Source of the DNA: an uncultured Bacteroidia bacterium
Lineage (GTDB): Bacteria > Bacteroidota > Bacteroidia > Bacteroidales > Prolixibacteraceae
DNA length: 64,000 nucleotides
Assembly: GCA_903897145.1 (NCBI GenBank)
Contig: CAIUAN010000038.1
Location: 62,001-126,000, forward strand
Direction: 5' to 3'
Shown here: piece after piece, positions 1 to 64,000 of the stretch
Layout of the letters: each line of letters opens with the position of its first letter
Numbering within the stretch: position 1 is the first letter of the stretch
Program-made: the position numbers and the translations under genes
The notes under the pieces: model-generated
The model's input: the letters and a program-made list of their open reading frames with translations, nothing else
What the model was told of the DNA's origin: nothing
Database searches by the model: none

Positions 1-1107
1 TTCACCACAACAAAAGAGATTGCGCACACTCCGGTAAAAAACCAATCTCAAACAGGAACTTGTTGGTCTTTTGCGGGCATGTCGTTCTTTGAATCAGAGA
101 TGTTACGGATGGGCAAGCCTGAGGTTGATTTATCGGAGATGTTTCAGGTTAGTCTCTGCTACCGCGAAAAAGCTAAGAAATTTGTCCGGATGGAAGGAAA
201 GATGAATTTTGGTTCAGGAGGCGAGCTGTACGATGATTTCTATATACTTAACAAATATGGATTAGTCCCAGAGAGTGCTTTTCATGGCATTAAATACAAT
301 GAAGAGAAGCATTCACATGGTGAGATGGATGAAGTATTAAAGAAAATAGTAGAAGGTGTTGTTGAAAATAAAAGCAGAAAAATTTCTCCTGTTTGGGACC
401 AAGCATTTAACAAAACAATCGATACCTATCTTGGGGAATTACCAGAAACATTTAAATACAAAGGGCAAACCTATACGCCAAAATCATTTGCAACAGACTA
501 TTGCGGAATAGATTCGAAAAACTATGTACAGATTACCTCCTTTACTCATCACCCATTTTACGAAACATTTAGCCTAGAGGTTCAAGATAACTGGTTATGG
601 AGTGAATCGTACAATATTCCGCTTGATGAGTTACAAGAGATTGTCGATTATTCACTAAATAATGGTTATTCAGTATTATGGGCAGCAGATGTGAGCGACA
701 AAGGATTTGCCACTTCTCAAAAAGGGATTGCTGTAGTGCCAGATAAGACACCTAAAAATATGAATCAAGTTGAAGTAGCCAAATGGGATAGTCTATCGGA
801 AAAAGAAAAAGACGATACTTTCTACAAGTTCGAAAAACCTGGCAAAGAACAAGAGATTACGCAGCAGATTCGACAGGTCGCTTTTGATAACTTAGAGACT
901 ACCGACGACCATGCCTTACATTTGATCGGGACAGCAGTTGATCAGAATGGTACGACCTATTACAAAGTAAAAAATTCATGGGGTGATTACAACCAATACA
1001 AAGGTTATTTCTATGCTTCAAAGCCCTACTTACGCTATAAAACAACGGCTATAATGGTCAATAAAGCAGCCATTCCAGAAGTAATACGTAAAAAACTTAA
1101 GTTATAG
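1..1107 (+). CDS. C1-family aminopeptidase (bleomycin hydrolase/PepC type), 5'-truncated
   Basis: The reading frame is open from base 1, so the gene begins outside the window; the first ATG at 79 is internal. The visible part starts at the papain-type active site: PVKNQSQTGTCWSFAG puts the catalytic Cys at codon 21 of the fragment, with the oxyanion Gln before it. The catalytic His lies in DDHALHLIG and the Asn in VKNSWGD near the C-terminus, so the Cys-His-Asn triad is complete. This order and length fit the bleomycin hydrolase/aminopeptidase C family, which trims N-terminal residues from peptides. A signal peptide cannot be judged because the N-terminus is missing. The family call is firm; cellular location is open. 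Confidence 0.9.
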   Translation, partial: FTTTKEIAHTPVKNQSQTGTCWSFAGMSFFESEMLRMGKPEVDLSEMFQVSLCYREKAKKFVRMEGKMNFGSGGELYDDFYILNKYGLVPESAFHGIKYNEEKHSHGEMDEVLKKIVEGVVENKSRKISPVWDQAFNKTIDTYLGELPETFKYKGQTYTPKSFATDYCGIDSKNYVQITSFTHHPFYETFSLEVQDNWLWSESYNIPLDELQEIVDYSLNNGYSVLWAADVSDKGFATSQKGIAVVPDKTPKNMNQVEVAKWDSLSEKEKDDTFYKFEKPGKEQEITQQIRQVAFDNLETTDDHALHLIGTAVDQNGTTYYKVKNSWGDYNQYKGYFYASKPYLRYKTTAIMVNKAAIPEVIRKKLKL

Positions 1108-1139
1108 TTGTTTTATATTGGAAAATTTATCTACTTTTG
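1108..1139 (+). promoter_or_regulatory. Putative promoter of rplS
   Basis: A TTG at 1108-1110 lies 21 bp upstream of TACTTTTG (1132-1139), which matches the Bacteroidota -7 element TAnnTTTG. Transcription would start near 1145 and leave a leader of about 83 nt before the rplS ATG. Seen in sequence; no other support. Confidence 0.5.
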
Positions 1140-1227
1140 CGCCTCGTTCCGTACGTAATCTCTGACAGCAAACAACTAGACACTGTGAATATTGCGTTCG
1201 TTAATATTACTGATAAAAACAAGCAGA

Positions 1228-1578
1228 ATGGATCTAATTAAAATTGCAGAGAATGCGTTTTTAGGTGACCAAAAAGTACAACCTACATTTCACGCAGGTG
1301 ACACCATTACGGTTAGTTACAAAATCGTCGAGGGTGTTAAAGAGAGAATTCAGAACTACAAAGGTATTGTAATTCAAATCAAAGGCACTGGAACAACAAA
1401 GACATTTACCGTACGTAAAATGTCTGGCAATATTGGAGTAGAAAGAATTTTCCCTTTCACTTCACCATTTATTGACAGCATTGAAGTAAATCGTATGGGA
1501 CGTGTGCGTCGTGCACGTCTATATTATCTTCGTGATTTGACCGGAAAGAAAGCCCGGATCAAAGAAAAAAGATTCTAA
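1228..1578 (+). CDS. rplS: 50S ribosomal protein L19
   Basis: Structural protein of the large ribosomal subunit, 116 aa, at the 30S-50S interface. The family signature is clear: [19 protein letters not shown] followed by the [11 protein letters not shown] strand, then [18 protein letters not shown], and a basic C-terminus [18 protein letters not shown]. An in-frame TTG at 1192 would add 12 residues with no family counterpart, so the ATG at 1228 ([11 protein letters not shown]) was chosen. It has its own promoter-like element and is followed by a strong terminator, so it is probably monocistronic rather than part of a trmD operon. Confidence 0.97.
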
Positions 1579-1592
1579 AAAACAACTCTTAC

Positions 1593-1623
1593 AAAGGTTC
1601 CTCAAAAAGGAACCTTTTTTTTG
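1593..1623 (+). terminator. Rho-independent terminator after rplS
   Basis: A 9-bp perfect stem AAAGGTTCC / GGAACCTTT (1593-1601 with 1609-1617), a 7-nt loop and a T tract running to 1622. It lies 15 bp after the rplS stop. Confidence 0.9.
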
Positions 1624-1652
1624 TTATTTTTAAAGAAAAATAACTGTTAACT

Positions 1653-2576
1653 ATGGCTTTTTTCGCCAGGGAGAAACTATTCACCAAACGATGGCTAGTC
1701 GACTATTGTTTGATTACAGCAGGATCATTTATTCTGGCTTTAGGTTATGTTTTTTTTATCACTCCTCATAAAATTGTACCTGGAGGTGTGTTCGGACTTG
1801 GCATTATTTTACATTACCTTACCAAAGGGATGTCAATCTGGGCTGATGGTTTTCCAATAGGCCTATTTAATTTAATTGCGAACATTCCACTTGCCTACCT
1901 AGGCATTAAATTTCTTGGAAGAAATTTTGGCACTAAGACCATTTACGGTTTTGTCTCCTCCTCAATATTTATGGACGCTATCACCTATATGCGTGTTATC
2001 GGTGATGCTCCCCTAGTAAACGACGTATTACTCTCCTGTATTTATGGGGGCGTACTCTCCGGCCTTGGTTTAGGACTTATCTTTAAAGCACGAGCAACCT
2101 CCGGAGGAAGCGATATAATTGCCATGTTGGCGAATCAGAAAACTCGACTACCAATCGGACAAATGATCATATGGGTTGACTCAGCGATTGTGCTCATTGC
2201 ATTAGCTGCTTTTAAAGATTGGCAGATCCCTCTCTATAGCATTGTCGTTATCTATATCACTGGCAGAGCGGTCGATTTAATCTTGGAGGGTGCAACATAT
2301 AACAAAGCCTTGATTATCATTTCAGATCAGCACGAGACTATTCGAGATAAAATAATTATAGATTTAGAACGAGGTGGCACCTACCTTAAAGGGACAGGAA
2401 TGTATACAAACACAGAAAAACAAGTCATATTTACCGTGGTAAACCGACGAGAGGTCGCTATACTAGAAGAACTTGTCAATTCTATTGATCCGAATGCATT
2501 TATTGTGATCATGGATGCCAGTGAAATATTAGGTGAAGGATTCAAATCGTTAAAACATAAAATTGACGACCACTGA
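1653..2576 (+). CDS. YitT family integral membrane protein (DUF161 + DUF2179)
   Basis: A 307-aa protein with about five or six hydrophobic segments in the first 210 residues, including GSFILALGYVFFITPHKIVPGG, which is typical of the YitT/DUF161 family. The glycine-rich stretch SGLGLGLIFKARATSGGSDII is a family hallmark. The last 90 residues are a soluble DUF2179 domain (GGTYLKGTGMYTNTEKQVIF, then AFIVIMDASEILGEGF). Family members sit in the inner membrane and are thought to be transporters or regulators; no substrate is known. The gene ends 22 bp before the patatin gene start and may be co-transcribed with it. Confidence 0.9.
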   Translation: MAFFAREKLFTKRWLVDYCLITAGSFILALGYVFFITPHKIVPGGVFGLGIILHYLTKGMSIWADGFPIGLFNLIANIPLAYLGIKFLGRNFGTKTIYGFVSSSIFMDAITYMRVIGDAPLVNDVLLSCIYGGVLSGLGLGLIFKARATSGGSDIIAMLANQKTRLPIGQMIIWVDSAIVLIALAAFKDWQIPLYSIVVIYITGRAVDLILEGATYNKALIIISDQHETIRDKIIIDLERGGTYLKGTGMYTNTEKQVIFTVVNRREVAILEELVNSIDPNAFIVIMDASEILGEGFKSLKHKIDDH

Positions 2577-2598
2577 TCATCAAAATTCTCGAGTTAAA

Positions 2599-4887
2599 AT
2601 GTTTAAAAAAGCCATACTGATAAGCCTATTTTATTTTCTATTTTTTTCTAGCTATGGCCAGAAGGTAGGACTAGTATTGAGCGGTGGTGGAGCAAAAGGA
2701 CTGGCACATATTGGCGTGATAAAGGCTCTTGAAGAGAATAATATCCCCATTGATTATATTACTGGAACCTCGATGGGGGCTATTATCGGCGGGTTGTATG
2801 CTGCCGGATATTCACCAGAAGAGATGGAAACGCTATTTAAATCTGAAGACTTTAAATTTTGGTCTACGGGCGAGATACCACCTAAATATGTTTATTTCTT
2901 TAAGCAACTTGATGAAAACCCCTCTTTTATAGATCTTGATTTCGTCCGAAAAGAGGACAAAATTCAGCTTGCCCTGCCCACAAATATTGTCCCATCTGGT
3001 CAAATGGATTTTGGCTTTATGGAACTCTTCAGTCCAGCAAATGCTTTAGCAAAAAAGGACTTCAACAACCTATTTATACCTTTCAGATGTGTCGCAACAG
3101 ATATTTATCGTGGCGAGCAAGTAGTTTTTCGAAATGGTAACTTAGGAGAGTCTATTCGTGCTTCCATGACTTTCCCTTTTTATTTTAAACCCATTGAGAT
3201 CGACAGTGTATTATTGTTTGATGGAGGGCTCGTAAATAATTTTCCAAGTGATGTCATGTTACAAGACTTCAAACCAGGTTTTACGATTGGCAGCGCAGTA
3301 GGATTTAAAAATATCAAGCCACCTAAGGATGACCTGAGGTTGCAGCTTGAAAACATGATCGTTCGTAAATCCAACTACACCATACCTGACAGTATTGGAC
3401 TGACTATAAAGTCACCGGTTGATCATATTGAACTTTTCGACTTCGAACAATTAGAGCTAATAGAAAAAGAGGGGTATGACGCCACTATGGCACAGATCGA
3501 ACAAATTAAATCGCGTATAAAAAGCAGAAGAGAACTTGAACAATTAAATCGTCAGCGCGAAGAATTTAGAAGTAAATGCCCTACATTGAAATTCAGCAGC
3601 ATTCAAGTTTCGGGAGTAGATGGATCGCAACGGCATTACATTATCCATTCGATCCAGCATAAATTAAAAGTTATTGACTTAGAAGAACTCAGAGGTGAAT
3701 ACTTTAAGATCCTTGCAGACGATAAAATCAAATCATTGTTACCCACAGCAGACTTCAATAAAGAATCTGGTTTATTTGAGCTACAACTCAAAGCTGAGCA
3801 AAAAAAACCGCTTGCAGTAGGTGTTGGCGGGTACTTTTCCCTTTCTGATGTAAATCAAGGTTATATAGGCTTAGATTATCGCCTATTCAACAATCAACCC
3901 ATCACAATTCAATCAAATTTACATATTGGAAAATTCTACAGTTCCATCATGGCTGGAACACGGTTTAACTTTACAACCAAACATCCAGTCTCCTTGGAAC
4001 TCTACTTTATTAAAAATCGTACCGATTTTTTCGCCGGTGCAACACAGTTAATTTTTGAAAATAATCTTTCTCATTACATCATCCGCAATGATGATAAGAT
4101 CCAATTAAACCTTAGTTTTCCTGACAAAACAACTTCAAAATGGGATGTTGGTTTAGATTTCATAAATCAATCAGATGCCTACTATCAGACTATCAACTAT
4201 ACAAAAAGCGATTCGCCAGATGAAACAACCTTTACGGCAGGTGATGCTCATATTAGGTTCGAGACTAAAGCTTTTAATAAAAAGCAATATCCAACTGAAG
4301 GGAAAATGTTAAACATCGAATTGGGCTACCTTTTTGGCTCTGAGAAGGAAGAGCCAGGATCGCTAATTCCGCTTAATGATTCTTATAAAAAAGCGCACAA
4401 TTACTTGGAGCTAAACCTAAACTACGAAAAATATATCAAGAGCTTTAAATGGCTTAATATTGGAATATCTACAGATGCGTACCTCTCAAACAAACCCTTA
4501 TTTCATAATTATACCTCAACCTTACTAGCAGCACAAGCCTACTCTCCTACCGTAAATAGTTCGATGCGTTACATACCCTATCTTCGATCGAATAATTTTA
4601 TCGCAGGTGGTCTAAAAGCTATTTTACCTATTACCTCAAATACGCACTTTCGACTTGAAGGTTACTATTTCCAACCTTTTAAAGAGATTACAAGCGGACT
4701 AAACCAAATGCCTATCTATAAGGATAAGCTATTTACTTCGAGTGCATTTATTGGCAGTGGTGGACTAGTCTACCATACCCCATTTGGACCCGCCAGTTTG
4801 CTTCTAAACTACTATAGCAATAGTGATCCACGCTTTTACTTACAAGTAAGTTTTGGCTACCTTTTATACAACCATATTCGCAAATAA
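2599..4887 (+). CDS. Patatin-like phospholipase with C-terminal Omp85/BamA-type barrel
   Basis: A 762-aa secreted protein. It has a signal peptide (MFKKAILISLFYFLFFSSYG), then a patatin domain with the oxyanion loop SGGGAKG, the nucleophile elbow GTSMG (Ser near residue 58) and the dyad Asp in DGGLVNNFP. A POTRA-like linker and a beta-rich C-terminal half of about 350 residues follow, ending in an aromatic beta-strand-like tail. This is the PlpD/RssA-like architecture: a lipase tethered to or passed through an outer-membrane barrel. An in-frame TTG at 2563 would overlap yitT and hide the signal peptide, so ATG 2599 was chosen. Likely a surface or periplasmic lipid hydrolase. Confidence 0.9.
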   Translation: MFKKAILISLFYFLFFSSYGQKVGLVLSGGGAKGLAHIGVIKALEENNIPIDYITGTSMGAIIGGLYAAGYSPEEMETLFKSEDFKFWSTGEIPPKYVYFFKQLDENPSFIDLDFVRKEDKIQLALPTNIVPSGQMDFGFMELFSPANALAKKDFNNLFIPFRCVATDIYRGEQVVFRNGNLGESIRASMTFPFYFKPIEIDSVLLFDGGLVNNFPSDVMLQDFKPGFTIGSAVGFKNIKPPKDDLRLQLENMIVRKSNYTIPDSIGLTIKSPVDHIELFDFEQLELIEKEGYDATMAQIEQIKSRIKSRRELEQLNRQREEFRSKCPTLKFSSIQVSGVDGSQRHYIIHSIQHKLKVIDLEELRGEYFKILADDKIKSLLPTADFNKESGLFELQLKAEQKKPLAVGVGGYFSLSDVNQGYIGLDYRLFNNQPITIQSNLHIGKFYSSIMAGTRFNFTTKHPVSLELYFIKNRTDFFAGATQLIFENNLSHYIIRNDDKIQLNLSFPDKTTSKWDVGLDFINQSDAYYQTINYTKSDSPDETTFTAGDAHIRFETKAFNKKQYPTEGKMLNIELGYLFGSEKEEPGSLIPLNDSYKKAHNYLELNLNYEKYIKSFKWLNIGISTDAYLSNKPLFHNYTSTLLAAQAYSPTVNSSMRYIPYLRSNNFIAGGLKAILPITSNTHFRLEGYYFQPFKEITSGLNQMPIYKDKLFTSSAFIGSGGLVYHTPFGPASLLLNYYSNSDPRFYLQVSFGYLLYNHIRK

Positions 4888-4904
4888 AAAATCGATTTAA
4901 TTCC

Positions 4905-5807
4905 ATGATGGATATTAACAACCTAAACGCTAAGTTTTCTATTCCTGGCCATCTCAGCCTTATAGAGCTTGACAATCAAATTATTTCGCTAAACATCACG
5001 AACAACTTCGCAGATGCTCAAATCTCCCTATATGGCGCTCAAATCATCAGCTATACTCCAAAAAACGAAGTAGATATTCTTTGGCTTAGTCCGAATAGTT
5101 ATTTCACGGAAGGGAAAGCAATTAGAGGAGGGGTTCCCGTGTGCTTTCCTTGGTTTGGACCGCATCCATCCGACCAGTCCAAACCTCAACATGGATTTGG
5201 CCGAATTTCAAATTGGGAACTAGCTGAAACACGGTTAACATCTAAAGATGAAATAGAAGTCAAACTTAGACTACAGTCTTCACCAGCAACCAAATCTTAC
5301 TGGCCATTTGATTTCTTGGCTGAGATGACCTTTCTAATAGGGAAGACATTGACTATAACCCTGAAAGTAACCAATCAATCTGATCTTCCATTTGAATATA
5401 GCTGCGCACTTCACAACTATCTAAGAGTTAAGGAGATTAAGGATTGTGCAATTTTAGGATTACAGGACTGTTTGTACCAAGAGGATTCTGAAAAGATCAT
5501 GCACACGCAAAAAGAAGCCAAGCTTACAATCAATCAAGAAGTTGATAGAAACTACTCCAATACTGCTGGGTACTATTCATTAGTCGATCCAAATCACAAC
5601 CGAACCATTCGTATTCATAAAACAGGAAGTCTGATAACCACAGTCTGGAATCCAGGATCTCAAAAGAGTCAATCTTTAAAAGACATGCCTGATGATGGCT
5701 ATAAGAATTTTGTATGTATCGAAGCTGTTAATGCCTTATTAAACACTATAAAACTAGCGCCGGGAGAAGCCCACGAGACCTCCACAAAACTAGAATTAGA
5801 GGATTAA
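4905..5807 (+). CDS. D-hexose-6-phosphate mutarotase (YeaD-like aldose 1-epimerase)
   Basis: A 300-aa cytoplasmic protein without a leader. The family features are GGVPVCFPWFGPH, the catalytic His in QHGFGR and the catalytic Glu in NFVCIEAVN near the C-terminus. The enzyme interconverts alpha and beta anomers of hexose 6-phosphates. It starts 17 bp after the patatin gene and ends 8 bp from the converging GH20 gene. Substrate preference among phosphorylated and free sugars cannot be read from sequence. Confidence 0.88.
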   Translation: MMDINNLNAKFSIPGHLSLIELDNQIISLNITNNFADAQISLYGAQIISYTPKNEVDILWLSPNSYFTEGKAIRGGVPVCFPWFGPHPSDQSKPQHGFGRISNWELAETRLTSKDEIEVKLRLQSSPATKSYWPFDFLAEMTFLIGKTLTITLKVTNQSDLPFEYSCALHNYLRVKEIKDCAILGLQDCLYQEDSEKIMHTQKEAKLTINQEVDRNYSNTAGYYSLVDPNHNRTIRIHKTGSLITTVWNPGSQKSQSLKDMPDDGYKNFVCIEAVNALLNTIKLAPGEAHETSTKLELED

Positions 5808-5815
5808 ACCTTTTA

Positions 5816-7360
5816 TTACCAAGCTATTTGCTTTGAAGGATAATAGTTAACCCCTAAAACTTTTAAACGATCGCCTTGCTTAGCTAATCTCAGCTTATAC
5901 TCACTCCATGTCCGTCTAGATGAAGAGCACCATCCAACCTCTGCAATCCCAATAATACGGGGGAATGCCATATATTCTATATTTTTCATCGTTGAAATAG
6001 ACTCTGTCCAAATAGGTGCTTCCACACCTAGAATATTTTCTCTCTTTATACCAGGGACAATACTTTCAGGAATCCAATCATAACTCTTTTGAACATCAAG
6101 ATAACCTGCCCAATTAAGACCAAATGTAGTTAACGAATCATATTTCATATCTAAATAAGCATACATAGCAGGTGACATGATCACTTTAGCCCCCTTTTGA
6201 ACACCAAGGACAGCATTTTCAGCCTTTCCCCAATACTGCACAAAAGAGTTCGGCTTAAGGTCAGAAAGGGCTATCTCGTCCCAACCAATGACATGCTTAC
6301 CTAGCTTAGCAACAATAACTTGCATCCGATTTACAAATGGAATGTAATCTTCTATTTTAGTGACGTGCGACTCATCTCCACCAATATGCAAATAGGCACC
6401 AGGGGTCATTGCAGAAATCTCTTTTAGCACATCTTCAATAAAAGAATAGGTCGACTCTTTGGAGGTGCACACGGTGCTAAATCCAACTTCCGTACCAGTG
6501 TATAGATCTCTTGCCTTATTATCGCAATTCAGTTGTGCATAGCTTGCCAGCATCGCAGTGGTATGACCAGGCAAATCGATTTCAGGAATTACAGTGATAT
6601 TTCTAGAGGCTGCATACTGAACGATATCGCGAAATTGTTCTTGTGTATAAAAACCGGCCTTGCCTCCACCAACTTGAGATTTGCTGCCTGTGGCTGTAAG
6701 CTCTGGCCATTTTTTAATCTCAATCCGCCAACCCTGATCATCCGATAGATGGATATGAAAAACATTCATTTTGTACATCGATGCCAAGTCAATATAATGT
6801 TTTACATCTGCAACAGAGAAGAAATGACGAGCGACATCAAGCATAAACCCCCGATAAGCATATTCGGGAAAATCGCGAATGACACCAGCTGGAATAATCC
6901 ATGAATCACTCTGATGAGTTAACGCTTCTATTTTATCTGAAAATAGTTGTCTTAATGTCTGAATGCCATTAAAAAGGCCTGCGGATTTGTTCGCTAAAAC
7001 CTCTATTCTGTCAGGAGTAATTGTCAATTGATACCCTTCATCGCCTAGTGCAGAAATACTACTTTGCGATAAAACAAGGTAAATATTACCAGTTCCCTTT
7101 TGATCTGCAGTTTCGATTAAGGGCAACATAAATCCTGTTGCTGGCCTTAGTTTGTTGCGAAGAAGAGATCCAATTTTATTCACTTCGATGTTGTGTGAAA
7201 CAGCACAAATTTTCGACTTATCTGTTAATGCAAAGGAGCCCTTCCCTGAAACTACGGAGAAAGGCTTTGGTATAATGGCCACCTCAGCTAATTGAGTACT
7301 CGAATTAGCATAAGAGCTTGAAAAAATTATTAAGAACAAAAGGATTATAAAGATGCGCAT
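5816..7360 (-). CDS. Secreted beta-N-acetylhexosaminidase, GH20
   Basis: A 514-aa protein with a signal peptide (MRIFIILLFLIIFSSSYANS) and no lipobox. A GH20b N-terminal domain spans about residues 25-165. The catalytic (beta/alpha)8 barrel starts at YRGFMLDVARHFFSVADVKHYID, and the catalytic Asp-Glu pair is D329-E330 in HIGGDESH. FHIHLSDDQGWRIEI is a second family block. It should release terminal GlcNAc/GalNAc from host or fungal glycans or from cell-wall fragments through substrate-assisted catalysis. It converges on the mutarotase gene with only 8 bp between the stops. No partner gene suggests a specific substrate. Confidence 0.93.
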   Translation of the reverse strand: MRIFIILLFLIIFSSSYANSSTQLAEVAIIPKPFSVVSGKGSFALTDKSKICAVSHNIEVNKIGSLLRNKLRPATGFMLPLIETADQKGTGNIYLVLSQSSISALGDEGYQLTITPDRIEVLANKSAGLFNGIQTLRQLFSDKIEALTHQSDSWIIPAGVIRDFPEYAYRGFMLDVARHFFSVADVKHYIDLASMYKMNVFHIHLSDDQGWRIEIKKWPELTATGSKSQVGGGKAGFYTQEQFRDIVQYAASRNITVIPEIDLPGHTTAMLASYAQLNCDNKARDLYTGTEVGFSTVCTSKESTYSFIEDVLKEISAMTPGAYLHIGGDESHVTKIEDYIPFVNRMQVIVAKLGKHVIGWDEIALSDLKPNSFVQYWGKAENAVLGVQKGAKVIMSPAMYAYLDMKYDSLTTFGLNWAGYLDVQKSYDWIPESIVPGIKRENILGVEAPIWTESISTMKNIEYMAFPRIIGIAEVGWCSSSRRTWSEYKLRLAKQGDRLKVLGVNYYPSKQIAW

Positions 7361-7423
7361 AGCAAGCAGTTTAAGTTTAGTTTTAATCGTTTAATTACAA
7401 GTCATAAAAATAATGAAAAAACC

Positions 7424-9865
7424 TCAGTCAATAAATGACTCGTTATTTTTAAGGTACTTAAAAACAAAAATAATTTCCGAATAGGTGACAAGTTCTCCCA
7501 AGCCAGACTTAGCCGCCGCCAAACTCAGCGATCGATTCGTCAATGCCCATTTAGAAATAGTCGCGATTTTCTCCTTAGACACTAGTTTAGTTAAATCGAT
7601 TTCGCCGAGCGCTAGATAATGTGCTAAATGACTCTCAATTGTCGAGGATGATAATCCACGCTCTAATGCGACTTCGGAAATAGATTTGCCAGACTGAAAC
7701 AGCTCAAAAGAGAGAAGCTTCGTATCCACTTTTATTTTTTGCTCATGCTTAGCCTCAGCTGCAATTTCCTCCTCAACGGCAGAATCGCCCAAATAAGAAC
7801 TGATTATCGCAATAATCTCATTCCCAAATTGAGCTATTTTTTTCACGCCGAGACCCTTGATAGTTTTTAAAGCTGCAACCGATCGTGGCAACTTCGAACA
7901 AAGTTCTATCAAGGTCTTTTGTTGCAAGACCAGATAGGCGTCAACATTTAACTCTGAGGCTTTTTGATTACGCCAACTCTTTAGTGATTTATAGAGTTGA
8001 GCATTTTCAGCTGAAGTGACTCCAACTGTGGCACTTGATTTTATTTTTGATCTAGCTTCAATCATTATCGAAGCCTTCGCACGGCATTCCAGATACCCTT
8101 GTGCACTAAAGCCATTCAGACTACCTAATAAGCAGGCATGACGAAGATTAGCCTCTTGCACAAATTTTGCAAATGCCTCTTCAAGTGATTTCTTAACCGT
8201 CTTATTATCAATGTCAATATCTATATTTCTGAATCTTGATAACAGATTTAATTCTAGTCTTTCAGTAAAATAAGAACTTGCCTGTTTAATTCTCACCTGC
8301 AATGCATGGTTCTCCTTAAGGTCACTTTGAGCTGTTAGCAACTCAATTAATTGAACTTGAAACTTTTCTGAAACTGGATAAAGCTCTTGCTTAACAAAAG
8401 TATTGATTGCGTGTAAACTATCTTTTAAAATAGGATGAACACTCTCTTGGTGGTCTTCAATTAATTTTAAATGATACAATGAACCTCGAATCAAGATCTT
8501 AAAATCAAATAATTCAAGGATTAACTGGCGTTCAAACTCAAATTTAGACCGATCTAGAAGGTTCTGATCTGGAAGATTCTGTCGAAATTCCAAACTAAAT
8601 TGAGTAACCTTTTGGTCACTACTCATGCTTTGATTTGCAATAGGAGTGCTAAGAACAATCCCTTCTAAGGTCTTACAGCGACTTAATGCCACATAGACTT
8701 GACCATGTGTAAAAGCAGCATTTGCATCAACAATAACCTTCTCAAAAGTTAAGCCTTGACTCTTATGAATTGTAATGGCCCAAGCCAGTTTCAATGGAAT
8801 TTGATTAAACAAACCGATGATTGATTCTTTAATCTCTTTCGACTGTTCATCGATAAAATATTTGGTGTTTGCCCAATCTGCCCGTCCCACAACAATATCT
8901 TCTTTATCGGTTGCGCACCGAACCTGAACCGTATCCTCATCAATAGCTGTAACGATTCCTATTTTCCCATTATAAAAAAGCTTCTCTCTTGAGGAATCAT
9001 TCTTGACAAACATAACTTGAGCCCCAATTTTTAAATGAAGTTCAAGATCTGCAGGAAAGGAGTGTTCTGGAAACTCACCTTCTATACGAGCTTTAAATGA
9101 ATGAACTCTCGAGGTTAGCAATTCCAATTTAGCTCTATTTAAGTCATGAGCCTGGGCATTATGGGTAGTCAGATGAATATACCCATCTCCATCTTTTCCG
9201 CTGAATCCTGGGACATAGCGTTCATGGAGTGCAGCTAAAGTTTCTGCATCAAACTTATTCTCCCGAATCTTGTTAAGGATACCAATAAACTTCTCGTCTT
9301 GCTGTCGGAAGATATAGGTTAATTCAACAGTAACATAGTCGGTCTTTTTCAAGGCCAAACTGCTGAAAAAGTAAACCGACTCATAATAAGAGCTTAACAA
9401 TCTCCACTCCTCTTCTTTTGCTACTGGAGTAAGTTGTTGTAAATCACCTATCAACAGCAGTTGAACACCTCCAAAAGGTAAGTTGCGATTTTTATAACGA
9501 CGAAGTACACTATCGATGCCATCTAAAAGATCAGCACGCACCATACTGATCTCATCAATCACTAAAAGATCTAGGCTCTTTATGATTGAAATTTTATCAC
9601 GATTAAAGCGCTGAAGATTCGCTGCTGGCACCTTTTCGGAAGGGACAAAAGGTCCGAAAGGCAATTGAAAAAAGGAGTGAATAGTTACACCTCCGGCATT
9701 AATTGCTGCCACACCTGTTGGTGCGACAACAATCATCCGTTTATGAGAATTACTTTTAAGTTGGTGGAGAAAAGTAGTCTTTCCAGTTCCAGCTTTTCCA
9801 GTTAGAAAAACGTTTTTTCCTGTAAATTGAACAAAATCAAAAGCCAATTGCAATTGATCGTTCAT
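7424..9865 (-). CDS. PIF1-like DNA helicase with HRDC and C-terminal helix-turn-helix domains
   Basis: An 813-aa superfamily 1 helicase. The Walker A motif is TGKAGTGKTTF, Walker B/DE is LLVIDEISM, and the C-terminal helicase motif is WAITIHKSQGLTFEKV with VYVALSRCK, all typical of PIF1/RecD-like enzymes. An HRDC-like domain lies at about residues 640-700 (LPRSVAALKTIKGLGVKKI), followed by a RecQ-type HTH_40 segment (SGKSISEVALERGLSSSTI). The helicase core plus HRDC suggests work on recombination or G-quadruplex-like structures. A GTG at 9886 could add seven residues; ATG 9865 (MNDQLQLAFDF) is preferred because that GTG lies inside an inverted repeat. It sits downstream of rhaA but is not functionally linked to it. 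Confidence 0.88.
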   Translation of the reverse strand: MNDQLQLAFDFVQFTGKNVFLTGKAGTGKTTFLHQLKSNSHKRMIVVAPTGVAAINAGGVTIHSFFQLPFGPFVPSEKVPAANLQRFNRDKISIIKSLDLLVIDEISMVRADLLDGIDSVLRRYKNRNLPFGGVQLLLIGDLQQLTPVAKEEEWRLLSSYYESVYFFSSLALKKTDYVTVELTYIFRQQDEKFIGILNKIRENKFDAETLAALHERYVPGFSGKDGDGYIHLTTHNAQAHDLNRAKLELLTSRVHSFKARIEGEFPEHSFPADLELHLKIGAQVMFVKNDSSREKLFYNGKIGIVTAIDEDTVQVRCATDKEDIVVGRADWANTKYFIDEQSKEIKESIIGLFNQIPLKLAWAITIHKSQGLTFEKVIVDANAAFTHGQVYVALSRCKTLEGIVLSTPIANQSMSSDQKVTQFSLEFRQNLPDQNLLDRSKFEFERQLILELFDFKILIRGSLYHLKLIEDHQESVHPILKDSLHAINTFVKQELYPVSEKFQVQLIELLTAQSDLKENHALQVRIKQASSYFTERLELNLLSRFRNIDIDIDNKTVKKSLEEAFAKFVQEANLRHACLLGSLNGFSAQGYLECRAKASIMIEARSKIKSSATVGVTSAENAQLYKSLKSWRNQKASELNVDAYLVLQQKTLIELCSKLPRSVAALKTIKGLGVKKIAQFGNEIIAIISSYLGDSAVEEEIAAEAKHEQKIKVDTKLLSFELFQSGKSISEVALERGLSSSTIESHLAHYLALGEIDLTKLVSKEKIATISKWALTNRSLSLAAAKSGLGELVTYSEIIFVFKYLKNNESFID

Positions 9866-9875
9866 GCTAAAATCC

Positions 9876-9931
9876 TTTATTGCCACACCCTAGTGATTAT
9901 AGTTAAAGTTACCTTTTTCAGTGGCAATAAA
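9876..9931. repeat. 11-bp perfect inverted repeat in front of the helicase gene
   Basis: TTTATTGCCAC (9876-9886) and GTGGCAATAAA (9921-9931) are exact reverse complements separated by 34 bp. The spacer holds a promoter-like TAACTTTA on the minus strand. It could be a paired operator or a 5'-leader hairpin that overlaps the alternative GTG start. Confidence 0.5.
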
Positions 9932-9960
9932 GCGACCTATTATTTTGATAATACGACGGC

Positions 9961-11226
9961 TTAGCGTTTACTAAGAATATTAGCTTCATACGCTTGTATA
10001 TCAGCCACATAATCTAAGCCAACGGCAACTCCATTATCTAAGCAATATTTATCATATACAGCTCCAAAAAGCATTGTTTTAAGTCCTTCTAGGTAAGCAA
10101 GGCGTTCAAAACTTTTGCCTTTTTCTTCATATTGTTTAATCATTTCTGTTGGCTCTAAGAGTGCAAAAAGAAAAGCTTGCTGCGCTGCTCGCGTGCCGAT
10201 GACATAGGCTCCAATTCTGTTTAGACTGCCATCAAAGAAGTCTAAGCCCACATTGACACGACCAAGCGCATTGCAACGGATAACTTCTTGAGCAATTAAC
10301 ATGATCTCTTCATTAAAAGTGACCACATGATCACTATCCCAACGAATACCACGAGTTACATGCAAAAGCAATTCATCTAAATACAATAGGCATGATGAGA
10401 TCTTATCGCCTACTTGTTCTGTCGGGTGAAAATGACCATTATCTAGACAAAGAAGGGTATTGTTTTGAATCGCATAACCTAAGTAAAACTCATGTGAGCC
10501 GACCACCATTGCTTCAGAACCGATGCCAAAAAGCTTGCATTCGATTGCATCTTTAAGGTATTCCTTCGGGTATTTATCAGCAAAAATCTCATCGAGTGAT
10601 TTCTTTAGGATCGCACGGTGACCGCCTCTATCGACAGGCACATCTTTGGATCCATCAGGGATCCATAAATTATGAACGCAAGGAGATCCTTGTTGCTTGC
10701 CCATCTCTGCACCAATCTGCCGACATCTCTTAACATGATCGACCCAGAACTTACGAATTGATTCGTTCTTACTCGAAAGGGTAAACCCATCATTTGATTT
10801 TGGATGGGAAAAACAGGAGGCATTAAAGTCAAGACCAATATCCAATTTCTTGGCCCAGTCTATCCAGCCTTGAAAATGTTTTAATTCAATTTGATCACGA
10901 TCGACCAGTTGACCAGCAAAATCGCCGTAGATAGCATGCAGGTTTAAGCGTTGTTTGCCTGGCAATAACGACATCGTTTTTTCCAAGTCCGATTTCATTT
11001 CAACAATCGAACGAGCTTTCCCAGGGTAGTTTCCAGTAACCTGAATACCGCCTCCTCCAAGGGATGAATCAGGTTTTTCGAAGCCACCAACATCATCTGC
11101 TTGCCAGCAATGAAGACTGATCTTGACATCTTTCATTTTTGCAATTGCGGCATCTGTATCAACACCTAAAGATGCATATTGCTCTTTAGCCAACTCGTAT
11201 GCACGAAGCACAAATTCCTTTTTCAT
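9961..11226 (-). CDS. rhaA: L-rhamnose isomerase
   Basis: A 421-aa cytoplasmic enzyme that converts L-rhamnose to L-rhamnulose, step one of the phosphorylating rhamnose pathway. Similarity to E. coli RhaA runs the whole length: ISLHCWQADDVGGFE, TGNYPGKARS, LNLHAIYGDF, LDFNASCFSHPKS, IWIPDG-type LWIPDGSKD, and the metal-site blocks LCLDNGHFHPTE and RWDSDHVV. Length is normal (E. coli 419). It is the last gene of rhaT-rhaM-rhaA, 20 bp after rhaM. Its kinase partner rhaB lies 46 kb away at 57566. Confidence 0.96.
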   Translation of the reverse strand: MKKEFVLRAYELAKEQYASLGVDTDAAIAKMKDVKISLHCWQADDVGGFEKPDSSLGGGGIQVTGNYPGKARSIVEMKSDLEKTMSLLPGKQRLNLHAIYGDFAGQLVDRDQIELKHFQGWIDWAKKLDIGLDFNASCFSHPKSNDGFTLSSKNESIRKFWVDHVKRCRQIGAEMGKQQGSPCVHNLWIPDGSKDVPVDRGGHRAILKKSLDEIFADKYPKEYLKDAIECKLFGIGSEAMVVGSHEFYLGYAIQNNTLLCLDNGHFHPTEQVGDKISSCLLYLDELLLHVTRGIRWDSDHVVTFNEEIMLIAQEVIRCNALGRVNVGLDFFDGSLNRIGAYVIGTRAAQQAFLFALLEPTEMIKQYEEKGKSFERLAYLEGLKTMLFGAVYDKYCLDNGVAVGLDYVADIQAYEANILSKR

Positions 11227-11246
11227 AACCGATTCGTTTAAACTTA

Positions 11247-11561
11247 TTATTCTAAATAAAAAACCTCGTCTAGCGCAGACATAACAGGCGAATTATCTGG
11301 ATTTACAACCATGATATCCGCCATATAGGCCCACCATTTTTCAATTATAATATGACTTCCCATATCCTGTGATGAGATATTACCTTCTTGCTTTTGAACA
11401 GCAAAAAGCGTATTCGATGACTCATCAAAAAATATCGAATAATCATAAATTCCAGAACTCCTTAAAAGCTCTTTGATCTCTGGCCAGATCTCATCGTGAC
11501 GCTTGCGATATTCTGCAGCGTAACCCTCTTTAAGCTGCATCTTAAATGCAAATCTTTTCAT
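11247..11561 (-). CDS. rhaM: L-rhamnose mutarotase
   Basis: A 104-aa RhaM/YiiL-type dimeric alpha/beta-barrel protein that interconverts the anomers of L-rhamnose and so feeds the isomerase. Signature: MKRFAFKMQLKEGYAAEY, the catalytic His in RKRHDEIWPEI, and the conserved EKWWAYMADIM near the end. Full length. It sits 6 bp after rhaT and 20 bp before rhaA, so translational coupling is likely. Confidence 0.96.
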   Translation of the reverse strand: MKRFAFKMQLKEGYAAEYRKRHDEIWPEIKELLRSSGIYDYSIFFDESSNTLFAVQKQEGNISSQDMGSHIIIEKWWAYMADIMVVNPDNSPVMSALDEVFYLE

Positions 11562-11567
11562 TATTCG

Positions 11568-12623
11568 CTATTGAATAGAGTTGCCTATTCCCACAATAAA
11601 CACAGAAAGCAATATTACAGCAATTCCAACGACAATCGTCCGAGATGTCTTTTTAGAAACGCCTTTCCACTCTTTATTGTAGAAACCCCACATATTAGCC
11701 GTTAAAATAATTGTTGACATATGAAGAATCCAAGAACTAGCACCATTACCAAGCTTACTCTCTCCCATTCCATAAAAGAAGAATTGCATAAACCATGCCG
11801 TTCCAGCCAATGCTGAGAAGAAATAATTAGACGCCAAAGGTGATTTTATATTGGTATAGTCACCAAAGGTATGATTGCGAAAGTTTAAGATCATGCACCA
11901 GATTAAGTTTGTGGTTAAGCCACCCCATAATAGGACCACAAAGGTTACGTTATTTTGGAATAATGGGTTAAATCCAGCCTTAACAGCGGCTTCAGCCATT
12001 GGTTTGCCAGCTTCAATTCCAAAGTTAAAAAACGAACTTAATATCCCAGAGATAACGGCTATTAAGAGACCTTTAGTTAAGCTAAATTCAGCTACACTTG
12101 CTTGACTAGCCTCGGCAGAGATCTCTTTCTCCTTTAACATTCCCGCACGGCCAGATATTGCAATCCCAGTTAGACAAACAACCACACCTAATAGCACCAG
12201 CTGACCTCCTGAATGCGAAATCATTTGAGTAAAGGAGACCTTACCAGCGGTCTGAACAAAGCTATAGTAGATTGATGGAACCAATGCCCCAAAAGCGGAG
12301 CAAAACCCAAGCGTTACAGAGTTTCCTAATGACATCCCTAGATATCGCACACCTAAACCATAAGTCAAGCCGCCAATACCCCAAATAAGCCCCATAGCAA
12401 ATGTCATCGCTAAGATTCCGAATGAAGTAGCTTGTATGATCTCTGCAAAGCCTGGAACAGTAAACCATGCGGCGAGAGGTGGAACGATTAACCACGAAAA
12501 AAGCCCTCCAATAATCCAATAACTCTCCCATGCCCAAGTCTTTACCTTTTTAAATGGCATGTAAAAACTCCCCGACGCAAACCCGCCAATCGAGTGAAAG
12601 AAAACACCTAATAATGCTTGCAT
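11568..12623 (-). CDS. rhaT: L-rhamnose/proton symporter
   Basis: A 351-aa inner-membrane protein of the RhaT family (drug/metabolite transporter superfamily) with about ten hydrophobic helices. Family hallmarks are FFHSIGGFASGSFYMPFKKV at the N-terminus, WGIGGLTYGLGVRYLGMSLGNS and the cytoplasmic loop before LTKGLLIAVISGILSSFFNFG. It imports L-rhamnose with H+ or Na+. It is the first gene of the operon, and a palindrome abuts its presumed promoter at 12700-12727. Confidence 0.95.
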   Translation of the reverse strand: MQALLGVFFHSIGGFASGSFYMPFKKVKTWAWESYWIIGGLFSWLIVPPLAAWFTVPGFAEIIQATSFGILAMTFAMGLIWGIGGLTYGLGVRYLGMSLGNSVTLGFCSAFGALVPSIYYSFVQTAGKVSFTQMISHSGGQLVLLGVVVCLTGIAISGRAGMLKEKEISAEASQASVAEFSLTKGLLIAVISGILSSFFNFGIEAGKPMAEAAVKAGFNPLFQNNVTFVVLLWGGLTTNLIWCMILNFRNHTFGDYTNIKSPLASNYFFSALAGTAWFMQFFFYGMGESKLGNGASSWILHMSTIILTANMWGFYNKEWKGVSKKTSRTIVVGIAVILLSVFIVGIGNSIQ

Positions 12624-12699
12624 AATTATTCTATAAGTTTAGTTAGCTTTATATCTGACCACCCGATGGTTAGTTACAAATCGAGTTATTTAATCGTCG

Positions 12700-12727
12700 G
12701 CAAGATACTAAATCATTGATGATTTAG
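12700..12727 (-). promoter_or_regulatory. Candidate rhaTMA promoter with abutting 8-4-8 palindrome
   Basis: CTAAATCA (12708-12715) and TGATTTAG (12720-12727) form a perfect inverted repeat with a 4-bp spacer. On the minus strand it is followed directly by TATCTTGC (12707 to 12700), one step away from the TAnnTTTG -7 consensus. The expected start is near 12694, about 70 nt before the rhaT ATG. The palindrome occupies the -33 region, a natural repressor or activator site. The regulator is not in the window. Confidence 0.5.
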
Positions 12728-12797
12728 CCATGTAGACATTCAATTTTTCACGATATTTTATCGCAAAAATTTCTACTTTGATTTTGGAGCAAAACAA

Positions 12798-12837
12798 ACG
12801 TGTGAATCCTACCTTAGAAAAGGTCAAATGCACACGT
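12798..12837. other. Nested stem-loop between rhaT and the GH172 gene
   Basis: An outer stem ACGTGTG / CACACGT (12798-12804 with 12831-12837) encloses an inner stem ACCTT / AAGGT (12811-12815 with 12820-12824, loop AGAA). Symmetric 6-nt internal loops separate the two. On the minus strand it lies 18 bp after the GH172 stop and is followed by TTTGTTTTG, so it may be that gene's terminator. Confidence 0.45.
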
Positions 12838-12855
12838 CAATCTAAATTCACTAAT

Positions 12856-14001
12856 TTAATTAACCTCTAAATCATCTTTCGAAGGAAGTTTAGGAAAAGG
12901 TTGATGAGGTTCAGTTTGATACCAAAAAGCGACTGAAGCCACATCATCTTGCAAAGGAAGATAGCGGCCACCGCTTCTCCATCCCAAGGCCTGAATGGTA
13001 ACTTTCAAATTATTTTCGAACCGAATTGGATCGGTGATATGCCAACGATAGAGTCCAAATCGCAAGCTTGGGTGGTAGGCAGCATCTGGCAGAATAACTT
13101 GATGCAAACCTGAGTAAGGAGAGCAAAACTCCGTATATTTTCCATTTCGATCAAAATTATAAGATCCACAGAAGTAATCTTCTAGACCAGTTCCGCAAAT
13201 AGTTGGAAAAGTTTTATCATCATCCATAAAGAATTTTATTTCCCCTTCTCCCCACCAGCCATTATTTTTTGATTGCCATGCCAAATAAGTTCCTACATAT
13301 TGTCCTTTACCTTTTATTTGGTCAACTATGGTATATACATCTTTATATTTAATTGGATTAGTCCGACGAAACTGAGCATGAAAATAGGATGCATTTTGTG
13401 GAACATCTGTCAAACTATAGTCAATTTGATAATAGACACTCATTGGTTTATCCCCAATATTCTCCATCGTAATCTTGCATTTCTTGCGGAAAGGCATCTG
13501 CCAATAGCAATTGAAAGCACTACCAGGGTTTACGCAGACCGCCAATGACTGTAAAGGAGAGTATTGCCCCCATCCCATTCCAAAGAAATCTCCAACTGGA
13601 CATTCTACCGAAGGCTCCTTTTCATCATCCCAATAGATTCGTAAGATTGAAAAACGCCAATTTCCGGTTGGAGTCATCCAGATATGCTCTATTGAACCTT
13701 CACCATCAATCTGCGCAAGTGTGAAGGTCTGACCTTTGGCTATGTTGACATATGGATTTACTTTCCACCCTTGACCAAGATCACGGGCAGCATCAGAAGC
13801 CGCCCCTTCACCAAGCTTGGCCATACCTCCTTGACCTTTCTCTCCAGTAAAATTCTCTGGACTTATGGAGCGACTTTTCGCATTAGAGAGCAGATATAAG
13901 TTATTAAGACCATTTTGCATCCCATTGTATGCTGAATTCTGAGCCATTAATCCAATGCCGAATGGCACTATAAGAATTAAAATCAATACAAATTTTCTCA
14001 T
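12856..14001 (-). CDS. Secreted DUF2961 protein, GH172 family
   Basis: A 381-aa protein with a signal peptide (MRKFVLILILIVPFGIGLMA). The DUF2961 core carries EGEIKFFMDDD (acidic pair near residues 252-254) and the hallmark GTGLEDYFCGSYNF (Glu near 274), spaced as in GH172 enzymes. Characterised GH172 members act on difructose dianhydride and on D-arabinofuranosides. The substrate here is unknown. It lies upstream of the rhamnose operon on the same strand but is separated by 232 bp containing a hairpin and a promoter-like site. ATG 14001 was chosen over the 14037 start because it gives a clean signal peptide. Confidence 0.85.
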   Translation of the reverse strand: MRKFVLILILIVPFGIGLMAQNSAYNGMQNGLNNLYLLSNAKSRSISPENFTGEKGQGGMAKLGEGAASDAARDLGQGWKVNPYVNIAKGQTFTLAQIDGEGSIEHIWMTPTGNWRFSILRIYWDDEKEPSVECPVGDFFGMGWGQYSPLQSLAVCVNPGSAFNCYWQMPFRKKCKITMENIGDKPMSVYYQIDYSLTDVPQNASYFHAQFRRTNPIKYKDVYTIVDQIKGKGQYVGTYLAWQSKNNGWWGEGEIKFFMDDDKTFPTICGTGLEDYFCGSYNFDRNGKYTEFCSPYSGLHQVILPDAAYHPSLRFGLYRWHITDPIRFENNLKVTIQALGWRSGGRYLPLQDDVASVAFWYQTEPHQPFPKLPSKDDLEVN

Positions 14002-14090
14002 GAGTAGAAAGTTATTAGTTTGTTTTAAAACTAACAACTTTTTTACTTCCGAACAATAGTAGGAATAGCCTTTTTCATAAATCTAACAGG

Positions 14091-14534
14091 TCAGAATTTA
14101 ATTGTTGTGACCATGTTAATTTTAGAAGTTATAGAGTTTGAAATCAAACAAGCAGCCTCCGATTTTTGAAGCACACGCTCAGCTCTCTCGCTATCTTTTT
14201 CATCTTTTAGTACGACGGTAGGCTCAAGAAGAATTTCACTCATCAGAAACTTTCCTTCTATCTGCTCTAGCTTCCCACTAGATTTGCACGAAAATGAAAC
14301 AAATTCCAATTTCGAATTTTCAGCAATAGCCAGAAAAGTTGTCATCAAACAACTACTAACAGCGGCTGTAAAGAGATGTTCAGGCGACCAATATCCAGCA
14401 ATTCCATTCGGAAATTCAGGTGGAGTAGTTACAATAATAGTCTTATCATCTGCTAATCCTATTTCTGGCGATGATAACTGACCCATACGGGTGTTTTTCC
14501 AGTTTACGTCTACCTTATAAAAATGTGGTTCCAT
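14091..14534 (-). CDS. OsmC family protein
   Basis: A 147-aa OsmC/Ohr-fold protein starting MEPHFYKVDVNWKNTRMG. The family pattern PPEFPNGIAGYWSPEHLFTAAVSSCLMTTFLAIA holds the first redox Cys in SSCL, and a second Cys lies in SEAACLISNS, as in peroxide-reducing OsmC proteins. The ATG at 14534 lies 4 bp after the rhodanese stop; an upstream start at 14645 would overlap the rhodanese gene out of frame and was rejected. With the rhodanese it forms a two-gene sulfur/peroxide stress unit. Confidence 0.9.
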   Translation of the reverse strand: MEPHFYKVDVNWKNTRMGQLSSPEIGLADDKTIIVTTPPEFPNGIAGYWSPEHLFTAAVSSCLMTTFLAIAENSKLEFVSFSCKSSGKLEQIEGKFLMSEILLEPTVVLKDEKDSERAERVLQKSEAACLISNSITSKINMVTTIKF

Positions 14535-14538
14535 GGGG

Positions 14539-14850
14539 TTAAATTTTTGATTGTAAACTAGACCATCCACCACCATTATAAACTTCATTAATGCCATTTG
14601 AAGACAGTATGCTCTTTGCTGAGGCACTGCGCATACCAGAAGCACAGCAAGTAATAATTGGCTTTTTCTTATCCTTTAGTTTTTTTATGTTTTGGGCCAA
14701 TTGATCGACTGGGATATTAATTGAACCACTGATATGCCCACCAGCATATTCGCCTTTACTTCGAACATCAATAATAAGGGCACCATTTTTCACAAGCTGA
14801 GCATAATCCGTTTTTTCGGTGCTGAATAAATTTTTAATTGATTCAAACAT
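14539..14850 (-). CDS. Rhodanese-like single-domain protein
   Basis: A 103-aa single rhodanese domain. It contains LIIDVRSKGEYAGGHISGSINIP and the active loop CCASGMRSASA, with the sulfur-accepting Cys after the TC of ITCCASG. No clear signal peptide, so probably cytoplasmic. It moves sulfane sulfur and is probably co-translated with OsmC. A Crp/Fnr-like palindrome sits upstream at 14983-14996, next to the regulator gene. Confidence 0.92.
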   Translation of the reverse strand: MFESIKNLFSTEKTDYAQLVKNGALIIDVRSKGEYAGGHISGSINIPVDQLAQNIKKLKDKKKPIITCCASGMRSASAKSILSSNGINEVYNGGGWSSLQSKI

Positions 14851-14952
14851 GATTGTTTATTTTTTAGATGAATAACAACGAAACAATCAAACTTTGAACT
14901 CTTTAAGAATTGGAAGAATCTCAAAAGAATCATTTAAGTTTAATTTCAGAGG

Positions 14953-14996
14953 CAAAAATAGGGACACCAACAAGAACTGTCAGTGATATAGATCAC
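14953..14996 (-). promoter_or_regulatory. Rhodanese-osmC promoter with Crp/Fnr-type site
   Basis: GTGAT-ATAG-ATCAC (14983-14996) is a perfect two-fold site matching the FNR core TTGAT-N4-ATCAA except at the outermost bases. On the minus strand TATTTTTG (14960 to 14953) matches the -7 consensus TAnnTTTG. The site centre (14989.5) lies about 42 bp before the expected start near 14947, the class II activator position. The left half overlaps the stop codon of the crp-like gene. Confidence 0.6.
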
Positions 14997-15604
14997 ACAA
15001 GCTGAATTCTATTTCGATAAAGGACGATTAGGCCATCTTTCTCCATTTGTTTTAGGACTCGACTAACCGCCTCGCGTGAGATGCCAAGATCATCGGAGAG
15101 TTGTTGATGCGTCACACGAATATCCTTAGACTGAAATAAAATGGATTTTTGTCGAAGTAGAGTCAATAGCCGAGCATCGACTTTCTGAAAAGCAACTGAA
15201 TTAACAACATCGAGCAACTCTTCAAACCGTTTTTGATAAAGAGTAAAAATAAAATCGGACCATTCTGGAAATTCTCGAATCCATTCGCTAGCCTTGGCGA
15301 TAGGAATGAGTAATATTTCGGCATCTTCTTCAATGATGGCAGTAATCTTGCTGGTGTCGTTATGCAAAGCAGCTAAAAACGACATGATACAACTCTCCGC
15401 AGGTTTAATGTAATACAAAAGCAGCTCTCGACCTTCAGCATCAGTCTTAATAACCTTAATACTGCCAGAAAGCACGATTGGTATGGTTTTAATGTAAGCA
15501 TCAACATTTAAAATGGTAGTTCCAGCTTGAAAGCTTTTTACCTGCCCTGAGTCGTAAACGGCTTGATTTAACAGCGTTTTAAATAGCTCTGGATTCGCTT
15601 CCAT
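14993..15604 (-). CDS. Crp/Fnr family transcriptional regulator
   Basis: A 203-aa protein with a cNMP-binding-type beta-barrel at about residues 10-125 (ILNVDAYIKTIPIVLSGSIKV, then LLYYIKPAESCIMSFLAAL) and a C-terminal winged helix (THQQLSDDLGISREAVSRV) ending in LIVLYRNRIQLV. No N-terminal Cys cluster for an Fe-S centre, so it is not a classical oxygen-sensing FNR; the Cys in ESCIMS is of the type seen in thiol- or NO-responsive members. ATG 15604 follows the methyltransferase stop by 7 bp. It probably controls the rhodanese-osmC pair. Confidence 0.9.
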   Translation of the reverse strand: MEANPELFKTLLNQAVYDSGQVKSFQAGTTILNVDAYIKTIPIVLSGSIKVIKTDAEGRELLLYYIKPAESCIMSFLAALHNDTSKITAIIEEDAEILLIPIAKASEWIREFPEWSDFIFTLYQKRFEELLDVVNSVAFQKVDARLLTLLRQKSILFQSKDIRVTHQQLSDDLGISREAVSRVLKQMEKDGLIVLYRNRIQLV

Positions 15605-15611
15605 TCTATAT

Positions 15612-16223
15612 TTATTTTTTTCGTCCCACAAATCGAATGACAGATCCAGTTCCAACATGGCATAGACCCTCATTCAGTTCAATTACGTTTTCGCGAAGCT
15701 GAATAATTTCAAAATTATCGAAATCAGATTTTATTTCCTCGATTGAAAACAGCATATCTAAATCATCAGGGCCACCAACAGATGGGTTATTTCTGCGCAA
15801 CGGAAGATGGTTCTTACTAAACGCCTCAAAAATTACAAGTCCACCCTGCTTAAGATAAGACTGAAGAACACGATGGCAATCAGATTTTGTGGCAGCGGAA
15901 AAATGGGCATAAATAAGCGCTATTGCATCAAATTGATCCTGCTCATATGAGATCTGATCTAATTCGGCTACTTGATAATCAATTGATACTTGGTGTTTGT
16001 CTGCTAGTAATTGAGCTTTCTTTTTTCCTTCCTCGCTCATATCAAATGCAAAGACGTCCCAACCTAATGTGGCAGCATAAACAGCATTACGACCTTCTCC
16101 TTCAGCCGGAAAAAGAATTTTCCCAACTGGTATATGTTTTAATGAACTGCGAAGAAATTCGTTTGAGGTTTCACCATAGGCAAAATCAACCTGACTGTAA
16201 CGCTCATTCCATTTTTCTTTCAT
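15612..16223 (-). CDS. Class I SAM-dependent methyltransferase (TehB-like)
   Basis: A 203-aa cytoplasmic protein with a Rossmann methyltransferase fold: motif I ILFPAEGEGRNAVYAA, the acidic residue after strand 2 in VFAFDMSEEGKKKA, and motif post-II FDAIALIYAHF. TehB/thiopurine methyltransferase-like proteins detoxify metalloids or small thiols; the exact substrate is unknown. It is first in an apparent operon with the Crp/Fnr gene. The 9-mer AACTGTCAG upstream (16270-16278) also occurs beside the rhodanese promoter. Confidence 0.85.
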   Translation of the reverse strand: MKEKWNERYSQVDFAYGETSNEFLRSSLKHIPVGKILFPAEGEGRNAVYAATLGWDVFAFDMSEEGKKKAQLLADKHQVSIDYQVAELDQISYEQDQFDAIALIYAHFSAATKSDCHRVLQSYLKQGGLVIFEAFSKNHLPLRRNNPSVGGPDDLDMLFSIEEIKSDFDNFEIIQLRENVIELNEGLCHVGTGSVIRFVGRKK

Positions 16224-16375
16224 CGTTTCGAATTAAGTATAATATTTTGAAATTCGGTTCGTAACAATCAACTGTCAGGTTGGTAAAATTACGCTACTTA
16301 TTCTGAAAATTAGATGTTATTTTGCATTTCTAATTTATTCTATTGATCACCAAAGTGAAACAAAAATAAATCAAT

Positions 16376-16609
16376 ATGAAATCAACTAACAAACCAGACA
16401 AAGAAACTTATGAGATCTGGCGCAATGACCCAAAGAATTGGAAGCTAGGGATATTTTATTTCAATAAATTAGATCGGCGAATTTTTCCGCCAAAGAGAAT
16501 GCAAGGAATGGGTTGGACGGTAAATTTTGCGAATCCATTATCAATCCTTAGTCTTGTTGGGTTGGTTATTGCAATAATCGCCCTGGCAACTATTTTTCAA
16601 ACAAATTAA
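16376..16609 (+). CDS. Small DUF5808-type membrane protein
   Basis: A 77-aa protein. The block NWKLGIFYFNKLDRRIFPPKRMQGMGWTVNFANP is the DUF5808 pattern (positions about 21-54), followed by one transmembrane helix (ILSLVGLVIAIIALATIF). Such domains occur in small membrane proteins of unknown function. It stands alone between divergently and convergently oriented neighbours. Confidence 0.8.
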   Translation: MKSTNKPDKETYEIWRNDPKNWKLGIFYFNKLDRRIFPPKRMQGMGWTVNFANPLSILSLVGLVIAIIALATIFQTN

Positions 16610-16677
16610 TTCATAGATTGTTGAACTTAATCTTTTTAAGTTCGAAGGATGACCAATAACAGATTTATACAGCTTGA

Positions 16678-17907
16678 TCAATCGTATTTACGTGGAATAA
16701 ACCATCGCTCCCAAAGGCAGAATCCAAGATTTAGTTTACAGTAATTCTCAAGGATCAACTGGCTCTGAAGAGAACCTTGTTTGCCTATTTCCATAGAAAT
16801 ATTCAAGGAATTACGATCTTTGCGAATTGGCATTGAAACACCAAATGTAGCGGCATAACTATTTATCTGAACCCCTGAAACAACAAGGTAACCTGTTTGG
16901 TACAAGGCACCAAAACGATATCTTTTAACTTGTCCTAATCGTTGAATATCATATTTCGGTGCTAACTCAACGCCTACGTGGTAGGTCTCATTTACGGCCA
17001 ATCCTTTTACATCTAAATTAACGGATGCTTTTCGATAATCACTTCGAGTATAATCAGCTGCGACAATGTACTTCCTATCAAGCTCCAATGACATACCAAG
17101 TCCTCCTTTAAAAGGCAATTCAAGTTGGCTATGTTTGTTCACTTCACTTAGAACTAATGTTGTACCGGAAGTAACGGATAAGTTTGAAGACCCATTCAGA
17201 TAACTACTTAATTCGGCTGTTCCTCCCAGTGTCAAGAAAGTCTTTTCGTTAAGCTTAGTATGATATTGAAAACCTGGTTTTAAGGTTGCGCCGATGTAGT
17301 TGATGTTATCAACTCTAGTTATTGTAGAGCCCATAGGAGGAAGATCAACATTTGTTTCCATCATATTACCCCAAATTGCAGATGACCGAAGTCCGATAGA
17401 TAAATGCTTCGCAGCAGCAACACCTATTGAGAAGGATGCTTCAGTTAAACCTCCATTACCCGAATATTTCACTGGATAGCTCATGGTAGTTCCATCGAGA
17501 CTCTTGGTGCTATAAATGGTATAGCCTACGTTACTTTTAGGATTTAAAGCAAAGCTAACTCCAATTTTTCTATTGATAGGAAAAGCCAATGCGGCCCAAC
17601 TAAGGTTTCCATTAAGTACTTTAACTGAATTAATATTATTCTTAAGTTCGGTATATCTCATATTTATTCCAGCGTCAGTGGCCAAACTTTGAGGTGGCAA
17701 AGCTGTCAAAGAGGCAGGATTAGCAAGGTTTATGAAGATATCGGACCTTAAAGCATTTCCAGCTCCACCCATACCAAAATTTCTAGTCCCATCAGAAGTC
17801 TCAAGTTCGCCTATCCCAAAAACAGAATACGGAGAATTCGTGTTATTCTGTCCAAAAGAAATAAAAGCAGACAGTGTAAATATGATTATTAAGGCTATCC
17901 TTCTCAT
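16678..17907 (-). CDS. Predicted outer-membrane beta-barrel protein
   Basis: A 409-aa protein with a signal peptide (MRRIALIIIFTLSAFISFGQ) and a start of the mature chain (NSPYSVFGIGELE) shared by a widespread Bacteroidota OMP family. Alternating strand patterns run through the whole protein. The region FGMGGAGNALRSDIFINLANPASL resembles the N-terminal plug of FadL/PorV-like barrels. Function unknown. It follows the DUF4270 lipoprotein gene by 59 bp and the two probably form one unit. Confidence 0.7.
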   Translation of the reverse strand: MRRIALIIIFTLSAFISFGQNNTNSPYSVFGIGELETSDGTRNFGMGGAGNALRSDIFINLANPASLTALPPQSLATDAGINMRYTELKNNINSVKVLNGNLSWAALAFPINRKIGVSFALNPKSNVGYTIYSTKSLDGTTMSYPVKYSGNGGLTEASFSIGVAAAKHLSIGLRSSAIWGNMMETNVDLPPMGSTITRVDNINYIGATLKPGFQYHTKLNEKTFLTLGGTAELSSYLNGSSNLSVTSGTTLVLSEVNKHSQLELPFKGGLGMSLELDRKYIVAADYTRSDYRKASVNLDVKGLAVNETYHVGVELAPKYDIQRLGQVKRYRFGALYQTGYLVVSGVQINSYAATFGVSMPIRKDRNSLNISMEIGKQGSLQSQLILENYCKLNLGFCLWERWFIPRKYD

Positions 17908-17966
17908 TCAAAAATTATATTAAATAGGTATTGAGTTGACGGAAGATTAAAAATGTATACAAGAAA

Positions 17967-19361
17967 TTAATTGCTCTTATCGACATAACAATATATATTC
18001 ATCTTAAAAAGACTCCTATTATTAGAGTTCCCAAAAAATGAAAAATGATTTAAGGTCTGTCCCACTTTATTACTCAACATTCCAATCATTAAAGCGTTTC
18101 CAGTTGTTTTTTGTGCCGCAGATTCCGATTCAAAGAATGAAGTCACATCAAGCACATAGTATGGTTGCTCATCGGAGGCAATTGGAACATATTTTAGTGC
18201 AAAAATATTACCACCTGTTGACGTAGCTAATTGCGAAGAAATAACGTTTCGACGATCAACGACATAAACTGCTAAGCTATCAGGTAATGGATTGGTGATA
18301 GAATAGGAGCCAGGATTTGGAACAAGCTGAATCCTAGCATTGATTAAGACCAAATTTTTGGCATAGCCTCTAAATTGCTGTATTCCAGGAATCCTTATCT
18401 TGGTATACAATGCACTTCCAGCTTGAACCATCGTTTGGTTGTAGGTATTTGCACTAGAAATTTCAGCATTTCCAGTAATATTATTTCTAATCTGACTAAT
18501 ATTCCCAAGCATACTCCCTTGGCTATTATACAGTATTTGATTAAACCACAAACCACTTGTATTCACAGGAAAATTAAAATATGTTTTATTGGAAATTTCA
18601 ATAGGATTAATAAGTTGATGATAGTATACCCTCAAGGAAAGTGAACTTTGCGCTATTCCAACAGCTGTATTGTTAACGTCTGGGGAAGAAATAAAAGCCA
18701 CACCCGGCATAAATACTGGAAAGTTTTGATTACTCTCCAATGAATCATTTTTAGCTAGAATCTTATCAAATAATTCCTTCCCATAGGTATCGGAGAGATG
18801 CAAGTAGAAATCTTTTTTTGAAAGTGGATATGGATAAATCTTAGGTTCAGCTAAACTTCCTGCCTTAAGTTTAAATGTAGAGGAATTATATAACTGACCA
18901 TCAGAGTTAGCCGTGAACGCAGAAATATTATACAAGGATCCATTTGAGTTAAAACCCTGTTTGTAATCTAAAAGTTTGACCGAGAAAGAGATTAATTTTG
19001 TGGTATCTCCGATATAATACTTATCGTAGTTGTATTTAATAACGATGGAATCATAGATCAGCGTATTTGGAAAATCCCTTTGAAATGATCCGTTAGCAAA
19101 CTGAAAATAGGGAGATGAGGTTACCCTCCCTGTAGAACTATTAGACTCACCGCCGACCAATAGATGTGGCAAACGAGTTGTAACAATCGAATCGAGATGC
19201 ACCGTTGAAGCGACAATACTCATCGTATCGATCATAATTACTCCGGAAGTCGATTTAACAAAATCTTTACCTAAGGTAAAATCTTCAACTTTAGAGAAAT
19301 TACAAGAAAAAAGAGAGGCCGCCAACAAAAACACAGCAACAATGCGAAAACTTCTTTCCAT
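17967..19361 (-). CDS. DUF4270 family lipoprotein
   Basis: A 464-aa exported protein with leader MERSFRIVAVFLLAASLFSC and a lipobox Cys at residue 20. The sequence then follows the DUF4270 pattern: FTLGKDFVKSTSGVIMIDTM, an N-terminal LDSIVT segment, and a long beta-rich body ending near YVLDVTSFF. The family is restricted to Bacteroidota and its role is unknown. An upstream in-frame ATG at 19394 would place the leader too far inside. Probably co-transcribed with the downstream OMP. Confidence 0.87.
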   Translation of the reverse strand: MERSFRIVAVFLLAASLFSCNFSKVEDFTLGKDFVKSTSGVIMIDTMSIVASTVHLDSIVTTRLPHLLVGGESNSSTGRVTSSPYFQFANGSFQRDFPNTLIYDSIVIKYNYDKYYIGDTTKLISFSVKLLDYKQGFNSNGSLYNISAFTANSDGQLYNSSTFKLKAGSLAEPKIYPYPLSKKDFYLHLSDTYGKELFDKILAKNDSLESNQNFPVFMPGVAFISSPDVNNTAVGIAQSSLSLRVYYHQLINPIEISNKTYFNFPVNTSGLWFNQILYNSQGSMLGNISQIRNNITGNAEISSANTYNQTMVQAGSALYTKIRIPGIQQFRGYAKNLVLINARIQLVPNPGSYSITNPLPDSLAVYVVDRRNVISSQLATSTGGNIFALKYVPIASDEQPYYVLDVTSFFESESAAQKTTGNALMIGMLSNKVGQTLNHFSFFGNSNNRSLFKMNIYCYVDKSN

Positions 19362-19742
19362 ATTTTTTGATGCGAAAGTATTTGAACTTTTCATTTAACC
19401 CTAATTTATTATACCAAAAAGACATTATTACCGATGAATAAAAATATTCAAAACCTAAAAATACTTATTTTTTGTTGTTTATCAGTATTTTATGATAAAT
19501 TTCAAGAAATAAAACAAACATAAAAAAAATTGCAAAATATAAAATCTATTAAAACAAGCTATATATCGATTAAAATGGCCTATTTATCCTTTTTAATTTT
19601 TAAAACTCTCTAGCCTATCTTAGATTTGAGCCTCCTTATTAAGTAGAAGGAGTAACAATTAAATATTAAACACCTCTTTAAAGACAATACAAATGTACGC
19701 ATTGTCGAAATTTAAAATTTGAAATTTATAAATTGTAAATTG
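19362..19742. other. AT-rich intergenic region between divergent envelope genes
   Basis: A 381-bp gap with no supported gene. It contains two short hairpins: TTTATCA / TGATAAA (19478-19499, 8-nt loop) and CTCCTT / AAGGAG (19632-19652). The second is 91 bp before the Kelch lipoprotein start and could lie in its leader. No strong -7 element was recognised. Confidence 0.4.
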
Positions 19743-20756
19743 ATGAAAAAATTATTTTTGGTAATGTTTGTTCTAGTGCTTTTTCTTGGATGCAAAAAAA
19801 GTGCAACGGTTTATATTGGAAACTGGTCAGCGGCATCCTCTTTTGAAGGAATTTCAAGGGGAAATGCAGTATCATTTGTAATCGGAGATAAAGTTTATCT
19901 GGGATTAGGTTTTAATAGTGCTCAAACAAATACTGCCTTAAACTATTACTTGCAAGATTTTTGGATGTGGGATACCACTCATGACTTCTGGACAAGACTT
20001 GCTGATTTTCCAGGATCACCGCGTATCGGAGCTGTATCTTTTGTTATTAATGGAAAAGCGTACCTTGGATGTGGATACAATGGAATTACTAAGCTTAAAG
20101 ATTTTTGGGAGTTTAATCCGGCAAACAATACTTGGACTCAAAAAGCTGACTTCGCTGATAGCACTGGAATTGATGATAAGTCGCGCTATGGTGGTGTTGG
20201 ATTCTCTCTAGGTAATTTCGGCTATATTGGCACAGGAAAAGGGATGGATGATAATAACATGAGAGATTTCTACCAATACGATCCGGCTCTTAATAAATGG
20301 ACTCAAATTGCCAGTATGGGTGGCGATGGCCGAATGGGAGCAACGGCTTTTACCTATAATGGTAAAGCTTATGTAACAACTGGCGCAAACAATGGTCAGT
20401 GCCTTATTGACCTTTGGATGTATGATCCAACTACTACAACATGGACTCAAAAAGCTAAGCTTAATGTTAACACAGAATGGACTGTTCCTCGCTCAGATGG
20501 TTGTTCATTTGTTCTTGGAACTAAAGCGTATATTTGTGTTGGTTACAATGCTGGTGTTCGCTTAGATTGTTGGGAATATGACTTCACAGCTGACAACTGG
20601 ACTAAAAAATCAGATTTTGAAGGTAGTGCTCGTCAAAATGCAGTTAGCATCACGATTAACAACAAAGCCTACATTGCTACTGGCAGAAGCGGAGGATCAT
20701 ATTTCAATGATGTTTGGGAATTCCACCCTTTCGATTCATTAGTTGTGGGTGACTAA
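19743..20756 (+). CDS. Kelch-repeat lipoprotein
   Basis: A 337-aa protein. Leader MKKLFLVMFVLVLFLGC puts a lipobox Cys at residue 17. The rest is about six repeats of 45-50 residues, each with the pattern R.GAVSFV.NGKAYLGCGYN followed by DFWEF.P.NNTWTQKADF, the Kelch signature that folds into a beta-propeller. It should sit on the outer membrane or periplasmic face as a binding scaffold. ATG 19743 was chosen over 19719 because it places the leader at the N-terminus. A strong terminator follows. No enzyme motif was seen. Confidence 0.9.
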   Translation: MKKLFLVMFVLVLFLGCKKSATVYIGNWSAASSFEGISRGNAVSFVIGDKVYLGLGFNSAQTNTALNYYLQDFWMWDTTHDFWTRLADFPGSPRIGAVSFVINGKAYLGCGYNGITKLKDFWEFNPANNTWTQKADFADSTGIDDKSRYGGVGFSLGNFGYIGTGKGMDDNNMRDFYQYDPALNKWTQIASMGGDGRMGATAFTYNGKAYVTTGANNGQCLIDLWMYDPTTTTWTQKAKLNVNTEWTVPRSDGCSFVLGTKAYICVGYNAGVRLDCWEYDFTADNWTKKSDFEGSARQNAVSITINNKAYIATGRSGGSYFNDVWEFHPFDSLVVGD

Positions 20757-20778
20757 ATATCCGCACAAAAATAGGATC

Positions 20779-20826
20779 AAAAAAATCGAATTTTATTCAG
20801 AAGAATGAAATTCGATTTTTTTTTTT
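20779..20826 (+). terminator. Strong terminator after the Kelch gene
   Basis: A long hairpin AAAATCGAATTTTATTC / GAATGAAATTCGATTTT with a short loop, followed by a run of T to 20826. Good match to an intrinsic terminator. Confidence 0.9.
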
Positions 20827-20874
20827 GCTGTGAAGGATACTAAAATATTCTAGGTGATAAGAGTATGATTATCC

Positions 20875-20907
20875 TTTGCTGTTTTATGGTTTTCGTTGTT
20901 ATCTTTG
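20875..20907 (+). promoter_or_regulatory. Canonical Bacteroidota promoter of the LytTR gene
   Basis: TTTG (20875-20878), 21 bp, then TATCTTTG (20900-20907): an exact match to TTTG / TAnnTTTG. The start site should be near 20913, giving a leader of about 12 nt. Confidence 0.75.
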
Positions 20908-20924
20908 AGCGTTGTATTATCTAA

Positions 20925-21644
20925 ATGCTTATCAAGGTGAACTGCATAATTATTGATGACGAAAAGAGTTCTGTTGAAATCCTCAAAGAGATGGTTGGGC
21001 GGCTGCCTTTCTTAAACCTTTTGAAAAGCTTCACAAATCCTTTTGAAGGTCTTGATTTCATCCAATCACATTCGGTGGATCTTGTTCTTTTAGATATTGA
21101 GATGCCCATGATCACAGGTATTGAAATTGCAAAAAGCCTTAGAAACAAACCTCAGATCATCTTTACGGCCTTAGATAGCAAATATGCTATTACTGGTTAT
21201 GACTTAGATGCCACAGACTTCTTATTAAAACCACTTACGTTTGATCGATTTCTCAAAGGGGTAAATAAAGCAAGTCAAATGCACCGGCTAAACGAATTGA
21301 GTGGGACCTCAAATAGTCACGATAAAAACTCAAATCTTGATTTCATTTTAGTTAAGACAGGCTATAACACCATTCGAATAGATCTCGATGATATTCTCTA
21401 TTGCGAAGGATTAAAGGATTATATCAAAGTGCATATTACGGGCAAGACAATCGTTACACTAAACAGCTTGAAAAAGTTCGAAGAGCTATTGCCTGACGAT
21501 CGATTTGTTAGAGTACACAAATCTTTTATCATCTCTTTAGCAAAGATCGATTCGATTCAAAACAATAGAATCGCAATCGGAAAATCGATTATCCCTATTG
21601 GTGACAACTACAAAACTAAATTCAATAGCACGATTAGACAGTAA
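20925..21644 (+). CDS. LytTR-family response regulator, orphan
   Basis: A 239-aa cytoplasmic protein. The receiver domain (residues 5-120) has the acidic pair in CIIIDDEKSS, the phosphoacceptor Asp in VLLDIEMP, a switch Thr in IIFTALDS and Lys in FLLKPLTF. The LytTR DNA-binding domain follows (YNTIRIDLDDILYCEG, then FVRVHKSFIIS). No histidine kinase is adjacent, which is common in this phylum, where partners such as YehU-type kinases can be distant. It ends 1 bp before the converging dnaE-like stop. Targets unknown. Confidence 0.93.
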   Translation: MLIKVNCIIIDDEKSSVEILKEMVGRLPFLNLLKSFTNPFEGLDFIQSHSVDLVLLDIEMPMITGIEIAKSLRNKPQIIFTALDSKYAITGYDLDATDFLLKPLTFDRFLKGVNKASQMHRLNELSGTSNSHDKNSNLDFILVKTGYNTIRIDLDDILYCEGLKDYIKVHITGKTIVTLNSLKKFEELLPDDRFVRVHKSFIISLAKIDSIQNNRIAIGKSIIPIGDNYKTKFNSTIRQ

Positions 21645-21645
21645 C

Positions 21646-24579
21646 TTATCGTCTTGGATCACCCTGCACCGGAAGCTTAGCCAGCTTCTCTACCTCGATA
21701 GACGGATGACCAAACTCTGCAACAACCTTTCCAAGAATTAAATAAACACCATTGCCAGAGAAGGGAAATCTCTTTAGACTAGAAGGAAAATGAATCGTCT
21801 CAAAAAACTCACCAGAACAATCTAAGAAGCTTGCAAAATACATCAATTCGTGCTTCGAAGTGCTGACATATTTCAAGGCCACCAAGAGACCAACCATTCG
21901 GATTTTTTTCCCAACGCAGCCAACCAAATCAGCAGCCAAAGCCTCGCCACGAAAACGAGTCTGCAACAAGTCAAACCAGCTCATCGTAACGGGAAAGCCG
22001 AGCAATTCAAACTCATCATAGGCAGCCTCAACAGCAGACTGATCCAGGCTTGGCAGGGTCCACGTTTTCGACGGGAGGTCAAATAATTGATTCGACCGAC
22101 TTGGAGCCGACTTATTCAATAGCATATGTGCTTCCCACAACAATTGCATCTTTGGTTTAGCAATAAATCGAAAAGCACCAAGCCTAATCAGTAATACTAA
22201 GTGTTCGATACCAACAGGAATGCGCCGCAGAAAATCCTCAAGCGAAAGAAATTCACCCCCTTGCATACGTTCAGAAACAAGTTTCTGCTGAAAACTTTGC
22301 TCCAGATTAGCAACCAGATTAAATCCTAAATAGATATGATCAGCATAGATAGTTGTCTGATCAAAGCTTTTATTGACACAAGGTAATTCTATTTTTCCTC
22401 CACACCGTTTCGCTTCATTGACGTAAACCCATGATCTGTAAAATCCGCCGAAATTATTAATCACCGCAACCATGAATTCCAGTGGATAATGGGCTTTAAG
22501 ATAAAGACTTTGAAAGCTCTCAACGGCATAGGAAGCAGAGTGAGCTTTTGAAAAAGAGTAACCTGCAAAACTCTCAATCTGTCGCCAGACCTCTTTGGCT
22601 GTCTCTTCAGGACGACCTAAGGCACGACAATTATCAAAGAAGCGATCCGTGATGCGTTGAAACTCCTGCTTTGATCGAAATTTTCCACTCATCGCACGAC
22701 GAAGCACATCGGCATCAGCCAGATCAAGACCTGCAAAATGGTGACATACTTTAAGCACATCTTCCTGAAAAACCATCACGCCATACGTCTCCTCCAGTTG
22801 TTCTTTCATCACAGGATGCAAATAAATAAAGCTTTGAGGGTGATGAAAGCGTTGAATATACTGGCGCATCATGCCACTCTTAGCCACTCCAGGGCGAATA
22901 ATCGAACTCGCAGCAACCAAAGAGATATAGTTATCACAATGTAGCTTCTTAAGCAAGCCACGCATCGCCGGACTCTCGACATAGAAACACCCAATCGTCT
23001 CCCCAATTTTCAGTTGCTGCTTAACTTTCGGGTCATTTTTAAGCTCATTAACCTGGTGAATATCTACTTTAATCTTTCTATTCCGTTGAATAATACCAAC
23101 ACTATCATTGATATGCCCGATACCTCGCTGACTTAAGATGTCAAGTTTTTCAAATCCAATATCTTCAGCCACATACATATCCCACTGCGTAGTCTGAAAT
23201 CCCTTGGGTGGAAAATCCAATGCACTATAACAAGTGATTGGCTCTTCTGAAATCAATACTCCCCCAGCGTGAATAGTGCGTAAATTTGGAAACCCTTGCA
23301 ACAATGATCCAACCGAAAAAATCTGCTTGTAAATCTGACTTTCAGTGTTTCCCATTCGAGTCTCTTCTGCCAAGGCATCAATTTCATACTTAGGCAGCCC
23401 ATAAACCTTGCCCAGCTCTCGCAAGATCGACTTACCCTGAAAGGTGTTCATGGCCCCTAATAAGGCGGTATGCTTGCTTCCATATCGTTTAAAAATATAT
23501 TCATGAATATCATCACGGTCGCGCCACGAGAAATCAAGATCAAAATCGGGAGGTGAAGTTCGCTTTGGATTTAAGAAGCGTTCAAAATAAAGGTTCAGTT
23601 CAATCGGATCGACATCGGTTATTTTCAAGCAATAAGCAACAATTGAGTTTGCTCCAGAACCTCGTCCTACGTGATAAAATCCACGACTCATCGAGTATCG
23701 AATGATATCCCAGGTAATTAAGAAATAGGCTGAAAATCCAAGCTTATCAATGATTGCCAGCTCATGATACACTCTTTTAAGAGCTTCTGGATTGTTCCCA
23801 TAGCGGTATTTCCATCCATCTAGCGCCAGTTTCTCAAGCAATAATTTATCATCGTAGCGACTTCCAGTAAAACACTGTTTATTCTTAATCGACTTAAAAT
23901 CAAATATAATTGAGCAATCGTCGATCATCTTCTTGGTGGTTTGCAGAATCTCTGGAAAATCAGCAAACGCGATCAGTAGATCATCGAACGAACGAAACAG
24001 ATCAGACTCGCACCCTATATGCGTTGAAGTAATCTTGCTCAACAGCAAATTATGATCAATCGCACGCAGGTGTTTATGGAGCAAAAAATCGTATTTTCCG
24101 CAGAATGTAACAGGCTGACAAACGACTAGTTTATGAAAATGGTTTTTTGTCGTGACATAACGAAGCCGATTGATATTCGCTGGCTGAACCCCTATAAATT
24201 CATTGTCTCGCAGCTCACTGACATCCTTTTCTCCGAAAGGATAAATCACATAAGCCTGATTAAAAGAGGGTGCAATCTCAGGCAAAGGAATTTTCTGCAT
24301 CAGATGAAGAGTTAAGAACTCATTTAGCTCACGAAAACCTTCATTATTTCGGGCTACTCCCGTATACAGATGATGATCTCCATTGCGAAAATCAATTCCA
24401 GCAATGGGCTTAATTCCCTGCTTGAATGACTCTTTAACAAAGTCGACAATACCGGTTGTATTATTGATATCGGCCATCATGACCACTGAAAGACGATTTT
24501 TTACCGCCTCCAACACCAATGTTTCGGGATCCATAATCCCGTAACGCAAACTATAATAGGTATGACAAGAGAATAACAT
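21646..24579 (-). CDS. Short DnaE-type DNA polymerase III alpha subunit (error-prone, ImuC/DnaE2-like)
   Basis: A 977-aa C-family polymerase, about 180 residues shorter than replicative DnaE. The PHP domain opens at SCHTYYSLRYG, where the first His of the HxH metal motif is Ser and the later TDH is ADI, so it is probably inactive. The polymerase core is intact: VGRGSGANSIVAYCLKITD (residues 304-322) and PPDFDLDF with catalytic D347 and D349. An OB-fold segment lies near 870-960, and the tau-binding C-terminus is missing. It is 43 bp downstream of the Y-family polymerase gene, the arrangement of translesion mutasomes. Replicative polymerase is not expected here. Confidence 0.88.
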   Translation of the reverse strand: MLFSCHTYYSLRYGIMDPETLVLEAVKNRLSVVMMADINNTTGIVDFVKESFKQGIKPIAGIDFRNGDHHLYTGVARNNEGFRELNEFLTLHLMQKIPLPEIAPSFNQAYVIYPFGEKDVSELRDNEFIGVQPANINRLRYVTTKNHFHKLVVCQPVTFCGKYDFLLHKHLRAIDHNLLLSKITSTHIGCESDLFRSFDDLLIAFADFPEILQTTKKMIDDCSIIFDFKSIKNKQCFTGSRYDDKLLLEKLALDGWKYRYGNNPEALKRVYHELAIIDKLGFSAYFLITWDIIRYSMSRGFYHVGRGSGANSIVAYCLKITDVDPIELNLYFERFLNPKRTSPPDFDLDFSWRDRDDIHEYIFKRYGSKHTALLGAMNTFQGKSILRELGKVYGLPKYEIDALAEETRMGNTESQIYKQIFSVGSLLQGFPNLRTIHAGGVLISEEPITCYSALDFPPKGFQTTQWDMYVAEDIGFEKLDILSQRGIGHINDSVGIIQRNRKIKVDIHQVNELKNDPKVKQQLKIGETIGCFYVESPAMRGLLKKLHCDNYISLVAASSIIRPGVAKSGMMRQYIQRFHHPQSFIYLHPVMKEQLEETYGVMVFQEDVLKVCHHFAGLDLADADVLRRAMSGKFRSKQEFQRITDRFFDNCRALGRPEETAKEVWRQIESFAGYSFSKAHSASYAVESFQSLYLKAHYPLEFMVAVINNFGGFYRSWVYVNEAKRCGGKIELPCVNKSFDQTTIYADHIYLGFNLVANLEQSFQQKLVSERMQGGEFLSLEDFLRRIPVGIEHLVLLIRLGAFRFIAKPKMQLLWEAHMLLNKSAPSRSNQLFDLPSKTWTLPSLDQSAVEAAYDEFELLGFPVTMSWFDLLQTRFRGEALAADLVGCVGKKIRMVGLLVALKYVSTSKHELMYFASFLDCSGEFFETIHFPSSLKRFPFSGNGVYLILGKVVAEFGHPSIEVEKLAKLPVQGDPRR

Positions 24580-24622
24580 AATACAATCAAATAATTAAGA
24601 TCATCATTGCATGAGTTTGGCA

Positions 24623-25867
24623 TTAATAATATCTTCGATTGACTATTAAGGGACTAGAAGAAATTGGCGGGGCAGCCATTTTCATCTCGTCGATTGCCTG
24701 CCGAACGGCCAATCCAGAAGCCCTACGGATAGCCGATGAGCCGAATCGACTTCTGATCTGGTCCATACTTTGATAAAGGCTAACCCGCTCGGAAGTATCT
24801 TCAAACAGATCAAGTTGCTGAGTGCCGCTAACCAGGTGACTAAAGCGAACGCCAATAAGTCGAATTAGCATGCGTCGTTGATAAAGCTTGCGAAAAAGAT
24901 CTTTCGCTGTTTCAAGCAGTGTATGATCAAACTGAGTATAAGGAATACGCAACTGTTGACTATAGGTATCAAAATTAGAGTACTTAATTTTGACCGTTAC
25001 GCAGGAGGTCATTTTTTGTTGTTTCCGAAGTTGAAAAGCGAGCTTTTCGGTCATTCCAACAAGGAGTTGCTCTAGAAAATAAACATCCGTAGTGTCGTGC
25101 TCAAAAGTTTGCTCAGTACTCATCGATTTCTGTTCCGAATAAGGCTTTACGGGTGTCTTGTCTATTCCATGAGCCTTCTTCCACATCAGAGTCCCATTCT
25201 CACCCAATACCTGCTGCATCATCTCTATTGGGATCTCTGTCAGCATCTGAATGGTTTCGATTCCCATGGAACGTAGCAGATAATAGGTCTTAGCACCCAC
25301 CATCGGAATCTTACGAATGGAGAGCGGATTAAGAAATGGTCTGACAACACCTTGCGGGACCTCTTTTTCACCACTTGGCTTGGCTTCTCCAGTGGCAATT
25401 TTAGAGACTGTCTTATTCACCGATAAGCCAAAAGAGATGGGTAAACCAGACTCTTTAACAATGGTATGGCGCAGTTCTTGAGCCCATTTCATACACCCAA
25501 AGAAACGATCCATTCCCGTGATATCAAGGTAATGTTCATCGATTGACGCTTTTTCATAGATGGGTGCTCGTTCTGCAATAATCTGTGTTACAACATTAGA
25601 ATAATGGCTATAACGCTCCATATCGCCTCGAATCAGAAAAGATTCGGGGCACAAACGCCGGGCCAATTTCATAGGCATTCCAGAGCGAACGCCAAATAGC
25701 CGAGATTCATAACTGCAGCTAGCCACGACTCCCCGATCTGAACCACCTCCTATAATCACGGGCTTCCCTATGAGCTGACTATTTTGCAACCGCTCTACCG
25801 ACACAAAAAAAGTGTCAAGGTCGTAATGAACGATCGTCTTGTTCGATTGCTGACCAATCTCCTGCAT
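24623..25867 (-). CDS. Y-family DNA polymerase (DinB/Pol IV-like)
   Basis: A 414-aa translesion polymerase. Catalytic residues are visible: D16 in HYDLDTFF and D110-E111 in SIDEHYLD. The finger/palm blocks VVASCSYESRLFGVRSGMP and FGLSVNKTVSKIATG are typical. The little-finger domain follows, and a beta-clamp motif QQLDLFED lies near residue 360. The enzyme copies past damaged bases with low fidelity. It is the first gene of the divergent operon controlled from 25868-26024 and partners the DnaE-like gene downstream. An ImuB-like non-catalytic role is excluded because all catalytic acids are present. Confidence 0.93.
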   Translation of the reverse strand: MQEIGQQSNKTIVHYDLDTFFVSVERLQNSQLIGKPVIIGGGSDRGVVASCSYESRLFGVRSGMPMKLARRLCPESFLIRGDMERYSHYSNVVTQIIAERAPIYEKASIDEHYLDITGMDRFFGCMKWAQELRHTIVKESGLPISFGLSVNKTVSKIATGEAKPSGEKEVPQGVVRPFLNPLSIRKIPMVGAKTYYLLRSMGIETIQMLTEIPIEMMQQVLGENGTLMWKKAHGIDKTPVKPYSEQKSMSTEQTFEHDTTDVYFLEQLLVGMTEKLAFQLRKQQKMTSCVTVKIKYSNFDTYSQQLRIPYTQFDHTLLETAKDLFRKLYQRRMLIRLIGVRFSHLVSGTQQLDLFEDTSERVSLYQSMDQIRSRFGSSAIRRASGLAVRQAIDEMKMAAPPISSSPLIVNRRYY

Positions 25868-25896
25868 AACCGATAATTTATTTCTTGTTGACTAGG

Positions 25897-25968
25897 TTGT
25901 TTTAAGAAAAAAGAGTTAACTTTGATCATATTTTAATCATTATTTCGATTATAATATAATCATTATTT
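25897..25968. promoter_or_regulatory. Divergent control region of the SOS cassette
   Basis: A promoter-like TTG (25897-25899), 17 bp, TAACTTTG (25917-25924) points toward the repressor gene. Downstream lie a perfect 7-1-7 palindrome GATTATA-A-TATAATC (25947-25961) and two direct copies of TAATCATTATTT (25934-25945 and 25957-25968, 23 bp apart). These are good operator candidates for the LexA-like protein. The whole gap is 25868-26024. Confidence 0.55.
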
Positions 25969-26024
25969 TAGAAAAACAATAAACAGAAGAAATAAGATTA
26001 TCAAAAAACGATATAAATCACACG

Positions 26025-26831
26025 ATGTATTTTAACAGCAATATCAAGTTAATGCGCAAGCGACGTGGGCGTACGCAAGATGAGGTAGCCTTTGCGCTAA
26101 AGATGAAGCGACCCACGCTAAGTGGATACGAGAATGGTGTCGCGCAACCAGGCATCCAGCAGATGGTTGCCTATTCCGACTATTTTGGAATCTCTATTGA
26201 CACGTTGGTTAAAGTTGACTTATCGCAATTAAAAGAGAGTGAACTGCGGCAATTAGAGAATGGGTTTGATGTATTTGTGAAGGGTTCTAAATTGAGAGTC
26301 TTGACCACTACGGTAGACAGCTCGAATCAAGACAACATAGAGCTAGTCAACGAGAAAGCAAAAGCAGGCTATACCCGAGGGTTTGCAAATCCTGAGTTTG
26401 TAGGTCAGTTACCGGTCTTTCAACTTCCATTTCTCTCACGCGAGAAAAAATACAGAACCTTTCAGGTTAGTGGAGACTCGATGCTCCCCATCCCAAATGG
26501 AGCCTGGATAACGGGGGAGTTCGTGCAAGACTGGGAGAATATAAAAGACGGGGAAGCTTATATCGTCTTGACGCTCGACGAAGGTATTGTGTTTAAAATC
26601 ATAGAAAACAAAATGATTAAAACGGGCAAGGTTGGCCTTATCTCTCTAAACCCAACCTATAAACCATACGAGCTGCCAGTTGTTGAGATTCGGGAGATCT
26701 GGCGGTTTATCCACTACATCAGCGAAGAGTTGCCAACAGGGGAAGTCACCTCCGCAGATCTAGCCTATACAATCAACCAACTCAAGCAGGATTTGGCGCT
26801 TATCAAAGATCGCATCCTGCCAACTAAGTAG
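26025..26831 (+). CDS. LexA-like repressor: XRE helix-turn-helix plus S24 autoprotease
   Basis: A 268-aa protein. The N-terminal XRE HTH spans residues 6-60 (TQDEVAFALKMKRPTLSGYE). The C-terminal S24 peptidase has an Ala-Gly scissile bond candidate at A114-G115 (KAKAGYTRGF), the nucleophile S152 in VSGDSMLP and the base K191 in IVFKIIE. Spacing from cleavage site to Ser (37) and Ser to Lys (39) agrees with LexA/UmuD/CI proteins. It should be cleaved when RecA is activated and relieve repression. It is divergent from the polymerase pair. Phage-like CI repressor is an alternative, but no phage genes are present. Confidence 0.9.
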   Translation: MYFNSNIKLMRKRRGRTQDEVAFALKMKRPTLSGYENGVAQPGIQQMVAYSDYFGISIDTLVKVDLSQLKESELRQLENGFDVFVKGSKLRVLTTTVDSSNQDNIELVNEKAKAGYTRGFANPEFVGQLPVFQLPFLSREKKYRTFQVSGDSMLPIPNGAWITGEFVQDWENIKDGEAYIVLTLDEGIVFKIIENKMIKTGKVGLISLNPTYKPYELPVVEIREIWRFIHYISEELPTGEVTSADLAYTINQLKQDLALIKDRILPTK

Positions 26832-26840
26832 CACGTAAGA

Positions 26841-27479
26841 CTACTTGCTTTTTAATCGGTCTGCAAAGATCTTTCTAAATTTCTCCACCTTAGGGGTGAT
26901 TACAATTCTGCAATAACCTTGACTGGTATTATTCACGTAATAGGACTGATGGTAGTCTTCGGCTGGATAAAACTTCTCAAATTGAGTGATCTCGGTTACA
27001 ATTGGGTCGCTCCAGATCTTCTCTTTCTCTAATTTTGCTTTCAAGGCAAGTGCTTCCGTTTTTTGATTTTCATCCGTATAAAAGATAGCCGAACGGTATT
27101 GAGTTCCTGCATCTGCACCTTGGCGGTTTAATGTTGTTGGATCGTGGGTCGCCCAAAAAACTTCTAACAACTGAGCAAAGGTGACCAGATGTGGATCATA
27201 AGTGATTTGAGTACATTCAGCATGACCGGTAGTCCCTGTACAAACCTCTTTGTAAGTAGGGTTAGTCACGGTGCCTCCAGAGTACCCTGAGACAACTTTC
27301 TGCACACCTTTTAATTGACTAAACATAGCCTCCGTACACCAGAAGCATCCACCAGCAAAAACTGCTATTTTTGTCGTATTATCCTTATTATCCATTGTAT
27401 TACTATTACGGGTTGAACCTCTTAATTCAGAAAAAACCACCGGCATTAAAAATGCCAAAAACACCAAAATAGACCTCAT
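26841..27479 (-). CDS. msrA: Peptide methionine sulfoxide reductase MsrA, exported
   Basis: A 212-aa enzyme that reduces (S)-methionine sulfoxide in proteins. The active site GGCFWCTEA is at about residues 43-51 and the family blocks GYSGGTVTNPTYKEVCTGTTGHAE and YRSAIFY follow. The N-terminus (MRSILVFLAFLMPVVFSELRG) is a signal peptide, so it acts in the periplasm. ATG 27479 was chosen over 27509, which places ten polar residues before the leader. It converges with the repressor gene, 9 bp apart. Confidence 0.95.
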   Translation of the reverse strand: MRSILVFLAFLMPVVFSELRGSTRNSNTMDNKDNTTKIAVFAGGCFWCTEAMFSQLKGVQKVVSGYSGGTVTNPTYKEVCTGTTGHAECTQITYDPHLVTFAQLLEVFWATHDPTTLNRQGADAGTQYRSAIFYTDENQKTEALALKAKLEKEKIWSDPIVTEITQFEKFYPAEDYHQSYYVNNTSQGYCRIVITPKVEKFRKIFADRLKSK

Positions 27480-27802
27480 TGCGTTCTCTTTTATACTACA
27501 ATAACCCATCCTAACGCGAATTGTTTAAGTGGATCTACTATTATCCTAAAAAACTGTTTAAAAGTATAAAAATAAGTGAGAATAAATTTGGATTTAGCTT
27601 CATTTTAGACTAAATTCGTTCAATTCATATTTGCCCAAAGCCAAGCAAATAAACCATTCCTAAAAATCTTCTCTGCTGCATCTCTTAGGCAGCGACTTTA
27701 AAAAAAAACAATTACGATGAAGCCGAAGGCCATCAAATGTAATTGCTAGAGTTCTTGACTTAATTGGGTTGTATCTATAACTAATTTTCAAAAATTAAAA
27801 GG
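27480..27802. other. 323-bp intergenic region with two tandem hairpins
   Basis: No gene recognised. A small hairpin GCTGC / GCAGC (27675-27679 with 27689-27693) precedes a nested structure at 27709-27745: outer stem CAATTAC / GTAATTG, middle stem GATG / CATC, inner stem GCC-GAA-GGC. A run of A lies between them. It may be a structured leader or small RNA upstream of the 27803 gene. Confidence 0.4.
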
Positions 27803-28492
27803 ATGAAAACTAACAATTATCGAATCAACAGATCTGATATTCCAATTCTAGCAGATCATATCCTTAGCTATTACAAACAGGATTTGTCCTCTTTTGAAAA
27901 AAATACGTCTGAGTTAAATAGACGAGCACTTAATGATCTTGAACAAAAGATTCGAGCATTTTCAAAGCGACTGGAAACAATATCCATCGATACACTAACG
28001 ACTCAAGAGAAAGAAAATATAGAGAAGCTACTTGGAGATTTCAAGCCCCTATTAAACCACACCGCTCATTTCATACAAAAAAACTCAAGCCTAAAAAACC
28101 GATCTGAGCTAAACCCAGTTTTAGCAAATATTGAACTTGCATTTCAAAAAAAAGACATTCGTGACATCCAGCAACAAAGTGTCAACTTAGTTCGGCAATT
28201 TGAGCAAAGCGTTGATCAGGTAATCGACTTAGGATTTGTTAAACTTTTAGTTCGTGATTTTAAGACGCTCATTAAGAAACTAAATGACTTGGAGAGCGAA
28301 CTTACCGAACAGCATTTGATCAGCAACGATGCAAGTTTCAAAGAAAAGGACAATGAACTAGTTCAACTATTAGAAACAATCATCAAGTCAACACCTATGA
28401 TTTTCAGCCATAAAGACCCAGAGAAAACACAAGCTTATGCCATAGAGAAGATGCTTCTATTAGATCAACTGAACAAAAGTGAGATCCATTAG
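27803..28492 (+). CDS. Unknown, mostly helical cytoplasmic protein
   Basis: A 229-aa protein that I do not recognise. It has no signal peptide, membrane helix or known motif. It is rich in Glu, Lys, Leu and Gln with long amphipathic stretches, for example ALNDLEQKIRAFSKRLETI and DFKTLIKKLNDLESELTE, so helical bundles or coiled coils are likely. The initiation codon follows AAAAGG. It converges on prfC with 36 bp between. Could be a structural or regulatory protein; no function is claimed. Confidence 0.75.
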   Translation: MKTNNYRINRSDIPILADHILSYYKQDLSSFEKNTSELNRRALNDLEQKIRAFSKRLETISIDTLTTQEKENIEKLLGDFKPLLNHTAHFIQKNSSLKNRSELNPVLANIELAFQKKDIRDIQQQSVNLVRQFEQSVDQVIDLGFVKLLVRDFKTLIKKLNDLESELTEQHLISNDASFKEKDNELVQLLETIIKSTPMIFSHKDPEKTQAYAIEKMLLLDQLNKSEIH

Positions 28493-28528
28493 AAAAGGCA
28501 AAAGTATCTGCTCAATTATGCGATCAAC

Positions 28529-30103
28529 CTAAAATTCGGAAGTAAAATGAAACCGGATAGATGGAAAATCGCGCTGTGCCATATCGAGGATAAAGGATGA
28601 ATCAGCCATAAATACATCACGGCCATGATTGTCGATTGACATCTTATTGTATTTGCGCTTCTTAAAATCTTCTAACATCGCCTTGTCATCTCCTTGGATC
28701 CAACATGCTTTATAAAGGGCAAGTGATTCCCAACGACATTTCGCATTATACTCATGCTCCAGTCGATATTCGATCACTTCAAACTGCAAAGCCCCCACGG
28801 TTCCAATGATCTTACGACCATTTAATTGACTCGTAAACAACTGAGCAACACCCTCATCCATCAACTGATCGACACCTTTTGCCAACTGTTTCGATTTCAT
28901 TGGATCAGCATTCTCGATATATCGAAAGATCTCTGGCGAGAATGATGGAATTCCTTTGTAATGCAGGATCTCCCCTTCCGTAAGCGTATCTCCAATCACA
29001 AAGTTTCCAGTATCTGGAATACCAATGATATCACCAGGAAAAGCCTCATCAATGACCTCTTTCTTATCGGCCATGAAAGCTGTAGGACTAGAATATTTAA
29101 AGACTTTCCCAAGTCGGATATGGCGATAATTCTTGTTACGTTCGAACTTTCCAGAGCAGATCTTCACAAATGCAATTCGACTCCGGTGGTTTGGATCAAT
29201 ATTCGCATGAATTTTGAATACGAATCCGGTAAAGGTCTCTTCCTCAACGTTCACTATACGCTCCTCCGCTTTTTTAGCTCTAGGAGAAGGTGCAATACGA
29301 ACAAAGGTATCGAGCAACTCTTTCACACCAAAGTTATAGAGCGCACTGCCAAAGAATACAGGTGCTAGGTCGCCTGCCAAATACTGTTCAATATCGAAAG
29401 AAGGATAAACCTCAGAAAGAATTTCAAGCTCATCACGCAAAACAGCTGCATCTTTACCAATGTAGTTTTCAAGGTCTGGACTTTGAATATCTGTAAAACT
29501 TATTCCCTTTCGGATATCCGTAATACTTGGATCAAACAGACTTAGATTTTGATCATAAATATTATATACGCCTTTAAAATCTGGACCATTGTTAATCGGC
29601 CAACTCAAAGGTCTAACTTTTATTAACAGTTGTTTCTCAATATCATCTAATAGATCGAACGTATCATCGGCCGGTCGGTCCATTTTATTCACAAAAACGA
29701 TAACAGGTGTTTTACGACTTCTACAAACACTCATTAACTTCTCGGTCTGTGGCTCAACACCCTTAGCCGCATCAACAACAATGATTACACTATCAACGGC
29801 CGTGAGGGTGCGAAAAGTATCTTCTTGGAAGTCCTGATGGCCAGGCGTATCCAAAATATTTACTTTATATCCATTAAACTCAAAACCCATTACCGAGGTA
29901 GCTACCGAGATACCACGTTGGCGCTCAATCTCCATAAAGTCGGAGGTGGCTCCCTTTTTTATCTTATTACTTTTAACTGCGCCAGCAACATGAATAGCCC
30001 CACCAAAGAGCAGAAGTTTCTCTGTCAAGGTTGTCTTTCCTGCATCAGGATGACTCACAATTCCGAAGGTTCTCCGGCGTAGTATTTCTTCTTTTAATCC
30101 CAT
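28529..30103 (-). CDS. prfC: Peptide chain release factor 3
   Basis: A 524-aa translational GTPase that recycles RF1/RF2 from the terminated ribosome. GTPase motifs: G1 [13 protein letters not shown], switch [11 protein letters not shown]4 VNKMDRP. RF3-specific features are the long domain II/III arrangement and the block [14 protein letters not shown] in the C-terminal half. Length agrees with E. coli RF3 (529). EF-G and LepA can be excluded by domain order. A minus-strand -7 element lies just upstream. Confidence 0.96.
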
Positions 30104-30119
30104 AACTAATTTTGTGGTG

Positions 30120-30127
30120 CAAACTTA
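30120..30127 (-). promoter_or_regulatory. -7 element upstream of prfC
   Basis: CAAACTTA on the plus strand reads TAAGTTTG on the minus strand, an exact TAnnTTTG. The start site would fall near 30113 and leave a very short leader of about 10 nt. No good -33 element was found. Confidence 0.45.
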
Positions 30128-30323
30128 GTGGAAATAATGAAATAAAATTGAATAAATAGTGAATATATCATAGGTCATTTACATTAAATCATCGCTTAAA
30201 CTAAGGATAAAATATTACCTTGCATCTTAATTTTACCGAACTAAACAACGCCAAAATCGAAGATCCTGATTGGATCGATTAACTCATTCAATACTCAGCT
30301 CAAAAAATCAATCTGCTCTGACG

Positions 30324-31535
30324 ATGAAAATCCTAACTCTTGCACTAGCACTGGTATCTACCACAATTGCATTCGCTATTTCAGGCAAAGAAAAAGGACT
30401 AGCTGACTCCTATAATAAATTCACTATTGCGGCCTATTATTTTCCGAACTACCACACCAATGATACTAGAAACATTGCAAACAAAGGATTAAATTGGTCG
30501 GAGTGGGAATTAATTAAAGCGGCAAAGCCACGATTCGAAGGCAACGATCAACCGAAAACTCCGTTATGGGGATACACCGACGAGAAAGATCCCAAGGTGA
30601 TGGAACAAAAAATCAAGGCTGCAAAGGACAATCATGTGGACTGTCTTATTTTCGACTGGTACATGTATGAAGATGGTCCATTTCTAAATAAGTGTCTAGA
30701 CGAAGGGTTTCTAAAGGCCAAAAATGTGAACGATGTAAAATTCGCACTTATGTGGGCCAACCACGACTGGGAAGATATCCATCCCTATTCCCTTGGGGCA
30801 AAACACAAACTACTCTATCCAGGCAAGGTTTCGGCTAAACGGTTTGAAGAGATTGGGGACCTAATAATCAAGCAATATTTCACGAAGTCCAATTATTGGA
30901 AAATCGATGGCAAAGCTTATTTCTCTATCTATGACATTCAAAAATTCATGGATGGGTTTGGAAGTGTTGCGGCCACGAAAGCGGCCATGGAACGATTAAA
31001 CAGTAAAGCCATTCAAGCTGGACTAAAAGGGATACATTGGAATATCGTAGCTTGGGGACGCCCCATCTTGCCCGTTGAAAAAGTTCCAGCCAACTATCCA
31101 GAATTAATTAAACTTTTAGGGTTTGATTCGGCAACCTCTTATGTGTGGGTCCATCACGTGGCCTTACCTGACCAGCAAACGGATTACAACCAAGCACGCG
31201 ATACCTATTTTAAATTTTGGGATAAAGCATCCACTGAATTTAATGTCCCCTATTATCCCAATGTCTCGATGGGTTGGGATCCCACACCTCGTTGTGACTT
31301 AGCTTCCGTTTGGGGAAATTTTGGATATCCATTTACCAATACCATAGGCAACAACACACCAGCAAACTTTAAAAAAGCATTACAGTTGACAAAAGATAGG
31401 ATGTTAGCCGATCCAATTAGTAAAAGAATTATAACCATAAACTCTTGGAACGAGTGGAGCGAGGGAAGTTATCTTGAACCAGACACCAAAAATAAATTCG
31501 GATACCTTAAAGCGATAAAGAGTGTCTTTAAATAA
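30324..31535 (+). CDS. Secreted GH99-like/WbsX-family glycan protein
   Basis: A 403-aa protein with a signal peptide (MKILTLALALVSTTIAFAIS). WbsX/GH99-like hallmarks: IAAYYFPNYHTND at the start of the mature chain, GLNWSEWELIKAAKPRFEG, DCLIFDWYMYEDGPFL, and TINSWNEWSEGSYLEPD at the C-terminal end. Members of this superfamily include endo-alpha-mannanases and many uncharacterised enzymes. TTG 30270 would add 18 residues before the leader and was rejected. It begins the rhamnoside island, 32 bp before the GH106 gene. Confidence 0.82.
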   Translation: MKILTLALALVSTTIAFAISGKEKGLADSYNKFTIAAYYFPNYHTNDTRNIANKGLNWSEWELIKAAKPRFEGNDQPKTPLWGYTDEKDPKVMEQKIKAAKDNHVDCLIFDWYMYEDGPFLNKCLDEGFLKAKNVNDVKFALMWANHDWEDIHPYSLGAKHKLLYPGKVSAKRFEEIGDLIIKQYFTKSNYWKIDGKAYFSIYDIQKFMDGFGSVAATKAAMERLNSKAIQAGLKGIHWNIVAWGRPILPVEKVPANYPELIKLLGFDSATSYVWVHHVALPDQQTDYNQARDTYFKFWDKASTEFNVPYYPNVSMGWDPTPRCDLASVWGNFGYPFTNTIGNNTPANFKKALQLTKDRMLADPISKRIITINSWNEWSEGSYLEPDTKNKFGYLKAIKSVFK

Positions 31536-31567
31536 ATTAAATGCGATATATTCAAAACACAAACTTT

Positions 31568-34500
31568 ATGAAAAACCTGTTGCTAATCCTGGTCTTATTT
31601 TACAGCGCATCTATAGCCTATTGCAATGACCCTAAAAAAGATAATTCCTATACCTCATTATTAAAAAACTTTCAAAATCCTCCAGATTCTGCTCGACCAG
31701 GCGTATACTGGTATTTCATGGATGGTAATATGTCTAAGGAAGGGATGACTGCTGATTTAGAATCTATGAAAGCCGTTGGCATTGGAAATGTATTATTTCT
31801 AGAGGTTAACGTGGGTGTACCGAGAGGCAAGGTTGATTTATTAAGTGATCAATGGCAAAATTTATTTGTCCATGCCGTTCGTGAAGCTGAACGTTTAGGC
31901 ATCACCATTACATTGGGTGTTGGACCAGGATGGTCGGGAAGTGGAGGTCCATGGGTCAGCGGACACCAGTCGATGCAACATTTAGTCGCTTCAAGCACGC
32001 AAATAACTTCTAAAACCAAGTCCCCCATAATTCTTCCAAAACCTTTGAATAGGTCACCCTATTTTGGTGAGAAAGGTTTAGGTGCCGAATTAATAGAAAA
32101 ACGAACTAATTATTATGAAGATGTTGCGGTGCTGGCATTTCCGTCGCCAGAAGATTCAGCACGAGTAATTGACATTGATGAGAAGGCCCTCTATTACCGA
32201 GCACCTTACACTTCTCGACCAGGCACTAAACAATTTTTACCAACTCAACTGAACTATAACGAGCCCAGAGAGAGTGCAATCATCAAGCAGAGAAATTTAA
32301 TTGATATCACACGCTTCATGAAACCTGATGGCACTTTAGATTGGAAGGCGCCGAAAGGAAACTGGACGATCATGCGTTTTGGCAGCCGTAACAATGGTGC
32401 AATCACAAGGCCAGCACCCCTGCCAGGTCTTGGCTTTGAGGCCGATAAATTTGATACCACAGCAATTAACGATCACCTAGCAAACTTTACAGGAAAACTG
32501 TTTAAAAGAACTGGAATACCGGACAAAAATAAGGCAGGTGGATTAAAAAGCTTACATATGGATAGCTGGGAGATGGGATCACAAAACTGGACTCCAAATT
32601 TCAGAGCAGAATTTATAAAACGTAGAGGTTATGACCCTCTACCCTTCTACCCTGTTTATACTGGATTGATTTTGGAAAGCTTAGAAAACAGTGAGCGATT
32701 TTTATGGGATCTACGGTTAACGAGCCAAGAGCTCGTGATCGAAAACCATGCTCAACACCTTAAAAAGTATGGGAAGAAATACAATTTAAACTTTTCCATT
32801 GAACCGTATGATATGAATCCCACGGCTGACATGGAGCTTGGTGCAGTAGCAGATATACCCATGTGTGAATTTTGGAGCTGGGACTATGGGTTTAACGCCT
32901 CTTTTAGTTGCATCCAAGCCGCTTCCATCGCACATATCAATGGGGCATCTGTAGTGGCAGCCGAATCGTTTACTGCCGGTTATGATGCTTGGAAAAAATA
33001 TCCAGGAACAATGAAAAACCAAGGCGACTGGGCTTTTGCTTCAGGTGTAAACAAATTTGTATACCACACCTTCCAACATCAGTTTCTCAATGACAGCTTG
33101 AAACCCGGGGCAACGATGGGTCCTTATGGTGTTCACTGGGATAGGAATCAGACTTGGTGGCCCATGGTTGATGGTTATCACCGATATATTACAAGATGTC
33201 AATATACCTTACAACAAGGACAATCAGTGGCTGACATCCTTTATTTGACTCCGGAGGGGGCGCCTCATGTGTTTCGAGCACCAGCATCAGCGCTAACGGG
33301 AGAAGAACCTATGCCTGATCGGAGAAGCTATAATTTCGATGGCTGCTCTCCTTCGCAAATCATGACAGCAAAGGTAGAAGGTCATAAGATTGTCTTTCCA
33401 TCTGGCGCAGCCTACAGCTTGATGGTTTTACCTAACAGTCATACAATTACGCCAGTTTTGCTAGCAAAAATTGAATCCTTAGTATCTGAAGGGGCCATAA
33501 TAATTGGAAACCCACCTCGCAAATCACCTAGTTTAGTTAACTATCCCGACTGTGATCAGGAGGTAGGATTAAAAGCTTTAATGTTATGGGGCAAGTTTGA
33601 TGCACCACAAGAGGTGACAAAAATATCAGTTGACAAAGGTAATATCTACTGGGGAGGCGCATTTTCTAATTTAAAAACGTCAGAATTATATCCAGATTAT
33701 GAGGTGACCATTAAAATTTTAAAAGATCTTTCCTTAAAACCAGATTTCGAAACAACAGGACCAGTTCGGTATACCCATCGAAAACTAGACGGCAATGATA
33801 TCTATTTTGTTGCCAATAAATCCAATGGAGCCATTGATCCAATCTTAACCTTTAGAAGTGAAGGTGGGAAAACGGAACTTTGGAATCCGATGACAGGGAC
33901 CAGCAAGGAGCTTACGGAGATTAAAAAACTAGATAATCAAGTTCAAATACCTATTCACTTTGAGCCTTACGAAAGTTTTTTTGTTGTTTTTAATCCTCAA
34001 TTAAAACAAGAGAAATTAGTCACGAAAAACTATACTACACCAAAACTATTGGAAGAAATACAAAAACCTTGGAGTGTTAGTTTTGATCCCAAATGGGGAG
34101 GTCCAAAAAACATTATTTTCGACAAGCTTCAAGATTGGAGCACGAATTCTTTACCTGGAATTAAATATTACTCTGGTATTGCAACCTATCGCAATACTTT
34201 TAATCTAAAAGAAAGTCAAATTAAAAATGCAAAACAGGAGTTAATACTTAAACTAGGTGAGGTTATGAATATGGCTCGCGTTCGGGTTAACGGGAAAGAT
34301 TTAGGTGTGGTATGGACAGCTCCCTTCCAAGTAAATATCTCAGATGCCGTTTTAGAGGGGGTAAATCAGGTAGAAATTGAGGTTGCCAATCTTTGGTCAA
34401 ACCGATTAATCGGGGATGATCAATATCCAGATGATGGGATCGTTGGGAAAGAATGGCCTGAATGGTTAACTCAGAATAAGCCAAGAACATCGGGCAGGTA

Positions 34501-34591
34501 TACCTTCACCACATTCAAATACTATAAAAAAGAGATGGATCTTTTAAAATCTGGACTATTAGGTCCGGTTCAGATTTTGACTAAACCATAA
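31568..34591 (+). CDS. Predicted alpha-L-rhamnosidase, GH106
   Basis: A 1007-aa secreted protein (leader MKNLLLILVLFYSASIAYC). The GH106 N-terminal (beta/alpha)8 region starts PPDSARPGVYWYFMDGNMSKEG and continues GNVLFLEVNVGVPRG. Two Glu residues, E335 in DSWEMGSQNW and E466 in VAAESFTAGYD, are 131 apart, very close to the spacing I recall for the catalytic pair of B. thetaiotaomicron BT0986. A galactose-binding-like beta-sandwich ends the protein (MARVRVNGKDLGVVWTAPF). It should remove terminal L-rhamnose. ATG 31568 was chosen over 31541. It is second in the island. Confidence 0.87.
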   Translation: MKNLLLILVLFYSASIAYCNDPKKDNSYTSLLKNFQNPPDSARPGVYWYFMDGNMSKEGMTADLESMKAVGIGNVLFLEVNVGVPRGKVDLLSDQWQNLFVHAVREAERLGITITLGVGPGWSGSGGPWVSGHQSMQHLVASSTQITSKTKSPIILPKPLNRSPYFGEKGLGAELIEKRTNYYEDVAVLAFPSPEDSARVIDIDEKALYYRAPYTSRPGTKQFLPTQLNYNEPRESAIIKQRNLIDITRFMKPDGTLDWKAPKGNWTIMRFGSRNNGAITRPAPLPGLGFEADKFDTTAINDHLANFTGKLFKRTGIPDKNKAGGLKSLHMDSWEMGSQNWTPNFRAEFIKRRGYDPLPFYPVYTGLILESLENSERFLWDLRLTSQELVIENHAQHLKKYGKKYNLNFSIEPYDMNPTADMELGAVADIPMCEFWSWDYGFNASFSCIQAASIAHINGASVVAAESFTAGYDAWKKYPGTMKNQGDWAFASGVNKFVYHTFQHQFLNDSLKPGATMGPYGVHWDRNQTWWPMVDGYHRYITRCQYTLQQGQSVADILYLTPEGAPHVFRAPASALTGEEPMPDRRSYNFDGCSPSQIMTAKVEGHKIVFPSGAAYSLMVLPNSHTITPVLLAKIESLVSEGAIIIGNPPRKSPSLVNYPDCDQEVGLKALMLWGKFDAPQEVTKISVDKGNIYWGGAFSNLKTSELYPDYEVTIKILKDLSLKPDFETTGPVRYTHRKLDGNDIYFVANKSNGAIDPILTFRSEGGKTELWNPMTGTSKELTEIKKLDNQVQIPIHFEPYESFFVVFNPQLKQEKLVTKNYTTPKLLEEIQKPWSVSFDPKWGGPKNIIFDKLQDWSTNSLPGIKYYSGIATYRNTFNLKESQIKNAKQELILKLGEVMNMARVRVNGKDLGVVWTAPFQVNISDAVLEGVNQVEIEVANLWSNRLIGDDQYPDDGIVGKEWPEWLTQNKPRTSGRYTFTTFKYYKKEMDLLKSGLLGPVQILTKP

Positions 34592-34594
34592 TTT

Positions 34595-34651
34595 CAAGTT
34601 AAAAAGCTGAGGATCAATTTTGTTTTTGTTATAATTTCTAACTTGACTCAG
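34595..34651. other. Possible H-type pseudoknot after the GH106 gene
   Basis: CAAGTTA (34595-34601) pairs with TAACTTG (34639-34645), and CTGAG (34607-34611) pairs with CTCAG (34647-34651). The order 1-2-1'-2' is a pseudoknot topology. Short stems in AT-rich DNA can arise by chance. Confidence 0.3.
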
Positions 34652-34780
34652 GATTAGGCAGGCCATTGAAAAAAGGTGCAACAAGCAATTAATTGAAATG
34701 ACTATAAAATCACCAATTTAGCTTACCTTCATCGATAAAATTTAAGAATACAGATTAATCATAAAATAGATCAGAAACAG

Positions 34781-36196
34781 ATGAAAACTAAAGTCGGATT
34801 GTTTGGCATTGGACTCGATACTTATTGGGGTCAATTCGATGGATTACTCGATAAACTTGTAAATTATCAAAATCAGATAAGCGCTAAAATCTCCACCTTT
34901 GGAGTTGAAGTAATAGATGCTGGGATGGTCGATAATCCCGAAAAAGCTCGTGAAACAGCCGACTTCTTCAAAACTCAAGACATTGAACTGATCTTCCTTT
35001 ACGTCTCCACCTATGCCCTTTCGTCTACCGTACTTCCTATTGCGCAGCGATTGAAAATACCAGTCATTATTCTTAATCTGCAACCGGTTGCACAAATTGA
35101 CTACACGGCTTTTAATAAATTAGGCGATCGTGGAAAAATGACCGGCATCTGGTTGGAAAATTGTCAAGCTTGCTCAGTCCCTGAGATTGCGAGTGTGTTC
35201 AATCGATCAAACATTCAATATGATATCGTAACAGGTTACCTTCAGGATGAAGAGTCCTGGCGAGAAATTCGCAGTTGGACTGAGGCAGCTCATGTTTCTG
35301 TAGTCATGCGAAACAACAGACTAGGAGTATTGGGGCATTACTATGGAGGCATGTTGGATGTTTATACTGATATGACCAAACAGTCAGCTGTTTTTGGCAC
35401 TCATTTCGAGCTGTTGGAGATGTGCGAATTAAAAAAATACAGAGATCAAGTTACCGAAGCAGAGATCGAATTAAAACTGAAAGAGTTTAATTCCGAATTT
35501 GCTGTTTCACCGAGCTGCGAGTCATCCGAACTTGCCCGTGCTGCTCAAACCTCGCTTGCCTTAGACAAGTTAATTGATAGTCATAAATTAAATTCGTTAG
35601 CCTACTACTATGAAGGAGAAGCAGGCAATGATTACGAAAATATAGTAACCTCCGTGATCGCTGGCAATACGCTACTAACAGGCAAAGGGGTACCGGTAGC
35701 AGGTGAGTGTGAGGTTAAAAATGCTCATGCCATGAAAATCATGTCGGCCTTTGGTGCCGGTGGTTCATTCTCGGAATTCTACCTAATGGACTTTAAAGAG
35801 AATATGGTGATGTTAGGTCATGATGGTCCAGCTCATTTTGCCATTGCTGAAGGTAGAGTTAATTTGGTGCCCTTGCCAGTCTATCATGGAAAACCAGGCC
35901 ATGGACTATCCATTCAAATGACCGTAAAACATGGACCAGTAACACTACTTTCTGTTATTGAGACTGCAGATGGCGTAATTCTGCTCGTTGCAGAAGGTGA
36001 ATCTGTTGATGGACCTGTATTACAAATAGGGAATACCAACAGTTGTTACCGCTTCTCTATCGGGGCAAAACAGTTCATTAACGATTGGTCCCGACAAGGG
36101 CCAGCACACCACTGTGCTATTGGTTTGGGTCACATCGGAGAAAAAATTGACAAACTAGGACAAATACTAGGCATTAAAACGGTTCAGATTTGTTAG
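34781..36196 (+). CDS. L-fucose/L-arabinose isomerase-family protein
   Basis: A 471-aa cytoplasmic protein. The N-terminal half is Rossmann-like (KVGLFGIGLDTYWGQFDGL, then LIFLYVSTYALSSTVLPIAQRL), as in AraA/FucI. The second half has candidate metal ligands in YYEGEAGND, AGECEVKNAHAM, GHDGPAHF and the C-terminal QGPAHHCAIGLGH. Sequence is too divergent to assign the substrate; L-fucose, L-arabinose, or a rhamnose-derived sugar are possible. No leader, so it works on imported sugars. It sits 189 bp after GH106 and 63 bp before the GH106-like gene. Confidence 0.78.
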   Translation: MKTKVGLFGIGLDTYWGQFDGLLDKLVNYQNQISAKISTFGVEVIDAGMVDNPEKARETADFFKTQDIELIFLYVSTYALSSTVLPIAQRLKIPVIILNLQPVAQIDYTAFNKLGDRGKMTGIWLENCQACSVPEIASVFNRSNIQYDIVTGYLQDEESWREIRSWTEAAHVSVVMRNNRLGVLGHYYGGMLDVYTDMTKQSAVFGTHFELLEMCELKKYRDQVTEAEIELKLKEFNSEFAVSPSCESSELARAAQTSLALDKLIDSHKLNSLAYYYEGEAGNDYENIVTSVIAGNTLLTGKGVPVAGECEVKNAHAMKIMSAFGAGGSFSEFYLMDFKENMVMLGHDGPAHFAIAEGRVNLVPLPVYHGKPGHGLSIQMTVKHGPVTLLSVIETADGVILLVAEGESVDGPVLQIGNTNSCYRFSIGAKQFINDWSRQGPAHHCAIGLGHIGEKIDKLGQILGIKTVQIC

Positions 36197-36259
36197 AATA
36201 TTCTACAAAATGATCTCAATATAATTCTTCCTAAGTCAAACAAATTAATCTAAACTGCT

Positions 36260-39200
36260 ATGAAACAAAAAAATCTGATTCGGTTTTTCCAATTGATTTC
36301 TCTTGTCTTACTATTAGTTGGATGTAAACAGAAACCAACAACAGATGGGATTCAAGATTATCAAACATTCAAAAGCAATTTCTTAAATCCACCATCGGAC
36401 TATCGAACGGCGCCGCTGTGGGACTGGAACGATAAAATTACGGAGGAAGGAATTGATTTTCACATGAAGAAGTTCAAAGAAGGTGGATTAGGCGGAGTGT
36501 TTGTTCATCCTCGACCTGGACTTTTGACTGAATATATCTCAGAAGATTGGCATCATTTGTTTGACTATACGGTCCGCAAAGGGAAAGAACTCGGGATGAA
36601 AGTGTGGATCTATGATGAGAATTCATATCCTAGCGGATTTGCTGGTGGTCATGTGGCAGCTCAAATGCCTGAATCCTATAATCATGGGACGGGATTTAGT
36701 TGCGAAAAACAAGAAATTCTTAAGATAGACACCGCAAAATATGATATTATTATAAAACTAGAAAACAACCTATTTACAGATATCACCAAAAACAAGGATC
36801 AATTCGTAGGGTCAAAGGGTGATTTCTATCTATTCAAAAAAACCTACGCAGAAAAATCGTATTGGTTAGGAAACAACCCTTATGTTGACTTATTACATAA
36901 AGGTGTTACTCAAAAATTCATTGAGATCACCATGAGAGGATATGAAAAATACGACAAAGATGAATTTGGCAAAACATTGATGGGCATCTTCACGGACGAA
37001 CCCAACTTAGAAGCTGCAATGGGTAAAAATACCGATCTGCGCTGGACATCTGATTTATTCGATGAATTTCAAAAAAGGTGGGGTTATGACCTGAAAATAA
37101 CACTGCCATCAATCGTCTATGAAGTTGGAGATTGGAAAAAAGTCCGTCATGATTATTATGAGCTTCTTAATGAATTATTTGTCGATAGGTTTATCAAACC
37201 CTACACCCAATATTGCGAATCAGTTGGATTAAAACTGACGGGGCATTTCTGGGAGCATGGTTGGCCGATGCCTACAGATGGCTTTGATGAAGCATCAAAC
37301 TATCTGTATCAACAACAACCTGGCGTAGATATGCTTGGTAATGTTTATACGCCAAAGGGTCAAGGGGCTCAATTTGGAAACACCCGAGCAATCAGAGAAC
37401 TTCAAAGTTCAGCTAATCAAGCAGGTCACCGAAGAACGCTTAGTGAGACTTACGGCGGTGCTGGTTGGGAAATACCATTCTCAAATCTGAAGAAACTTGT
37501 CGACTGGGAGGTCGTTTTAGGGGTAAATTTCGTCAATCAACATTTAGCTTATTATACCATTAAAGGGGTACGTAAATTTGATTATCCCCCATCATTTACC
37601 TATCACGAACCATGGTGGGAGAACTACAAGATGATGGGCGATTACATCGGACGCATCTCCATGGCAACTGCTTCTGGAGAACAGATTAATAAAACGTTAG
37701 TACTTCAACCCAATACAACTTCATGGATGTATTTTGGAAGAAAAATAAAGAATACAACTCCAGAGATCATTAAAAGAGATTTCAGATTATTCGTCTATGA
37801 TTTAGAACGAAATCATTACCAGTATGACCTAGGCTCTGAAAATGTGCTTAAAGTTATTGGATCAGTTAACAAGAATACGCTTGTCGTTGGCAAGCGCTCC
37901 TATAATCTTGTGGTAATACCACAAACGATGCAGAACATAGATCTAAACACCTACAAATTACTCACCGAATATTTAGAAAAAGGTGGAAAGATTTTAAGCT
38001 TCGCGGATAGTATTCCTTATTTTGACGGAAAAGAATCAACGACAGTAAACACTTTAAGATCGAAATACGCCAACCAATGGACTTTTGCAAAAGAGACTAA
38101 AGAGTTAAGTGCAAAAAATTTATTGAGTGATCCTGATTTTTCAATACAAGAGAGCGATCCAAGAACTGGAGAACTGTATTTCCAGCGCAGAATCATGGAA
38201 GATGGGCAAATGCTATTCTTTGTGAATTCGAATAATTATGACATGACAACAGCCAAAATAAAGGCCAAAGGAAAATCGTTGATTAAAATGGATTTATTGA
38301 CCGGAGAATGTTTTAGACTCCCAACGAAATCGGTGGATGGGCAATTAACATTTGAAGTAACTATCTCTCCTATTGGCAGTGAGCTTTATTACTTATCGAA
38401 TAGCAACATCGGTGAAAATCCAATTCCTAAAGCTCCAGTTCAAGAACAAGTGGTAGTAGGAAATGGTGATTTAACAATACATCCGGATAAAGAAAATGTT
38501 CTAGTACTCGACTACTTGGATCTTAAAGCAAGAAATATTGATTTAAAGGAGGTCTACTTTATGAAAGGGATGCATGCTCTTTATGATAGTAGTGGCTTTA
38601 AAATGGGTAATCCTTGGCAACACAAAATTCAATATAAACAAGACTATATTGCCCTTGACACTTTCAAAGTTAACTCCGGATTTGAAGTTAACTACCACTT
38701 TACAATTGGTGAAAATGCGAGTACCGAAACAATTAAAAACTTATCAGTCGTTGTTGAAAGACCAGAACTTTGGGATGTGCTAGTCAATGGTCATAAAGTT
38801 GAGAAAGGAAGTCAATGGTGGATAGACCGAGAATTTTTCAAGAGTCCAATTGGAGATAAAGTGCTTAAGGGTTCAAACACCTTAACATTAAAAGCACAAA
38901 AGATGTCGGTCTATGCAGAGCTTATGCCAGCCTATATCGTCGGAGATTTTGTTTTAAATCCATTAGCCAAAGGTTTTGAAATTTCAACGGGATCAATAAC
39001 TAAACTAGGCTCCTGGAAAACAATGGGCTATCCATTTTATTCCCAAAATGTCTCCTATTCTCAAACTTTCGAAGCCGCTAAATCCAATGAGACCTATAAA
39101 TTAAAGCTCAAAAAATGGAATGGTGTGGTGGCTGAAGTTTATGTAAACAAAAAGAAAGCAGGTGCCATTGCCTATCCGCCGTACGAGTTAAATCTCACGA

Positions 39201-39409
39201 AAAATATTCAACCTGGACAAAACGAGATTACGGTTAAAGTAATCGGCAGTCTAAAAAACACATTCGGTTATTTTTATAAAGACAGAGAGCGATGGATTAA
39301 TGGACCTGGAGATTGGGATGTGGCTCCAGATAAAGCCCCAAATAGTGCCGCCTATTTCTTGATGGATTATGGATTAGAAGAACCATTTAATCTTATCCGT
39401 TCTAATTAA
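36260..39409 (+). CDS. GH106-like glycoside hydrolase, lipoprotein
   Basis: A 1049-aa protein with a lipobox (LLLVGCKQK, Cys22), so it is membrane-anchored. The N-terminal barrel begins APLWDWNDKITEEGIDFHMKKF and contains WIYDENSYPSGFAGGH. Candidate catalytic acids are E247 in IFTDEPNLE, E332 in HFWEHGWP and E396 in LSETYGGAGWE. C-terminal beta-sandwich domains follow. It is related to GH106-type proteins but the Glu spacing differs from the gene at 31568, so it may act on another linkage or sugar. A GH2-type barrel is the main alternative. Confidence 0.72.
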   Translation: MKQKNLIRFFQLISLVLLLVGCKQKPTTDGIQDYQTFKSNFLNPPSDYRTAPLWDWNDKITEEGIDFHMKKFKEGGLGGVFVHPRPGLLTEYISEDWHHLFDYTVRKGKELGMKVWIYDENSYPSGFAGGHVAAQMPESYNHGTGFSCEKQEILKIDTAKYDIIIKLENNLFTDITKNKDQFVGSKGDFYLFKKTYAEKSYWLGNNPYVDLLHKGVTQKFIEITMRGYEKYDKDEFGKTLMGIFTDEPNLEAAMGKNTDLRWTSDLFDEFQKRWGYDLKITLPSIVYEVGDWKKVRHDYYELLNELFVDRFIKPYTQYCESVGLKLTGHFWEHGWPMPTDGFDEASNYLYQQQPGVDMLGNVYTPKGQGAQFGNTRAIRELQSSANQAGHRRTLSETYGGAGWEIPFSNLKKLVDWEVVLGVNFVNQHLAYYTIKGVRKFDYPPSFTYHEPWWENYKMMGDYIGRISMATASGEQINKTLVLQPNTTSWMYFGRKIKNTTPEIIKRDFRLFVYDLERNHYQYDLGSENVLKVIGSVNKNTLVVGKRSYNLVVIPQTMQNIDLNTYKLLTEYLEKGGKILSFADSIPYFDGKESTTVNTLRSKYANQWTFAKETKELSAKNLLSDPDFSIQESDPRTGELYFQRRIMEDGQMLFFVNSNNYDMTTAKIKAKGKSLIKMDLLTGECFRLPTKSVDGQLTFEVTISPIGSELYYLSNSNIGENPIPKAPVQEQVVVGNGDLTIHPDKENVLVLDYLDLKARNIDLKEVYFMKGMHALYDSSGFKMGNPWQHKIQYKQDYIALDTFKVNSGFEVNYHFTIGENASTETIKNLSVVVERPELWDVLVNGHKVEKGSQWWIDREFFKSPIGDKVLKGSNTLTLKAQKMSVYAELMPAYIVGDFVLNPLAKGFEISTGSITKLGSWKTMGYPFYSQNVSYSQTFEAAKSNETYKLKLKKWNGVVAEVYVNKKKAGAIAYPPYELNLTKNIQPGQNEITVKVIGSLKNTFGYFYKDRERWINGPGDWDVAPDKAPNSAAYFLMDYGLEEPFNLIRSN

Positions 39410-39472
39410 TAAAATATTAAAAAGGTTTCTTACTTTTACGACTCACAACTAATACTATTTGAAAATCAACTT

Positions 39473-40390
39473 ATGAAAACAACTAAAAATCGAATCTCAA
39501 CTGCGCTTAAACTTAGTGTGATGGTGCTTTTATTCCTTAGTGCTCAAACCAATTTATTTGCAGCTTCTAAACAAAATTCTAAAATTTCGGGTGTTCAAAT
39601 TGGAACGATAACCTATAGTTTTCGTAGCATCCCAGATCAAACTCTTCAGGGAATGCTTAACGCGGCCAAAGAAGCAGGATTAAGCTCTGTTGAACTTATG
39701 GGTGGTGCGGTAGAACAATTTGCTGGTATTCCTGCCAGCAGCGATCCTCAGGTTATTCGCAAATGGCGTTCAACCGTTTCTATGGATAAATTCAAAGAAG
39801 CCCGCAAACTTTTCAATTCAAATGGGATTAAGATTAATATTTTAAAACTAGGCGACGCAGGATGGTCTGATGAGGAGATCGACTATGCATTCAATGCTTG
39901 TAAAGCATTAGGCGCGCAAGGCATTACCTCTGAGATTTCGGAAGATGCTGCTGCCCGCTTCGCCCCATTTGCGGAGAAACATAATCTATATGCTATTTTT
40001 CACAACCATGGTCAACCTGGAAATCCTAAATTTAGCTTTGACAGAGTCTTAGCGAAGGGTCCAAAAATCATGCTAAACCTTGATTGCGGTCATTATTTTG
40101 GTGCAACAGGTGAAAGCCCAGTTGCCCTGATCAAACGACTTCATAACCGCATTATCAGTTTTCACTTAAAAGACAAAACTGGCCCTAAGGCTGCGTCACC
40201 AAACAAAAACCAAGTTTGGGGTGAAGGTGAAACGCCAATTGCTGATATCCTTAACCTAATTAAAAAGGAAAAATATCCTATCACTTGCGATATCGAACTA
40301 GAATATACTGTCCCTGCAAATTCTGACGCAGTAAAAGAGGTAGCTAAATGTCTAGATTATTGCAAAGCAGCCCTAGCTGTAAAAAAATAA
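39473..40390 (+). CDS. Secreted xylose-isomerase-like TIM barrel (sugar isomerase/epimerase or lyase)
   Basis: A 305-aa protein with a signal peptide (ALKLSVMVLLFLSAQTNLFA). The AP-endonuclease-2/xylose-isomerase-like fold is shown by SSVELMGGAVEQFAG, AIFHNHGQ, LNLDCGHYFG, SFHLKDKTG and TCDIELEYT, which carry the usual Glu/His/Asp/Glu metal ligands. An exported member cannot act on a phosphorylated cytoplasmic sugar, so epimerisation or keto-glycoside lyase chemistry in the periplasm is plausible. It lies 63 bp after the GH106-like gene and is followed by a hairpin. Confidence 0.82.
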   Translation: MKTTKNRISTALKLSVMVLLFLSAQTNLFAASKQNSKISGVQIGTITYSFRSIPDQTLQGMLNAAKEAGLSSVELMGGAVEQFAGIPASSDPQVIRKWRSTVSMDKFKEARKLFNSNGIKINILKLGDAGWSDEEIDYAFNACKALGAQGITSEISEDAAARFAPFAEKHNLYAIFHNHGQPGNPKFSFDRVLAKGPKIMLNLDCGHYFGATGESPVALIKRLHNRIISFHLKDKTGPKAASPNKNQVWGEGETPIADILNLIKKEKYPITCDIELEYTVPANSDAVKEVAKCLDYCKAALAVKK

Positions 40391-40413
40391 GCAACACTAA
40401 ATTACTCTAATAG

Positions 40414-40468
40414 TTCCCTTCTAACCTCTCTCATTTGATTGCTGGTTAGAAGTGAATTTGTTTTTTAG
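40414..40468 (+). terminator. Probable terminator after the TIM-barrel gene
   Basis: CTTCTAACC (40418-40426) pairs with GGTTAGAAG (40444-40452), extended by TTC / GAA across one mismatch. It is followed by a T-rich stretch including TTTTTT. It would end the 30.3-40.4 kb transcript. Confidence 0.6.
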
Positions 40469-40508
40469 AACCTTAATTATAAGCAACTAACACCACCAAA
40501 CTTATAAA

Positions 40509-43163
40509 ATGAACACATACACGAAGGTTAAAACAGCCAAGAGACTATCTTTTAATTATCTGATCTATATCGGGTTTCTAACTAGTATTCTTTTCTCCTA
40601 CAGCTTCACACGAGCAGCAGAATACAAATCAGTTAAGATCCAACATGCCTCAGGTCAGAATAAAATAGAACTTAATATTGTAAACCTATTAGCCGATCGA
40701 CTTAAAGAGGCTGGAGTTGTAGATGTTCAAACAACGGAAGAAAACAATGCCCCCTTACCTTCAAAAGAAACGCTGCTGATCGCTATTGGCATTCCACAAG
40801 CCAACAAATCGATCCAAGATTTTTTTACAAAACAGCAGATTGCACCCTTATCAAATCTTGAGCCTGGACTAGAGGGATTCTTGCTTAAGAAACTAGAGAA
40901 TCAAAACCTTGTAATCGCAGCAGGCGTTGATCAAAGAGGCTGCCTTTATGCTGTAGGTGAAATACTCAGACAAGCGAACATTCGGAATGGTGTTCTTCAG
41001 CTTCCTGACAACATTGAAGTCAGAACGGCTCCCGCCTTTGAGATCCGAGGAACCCAAGTACAACAGAGTCACATTGCCTTAAAACTTGGCAAAGCAAGAC
41101 CTTACACCGACAAAGAATACCATCGGGTAATTTTAGATTATGCCTTGGCAGGAGCAAACATCTTCTCAACAGATGCAGGCCCAATATTTGATTTCATCAA
41201 ATCTTACGGACTAATGACTCAAGGTGAGTTTGGTCCAAATACCGCTTTAAATGAGGTTGTTCCTGCTGCCTGGGAAGCAAAAGAATCGATCGGACGTACT
41301 GGGTATGTTTGTCTATCGGTACCAGAAGGAAATCAGTACATGCTTGATTTATGTGACAAATTCTTCAAAGATAAACCTGCCTTTGATCTAGTCAAATTCT
41401 GGGGTGGTGATGGTGGTGGATGTGAATGTGATCGTTGCAAGCCATACGGACTAATTTTCATTAAGACGGTTGAAAAAATGGCTGCAATCGTGCATAAATA
41501 TCATCCAGAGACCAAGGTTTATTTTACCAATCAAAAATTCCAAAACAACGACGACAACGCTATTTTTAAATACTTACAAGAGAACCCAAGCGACTGGTTG
41601 TGGGCTTGGGGATATGGCCCAGGATCAGATGCGACCTCTTGGCAGCCTGGTCAGCGTCAAACCCACCGAATGGATCTCTTCAAGTATCCAGGATATGGTC
41701 CATATAGCCTTTATCCAAAAGAGATCTTACATCAATTACCACCAAACGTAAAATTGCTATATTACAACGAAATAACTCACTGGAGATATGCACAACATGC
41801 GTTCATCCAGATGTATCCAAGACCAGACCGGGATGGCAATCTACCTCCTCACTGGAGTCATGACATCTACGAACGTCGTCCGGACCAATATCTAACCATG
41901 GTCTACGACCGTCTCTCTTTTTATGCTTGTCCAAAAAATTACTACCGAATTTTCAATGATTTAATGCCTTATGGTGTTGGAGATATTACCCATTCCAGTG
42001 GCCGTCACGATCATTTTAACCAATGGATGTGGCAACGACTTTTATGGGCTCCGCGAACGAGTTTGGAGGCAGTGGTGAACGATTATTGCAATACCTGGTT
42101 TGGCAACGAGGCAGCACCTTTAATGGCTAAAGCATTATATATTCTTGAAGATAACCTAACTGAACAAGCGGATAATCCAATGCCAACGAAAGCAGGTATC
42201 AAACGCTACTACGATTTAGTTAAACAAGCAGGAAGATTGATGCCAAAAGAGATCATGGATCAAGATTGGCTATGGCATTTGTATATGCAAAAAGGGGCCT
42301 TAGACAGATATACCCAGCTTAGTGCTATTCAACAAACACATTTGCAAAAACGGATTGAGAAACTGATATCTGAATCGATAAAAAGTGGTAACACAAAAAA
42401 TGGAATCCAAGAAGCACTTACATTATTTGATCTACCCGAAACAAAAGAGATGAGCGATCTCAGAGAAGAAGCTAAAGAGCTTAGTGATGTAAGTAATAAA
42501 CTATTTGGAGAACGCAGTGAAGGACTCTATAATCTCAAGCATGATTTTATTGGTCTGGGCTGGCTAAAGCGCCAATTAGAACGGGCAAAAACTGCAGATA
42601 ATAAGAAAAAAGAAGAATTACTTTCAACCATCGTGGATTATGAAAATCCAGGCCCTGGTGGGTTTTATGACAACTTAGGAACATACAATATTGCACCTCA
42701 TCTGGTAGCAGGCTCTGTTTATGACCATGGACAGCCTTATGTGCCTCAAATGCTATCAGAAGGGAATAGACCCTCACAGCGATCAATGCATTACACGTCA
42801 GATGAAAAACAAGGATTAACCCTTCACTATAGCAATTTAGATCCAAAATCGGCTTATAAAATTCGCTTTACGCTCGTTCGACCATGGTTTCAAGAACGCT
42901 ATGCCATGCGGATGAATCAAAAATCTGAAACTATTTATGCCGACAATATCCCAATTGCTAAAAATGTAGAATTACCGTTGCAAATGTCTGATTTCTTTAC
43001 GTATGACATCCCTATGGAAGCGACTGCTGATGGTGATCTCACGATTCGTTTAGAACGTGCGTCAGATGTGGGCTATGGTGATCGAGTAAGTGTTGAGCAA
43101 TGGAGAAACTCAGGAGGCTGGGGAACTATTGCGTCGGAAGTTTGGCTGATGAAGAAACATTAG
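40509..43163 (+). CDS. Unassigned secreted glycoside-hydrolase-like protein (DUF4838/alpha-glucuronidase-like)
   Basis: An 884-aa protein with an N-terminal hydrophobic leader (YLIYIGFLTSILFSYSF). Residues 40-170 resemble the small alpha/beta N-terminal domain that precedes catalytic barrels in GH20, GH67 and GH115. The central region carries VKFWGGDGGGCECDRCKPYG (about 296-315), like the DUF4838 Cys motif, and YYNEITHWRYAQH, a possible acid site. A helical region and a beta-sandwich (about 750-884) close the protein. Catalytic residues cannot be assigned with confidence. Genomic context points to plant or algal rhamnose-containing glycans. Confidence 0.65.
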   Translation: MNTYTKVKTAKRLSFNYLIYIGFLTSILFSYSFTRAAEYKSVKIQHASGQNKIELNIVNLLADRLKEAGVVDVQTTEENNAPLPSKETLLIAIGIPQANKSIQDFFTKQQIAPLSNLEPGLEGFLLKKLENQNLVIAAGVDQRGCLYAVGEILRQANIRNGVLQLPDNIEVRTAPAFEIRGTQVQQSHIALKLGKARPYTDKEYHRVILDYALAGANIFSTDAGPIFDFIKSYGLMTQGEFGPNTALNEVVPAAWEAKESIGRTGYVCLSVPEGNQYMLDLCDKFFKDKPAFDLVKFWGGDGGGCECDRCKPYGLIFIKTVEKMAAIVHKYHPETKVYFTNQKFQNNDDNAIFKYLQENPSDWLWAWGYGPGSDATSWQPGQRQTHRMDLFKYPGYGPYSLYPKEILHQLPPNVKLLYYNEITHWRYAQHAFIQMYPRPDRDGNLPPHWSHDIYERRPDQYLTMVYDRLSFYACPKNYYRIFNDLMPYGVGDITHSSGRHDHFNQWMWQRLLWAPRTSLEAVVNDYCNTWFGNEAAPLMAKALYILEDNLTEQADNPMPTKAGIKRYYDLVKQAGRLMPKEIMDQDWLWHLYMQKGALDRYTQLSAIQQTHLQKRIEKLISESIKSGNTKNGIQEALTLFDLPETKEMSDLREEAKELSDVSNKLFGERSEGLYNLKHDFIGLGWLKRQLERAKTADNKKKEELLSTIVDYENPGPGGFYDNLGTYNIAPHLVAGSVYDHGQPYVPQMLSEGNRPSQRSMHYTSDEKQGLTLHYSNLDPKSAYKIRFTLVRPWFQERYAMRMNQKSETIYADNIPIAKNVELPLQMSDFFTYDIPMEATADGDLTIRLERASDVGYGDRVSVEQWRNSGGWGTIASEVWLMKKH

Positions 43164-43181
43164 AAATCGTGTCGATAACTA

Positions 43182-43988
43182 CTAGACAGGTAAATTAACA
43201 TTCTGGAGTAGTACATTTCCCAGTACCGAACGATTGGGAAGATCGAGGTATGGATAAGTTACCTTTGAGAGGTATAGACCTTGCGCATGCACAGGAACAA
43301 TCGTCTTCGGGGTAATTTTATGCTTTAAATAGTCTTCAAAATCAGCCACAGAAAGTTTTTCATTGCCAATCTCAATGAGCTTACCAACAATTATTCGAAT
43401 CATACCAGCTAAAAAACGATTCGAAGTAAATCGAAATCGGAGAATGGTCTGATCGGCATTGGTATAAAATTCTGCTTTTGAAAGATAGCAGATAGTGTGC
43501 TCATATTTCAAAGGTGATTTGCAGAAACATTTGAAATCGTTAAATTTTGTGAGCAGTGCTAGGGCCTGTTTAATTTCAGACAGCTTAGGATTAACTAGCG
43601 GATAATAGGCACTCAAACCTAGCAAATAGGGATCATTAAACGTATGTAAATAATAGTCATAACTGCGCTCTACCGCATCGAAGCGGGCATGTGTTGTCCC
43701 GTCCATCGGAATCACATCGTAGATTAAAATCTCATGAGGCAACGATTTATTCAAACGAAACAACAGATCAAAATTCAGTTTCTTGGATAAATCGAAATGA
43801 AAAAAGAACTGACTAGCATGTACCTGAGCATCTGTCCGGCCACAACCAACAATTGCAATTGGTTCTTTTAACAGCTTACTAAGCATGGTTTCCAGAACCT
43901 GCTGAACACTAACTATACCTGGGAGTTTTTGCCATCCTCGGTAGTTATTTCCATTGTAAGCTGCATGGATAAAGTAGCGCACAGTCAT
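43182..43988 (-). CDS. truA: tRNA pseudouridine synthase A
   Basis: A 268-aa enzyme that makes pseudouridine at positions 38-40 of tRNA anticodon arms. The start YFIHAAYNGNNYRGWQKLPG and the catalytic Asp in VGCGRTDAQVHA are diagnostic, and the C-terminal block FLAGMIRIIVGKLIEIG is present. Full length. It is a housekeeping gene inside the glycan island, transcribed against it and only 18 bp from the 884-aa gene's stop. A minus-strand -7 element lies upstream. Confidence 0.96.
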   Translation of the reverse strand: MTVRYFIHAAYNGNNYRGWQKLPGIVSVQQVLETMLSKLLKEPIAIVGCGRTDAQVHASQFFFHFDLSKKLNFDLLFRLNKSLPHEILIYDVIPMDGTTHARFDAVERSYDYYLHTFNDPYLLGLSAYYPLVNPKLSEIKQALALLTKFNDFKCFCKSPLKYEHTICYLSKAEFYTNADQTILRFRFTSNRFLAGMIRIIVGKLIEIGNEKLSVADFEDYLKHKITPKTIVPVHAQGLYLSKVTYPYLDLPNRSVLGNVLLQNVNLPV

Positions 43989-44314
43989 TGATTTTAATTT
44001 TACCTTGCAAATATACTTCTTTCGGACCTTTACACCCTAAAAATCAAAGACAACAACTGTTTTTAAATAAACTAAGCCTTTCATGAAACCTTGCAAACCC
44101 TTCTATTATAGAAGTAAGTAATTTGTATCAACCTCATAGTTGGCAGGATATCGGTACTGATCTTAGGAAGTTTAACTTGGCATATTTAAGTTTGATTGAT
44201 CAAAGAGAGTGCTATGACAAGGAAAATTCAGCTAAAGGAATACGATAAATTCTAATTATTAAGACTATTTTAGTCAAGTAGTATCATTAATCCAATATCA
44301 AATCGAACAATCAC
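43989..44314. other. Divergent intergenic region truA / GH43-like
   Basis: A 326-bp gap. CAAATATA (44008-44015) reads TATATTTG on the minus strand, a -7 match for truA. Two perfect palindromes lie on the island side: CTTCTA-TTA-TAGAAG (44100-44114) and GACTA-TTT-TAGTC (44263-44275), the second 40 bp before the GH43 gene. They may be operators for this gene cluster. No small gene was recognised. Confidence 0.45.
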
Positions 44315-45244
44315 ATGAAGTATTTATTACTACTCTTAACCTGTCTTTCCTTGCAAGTGAATGCCAAAGACAAGGTTTTAATATTTTCTTATTTCATCGA
44401 TAATGGACAAGATGGATTGCATTTGGCCTATAGCAAAGATGGTTTAAACTGGGAAGCACTAAATCAGGGAAAATCTTATCTGACACCGACTGTTGGACCT
44501 GATAAACTAATGCGTGATCCAAGCATTACAAAAGGTCCAGATGGAATCTTTCATATGGTATGGACCTGCAGTTGGAAAGATAAACAAATTGGTGTTGCGC
44601 ATTCCAAAGATCTCATTCATTGGTCGGAGCAAAAGGCTATTCCAGTGATGGCCCACGAGCCCACAGCGAAGAACTGCTGGGCACCAGAGATATTTTACGA
44701 TTCTAAAGCTAAAAACTATTTAATTTTCTGGGCCACTACCATATCAGATCGTCATAGTCCAATAGACGATTCGAAACAAGAAAAAGGTTTAAACCATCGC
44801 ATATATTGCACCACAACGACTGATTTTAAATCCTATACACCGACACGAATGTTGTTTAATCCAAAATTCAGTGTGATAGATGCGACAATTTTACCCAAAA
44901 ATAAAAGCTACTATCTGTTTTTAAAGAATGAAAATCCAAATCCGCCAGAGAAAAACATCAGGTTAACCACTTCAAAATCAGCCTCAGGACCTTATCCCAC
45001 GGCAGTTTCTGAGCCAATAACAGGCAATTATTGGGCAGAGGGACCAACGGCAATCGAAATAAATGATTATGTTTATGTTTACTTTGATAGGTATACAGAG
45101 CATCGTTATGGAGCCGTCAGATCTAAAAACTTAACAGATTGGGAAGATATTTCCAACCAAATTAAGTTTCCGGATGGCACAAGACACGGCACTGCGTTTA
45201 AAGTATCATCTAAACTATTTAAAGAACTTATTAACCCAAAATGA
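44315..45244 (+). CDS. Secreted GH43-like five-bladed propeller glycosidase
   Basis: A 309-aa protein with a signal peptide (MKYLLLLLTCLSLQVNA). Candidate catalytic triad of clan GH-F: base D68 in MRDPSITKG, pKa-modulating D189 in VIDATIL and acid E242 in YWAEGPTAIE. GH43-type repeats include NCWAPEIFYD. Such enzymes release L-arabinose, xylose or galactose side chains. Its stop codon overlaps the GH78 start by 4 bp (ATGA), which indicates translational coupling and a joint role in trimming rhamnose-containing polysaccharide. Confidence 0.85.
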   Translation: MKYLLLLLTCLSLQVNAKDKVLIFSYFIDNGQDGLHLAYSKDGLNWEALNQGKSYLTPTVGPDKLMRDPSITKGPDGIFHMVWTCSWKDKQIGVAHSKDLIHWSEQKAIPVMAHEPTAKNCWAPEIFYDSKAKNYLIFWATTISDRHSPIDDSKQEKGLNHRIYCTTTTDFKSYTPTRMLFNPKFSVIDATILPKNKSYYLFLKNENPNPPEKNIRLTTSKSASGPYPTAVSEPITGNYWAEGPTAIEINDYVYVYFDRYTEHRYGAVRSKNLTDWEDISNQIKFPDGTRHGTAFKVSSKLFKELINPK

Positions 45245-48021
45245 TCCGTTTGAAATATTACCTTTTCATAATAGCGCTTTTTATAACCCTTACGAATTTT
45301 GCTCAGAGTCATTTTTCGGCTGCCAATTTAAAATGCGACTCGAAAACGAATCCGATTGGTCTAGCTGTTAAAAATCCACTTTTAAGCTGGGAGCTTCATT
45401 CGTTAGATCGGGATCTCAATCAGTCGGCTTACCAGATTCTAGTTTCAGAAAGCTTAGATAAACTAACCAACCTAATTGGCGATTGTTGGGATTCTAAAGT
45501 TGTAAAATCAAGTCAATCAAACACAATCGTATACAATGGTCTTCCCTTGAATCCAGAGAAAAAATATTTTTGGAAGGTTAAAGTGTTTAATCAAAAAGGG
45601 AAAGAGAGTGCATGGAGTGAACCGGCATCCTGGGAAATGGGGCTATTATCGAATGTCGACTGGGAAAAAGCAACCTGGATTAGTTATGAGAATCTTCCTA
45701 CAAATATGACGGTTGTCCCAGGGGTTCCGGGGGACGGAGAGAAACTAGGTAATAAAGCAGTTAAAAGAAGTGTAGTCCCACTATTCAGAAAAGAATTCAA
45801 GGCCGAAAAAGAGATTAAAGATGCAACACTATTCATAAGTGGTCTGGGCAGTTACGAAGCTTCAATTAATGGACAAAAAATTGGAGAAAGCTTTCTCACG
45901 CCTGGCTGGACTGATTATACTAAAGTCTGTCTGTATAACACCTACGATGTAACCTCAAAAATTAAACTGGGGAATAATGCCATTGGTGTGATCGTTGGAA
46001 ATGGTTTTTACAATATCAACCGGGAGCGCTACCGGAAATTGGTCATTGCCTATGGTTATCCTACGATGATCAGCAAACTTAAAATTAATTATACCGATGG
46101 ATCATCAAAAACCATAGTCTCAGATAATACCTGGAAATGCACTCCCTCACCAATTATTTATTCAAGCATTTATGGCGGTGAAGATTATGATGCGAGAGCA
46201 GAGCAAAAAGGGTGGAACATGCCCGACTTTAAAGAGATCAAATGGAAGTCAGCACTTGTAGCTACTGAACCGAAAGGGGAGCTAAGCAGCGAAACCGACA
46301 ACCCAATTACCATCCACCAAACGATCAATGTAAAAGATATTGAACACCCAGAGCCAGGGAAATATTTATATGATTTTGGTCAAAACTGCTCTGGTGTTGT
46401 GGAACTAAAGGTCACAGGCAAGAGAGGCTCAATCATCAAGATGACCCCTGGAGAATTGATCACGCCAGATCGTAAGATCAATCAAAAAGCTTCTGGCACA
46501 CCTTATACCTTATCGTATACCTTAAAAGGCGAAGGTGTGGAGACTTGGAGGCCAAAATTTACCTATTATGGGTTTCGTTATGTCATGGTGGAAGGTGGGG
46601 CTCCAGCTTCAGAAAAGCCAGGTAAATACAAACCTTCGATTATCAATATGCAGCTGCTACATACCTGCAATTCAGCCCCAAGAGTTGGAGAGTTCAGTTG
46701 TTCAAATGATTTATTCAATCAAATTAACACACTAATTGACTGGGCAATAAGAAGTAATATTCAAAGTGTTGTGACTGATTGTCCTCATCGTGAAAAACTA
46801 GGATGGCTAGAGCAGACCTATCTAATGGGTGCTTCCATGTTTTACAACTACAACCTTTACCCGCTCTATCGCAAAGCTATTCGAGATATGATAGATGCGC
46901 AGACAGCAGAGGGATTAGTGCCTGATATTGCACCTGAATTTGTCCCGTTCTCTGGAGGATTTAGGGACTCACCCGAATGGGGTAGTGCAGGAGTAATTTT
47001 ACCATTTATGCTCTGGCAATGGTATGGCGATTTAAGTGTCGTGGAGGAGGCATTACCGATGATGCGGAAATATGTCAATTACCTCGATAAAAAATCAGAT
47101 GGTCATATTCTTAATTATGGATTAGGCGACTGGGTTGACCTTGGTCCTAAGCCACCTGGCGAAGCACAATTAACGCCCAAAGCACTTACTGCTACAGCAA
47201 TCTATTACTATGATATTATTCTTTTAGCCAAGATGCTCAGGGCTACTAAAAACATTGAAGAAGCGACCAAGCTTGATGATTTAGCCAATGAGGTAAAAAA
47301 AGCATTTAATGCGAAATTTTACAACAAAAAAACCAAATCCTATTCAACAGGGAGTCAAACGGCTATTGCCATGCCATTATATGTAGGTTTAGTGGATGAA
47401 AAAGAGCGCAAAAACGTAGTAAAATCTTTAGTGGAATCGATAAACGATTCGAAAAAAGCACTTACAGCTGGTGATATTGGCTTTCACTTCTTAGTGAAAG
47501 CACTTGAGGAAAATGGCTGTTCGCCATTACTATTCGAGATGAATTTCCGTAATGATGTGCCAGGATATGGTTTTCAACTAAAAAAGGGGGCCACAGCCTT
47601 AACTGAATCATGGCCAGCATTAGAAAATGTATCAAATAATCACTTGATGCTTGGTCATTTAATGGAGTGGTTTTACACCGGATTAGGTGGCATTAAGCAA
47701 GATGAAGGAGGTATTTCATTTAAGAATATCGTTATTAGACCAGAGATCGTAGGTGATCTTACCTGGGTGAAATCGAGCTATCATTCACCTTATGGGCTAA
47801 TAAAAAGCGATTGGAAAAAAGAGGCATCTGCGCTAGAGATGAAGATTGAAATACCTGCTAACACCTCAGCAACCATATTCTTTCCAACCACACAAAAAGG
47901 TTCGATCACAGAAGATGGCAAAAAAATCACCGTGCAAAAAAATGGAGATGGAAAATTCTTCATTAAGATTGGTTCTGGAAGCTACACATTTAGAATGGAT
48001 TACGTAAGTCCTAAAAAATAA
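45241..48021 (+). CDS. Predicted alpha-L-rhamnosidase, GH78 (926 aa)
   Basis: A secreted GH78 enzyme with leader MIRLKYYLFIIALFITLTNF. An N-terminal Fn3-like domain (about 25-140) is followed by the Bac_rhamnosid N-terminal domain (SYEASINGQKIGESFLTPGW), a concanavalin-like region, an (alpha/alpha)6 barrel from about 480, and a C-terminal beta-sandwich. The active loop is DCPHREKLGWLEQ with D513 and E518; the position equivalent to the third acid is Gln, as in a common Bacteroidota subgroup. The C-terminal Glu is in GATALTESWPALEN. It cleaves terminal L-rhamnose by inversion. It overlaps the GH43 gene. Confidence 0.95.
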   Translation: MIRLKYYLFIIALFITLTNFAQSHFSAANLKCDSKTNPIGLAVKNPLLSWELHSLDRDLNQSAYQILVSESLDKLTNLIGDCWDSKVVKSSQSNTIVYNGLPLNPEKKYFWKVKVFNQKGKESAWSEPASWEMGLLSNVDWEKATWISYENLPTNMTVVPGVPGDGEKLGNKAVKRSVVPLFRKEFKAEKEIKDATLFISGLGSYEASINGQKIGESFLTPGWTDYTKVCLYNTYDVTSKIKLGNNAIGVIVGNGFYNINRERYRKLVIAYGYPTMISKLKINYTDGSSKTIVSDNTWKCTPSPIIYSSIYGGEDYDARAEQKGWNMPDFKEIKWKSALVATEPKGELSSETDNPITIHQTINVKDIEHPEPGKYLYDFGQNCSGVVELKVTGKRGSIIKMTPGELITPDRKINQKASGTPYTLSYTLKGEGVETWRPKFTYYGFRYVMVEGGAPASEKPGKYKPSIINMQLLHTCNSAPRVGEFSCSNDLFNQINTLIDWAIRSNIQSVVTDCPHREKLGWLEQTYLMGASMFYNYNLYPLYRKAIRDMIDAQTAEGLVPDIAPEFVPFSGGFRDSPEWGSAGVILPFMLWQWYGDLSVVEEALPMMRKYVNYLDKKSDGHILNYGLGDWVDLGPKPPGEAQLTPKALTATAIYYYDIILLAKMLRATKNIEEATKLDDLANEVKKAFNAKFYNKKTKSYSTGSQTAIAMPLYVGLVDEKERKNVVKSLVESINDSKKALTAGDIGFHFLVKALEENGCSPLLFEMNFRNDVPGYGFQLKKGATALTESWPALENVSNNHLMLGHLMEWFYTGLGGIKQDEGGISFKNIVIRPEIVGDLTWVKSSYHSPYGLIKSDWKKEASALEMKIEIPANTSATIFFPTTQKGSITEDGKKITVQKNGDGKFFIKIGSGSYTFRMDYVSPKK

Positions 48022-48024
48022 CTC

Positions 48025-49254
48025 ATGCAAAATTCGGATTTTAAATCACCAAACAGTCGTCGTAAATTTATTGGAAATGCAGGAATAGGTGCTACTGCAC
48101 TAACGGTACTGCCCCATATGGCAGGTGCTTATTTGCCGAAAACAGATCAGAAAATTAGAATTGGCATTGTAGGTGGCCGATTTGGCGCTGGATTCCAATT
48201 CCATGAGCATCCAAACTGCATTGTTCAAGCAGTGAGTGACTTGCGTGCCGACAGACGCGAGAATTTGATGAAGGCCTACAAGTGTTCGAAAACTTATGAA
48301 TCCTTAGAAAAGCTATTGCATGATCCAAAGATAGACGCCGTATTTATTGCCACTCCAGCTCCAGATCATGTCAAGCATGTGCTAGCCTCTCTCGAGGCCG
48401 GAAAGCATGTATTGTGCGCTGTTCCAGCGGCTCTTAACATTGAAGACTGTTATAAGCTTAGAGAGGCAGTGCGCCGAACAGGCTTAACCTATATGATGGC
48501 TGAAACGAGTGTCTACAGACAAAATACCATTTCAGTGCGAAAATTCCATGAAGAAGGACGCTTTGGTGAGATATTTAGTGCAGCAGCCGAGTACAACCAT
48601 CCAGGACTAGAAACCTTATGGTTTGAAGATGGAAAACCAACCTGGCGCCATGGATTACCTCCCCTCTTATATCCAACCCACTGCACATCATTTCTGGTAT
48701 CTGTGACTGGTGAGAGACTTGCAAGTGTGAGTGGTTTAGGCTGGGGAGACAATAGTTCAATGTTAAAAAACAATCCATATCAGAACCCTTTCTGGAATGA
48801 AACAGCATTCTTTCAAACAGATAAAAATCATCCTTTTAGAGTTGAAGTAAATTGGAAGGGAGCTCTTATAAATGCTGAAAGAGCTGAATGGAGGGGGACT
48901 AAGATGAGTTTTATCTCTTCGCCAAATGAATCCAGCGCACATACCATAGTCAAAATTGCGGATACCGATGCAAAAGATGATGGCGGATTTCAAATCAAAG
49001 CCAACGTTACAGAAAAATACGTTCAACCGAAGTGGTGGCAGACTGATCTTTTACCGGAGGCAATGCGTCATGACTCAGGGCACGACGGCTCACATAGCTT
49101 TATAACCCACGAATTTATCGATTCGCTCATTCACAAGCGCCTGCCCAAAGTTAACATCTATGAAGCACTTGCCTACACTGCACCAGGAATCATAGCCCAC
49201 CAGTCGGCTTTGAAAAATGGAGAACCGATGAATATCCCAAATTTTGATAAGTAG
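48025..49254 (+). CDS. Tat-leader Gfo/Idh/MocA family protein lacking the EKP motif
   Basis: A 409-aa protein with a twin-Arg leader (NSRRKFIGNAGIGATAL). The Rossmann motif is IRIGIVGGRFGAGF, and an alpha/beta C-terminal domain follows. The usual EKP motif, whose Lys lies near the nicotinamide and substrate, is replaced by A132-V133-P134 (VLCAVPAAL). So it may bind NAD(P) without classical dehydrogenation or use other residues. It is 3 bp after the first GH78 gene and 32 bp before the second, so it belongs to the same transcript. Confidence 0.85.
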   Translation: MQNSDFKSPNSRRKFIGNAGIGATALTVLPHMAGAYLPKTDQKIRIGIVGGRFGAGFQFHEHPNCIVQAVSDLRADRRENLMKAYKCSKTYESLEKLLHDPKIDAVFIATPAPDHVKHVLASLEAGKHVLCAVPAALNIEDCYKLREAVRRTGLTYMMAETSVYRQNTISVRKFHEEGRFGEIFSAAAEYNHPGLETLWFEDGKPTWRHGLPPLLYPTHCTSFLVSVTGERLASVSGLGWGDNSSMLKNNPYQNPFWNETAFFQTDKNHPFRVEVNWKGALINAERAEWRGTKMSFISSPNESSAHTIVKIADTDAKDDGGFQIKANVTEKYVQPKWWQTDLLPEAMRHDSGHDGSHSFITHEFIDSLIHKRLPKVNIYEALAYTAPGIIAHQSALKNGEPMNIPNFDK

Positions 49255-49286
49255 AACCTCAAGCCACCAACAACGAATACTTAATC

Positions 49287-51800
49287 ATGAATGCTAAAGC
49301 CGCGTATTTAACTCTTGCCATTGGCCTGATTGGAAGCCTTACCTGCTTTAGTCTAGCGACAAATAAAGTCACAGATCCAAATAAATTAGCAGGAGCAAAA
49401 TGGATTGGGGACAATAAGCCACTTCCAAGTTCCGACTCCTTGTATTATTTAAATGATGCTGCACCAGAGTTCCGCAAGACGTTCAAGGTGGCTGGCGAAT
49501 TGAGATCAGCAAAGCTATTTATTACTGCAGCAGGGTATTATGTAGCAAAACTTAATGGAAAGAAGATTGGAAAAAGTTTTCTAGATCCCGCCTGGACTAC
49601 CTACAGCAAACGAATATACTATTCAACCTACGATATTACGTCTCAGATTTTACCTGATCAAAATAGTATTGTTGTTTCGATCGGCAATGGATTTTACAAT
49701 CCTCTACCCCTTCGCATGTGGGGCACCTATAATCTAAGGAAGACTTTGTCAGTAGGCAGACCCGCGTTTATTGCTAAACTAGTACTCATATATAAAAATG
49801 GTCACCAAGAGACGATTAATACCGATTCATCATGGAAATTTGCCACTGGACCGATCCTACGAAATAGCGTTTACCTAGGAGAGGTATATGATGCACGGAA
49901 GAAGCTAAACAACTGGTCGAAAGTGTCCACTAAAAATCAATCATGGACGAATGCCAGCGTAGTAGATGGTCCAGGTGGAAATCTGCAGAAAGCTTTCTTT
50001 CCAGCTATACACCAAACAGAATTTCAAAAACCCATTAAAATAACCACTCCAAAGCCTCAAGTTTATGTGGTTGATATGGGTAAAAATTATACTGGTCTTT
50101 ATAAAATTCGACTTAGAGGTAAGGAAGGAGAAAAAATAACGCTCCGATTTGGAGAGCGAATCTATACCAACGGAGAATTAAATCCAATGACGGCGGTTTG
50201 TGGACAAATCAAAAAACAAGGTCGCGGTGGTCCCGGTGCACCAGCCATTGCGTGGCAAAGTGACGAATATATTTTTGGGAAAGAGAAAGAAGTCTGGTAC
50301 AGCCCTCAATTTACTTTTCACGTTTTTAGATACATCGAAATCACTGGTCTCACTCTAGCCCCTAAATTATCTGACATCCAAGGGATTGTTTTACACACAA
50401 ATGTAAAAACCAATGGTACTTTTAACTCCTCATCTTTATTGCTTAATTCCATCCAAAATGCGACCAGACAAACTTTTGTAAATAACCTAATGAGTGTGCA
50501 GTCGGACTGTCCAGGACGTGAACGATTTGGTTATGGAGGTGACCTAAACGCGACAAGCGAATCTTTTATCTGCAACTACAACATGCAGCAATTTTACAGA
50601 AAGACGATTTACGATTGGACTGACGTAGTGATGGATACTGCATTTGTTGATGTAGCGCCTTTTGTGATGAAATACTGCGGAATTAGCTGGGAATCAGCAC
50701 TTCTTACCACACAATACAACCTATACAAATATTACAACGATACCGCAATTGTGAATGAGATGTATGACTTTGACCTAAAATGGATGGACAAGGTGGCACG
50801 AATTCATCCTACCAGCATGGTCCACAAAGGGTTAGCTGATCACGAATCCATGATACCTGTACCTGTAGAACTAATTGGAACTAGTCATTACCTGCAATGT
50901 GCTCATATTATGAAGCAGTTTGCGACCCTGAAAAAAGATAAAACAAACGAACTAAAATTTGGGGAGTTAGAAAAAAATATCGCATCACAGTTAGTTAGTA
51001 TGTTTTGGCAAAGTCCTATTAAATCACCGATTAAAAGTCAAACACTGCTAGATAAGCTATTAAGCTTTTTAGAGAAAAATACCCCACCTCAACTACTCAA
51101 TATATTTTGGAAAGCCCCGATTAAACCACCAATAAATAAGCAAACACTTTTTGCGACACTTCTGTACCATAATCTTATCCCAGAAAAAGAGAAGCCAGCA
51201 GCAGCAGACTCACTTTTGAATGCACTGAAAAATGGCGTAAATGGTCATTTTACGACCGGTATTTTTGGAACTAAATATATTCTTGAAGCGCTCTCACAAG
51301 CTGGCTATGCCGATAAAGTTTTTGATATCGTAAATTCGAGAGAATATCCGGGATGGGGATTTATGATCGACAAAGGGGCCACCACCCTTTGGGAAACTTG
51401 GAAAGAAAGCGAAGATACTTATTCAAATTGTCATCCTATGTTTGGAACTGTTTCCGAATGGTCTTACAGATGGTTAGGTGGCATTCGGCAAACTGAAAAT
51501 CAAGTAGGATTTAAAAAGTTCATCATTGCCCCTTTTCTTCCAAAAGATCTAAAATATGTAAATTGCAGTTATAAATCACCGCAAGGATTAATAACATCAA
51601 ATTGGGAGAAAACAACTCCTTCGGCAACAGTGTTTAAGATTCGTATTCCCAAAAGTTCGGAAGCAGAGGTTTCCTTGCCTTTTGATAAATTTAAAAGTAT
51701 AAGTTTAGTCATGAATTCGAAAATGGCAAATGTTAAACATTTGAATTCAGCAAATATTAAATTGACCGAAGGGACCTATCACATCGAGGTCATTCAATAA
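49287..51800 (+). CDS. Predicted alpha-L-rhamnosidase, GH78 (837 aa) with internal duplication
   Basis: A secreted GH78 enzyme without the N-terminal Fn3-like domain of its neighbour. Leader AAYLTLAIGLIGSLTCFSLA. The substrate-binding domain (GYYVAKLNGKKIGKSFLDPAW) and the (alpha/alpha)6 barrel are present. Catalytic acids D407, E412 and D419 lie in DCPGRERFGYGGD and the C-terminal Glu is E703 in GATTLWETW, so the site is complete. Residues 566-592 and 600-626 are an imperfect tandem repeat (14 of 27 identical) inserted in the barrel. It should act on a substrate distinct from the 926-aa enzyme. Confidence 0.92.
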   Translation: MNAKAAYLTLAIGLIGSLTCFSLATNKVTDPNKLAGAKWIGDNKPLPSSDSLYYLNDAAPEFRKTFKVAGELRSAKLFITAAGYYVAKLNGKKIGKSFLDPAWTTYSKRIYYSTYDITSQILPDQNSIVVSIGNGFYNPLPLRMWGTYNLRKTLSVGRPAFIAKLVLIYKNGHQETINTDSSWKFATGPILRNSVYLGEVYDARKKLNNWSKVSTKNQSWTNASVVDGPGGNLQKAFFPAIHQTEFQKPIKITTPKPQVYVVDMGKNYTGLYKIRLRGKEGEKITLRFGERIYTNGELNPMTAVCGQIKKQGRGGPGAPAIAWQSDEYIFGKEKEVWYSPQFTFHVFRYIEITGLTLAPKLSDIQGIVLHTNVKTNGTFNSSSLLLNSIQNATRQTFVNNLMSVQSDCPGRERFGYGGDLNATSESFICNYNMQQFYRKTIYDWTDVVMDTAFVDVAPFVMKYCGISWESALLTTQYNLYKYYNDTAIVNEMYDFDLKWMDKVARIHPTSMVHKGLADHESMIPVPVELIGTSHYLQCAHIMKQFATLKKDKTNELKFGELEKNIASQLVSMFWQSPIKSPIKSQTLLDKLLSFLEKNTPPQLLNIFWKAPIKPPINKQTLFATLLYHNLIPEKEKPAAADSLLNALKNGVNGHFTTGIFGTKYILEALSQAGYADKVFDIVNSREYPGWGFMIDKGATTLWETWKESEDTYSNCHPMFGTVSEWSYRWLGGIRQTENQVGFKKFIIAPFLPKDLKYVNCSYKSPQGLITSNWEKTTPSATVFKIRIPKSSEAEVSLPFDKFKSISLVMNSKMANVKHLNSANIKLTEGTYHIEVIQ
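50982..51164 (+). repeat. Tandem duplication inside the 837-aa GH78 gene
   Basis: Two copies of an 81-bp coding segment (50982-51062 and 51084-51164, 102 bp period). The protein copies share FW, PIK, PI, QTL and LL, 14 of 27 residues. The second copy aligns with the barrel segment found in other GH78 proteins; the first looks like the extra one. Confidence 0.7.
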
Positions 51801-51866
51801 TTAATAGGCTAATGTTTAACGACGACAAAAAATTAGATTAAGACCTTCGAATTCTGATCATGAAAA

Positions 51867-51918
51867 CATTCAAGCATAAAAAAAGACGCATCGCTGCGTC
51901 TTTTTTTATGCTTGAATG
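51867..51918. terminator. Bidirectional terminator with a perfect 24-bp stem
   Basis: A perfect inverted repeat, arms 51867-51890 and 51895-51918, loop TCGC. The lower stem holds A and T tracts of seven that serve as the U-run in either direction. It separates the converging GH78 and oxidoreductase genes. Confidence 0.92.
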
Positions 51919-51928
51919 CGAAATACGA

Positions 51929-53278
51929 CTAATATTTAAAAACTTTACCGCCAGCCATTACTTGTTGAGTTTTCTCATCAAATGTAGCTTTCTCTCCTGT
52001 ACGAAGAGCAGCGGTTGTCATAATATTAGCAATTGAATGACTATAGCCAGCCTCAACAGGAGCGTTAGTCTTTGGATTATTAGCACGGACACAGTCCATC
52101 CAATTCTTCATATGCGCATTAGTTAAACTGTCTGCACCAGTATTTGAGTTCGTTTCCACTTTCTCTTGTGGAAGTAAAAACTCTGCAAGCAAATTCTCTT
52201 TATAGCCCATATCCTTGGCATATTTCTCTTTTAATCCCCCTTCAGAAGTAACCTTGTTGGTATCTAAATCCAGCTTTCCTCCATTGGAGAAATACCACTC
52301 TTTAACCCCACCAGCCTCATTGGTTTGACGAGACGAGTATATAACTTGGAAACCCTCCTCTTTATTATCTAATGGACCGTAATCAAATACCGCGCTCATG
52401 GTATCAAAATTTCTACGTCCATCTTTCCAAACATAAATACTTCCATTAGCAGCCACCGAACGTGGATGAGGAAGATGAGAGAACCAATGGACCGTGTCGA
52501 TCTGATGCGACATCCACTGACCAGGAATACCTGAAGAATATGGCCAAAACAACCTAAACTCTAAATATTTACGTGGATCCCACTTCTCATAAGGACGATT
52601 TAACAAAAAGCGTTTCCAATCGGTATCAGACTCCTTAATCGAAGCGACCTCTTTGGCACGACGCCAACGACCTGGCTGATTGACATTCCAAGTCATTTCA
52701 ACCGCACATATCTTACCAAACTTACCTGCTTGAATAAAATCATGAGCAGCTTGATAATTCGGACCAGAACGTCTTTGAGACCCAATCTGAACAACTTTAC
52801 CACTATCCTTCACTGCTTTCTTTGCATAGATAGCATCATCCATCGTTTCAGCAAAAGGTTTTTCGCAATAAACATGCATCCCTGCCGTAACCGACTGTCC
52901 ACAAAGCACTGCATGTTGAAAGTCAGCTGTTGATATGATGGCTGCATCAAGTTTTAAATTGTAAAACTCATCGGTATTACGAGTACCAACTGCCGTTGTA
53001 TCATTGTGTTTCTTAATCCAATCAAGGCCATCTTGACGACGCTTGTTCCAAATATCACAAACAGCAACAAATTCGAAGTTCATCTCTTTCGAATATTTCT
53101 GAAAAGCTAATCCTAAAGCACTCTCAAAACGACCAGAGAAACCAAGAATTCCAACCTGAACCCGATCGTTTGCTCCAATTATTCGACCATAACTCTTTGA
53201 GGTCATGCCCACACCACCAATGGTTAGACCTGCGGCACCAATTGCGGATTTTTGAATAAATTCTCTTCTATTTGACAT
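51929..53278 (-). CDS. Tat-leader Gfo/Idh/MocA family oxidoreductase
   Basis: A 449-aa protein with a twin-Arg leader (SNRREFIQKSAIGAAGLTIG). The Rossmann motif is VQVGILGFSGRF, and the catalytic EKP is intact in MHVYCEKPFAETMDDAI. The C-terminal domain has WMSHQIDTVHWF, with a conserved His. It may oxidise a sugar or glycoside at C3 in the periplasm using tightly bound NAD(P); the substrate is unknown. Transcribed toward the island, it has its own upstream region with a LacI-like palindrome at 53330-53337. Confidence 0.87.
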   Translation of the reverse strand: MSNRREFIQKSAIGAAGLTIGGVGMTSKSYGRIIGANDRVQVGILGFSGRFESALGLAFQKYSKEMNFEFVAVCDIWNKRRQDGLDWIKKHNDTTAVGTRNTDEFYNLKLDAAIISTADFQHAVLCGQSVTAGMHVYCEKPFAETMDDAIYAKKAVKDSGKVVQIGSQRRSGPNYQAAHDFIQAGKFGKICAVEMTWNVNQPGRWRRAKEVASIKESDTDWKRFLLNRPYEKWDPRKYLEFRLFWPYSSGIPGQWMSHQIDTVHWFSHLPHPRSVAANGSIYVWKDGRRNFDTMSAVFDYGPLDNKEEGFQVIYSSRQTNEAGGVKEWYFSNGGKLDLDTNKVTSEGGLKEKYAKDMGYKENLLAEFLLPQEKVETNSNTGADSLTNAHMKNWMDCVRANNPKTNAPVEAGYSHSIANIMTTAALRTGEKATFDEKTQQVMAGGKVFKY

Positions 53279-53759
53279 GGTACTATTTTAAATTGTTAAT
53301 GAATAGGCGTATATTTTTTCCGTGTACGATAACGTTACGAAGATAATTAATTCTTTATCTTATTAGAAATGTTTTACAACATATCAATATTTTCAAATAG
53401 ACAGAGAAAACTTAGATAATAAATAGCTGTGCTAGTAACAAATAGTGCAAAACTTAAAAAGCCTAAAACCAGTTTCAGAAAACTAGCTTTAAGCTTTTCA
53501 ATTATTTTAGTTGACAATATAAACAATAACTCAATAAGGAACTTTAAAATCTATTGTGTCTATTGTGTGTGTTTTCTATTGTGTCCTATTGTGTTTTATT
53601 TTCATTATTCTTTTTCAACACATAGGCACATAGGTCACATCAGAAAGCACATTAGAATCTACTGTGTCTATTGTGTTTTTCCCTATTGTGTTCTATGTGT
53701 TTTCTTTTTTTCTTTTCAACACATTAGGCACATAGGTCACAGTAAAATCCTTCGACAAA
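53279..53759. other. 481-bp intergenic region with repeats and a possible operator
   Basis: No credible gene; a 155-codon frame at 53429-53896 is low-complexity and overlaps the acyl-CoA dehydrogenase gene on the opposite strand. The left part holds TAACGTTA (53330-53337), about 52 bp upstream of the oxidoreductase start. The right part holds the duplicated repeat described separately. Confidence 0.6.
53548..53745. repeat. Duplicated CTATTGTGT / ACACATAGG intergenic repeat
   Basis: Two head-to-tail units (about 53549-53642 and 53657-53745). Each starts with several copies of CTATTGTGT and ends with CAACACATAGGCACATAGG or a variant of it, so each unit can fold on itself through CTATGTG / CACATAG pairing across a T-rich loop. 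Similar motifs recur between genes in Bacteroidota genomes. Confidence 0.75.
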
Positions 53760-55292
53760 TTAGAAATCAAGCCAGAAGCTTTTCTCTTCATAATCTGCAA
53801 CCACAACAGCAGCATTTGCGTAGTGGAATGTGTTCATCATGGTTGAGATTTCTTGCTTTAATACAAGCAATGCATTGTCAACTAAATCCTTTCTAAATCC
53901 TTTTTCTTCCAAATAAAGAACCATATCTAGCGATACAATTCGACTCATCACTTGTCCAAATTCAACAAGTTTGCGTTGAGCAAATGGAGCTTCAATATCG
54001 AAACTTACTAGTTCCTTAACCCTGTCAGCAGCTCTGCCGGCATATCCTTTTAAGAAGGTATAGAAGCTTTTCTCTTTCGCAGTTTTCATCAGTTTAAGAA
54101 CTGATTCAGCAATCTGGTTATAAAGAATATCATTCGACCCTTCGAAGATCTGGAATGGACGACTATCCACAACTGATTTACCCGCAATATGATTTAACTT
54201 ATATCCCTTTGCTCCAACTAATTGCAATAAAGATTGTGCCGATTCTTGCATTAAATCAGAAGTTACACTCTTGGTGATATTGGCTTCAAGACCAAGCGGC
54301 GATAAATCGTGCTCCACTCCACCTATCTCACCCGATCGTAAACAGAAAGCTGAACAGATAGTGAAATTAGCTTGTAAGCGAGATAAACGATGTTGAACTT
54401 GATCGTATTCGAATAAATGTTTATTAGTAATAAACCGTGATTTAGCATGTGTAATAGCCTCATCAAGAATTCGTTTTACAAATCCTAATGCCATACCAGG
54501 AAACTGGAATCTACTGCGGTGCAACAGATCAAGCATCATCTGAATACCATTTGTTTTTGGTATAAGTTTTTTCTCCTCAGGAATAATCACATCGATATGA
54601 TTGCGGCCATATGGAATTTGATATAAACCTAAATTTTCGAAATACTCCTCAACGACAATATTTTGATTTTTTGCATGTACATCGCAAACAAACATCTCGA
54701 TATCACGCATTAGGCTACCCGATTCGCTGGTACGTCTTGAGGTAAGAATCCAAAAATCAGCCATACCAGTAAGTCCAGCCCAATGTTTCTTCCCTTTAAG
54801 ATGATAAGAGCCATCTTCTTTCTGCGTGCAGGATGTGATCATATTCAGAGCGTCACTACCAAAATCTGGTTCAGTGATCATCAAACCACCCATAGCTTTA
54901 TCATTCAAGAATCGCTTAAACACTTCAACTTTTGCCGTTTCCTGACCATATTTCGCAAATGGTTGAATAAACAGTGCATTGTTGATCCCTAACGTCAAGG
55001 ATAAGGCAAGAGATTCGTATGAAGCAGCAGAAACTACAGCAATATTGTGTTTTACATCTCCATTCAAGCCACCATATTGAGTTGGGATACACAAAGACAT
55101 TGGATTGGTAGACATTAATTCCGCCAAAACCGCTGGTGGTAAGCCACGTGTAGAACAAAACTCATCAATATTATCAATTTGATGAAAAGCGCGATTCATC
55201 GAAGCTTTAAAATCTTCTAAACGCTGTCTAAAACCACTGTCATCAATTTGATAATTAGTAACTTGGCTTCCGTTGGTTTGCTGTTGCGACAT
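53760..55292 (-). CDS. Acyl-CoA dehydrogenase family protein
   Basis: A 510-aa cytoplasmic flavoprotein. The N-terminal domain holds NPMSLCIPTQYGGLNGD, the FAD-binding middle domain GGLMITEPDFGSDALNM and the C-terminal helical domain FQIFEGSNDILYNQIAESV, with the Arg-Phe-type start LHRSRFQFPGMALGFVKRIL. An extended C-terminal region of about 110 residues is longer than in short-chain enzymes. Substrate unknown. The ATG at 55292 (MSQQQTNG) was preferred to 55385, which would add a hydrophobic stretch without family support. It is divergent from the YeeE gene. Confidence 0.88.
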   Translation of the reverse strand: MSQQQTNGSQVTNYQIDDSGFRQRLEDFKASMNRAFHQIDNIDEFCSTRGLPPAVLAELMSTNPMSLCIPTQYGGLNGDVKHNIAVVSAASYESLALSLTLGINNALFIQPFAKYGQETAKVEVFKRFLNDKAMGGLMITEPDFGSDALNMITSCTQKEDGSYHLKGKKHWAGLTGMADFWILTSRRTSESGSLMRDIEMFVCDVHAKNQNIVVEEYFENLGLYQIPYGRNHIDVIIPEEKKLIPKTNGIQMMLDLLHRSRFQFPGMALGFVKRILDEAITHAKSRFITNKHLFEYDQVQHRLSRLQANFTICSAFCLRSGEIGGVEHDLSPLGLEANITKSVTSDLMQESAQSLLQLVGAKGYKLNHIAGKSVVDSRPFQIFEGSNDILYNQIAESVLKLMKTAKEKSFYTFLKGYAGRAADRVKELVSFDIEAPFAQRKLVEFGQVMSRIVSLDMVLYLEEKGFRKDLVDNALLVLKQEISTMMNTFHYANAAVVVADYEEKSFWLDF

Positions 55293-55419
55293 ATTCAGAT
55301 GTAAATTTGTGTGAAATAATGTTACAAAGATGGCTTTTAAAATTAAAAAATCGAATACTTCAACTAAACTTTTACACTTCAACACCGATTATTCTGAATA
55401 AACAGCCTCTTTATTTCGC

Positions 55420-55427
55420 TATATTTG
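55420..55427 (+). promoter_or_regulatory. -7 element upstream of the YeeE/YedE gene
   Basis: TATATTTG, an exact TAnnTTTG match, 40 bp before the ATG at 55468. No clear -33 element. Confidence 0.45.
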
Positions 55428-55467
55428 TCGGAAATTGATCTATTAACCCACCTTAATAAACATACTT

Positions 55468-56466
55468 ATGATCCTACTCTATGGCTTTATTTTTGGCGCT
55501 CTATTGCAAAGTGCCAAACTAAATAAATTTGACACCATCAGTGGTATGGCCTTGCTCGAAAACTATAAAGTGGCTAAAGCTATTGCCTTTGCTATTGGAG
55601 TTGGAATTATCTTAATTAATCTAGAAATCAACTTCAACTTGGCTTCTTACCATGTTAAGCCTCTTTTATTAACTGGAGTCATACTTGGCGGATTAATTTT
55701 TGGTGCAGGAATGGCCATTCTTGGATATTGCCCTGGCACCATGATTGTATCCCTTGGAGAAGGTTCAATTGATGCCGGAATTGGTTTAATAGGTGGTTTA
55801 TTAGGCGGTTTATTCTATACAGCTATTCTTCCAAACATCAGCAGCTTAACAGGCCCAGACCTTGGAGTAATATCTCTTAATTCATTAACAGGAGGGAATA
55901 CACTTGTATTTTACTTTTTAGTTCTGGTCTTCGGAGCACTATTTATTGGAATTTCATTCTGGATACATAAGCTAGAAAAAGTAAGTGATCGGACTTGGAT
56001 TTGGGCTGGACTTGGATTAGCGATTTTAAATGCCATACTTTTCTTAACCTGTGGCATGGACAGGCAACTGGGAGCATCGACGGCCTATCCCTATCTTGCC
56101 AACCTAATCACAGGAAATACTCAAAGTGAATACTTTACAAAAAGTGTTAAGTCAGGTAGCTGGGAAGTAATTTTTCTTGCCGGGTCATTTATTTCAGGAA
56201 TTGCAATCTCACTTTTACGAAAAGATTTTAAAATAAAGCTCATCGCTGACAACTGGTCTAAATATAAAGGGGATAATAAAACCAAACGTATTATTTGGGC
56301 TTTGGTTGGAGGTTTCATACTTATTTTTGGCGCTCGTCTAGCAGGAGGTTGCACCAGTGGGCACATTATTTCTGGAGGCATGCAGCTAGCCGCAAGCAGC
56401 TTATTATTTGCCGTTTTTGTCTTTATTGGTCTGCTACTCACAGGCCATTTCTTCTATAAAAAATAA
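55468..56466 (+). CDS. YeeE/YedE family sulfur-compound transporter (TsuA-like)
   Basis: A 332-aa inner-membrane protein with about nine or ten helices and two related halves. The conserved Cys motifs GYCPGT (first half) and GGCTSGH (second half) match the thiosulfate-conducting Cys residues of YeeE/TsuA; FLTCGMDRQLG adds a third. It probably imports thiosulfate or another reduced sulfur compound. The start codon follows a -7 element. It ends 2 bp before the AEC transporter, so the two may be co-transcribed. The OsmC-rhodanese genes at 14 kb could use the same sulfur currency. Confidence 0.88.
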   Translation: MILLYGFIFGALLQSAKLNKFDTISGMALLENYKVAKAIAFAIGVGIILINLEINFNLASYHVKPLLLTGVILGGLIFGAGMAILGYCPGTMIVSLGEGSIDAGIGLIGGLLGGLFYTAILPNISSLTGPDLGVISLNSLTGGNTLVFYFLVLVFGALFIGISFWIHKLEKVSDRTWIWAGLGLAILNAILFLTCGMDRQLGASTAYPYLANLITGNTQSEYFTKSVKSGSWEVIFLAGSFISGIAISLLRKDFKIKLIADNWSKYKGDNKTKRIIWALVGGFILIFGARLAGGCTSGHIISGGMQLAASSLLFAVFVFIGLLLTGHFFYKK

Positions 56467-56468
56467 GA

Positions 56469-57425
56469 ATGCCTGAGATCTTTATCACCACCTTATCAAA
56501 TAACGTACTTGCCCTGCTTCAAGTATTACTCATTGCCTTAACTGGGGCAATTTTAGTCCGCAAGCAGATCTTCAAAGCGAGTGATGTAAAAGGGTTGACA
56601 TTAGCAATCGTGAATGTTTTCCTGCCTGCCATGATCTTCTCGAAGATCATCCGATCCCTTAATCCATCAACCTTCCCAATGTGGTGGGTTCTGCCACTAG
56701 TGGGCATTGGCTTAATAGCAATTGGTATAATCTTTTCATTGCTATTTTTCATAAAAGATCTATCTGCAAAGAGAAGTCTATTGCCCCTTGCGAGCATGCA
56801 AAACGCAGGCTATTTAGCACTTCCACTTGGACAAGCCATATATCCAGAACAGTTTGACCTTTATGCCCTTTACACCTTTTTAATCATCATGGGACTTAAT
56901 CCAATACTTTGGAGTGTTGGAAAATACCTTAATACGGGGGGTCATACGTTCGAATTCTCCTGGAAAATCTGGATTACTCCACCTTTTATAGCCAATATAC
57001 TCGGCATTTCAGTGGTGTTATTAGGATTCGACCATTTCATTCCCAAAATAGCCTTAAATGCCATTGAACTAGCTGGCACCGCAACGGTTCCATTAGCCAA
57101 CTTTATACTCGGCGCAGTGCTCGGAGGTATCTCGTTAAAAGTATGGCCATCGTTTGCAGATACGATTCGAGTGATTGGAATTAAATTTTTAGTCATCCCT
57201 CTTGCCGCATTCATCCTGATGTTGCTATTCAACATTAAATCATCTAATGCCTTAATGAGTGATGTGATCTTAATCCAAGCGGTGTCACCCCCAGCCATTG
57301 CAACTCTGATACAGATAAACAATTATGGAGGCGATGCTCAAAAAAGTGGAAGCCTGATGCTAATATCTTATGCAGTTTGCATTGTTGCAATTCCTGTGTG
57401 GATGGCTTTGTGGAGTATCTCTTGA
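56469..57425 (+). CDS. AEC (auxin efflux carrier) family transporter
   Basis: A 318-aa inner-membrane protein with about ten helices in two five-helix halves, the AEC pattern. Family blocks: LTLAIVNVFLPAMIFSKII, the region AGYLALPLGQAIYP, and PPAIATLIQINNYGGDAQ near the end. Bacterial AEC members export or import organic acids such as malate; substrate unknown here. It starts 2 bp after the YeeE stop and ends 140 bp before rhaB. Confidence 0.88.
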   Translation: MPEIFITTLSNNVLALLQVLLIALTGAILVRKQIFKASDVKGLTLAIVNVFLPAMIFSKIIRSLNPSTFPMWWVLPLVGIGLIAIGIIFSLLFFIKDLSAKRSLLPLASMQNAGYLALPLGQAIYPEQFDLYALYTFLIIMGLNPILWSVGKYLNTGGHTFEFSWKIWITPPFIANILGISVVLLGFDHFIPKIALNAIELAGTATVPLANFILGAVLGGISLKVWPSFADTIRVIGIKFLVIPLAAFILMLLFNIKSSNALMSDVILIQAVSPPAIATLIQINNYGGDAQKSGSLMLISYAVCIVAIPVWMALWSIS

Positions 57426-57502
57426 GTTAAATATCTTCAAAACATTTAACCTACTTTAATCAATTAGCTCAATCTAACCTAAGACTGAAAACATTAAAGA
57501 GT

Positions 57503-57510
57503 TATCTTTG
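57503..57510 (+). promoter_or_regulatory. -7 element upstream of rhaB
   Basis: TATCTTTG matches TAnnTTTG exactly, 55 bp before the rhaB ATG. No strong -33 element. The 8-4-8 palindrome found upstream of rhaT was not found here. Confidence 0.5.
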
Positions 57511-57565
57511 CACTACCTTTATTTAACTTATTATTTAGCAAAATTATAATTTTGAACCTAACCGA

Positions 57566-59041
57566 ATGACAATACGAAGTTTTCTAGCCTTTGACCTTGG
57601 AGCATCCAGCGGAAGGGCAATTTTAGGCACAATAGCAAATAACAGACTAAGCTTAACCGAGATTCACCGCTTTGAAAATCAAATGGTGGAACTGAATGGT
57701 TCTTACTTCTGGAATATCTTTAGTCTGTTTGGAGAACTAAAAACCGGATTAAAGAAATGCATTCAAGATTTTGGCGTTCAACCAGAGTCGATTGGTGTTG
57801 ATACGTGGGGTGTCGACATTGCCTTATTAGATCGGAATGGTATGATTGTCGGGTTACCCTATGCGTACCGAGATCTAAGGACCAACAATGCCATGGAAGA
57901 GGTGTTCAAAGTTGTTCCAAAAAAAGAACTTTATCTGATGACTGGTATTCAACTGATGCAGTTTAATACCTTATTTCAGTTACACGCCTACAAAAGAGAT
58001 CAATCACCGCTTCTTGAAATAACAAAAGACATTCTATTCATGCCTGATGCCTTGTGTTATCTATTTAGTGGCATTAAGAAAAATGAATTTTCGATTGCTT
58101 CAACCTCACAGTTTCTAAGGCCAGGAAAGAGAGAATATGAAAATAAACTTTTCGAGGCCATTGGCGTAGATATTAATTTAATGCAAGACATTGTCTTTCC
58201 CGGAACCATCTTGGGACCAATCAAGGCTGATGTACAAAAAGAGACTGGAAGCACCGCTATTCCCGTCGTTGCAGTGGCAGCCCACGATACTGCCTCAGCC
58301 ATAGCCTCAGTACCTGCAACAGGTCGCAACTGGGCTTATATTAGCTCTGGCACTTGGTCATTAATGGGCATCGAAAGTGATCATCCTCTTATCTCAGAGA
58401 AGATTCAGAAGTTAAACTTCACCAATGAAGGTGGGGTTGAAGGAACGACACGGTTTCTGAAAAATATCATGGGACTTTGGCTTTTACAAGAATGCCGTCG
58501 CACCTGGTCTTCAACAGAAAATTATTCATGGCCTCAAATGGTCGACATGAGTTTGAATGCGGAGCCATTTAAATGTCTCATCGATCCCGATGCTCGCGAA
58601 TTCCTTAACCCTGGTGATATGCCTACTGCAATTGCTGAGTTCTGCAAAAAAACGGGACAGCCAATCCCCGAGAATCATGGCGAGGTGATTCGAACAATTT
58701 TCGAAAGTCTAGCCTTTAAATACCGCTACACACTTGAAGCTATTCGATCGGTAAGCACCATTGCCATAGAGAAGATCCATATCATTGGAGGAGGCGCTAA
58801 TAATGAGCTACTCTGTCAGTATGCTGCGAATGCCACTAACCTCACCGTTTATGCAGGACCAACCGAAGCTACGGCTATTGGAAATATTATGATGCAAGCA
58901 AAGGCTTTGGGTGCTGTGGAGTCACTCGATGCCATTCGCAAGATGGTTTCTGAATCATTCGCAACAACGGTATTCAATCCAGAAGATGCTTCAAAATGGG
59001 AGTTGCATTACCAAAGATTCAAAAGTTATATCGTGGATTAA
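57566..59041 (+). CDS. rhaB: L-rhamnulokinase
   Basis: A 491-aa FGGY-family kinase that phosphorylates L-rhamnulose to L-rhamnulose 1-phosphate. N-terminal phosphate-binding block FLAFDLGASSGRAILGTI, the rhamnulokinase-typical GVDTWGVDIALLDRNG, FMPDALCYLFSG, and the second nucleotide block IHIIGGGANNELLCQYAANAT. L-fuculokinase and xylulokinase are less likely because of the DTWGVD and ASSGR patterns. It has its own promoter, 46 kb from rhaA on the other strand. Confidence 0.95.
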   Translation: MTIRSFLAFDLGASSGRAILGTIANNRLSLTEIHRFENQMVELNGSYFWNIFSLFGELKTGLKKCIQDFGVQPESIGVDTWGVDIALLDRNGMIVGLPYAYRDLRTNNAMEEVFKVVPKKELYLMTGIQLMQFNTLFQLHAYKRDQSPLLEITKDILFMPDALCYLFSGIKKNEFSIASTSQFLRPGKREYENKLFEAIGVDINLMQDIVFPGTILGPIKADVQKETGSTAIPVVAVAAHDTASAIASVPATGRNWAYISSGTWSLMGIESDHPLISEKIQKLNFTNEGGVEGTTRFLKNIMGLWLLQECRRTWSSTENYSWPQMVDMSLNAEPFKCLIDPDAREFLNPGDMPTAIAEFCKKTGQPIPENHGEVIRTIFESLAFKYRYTLEAIRSVSTIAIEKIHIIGGGANNELLCQYAANATNLTVYAGPTEATAIGNIMMQAKALGAVESLDAIRKMVSESFATTVFNPEDASKWELHYQRFKSYIVD

Positions 59042-59120
59042 TAGGTGAAATTAAGATACACCTCAAATGGCATAATATTTGATGCAATTATGAGTTATAT
59101 TTAGTTTTAAAACGACCATC

Positions 59121-59585
59121 ATGAAAAATTTATTTTTTATTTCTATTATGCTTCTGTCATTTAACTTGGCAAACGCTCAATTTTCTAATAATGCAATAGG
59201 ATTAAGACTTGGGGGAGGTGATAACTTTGGAACTGAAATATCATTTCAACATAGACTAACTGACGTTAATCGCTTAGAAGTTGATCTAGGAACAACGTCA
59301 AATCCGAATCAAAATAGCTGGAGTATCACTGGTCTTTATCAATGGACTTATAAAATTGATGATCATCTAATTTGGTTTGCTGGTGCTGGAGGTAGAATTG
59401 GAAGTTGGTCATCAAGAGGCAATTCAACTAAAGGTGCTTTTTTAGCCGCTGATGGAAATGTTGGATCGGCTTATGTCTTTCCTGTCGGGATTCAAATTGG
59501 ATTGGATGCAAGACCAGAAATCGGCCTTATCGATGGAGAATTATTAAGAAATAGCTTAGCCTTAAGTGTAAGATATCAATTTTAA
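59121..59585 (+). CDS. Small outer-membrane beta-barrel-like protein
   Basis: A 154-aa protein with a signal peptide (MKNLFFISIMLLSFNLANA) and alternating polar/hydrophobic strands (LRLGGGDNFGTEISFQHRL, WSITGLYQWTYKI), ending in SLALSVRYQF with a terminal Phe, the usual BAM recognition signal. It resembles small 8-stranded OmpW/OmpA-like barrels. Function unknown. A strong terminator follows. Confidence 0.75.
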   Translation: MKNLFFISIMLLSFNLANAQFSNNAIGLRLGGGDNFGTEISFQHRLTDVNRLEVDLGTTSNPNQNSWSITGLYQWTYKIDDHLIWFAGAGGRIGSWSSRGNSTKGAFLAADGNVGSAYVFPVGIQIGLDARPEIGLIDGELLRNSLALSVRYQF

Positions 59586-59602
59586 AACCCCTTAAACGCT
59601 TA

Positions 59603-59645
59603 AAATCCCCCACTGAAATTGAATATTTCAGTGGGGGATTTTTCG
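59603..59645. terminator. Bidirectional terminator, 17-bp stem
   Basis: AAATCCCCCACTGAAAT (59603-59619) pairs perfectly with 59625-59641 around a 5-nt loop, with a T run after it on the plus strand. It separates the small OMP and the converging M50 gene. Confidence 0.9.
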
Positions 59646-59648
59646 TTT

Positions 59649-60506
59649 TTATCGAACAAAGAGATTCTTCAATAGGTTAAGGACAAAAAAGATCGCAATA
59701 AAAATGAGATTAAAAACAAATGAAACAATAAGAAGAAAATAGAATGCTGTAATAAATAACATACCCTGTGAAAGATACTTGGCAGCAAAATCACCTATCC
59801 ATAAAGTCAGTAAATTAAAGATCAATACGTAGATTGTTACCCACATTAATCCAGACAAAGCGCCCTTAACATCCGACTTACTTAAAGTCATTGAGCTGCA
59901 AGTGGCATAGAGTAAATAGATCAGCAACGCTATCTTCCACCATGGAGCCCCTTTAGTCGGAAGCAAAAGATCTTTAAAGGAGAGCAAACTAGTCCAACAC
60001 GCATTTAAAAACTGCTCGAAAACTACCTTGTTGGTAATAACGCTGGTGGAGATTTGAAACTTAAAAATTGTTGTAACATCAATCTCATACAACAGAAACA
60101 TCGCTCCGAAAAGGACAATCCCGCCTGCTAGTAGCGGACCAATCCCAATGAAGAAATTGCCAATTTTCTGATAACTACTTTTCTTGTTGAACGAATGGAT
60201 AACATGACCTAGGGAATCTCCGGAACTATTCGGTTTAAACAGTGAAATCTCATTGATCTTATGACCAAAAATCAAGGCAAAAAAGGCATGACTTAACTCA
60301 TGAATCGAACACCCCAACCAGACAAAACCATACAAAAATAGATCACGTCCCCAAAAACGAATACTCAAGCGAGCATTCATTGTTGCTGAGAGATTTAAAA
60401 AGAGAGCTAGAATTAGCAAGGGGCCAAACAAAACAAACAACTGAGTTGCCGACGACTGAAGTACACCAGTTAAGTAACTAACAATCTGATCAATGTATTT
60501 ATCCAT
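59649..60506 (-). CDS. M50-type membrane metallopeptidase
   Basis: A 285-aa inner-membrane protein with about six or seven hydrophobic helices. The zinc motif is HELSH in GCSIHELSHAFFALIFGHKI. The second M50 motif (NPDG-like) is not seen, so catalytic competence is uncertain. It may be a site-2-type protease homologue or a non-catalytic relative. It starts 20 bp after the folC stop on the same strand, so the two may be co-transcribed. Confidence 0.72.
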   Translation of the reverse strand: MDKYIDQIVSYLTGVLQSSATQLFVLFGPLLILALFLNLSATMNARLSIRFWGRDLFLYGFVWLGCSIHELSHAFFALIFGHKINEISLFKPNSSGDSLGHVIHSFNKKSSYQKIGNFFIGIGPLLAGGIVLFGAMFLLYEIDVTTIFKFQISTSVITNKVVFEQFLNACWTSLLSFKDLLLPTKGAPWWKIALLIYLLYATCSSMTLSKSDVKGALSGLMWVTIYVLIFNLLTLWIGDFAAKYLSQGMLFITAFYFLLIVSFVFNLIFIAIFFVLNLLKNLFVR

Positions 60507-60526
60507 AAGAATAGATTACTAGAAAA

Positions 60527-61828
60527 TTAAGACAAAGCCTCTGCCACAACAAATGTGCTTCCACCAATAAATAGAAGATCATTGACACTTGCATTCTTCC
60601 GAGCTGCAGCAATTGCAAGCTCAACAGTTTCATAACTCTCTCCTATTAAATTAAAATATGCCGCTCGTTTCATCAATTGATTTTCATCCATAGCCCTGGG
60701 TATATTAGCCTTGGTAAAATAATAAGTAGCCTGATTAGGTAAAAGTGATAAAATTCCCGCAATGTCTTTATCATCCACCACACCAATCACAAAATGAAGT
60801 TTCTGATAAGGAATTAACTTCAATTGATTCACAATCTCTCGAATGCCACCTTCATTATGACCAGTATCACAAATGGTCAATGGGCTTTCCGATAAGATCT
60901 GCCACCGTCCTTTCAACCCTGTATTGAGGACGACTTTATTTAACCCATCAATAATAGCCTGGTCGGAAATTGTAAATCCTTGTTCTCGCAATTGCTCGAC
61001 AGCTGTCAGAACAGTACTCAAATTTTTCCGTTGATAGATACCCAGTAGATCCAAAGATAGATTTTTAAAGACAACCTTTCCACCGCTGCTAACCTGAAAA
61101 TGCTGGGTCTTAAAGTTTAAATTTCCAACCGGTTCTGCCTGTAAAATCTGATCCGCAAAAAAGATTGGTGCTGCTTGACTATTGGCCAAGCCTTTGAAAA
61201 TAATCTCTGTTTGCGGATGCGTCTCCCCGATCACAACTGGAATATTCGACTTTATGATTCCGCCTTTCTCTAAAGCTATCTTGCCAAGAGTGTCCCCTAA
61301 GATTCCCATATGATCAAGACTGATGTTCGTGATCACGGATAAAACCGGGCTTATAATATTTGTTGAATCTAGTCTGCCGCCAAGACCAACCTCAATAAGT
61401 GCAACATCAACCTGGCATTTCGAAAAATAATCAAAAGCCAGAATTACGGTTAGCTCAAAGAAGGAGGGCTCTAGGGTATTATTCGGATTTAATTTTAGAA
61501 AATTATTGACAAATTGAACTACAAAATCTGGATCTATTGGTTGTCCATTTACCCTCACGCGTTCACTAAAATCCTTCAGATGAGGTGAGGTGTATAAGCC
61601 TGTTTTATAACCAGCCTCCATCAAAATACTCGTTAACATATGCGACACCGAACCCTTTCCATTGGTTCCGGCAACGTGAATTGATTTAAAATTCTGATGT
61701 GGGTGATTAAATAGCTGATCCAGCACGATAGTATTGTCCAAACTTCCCTTGTAAGCCGACTGTCCTGATCGCTGATAATAAGGAAGATGATCGTATAAAT
61801 AATTAATTACCTCTTCGTAATTTTGCAT
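60527..61828 (-). CDS. folC: Dihydrofolate synthase / folylpolyglutamate synthase
   Basis: A 433-aa Mur-ligase-type enzyme that adds glutamate to dihydropteroate and folates. The P-loop is VAGTNGKGSVSHML, and family blocks YKTGLYTSPHLKDFSERVRVNG, ALIEVGLGGRLDSTNII and NISLDHMGILGDT follow. The C-terminal domain holds TICDTGHNEGGI. ATG 61828 was chosen over a start at 61885, which adds 19 residues absent from the family. It is divergent from the PhoH gene. Confidence 0.96.
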   Translation of the reverse strand: MQNYEEVINYLYDHLPYYQRSGQSAYKGSLDNTIVLDQLFNHPHQNFKSIHVAGTNGKGSVSHMLTSILMEAGYKTGLYTSPHLKDFSERVRVNGQPIDPDFVVQFVNNFLKLNPNNTLEPSFFELTVILAFDYFSKCQVDVALIEVGLGGRLDSTNIISPVLSVITNISLDHMGILGDTLGKIALEKGGIIKSNIPVVIGETHPQTEIIFKGLANSQAAPIFFADQILQAEPVGNLNFKTQHFQVSSGGKVVFKNLSLDLLGIYQRKNLSTVLTAVEQLREQGFTISDQAIIDGLNKVVLNTGLKGRWQILSESPLTICDTGHNEGGIREIVNQLKLIPYQKLHFVIGVVDDKDIAGILSLLPNQATYYFTKANIPRAMDENQLMKRAAYFNLIGESYETVELAIAAARKNASVNDLLFIGGSTFVVAEALS

Positions 61829-61925
61829 CGCCAAATTTTTTGTTACAAAGATGATAAATTCACATGGCAAAAAGCCAAAGCGCAACTATTTTTTCTATTT
61901 TTAGACAGAAATAAAACTTTCAAAA

Positions 61926-63248
61926 ATGCAAAAAGCAAAAGTATTCGTCATCGATACTAACGTAATTCTTCATGACCACGAATGCATATATCATTTCAAC
62001 GATAATGACGTAGTTCTCCCAATTACTGTGCTCGAGGAGTTAGACCGATTTAAACGAGGAAATGACCAGATTAATTTTCAAGCTAGACAATTTGTTCGAA
62101 TACTCGATGAAATCGTTGGGAACGATTTATTTAACGGCGGAATATCTTTAGGAACAGATAAGGGAAAGCTAATAATAGAAACAGGAAAACCATTTTCGGA
62201 TAAGCTAAAGGAGTCGTTTAGAGAAGATATACCAGATCATCGCATTTTGGCTATCACCGAATTCCTGAGAGATAAATACAAAGAAAGGAAGGTTGTCTTA
62301 GTCACTAAAGACGTAAATCTTCGGATGAAAGCGAAATCGCTTCACATTGAATCTGAAGACTATCGAAACGACAAAGTTCAAGATATCAATGTCTTGCACC
62401 AAGGAATACGTGAAATAAAAGGCTATAGCGATACTTTGATTGCCAAATTATACGAGGACAATTTTTTATCTTTAGAAGAAGCGGGGATCTCTCCTGCTCC
62501 ATTTGCGAACGAATTTTTTATCTTGAAAAGTGCCAAATCAAGTGTTTTAGCGCACTATAGTCCTTTTCGCCAGCGCTATGAGCGTATCGATAAAAAAGTT
62601 GCTTACGGTATTAAACCTCGCAATGCAGAGCAGACTTTTTCCATTAATGCACTATTAGATCCAGAAATAAAACTTGTTAGTCTAACAGGTAAGGCAGGGA
62701 CTGGTAAAACACTTTTAGCATTAGCTGCTGCCATTGCGCAACATTCAACCTACGAGCAGATTATGCTAGCTAGGCCGATCGTGGCACTAAGCAATCGAGA
62801 TATTGGCTTTCTTCCAGGTGATGCTGAAGAAAAAGTACTTCCATATATGCAACCACTTTTTGATAACCTAGCTGTTATAAAGAGATGCTTTGCACATAAC
62901 AGTGCCGAATACAAACAAATAGAAGACCTAAAGAAAGATGAACGCTTAGTGATTAGTCCACTGGCCTTTATTCGAGGTCGAAGTTTATCGAATTGTTTTT
63001 TCATCATCGATGAAGCACAAAATCTGACACCACACGAAGTGAAAACAATTATCACTAGAGCTGGAGAAGGGACGAAGATGATCTTTGCTGGAGATATTCA
63101 ACAAATTGATTCACCTTACTTAGATATGCAGTCAAATGGGTTAGCCTACCTCACCGATCGGATGAAAGGGCAAGATATTTTTGCGCATATCAACTTAGTA
63201 AAAGGTGAACGAAGCTACCTTGCTGAGCTTGCCAGTAACCTACTTTAA
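61926..63248 (+). CDS. PIN-PhoH fusion ATPase (YlaK-like)
   Basis: A 440-aa cytoplasmic protein. An N-terminal PIN nuclease domain (VFVIDTNVILHD, then PITVLEELDRFKRG, with conserved acids in VVLVTKDVNLRMKA) precedes a PhoH ATPase domain with Walker A LTGKAGTGKTLLA and Walker B FFIIDEAQNLTPHEVKT. This PIN-PhoH architecture is seen in putative RNA-processing helicase/nucleases. It is divergent from folC and 49 bp upstream of ppnP. Confidence 0.93.
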   Translation: MQKAKVFVIDTNVILHDHECIYHFNDNDVVLPITVLEELDRFKRGNDQINFQARQFVRILDEIVGNDLFNGGISLGTDKGKLIIETGKPFSDKLKESFREDIPDHRILAITEFLRDKYKERKVVLVTKDVNLRMKAKSLHIESEDYRNDKVQDINVLHQGIREIKGYSDTLIAKLYEDNFLSLEEAGISPAPFANEFFILKSAKSSVLAHYSPFRQRYERIDKKVAYGIKPRNAEQTFSINALLDPEIKLVSLTGKAGTGKTLLALAAAIAQHSTYEQIMLARPIVALSNRDIGFLPGDAEEKVLPYMQPLFDNLAVIKRCFAHNSAEYKQIEDLKKDERLVISPLAFIRGRSLSNCFFIIDEAQNLTPHEVKTIITRAGEGTKMIFAGDIQQIDSPYLDMQSNGLAYLTDRMKGQDIFAHINLVKGERSYLAELASNLL

Positions 63249-63297
63249 GTTCAAACACATCTAATAGAATAATTTAAAAATCACAAAAAAAGCAAAC

Positions 63298-63579
63298 ATG
63301 TTAAAAGTAAACGAGTATTTTGGAGGAAGCGTAAAATCAATCGCAGTCGAGAATGAAGAAGGAGTTGCAACCATCGGTGTTATGGAAGCAGGTGAATATG
63401 AGTTTGGAACCTCTTCGGTGGAGATCATGACCATCACTGGTGGAACCTTAGATGTTATGCTACCTGGCGAAACACAGTGGACAAGCTATCCCAAAGGTGG
63501 CGTATTCAATGTAGCAAAAGATGTAAAATTCAAAGTCAAAGCAAAGGCGCCAGTCGCTTACCATTGTCAATATAAATAA
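63298..63579 (+). CDS. ppnP: Pyrimidine/purine nucleoside phosphorylase (PpnP/DUF1255)
   Basis: A 93-aa cupin-fold protein. MLKVNEYFGGSVKSIAV, the strand TIGVMEAGEYEFGTSSVE and LPGETQW with a terminal AYHCQYK are the PpnP (YaiE) signature. It cleaves nucleosides with phosphate to a base and (deoxy)ribose 1-phosphate. Full length. Confidence 0.95.
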   Translation: MLKVNEYFGGSVKSIAVENEEGVATIGVMEAGEYEFGTSSVEIMTITGGTLDVMLPGETQWTSYPKGGVFNVAKDVKFKVKAKAPVAYHCQYK

Positions 63580-63586
63580 CCTATCA

Positions 63587-64000
63587 TTGAAAAATTACGG
63601 TTTAGCCATTTGTCTTGGATTACTTCTAAACATGGCTGCACAATCTTTAATTGGGCAAACTACCGTAATTGAACGAAAATCTAATACCTCAACGACTTGT
63701 TCGATCCCTTTAGCAGGCAATTGTTGGGTAGAACAAACTTCAGTTGACACAACAGAATTTATAGCTAGTTCAGGACTTAGTGGCTGGAAAAATCCAGCCA
63801 CTAAACTAAATATCTACTTCAGTTGTCCGAAGGGTGCTAACCTTGAAGTCGCACTTCGCATAAAGGTCCCATTTGGCAAATCATCCCTTAAATATTTGCT
63901 AAATGGAACTAGCAAAAACATCACAATTAGTAATCCAGACTTTACAATTTTAGCGCTGGGAAGTTTTACATTTAAGGATGGTGGCTATCAAAAGTTAACA
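63587..64000 (+). CDS. Secreted DUF5077-like protein, 3'-truncated
   Basis: A frame open from TTG 63587 to the window end, 138 codons. It starts with a hydrophobic leader (LKNYGLAICLGLLLNMAAQS) and continues CSIPLAGNCWVEQTS, SGLSGWKNPATKLNIYFSC and LGSFTFKDGGYQKL, which resemble the DUF5077 beta-sandwich that usually precedes DUF3472, a carbohydrate-related pair. The start is a TTG, so it could instead be the ATG at 63632, which would cut the leader. The gene continues past the window. Confidence 0.65.
   Translation, partial: MKNYGLAICLGLLLNMAAQSLIGQTTVIERKSNTSTTCSIPLAGNCWVEQTSVDTTEFIASSGLSGWKNPATKLNIYFSCPKGANLEVALRIKVPFGKSSLKYLLNGTSKNITISNPDFTILALGSFTFKDGGYQKLT

Follow-up and report, generated by a model that had tools for sequence, protein, structure and literature searches.

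Candidate oxidative-type enzymes encoded among rhamnosidase genes in a Prolixibacteraceae genome

The window analyzed here, a 64,000-nucleotide stretch of one contig (C38:62001-126000), encodes the three proteins singled out in an earlier sequence-only reading, as confirmed by an open-reading-frame check and Pfam. These proteins are TIM, a xylose-isomerase-like TIM barrel (39473..40390, + strand, 305 aa; PF01261, 44.5 bits, cut-off 31.1); GfoA, a GH109-like Gfo/Idh/MocA protein (48025..49254, + strand, 409 aa; PF01408, 71.4 bits, cut-off 24); and GfoB, a Gfo/Idh/MocA protein with a Glu-Lys-Pro motif (51929..53278, – strand, 449 aa; PF01408, 47.2 bits, cut-off 24). TIM lies in a + strand run consisting, in order, of a GH106 α-L-rhamnosidase-type gene (31541..34591; PF17132, 578 bits), an L-fucose/L-arabinose-isomerase-like gene (34781..36196; PF11762, 34.3 bits; PF02952, 30.6 bits), a divergent GH106-like gene (36260..39409; PF17132, 68 bits, partial), TIM itself, and a gene for a DUF4838 protein that closes the run (40509..43163; PF16126, 35.6 bits). 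The isomerase-like protein, in which an export signal is absent by eye, scored 62.4 of the 700 bits of the NCBIfam sulfoquinovose isomerase model, and relatives L087-L090 have a counterpart in their TIM blocks as well. A pseudouridine-synthase gene on the – strand (43182-43988) separates the TIM run from the GfoA run, which comprises a GH43-like gene (44315..45244, + strand; PF04616, 53.5 bits), a GH78 α-L-rhamnosidase gene that overlaps it by 4 bases (45241..48021, + strand; PF17389, 302.8 bits), GfoA, and a GH78 α-L-rhamnosidase-type gene (49287..51800, + strand; PF17389, 194.5 bits). GfoA starts 3 bases past the first GH78 gene and ends 32 bases ahead of the second. GfoB stands alone on the reverse strand.

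Because the strands differ and the reverse-strand pseudouridine-synthase gene intervenes, a single operon for TIM, GfoA, and GfoB is ruled out, and from strand and spacing we infer three separate units. The three genes do lie among rhamnosidases by position, as the sequence-only reading had claimed (GH78 at 45241 and 49287; GH106 at 31541 and 36260), but they do so as three units. The export leaders that it had described are likewise present: TIM has a Sec-type signal by eye, and both Gfo proteins carry twin-arginine leaders (SRRKFIG in GfoA, NRREFIQ in GfoB). A simple RR pattern was found in 21 of 23 GfoA-type and 22 of 22 GfoB-type reading frames examined, and tatC is present in the genome; the Pfam TAT_signal model matched neither GfoA nor GfoB.

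The window also encodes an L-rhamnose isomerase, RhaA (9961..11226, – strand; NF002203, 638 bits, cut-off 572), an L-rhamnose/proton symporter, RhaT (11568..12623, – strand; NF010024, 533 bits, cut-off 468), and a rhamnulokinase-like FGGY kinase (57566..59041, + strand; TIGR02627, 510.3 bits, just below the cut-off of 528). No gene for rhamnulose-phosphate aldolase appeared in the set of window genes searched with Pfam, and the idea of a full phosphorylating rhamnose route inside the window, for which RhaT, RhaA, and the kinase are in place, is withdrawn. No DUF1080 domain (PF06439) was detected in the window at E up to 0.001; at the same threshold 14 stretches matched elsewhere in the genome, the nearest at C38:138447, 12 kb past the end of the window. 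The 2.8 Mb genome contains 29 Gfo/Idh/MocA and 13 TIM-barrel matches, as well as a separate PF21252-positive GH109 protein at C34:41729.

The putative active site of TIM consists of His177-x-His179, Asp204, and His231, which are invariant in 34 sequences. A profile built from these sequences matched 8bvk at an E value of 0.003, and in that alignment the four TIM residues correspond to His132, His134, Asp163, and His189 of the O-glycoside β-eliminase AtOGE, which we equated with 8bvk from chain length and residue numbers; a strand-8 glutamate falls outside the aligned region. The accessible text of PMC10628242 gives these site residues, including the catalytic His134, and makes no mention of export of AtOGE, unlike TIM with its predicted export signal. 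TIM also resembles AL1, the 3-keto-β-glucopyranoside-1,2-lyase of Alistipes (8tcd, 8tcr), in fold and in having the His-x-His, Asp, and His positions of AL1-type lyases. It nevertheless falls outside the AL1 family, as clear sequence kinship to AL1 chains was absent with the 34-sequence profile (8tct, E 0.45). TIM as the genome's AL1-type lyase is ruled out; that protein is encoded at C5:135.8 kb and scores 255-271 bits against AL1 chains, with 271 bits to 8tcd. In hhalign comparisons, the TIM profile matched His-x-His barrels, including an AL1-type one, at 96.5% probability, whereas an epimerase-type profile did not match it (11.5%). In other genera, GfoB has epimerase-type barrels as neighbors; these carry Glu-Pro-Leu-Asn on the strand where TIM has His-x-His, and the barrel beside GfoB in locus L234, which is of this epimerase type, is ruled out as kin of TIM. 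Sequence comparison thus supports a predicted TIM site of the 3-keto-glycoside lyase type, unlike that of epimerases.

Alternatively, TIM may act after glycoside cleavage as a hydratase, dehydratase, or epimerase of 3-keto sugars, like AtHYD, IolE, or YcjR. With NCBIfam at E up to 0.001, IolE was the sole match to TIM (25.5 bits), and the two have the His-x-His region in common; a single-sequence search matched no characterized lyase. The AF2 model of TIM (pLDDT 91.2) gave Z scores of 20.4 for AtHYD and 20.2 for YcjR, near the 21.4-21.6 of AL1 (8tcd, 8tcr), but identity to AtHYD and YcjR (15% and 13%) is below that to AL1 (22-23%), and the profile comparison separates TIM from the Glu-Pro-Leu-Asn barrels. 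These profile and identity results weigh more on an epimerase than on a hydratase. We regard the alternative as a whole as somewhat unlikely. The structural comparison with keto-glycoside lyases proposed in the sequence-only reading does find AL1, but epimerases, a hydratase, and xylose isomerases also appear in the same range (Z 20-24). Foldseek alone gave no function for TIM because the fold is too common.

Among the TIM matches listed, we examined 40 gene contexts, comprising those of the top matches and of some chosen from the remainder. A Gfo/Idh/MocA gene directly adjoins TIM in 9 of the 40, and the other 31 have none within three genes. Seven of the nine adjoining Gfo proteins have a recognizable Glu/Gln-Lys-Pro motif, and none is a GfoB ortholog (36-75 bits, compared to 600-970 bits for orthologs). 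Among 24 close TIM loci, 11 have a rhamnosidase gene at a distance of six genes or fewer and 13 have none in that range; after one genus block was collapsed, Fisher's test gave 0.045 for this association, uncorrected and from loci that are not independent. Six genomes of the genus, including the window's own and one with the genes on a short contig, share a core of GH106-like, TIM, and DUF4838 genes, and in locus L097 the gene order is RhaT, TIM, RhaA. Pfam at E 1e-5 assigned no family to neighbors of 372 aa (L098), 789 aa (L092), and 590 aa (L095).

GfoA has features of a different class of enzyme. Its Tyr190, His219, and His353 are conserved without exception in an alignment of 19 sequences and, in a profile alignment, match chain positions 201, 234, and 379 of the GH109 structure 6t2b, which with an offset of 25 are the published Tyr226, His259, and His404. 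The accessible text of PMC10755693 describes these three as GH109 catalytic residues and gives their roles. All three catalytic positions are thus filled in GfoA, together with the N-terminal NAD-binding Gfo/Idh/MocA domain that PF01408 detects. In GfoA, the Glu-Lys-Pro motif that marks the dehydrogenase type of Gfo/Idh/MocA proteins is replaced by Ala-Val-Pro (Thr-Val-Pro in 1 of the 19 sequences), so that the lysine is missing. Among 28 Gfo proteins of the genome compared (29 were found; L055, a 255 aa fragment, was dropped), only GfoA and the one PF21252-positive GH109 protein combine the GH109 residue set with absence of this lysine. A tree of 62 rows, drawn from these genomes only, places the GfoA group as a separate sister clade of GH109 with support of 100/99 and shows that the two share ancestry apart from the dehydrogenases; for it 10 of 20 GH109 loci were chosen, of which L252 and L258 dropped out, along with 7 of 21 GfoB sequences.

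Structural comparisons of GfoA gave a similar picture. In a profile search of solved structures, GH109 2ixa ranked first (84 bits) and 6t2b fourth, with an alignment to the latter that is nearly full length (46-408). Foldseek with the GfoA model also ranked 2ixa first, and ranks 1-4 in VIA were GH109 (Z 36.5 and 35.5) and NAD+-dependent sulfoquinovosidase (34.8 and 34.6). The Pfam model Glyco_hydro_109_C (PF21252) did not match GfoA at E up to 10, and one GfoA ortholog reached 13.8 of 27 bits, below the cut-off. We read GfoA, from its residues and modeled fold, as a predicted Tat-exported NAD+-dependent glycosidase. A function as exported sugar dehydrogenase of the ordinary kind, or as anhydro-sugar isomerase, like that of levoglucosan dehydrogenase or YjhC, would account for the small margin in fold over dehydrogenases (levoglucosan dehydrogenase, Z 34.6; YjhC, Z 31.9, 22% identity) and for the plain oxidoreductases at the top of the single-sequence search, in which 2ixa was third. 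We consider it unlikely given the replaced lysine, the complete and invariant GH109 residue set, and the tree; the missing lysine and complete residue set rule out a plain dehydrogenase of the Glu-Lys-Pro type.

The gene neighborhoods of GfoA include rhamnosidases more often than do those of GfoB. Of 14 close GfoA loci (L205-L215, L217, L218, and L224; L216, a cut copy of the L217 gene, was excluded), 7 have a rhamnosidase no more than six genes away, compared to 2 of 20 GfoB loci. Five of the seven positive loci belong to one genus. Some of the contigs behind the negative TIM and GfoA loci are short. Five distant GfoA loci (L219-L223) had no rhamnosidase nearby (7/14 vs 0/5, p 0.07, likewise uncorrected and from loci that are not independent), and GH78 occurs at one of five GfoA loci outside the family. 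At L205 a GH31 gene also adjoins. Neighbors without a Pfam family at E 1e-5 were proteins of 683 and 601 aa (L213), 496 aa (L215), and 276 aa (L205). The wedging of GfoA between GH78 genes suggests that its substrate would be a rhamnose-containing glycan or a sugar bared by rhamnose removal. Chance placement of GfoA, TIM, and GfoB near rhamnosidases, as bystander paralogs with nothing oxidative about them, would fit the large sets of Gfo and TIM-barrel proteins in the genome and the modest association statistics. The tight packing of GfoA between two GH78 genes, the rhamnosidases within three genes of GfoA in one other family as well as three genera of its own, and the conserved TIM core in the genus all make this quite improbable.

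GfoB has the dehydrogenase-type Glu-Lys-Pro motif, invariant in 21 sequences. Its best solved structures were 8tdh and 8tdf, and on sequence it appears to be a distant relative of glycoside 3-dehydrogenases. The 20 GfoB loci counted above come from genomes other than the window's own and its nearest relatives (G083, G089, and G090). Of the relatives read, the nearest (G083, L224) has GfoB two genes away from GH78, an arrangement like that in the window, and match positions place GfoB about 4 kb from GfoA in G083, 6 kb in G089, and 12 kb in G090, suggesting that GfoB does travel near the rhamnosidase run in the nearest relatives. In 12 loci from other genera, another Gfo gene occurs within three genes in 7 and a DUF1080 gene within six genes in 3; some GfoB relatives thus sit in 3-keto-type clusters, few of them with rhamnosidases.

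All three proteins belong to superfamilies that serve C3 oxidation and elimination of glycosides, as the sequence-only reading had noted, and the oxidative chemistry that it proposed is plausible; a three-protein rhamnoside pathway as a unit is not supported. Such a pathway, in which GfoA and/or GfoB would oxidize C3, TIM would remove the aglycone by elimination, and the last steps would fall to a hydratase and a reductase, draws on the lyase-type site of TIM, the Gfo genes beside its relatives, the distant kinship of GfoB to 8tdf/8tdh and the BT_2158 model, its 3-keto-type clusters in other genera, and its position near GH78 in G083, but is very improbable given the three units, the self-contained GH109-type site of GfoA, the 18 of 20 GfoB loci without a nearby rhamnosidase, the lack of GfoB orthologs beside TIM, and the absence of a DUF1080 match in the window.

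The best explanation, to which we give about an even chance, is a hydrolytic rhamnoside-utilization region (GH78, GH106, RhaT, RhaA, and the rhamnulokinase-like protein) with two independent oxidative-type enzymes, GfoA and TIM. Observed gene order, family, residues, fold, ancestry, and neighborhood counts underlie this explanation, and the activities, substrates, partnerships, and metal and cofactor contents that it involves are predictions. By analogy to GH109, the NAD+ of GfoA itself would oxidize C3 of the bound sugar, with His353 as base/acid; H2 would pass to Tyr190; the aglycone would be expelled with help from His219; and water would be added and the ketone reduced back, for net hydrolysis by one protein. 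Because its residues and ancestry are those of a self-contained NAD+ glycosidase, GfoA should need no separate lyase. TIM is probably an exported, metal-dependent lyase-type barrel that cleaves C3-oxidized glycosides or rehydrates their product. Its substrate would be supplied by another exported dehydrogenase; a candidate partner of this kind adjoins TIM in some relatives but not in the window. GfoB may be a C3 dehydrogenase, of a system that may be separate from that of GfoA and TIM. Gene neighborhood is what points to rhamnosides as possible substrates of these candidates.

GfoA resembles GH109 (2ixa; AmGH109A, 6t2b) in its full-length fold, catalytic trio, missing dehydrogenase lysine, and position in the tree, and GH109 proteins of these genomes carry twin-arginine leaders as well. 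Unlike the GH109 NAD+-dependent N-acetylgalactosaminidases, it is shorter, shares 18-19% identity, lacks a PF21252 match, and sits in a rhamnosidase run. The GfoA model also resembles GH188 NAD+-dependent sulfoquinovosidases (8qc2, 8qc3, 8qc5, 8qc6, and 8qc8; Z 34.2-34.8, 14-16% identity), and, compared by fold, the C-glycoside deglycosidases (GfoA to DgpA, Z 33.2-33.9; TIM to DgpB, about 21-22). According to the accessible text of PMC10755693, GH188 enzymes (SqgA) use a one-protein oxidoreductive mechanism, and members of GH188 and GH109 are able to accept either anomer. Use of C3 oxidation by Bacteroidota to break glycosides fits the NCBIfam BT_2158 and BT_2159 models, but neither Gfo protein reaches the cut-offs: GfoB scores 84.6 and GfoA 45.6 of the 750 bits of BT_2158_fam (NF058561). 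B. thetaiotaomicron BT2156-BT2160 is reportedly a 3-keto glycoside pathway, and we take a TIM barrel to be a member of that gene set; GfoA and GfoB share the Gfo superfamily with it, and the window differs from it in these scores and in having no DUF1080.

A bolder proposal is that the GfoA group forms a new exported NAD+-dependent glycosidase family, sister to GH109, acting on rhamnosides or GH78-bared residues by transient C3 oxidation beside classical rhamnosidases in one operon, and that TIM provides a second, two-protein lyase route for C3-oxidized rhamnosides in relatives with a neighboring dehydrogenase. We offer this tentatively and think it decidedly unlikely in full. Openly licensed PMC papers yielded no mention of 3-keto-rhamnose, 3-keto-rhamnoside, or 3-oxo-rhamnose, only of 3-keto-glycal, and among the matches listed none combined Gfo/Idh/MocA with rhamnosidase or polysaccharide utilization. 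The number of known glycosidase families that work by an oxidoreductive route is, to our knowledge, small. A group sister to GH109 that occurs in runs of rhamnosidase genes would extend the recognized substrate range of such enzymes and might partly explain the abundance of Gfo/Idh/MocA and TIM-barrel proteins in this genome.

The genome containing the window (2.8 Mb, 69 contigs; the window is C38:62001–126000) encodes all three proteins that the sequence-only reading joined into a C3-oxidation pathway for rhamnosides, and ORF and Pfam checks placed them and their families where that reading had put them. The exported xylose-isomerase-like barrel (TIM, 39473–40390, + strand) lies in a first + strand run (31541–43163) in the order GH106, isomerase-like, GH106-like, TIM, DUF4838. 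The isomerase-like gene (34781–36196, fucose/arabinose type) is retained in the genus TIM block, and its product matches named NCBIfam models only far under their cut-offs. A − strand pseudouridine-synthase gene (43182–43988) lies between this run and a second + strand run (44315–51800) of GH43-like, GH78, GfoA (48025–49254), and GH78 genes, spaced by a 4-base overlap and then gaps of 3 and 32 bases. GfoB (51929–53278) lies on the − strand, where an acyl-CoA-dehydrogenase gene comes next. Both Gfo/Idh/MocA proteins, GfoA and GfoB, carry twin-arginine leaders, a pattern shared by 21 of 23 GfoA-type and 22 of 22 GfoB-type ORFs, and the genome encodes tatC. Within the window, RhaT and RhaA scored over their model cut-offs, a kinase scored just below the rhamnulokinase cut-off, and no aldolase for the rhamnose route was found among the genes scanned; because RhaT, RhaA, and this kinase are present, free-rhamnose uptake and at least the first steps are the ordinary ones. 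A DUF2961 protein (12856–14037) adjoins RhaT/RhaA. These families are numerous for a genome of 2.8 Mb: it has 29 PF01408, 13 PF01261, and 14 PF06439 (DUF1080) matches.

Glu-Lys-Pro is a motif of Gfo dehydrogenases. At this position the GfoA group (19 sequences, the others 38–91% identical to GfoA) has Ala-Val-Pro, or Thr-Val-Pro in one sequence, and its invariant residues are Tyr190, His192, Tyr216-Pro-Thr-His219, and Gly352-His353. Among 28 Gfo proteins compared in this genome, 26 keep the dehydrogenase lysine; GfoA lacks it, as does the protein at L053, the only one in the genome to match PF21252, the C-terminal model of GH109 (261 bits), and these two alone have Tyr-Pro-Thr-His. The catalytic residues of AmGH109A named in PMC10755693 (His404, Tyr226, and His259) meet His353, Tyr190, and His219 of GfoA when the 6t2b chain is offset by 25. 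A search of solved structures with GfoA as a single sequence favored plain oxidoreductases, with the GH109 structure 2ixa third, whereas the GfoA profile ranked 2ixa first (84 bits) and aligned to GH109 6t2b over 46–408. In a maximum-likelihood tree whose 62 rows came only from the window's genome and its relatives, and in which the tool was unsure of some other long branches, the GfoA group adjoined GH109 (support 100/99) and GfoB was distant. The AF2 model of GfoA (pLDDT 84.8) matched 2ixa best by both Foldseek and VIA (Z 36.5, rmsd 2.8, 350 aligned), followed in VIA by 6t2b (35.5), GH188 (34.8), and levoglucosan dehydrogenase (34.6); because the last scores so close behind, fold alone would not decide function. 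GfoA does not match the Pfam GH109 C-terminal model. On paper, GfoA would work like GH109, yet it is not classified as a member of that family.

GfoA matches (E 1e-40) occurred in 26 of 140 genomes of the family. GH78 or GH106 genes lay within six genes of GfoA at seven of 14 close loci (L205, L207, L208, L210, L213, L215, and L224; three genera, with five in the window's genus), compared to 0/5 distant relatives and 2/20 GfoB loci (close loci versus GfoB, one-sided Fisher 0.014, uncorrected). In an order-wide sample of 295 genomes, six had a match at E 1e-70, among them the genome of the window itself and another from the same family. The five outside-family loci, from four genomes, included one with GH78 directly beside GfoA (L275), two with an adjoining Gfo–TIM-type pair (L273 and L274), and two with neither beside GfoA. 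DUF2961-like genes also occur in the L275 cluster.

TIM matches (E 1e-20) were found in 60 of 140 family genomes, and Glu154, His177, His179, Asp204, His207, His231, Lys233, Glu275, and Glu277 were invariant across 34 aligned sequences. VIA matches of its good-quality AF2 model (pLDDT 91.2) included Art22 (24.4), 3lmz (24.1), and 3p6l (23.9), with C-glycoside deglycosidases at 20–22, UlaE at 21.1, AtHYD at 20.4, and YcjR at 20.2. The structural comparison to keto-glycoside lyases proposed by the earlier reading did return AL1 (21.4–21.6, 22–23% identity), but this fold is common to many functions; the residues are more informative. The TIM profile aligned with 8bvk (E 0.003), a chain that fits AtOGE of PMC10628242 by length and residue numbers; His132, His134, Asp163, and His189 meet TIM His177, His179, Asp204, and His231. 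AL1 chains, like TIM, have His-Asn-His, Asp, and His-Ile-Lys-Asp stretches. Against three of the genome's His-x-His barrels (one AL1-type, the others 33–37% identical to it), profile–profile comparison gave 96.5% over 262 columns; against five epimerase-type barrels it gave 11.5%. Because of this agreement in residues and profiles, we regard TIM as more probably a lyase, or an allied eliminase/hydratase, than an epimerase. Membership of TIM in the AL1 family itself was rejected; the genome's member is a barrel at 135.8 kb of contig C5 that clearly falls in this 3-keto-glycoside lyase family (L137:9842–10708, − strand; 271 bits to 8tcd; exported by eye), whose gene adjoins sulfatase-like and GH78 genes.

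A rhamnosidase lay within six genes of TIM at 11/24 close loci, or 7/20 with one genus block counted once, compared to 1/16 distant TIM loci (one-sided Fisher, uncorrected, 0.008 and 0.045, respectively) and 1/12 other barrels of this genome (0.026 for 11/24). At L097, RhaT, a short reverse ORF, TIM, and RhaA are followed by a pair of GH78-type genes and a gene for an AraC-type regulator; at L106 (5912–8194, − strand), a TIM ortholog is fused to an acetylesterase domain of the sialate-O-acetylesterase (SASA) type, beside a DUF2961 gene. A Gfo gene directly adjoined TIM at nine of 40 loci read. Seven of the nine products showed Glu/Gln-Lys-Pro in a simple pattern search and none had Tyr-Pro-Thr-His, so the Gfo partner of TIM, where present, is not of the GfoA type; an orthologous relationship to GfoB (36–75 bits) was also rejected.

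GfoB retains Glu-Lys-Pro, had 8tdh/8tdf as its top hits in a search of solved structures (63 bits), and scored 84.6 of 750 bits against BT_2158_fam (NF058561). Acyl-CoA-dehydrogenase-like and rhamnulokinase-like genes lay within six genes at four of eight genus loci, as in the window. At 12 loci in other genera, another Gfo gene lay within three genes in seven, and a TIM barrel (five) or DUF1080 gene (three) within six. Some of these relatives sit in 3-keto-type clusters, as at L234:7832–12778, where DUF1080, Gfo, epimerase-type barrel, and GfoB genes are consecutive. GfoB probably belongs to 3-keto chemistry in general. Its link with the rhamnosidase run is confined to the nearest relatives: in G083, and judging by where the matches fall in G089 and G090, 4 to 12 kb separate GfoB from GfoA. 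A rhamnosidase lay within six genes at 2/20 GfoB loci.

A better candidate than this trio for a Gfo–DUF1080 3-keto pair lies 9–14 kb beyond the window end on the same contig (C38:134882–139670; L127:8882–13670), where a Gfo protein (BT_2158_fam, 164.6 bits) is followed by a 1132-residue protein with two DUF1080 stretches. A second rhamnosidase-type cluster (C7:44–60 kb; L144) holds two BT_2158-like Gfo proteins (149–150 bits) and GH106-like, GH92-like, GH29-like, and GH78 genes, as labeled by phmmer.

The chemistry of the oxidative-cleavage proposal is sound, but the special parts differ from the proposed trio, with GfoA in the GH78 run and TIM in the GH106 run. What would be special here is a candidate GH109-like single-enzyme glycosidase, GfoA, inside the GH78 run, and also a putative lyase-type barrel, TIM, in the neighboring GH106 run.
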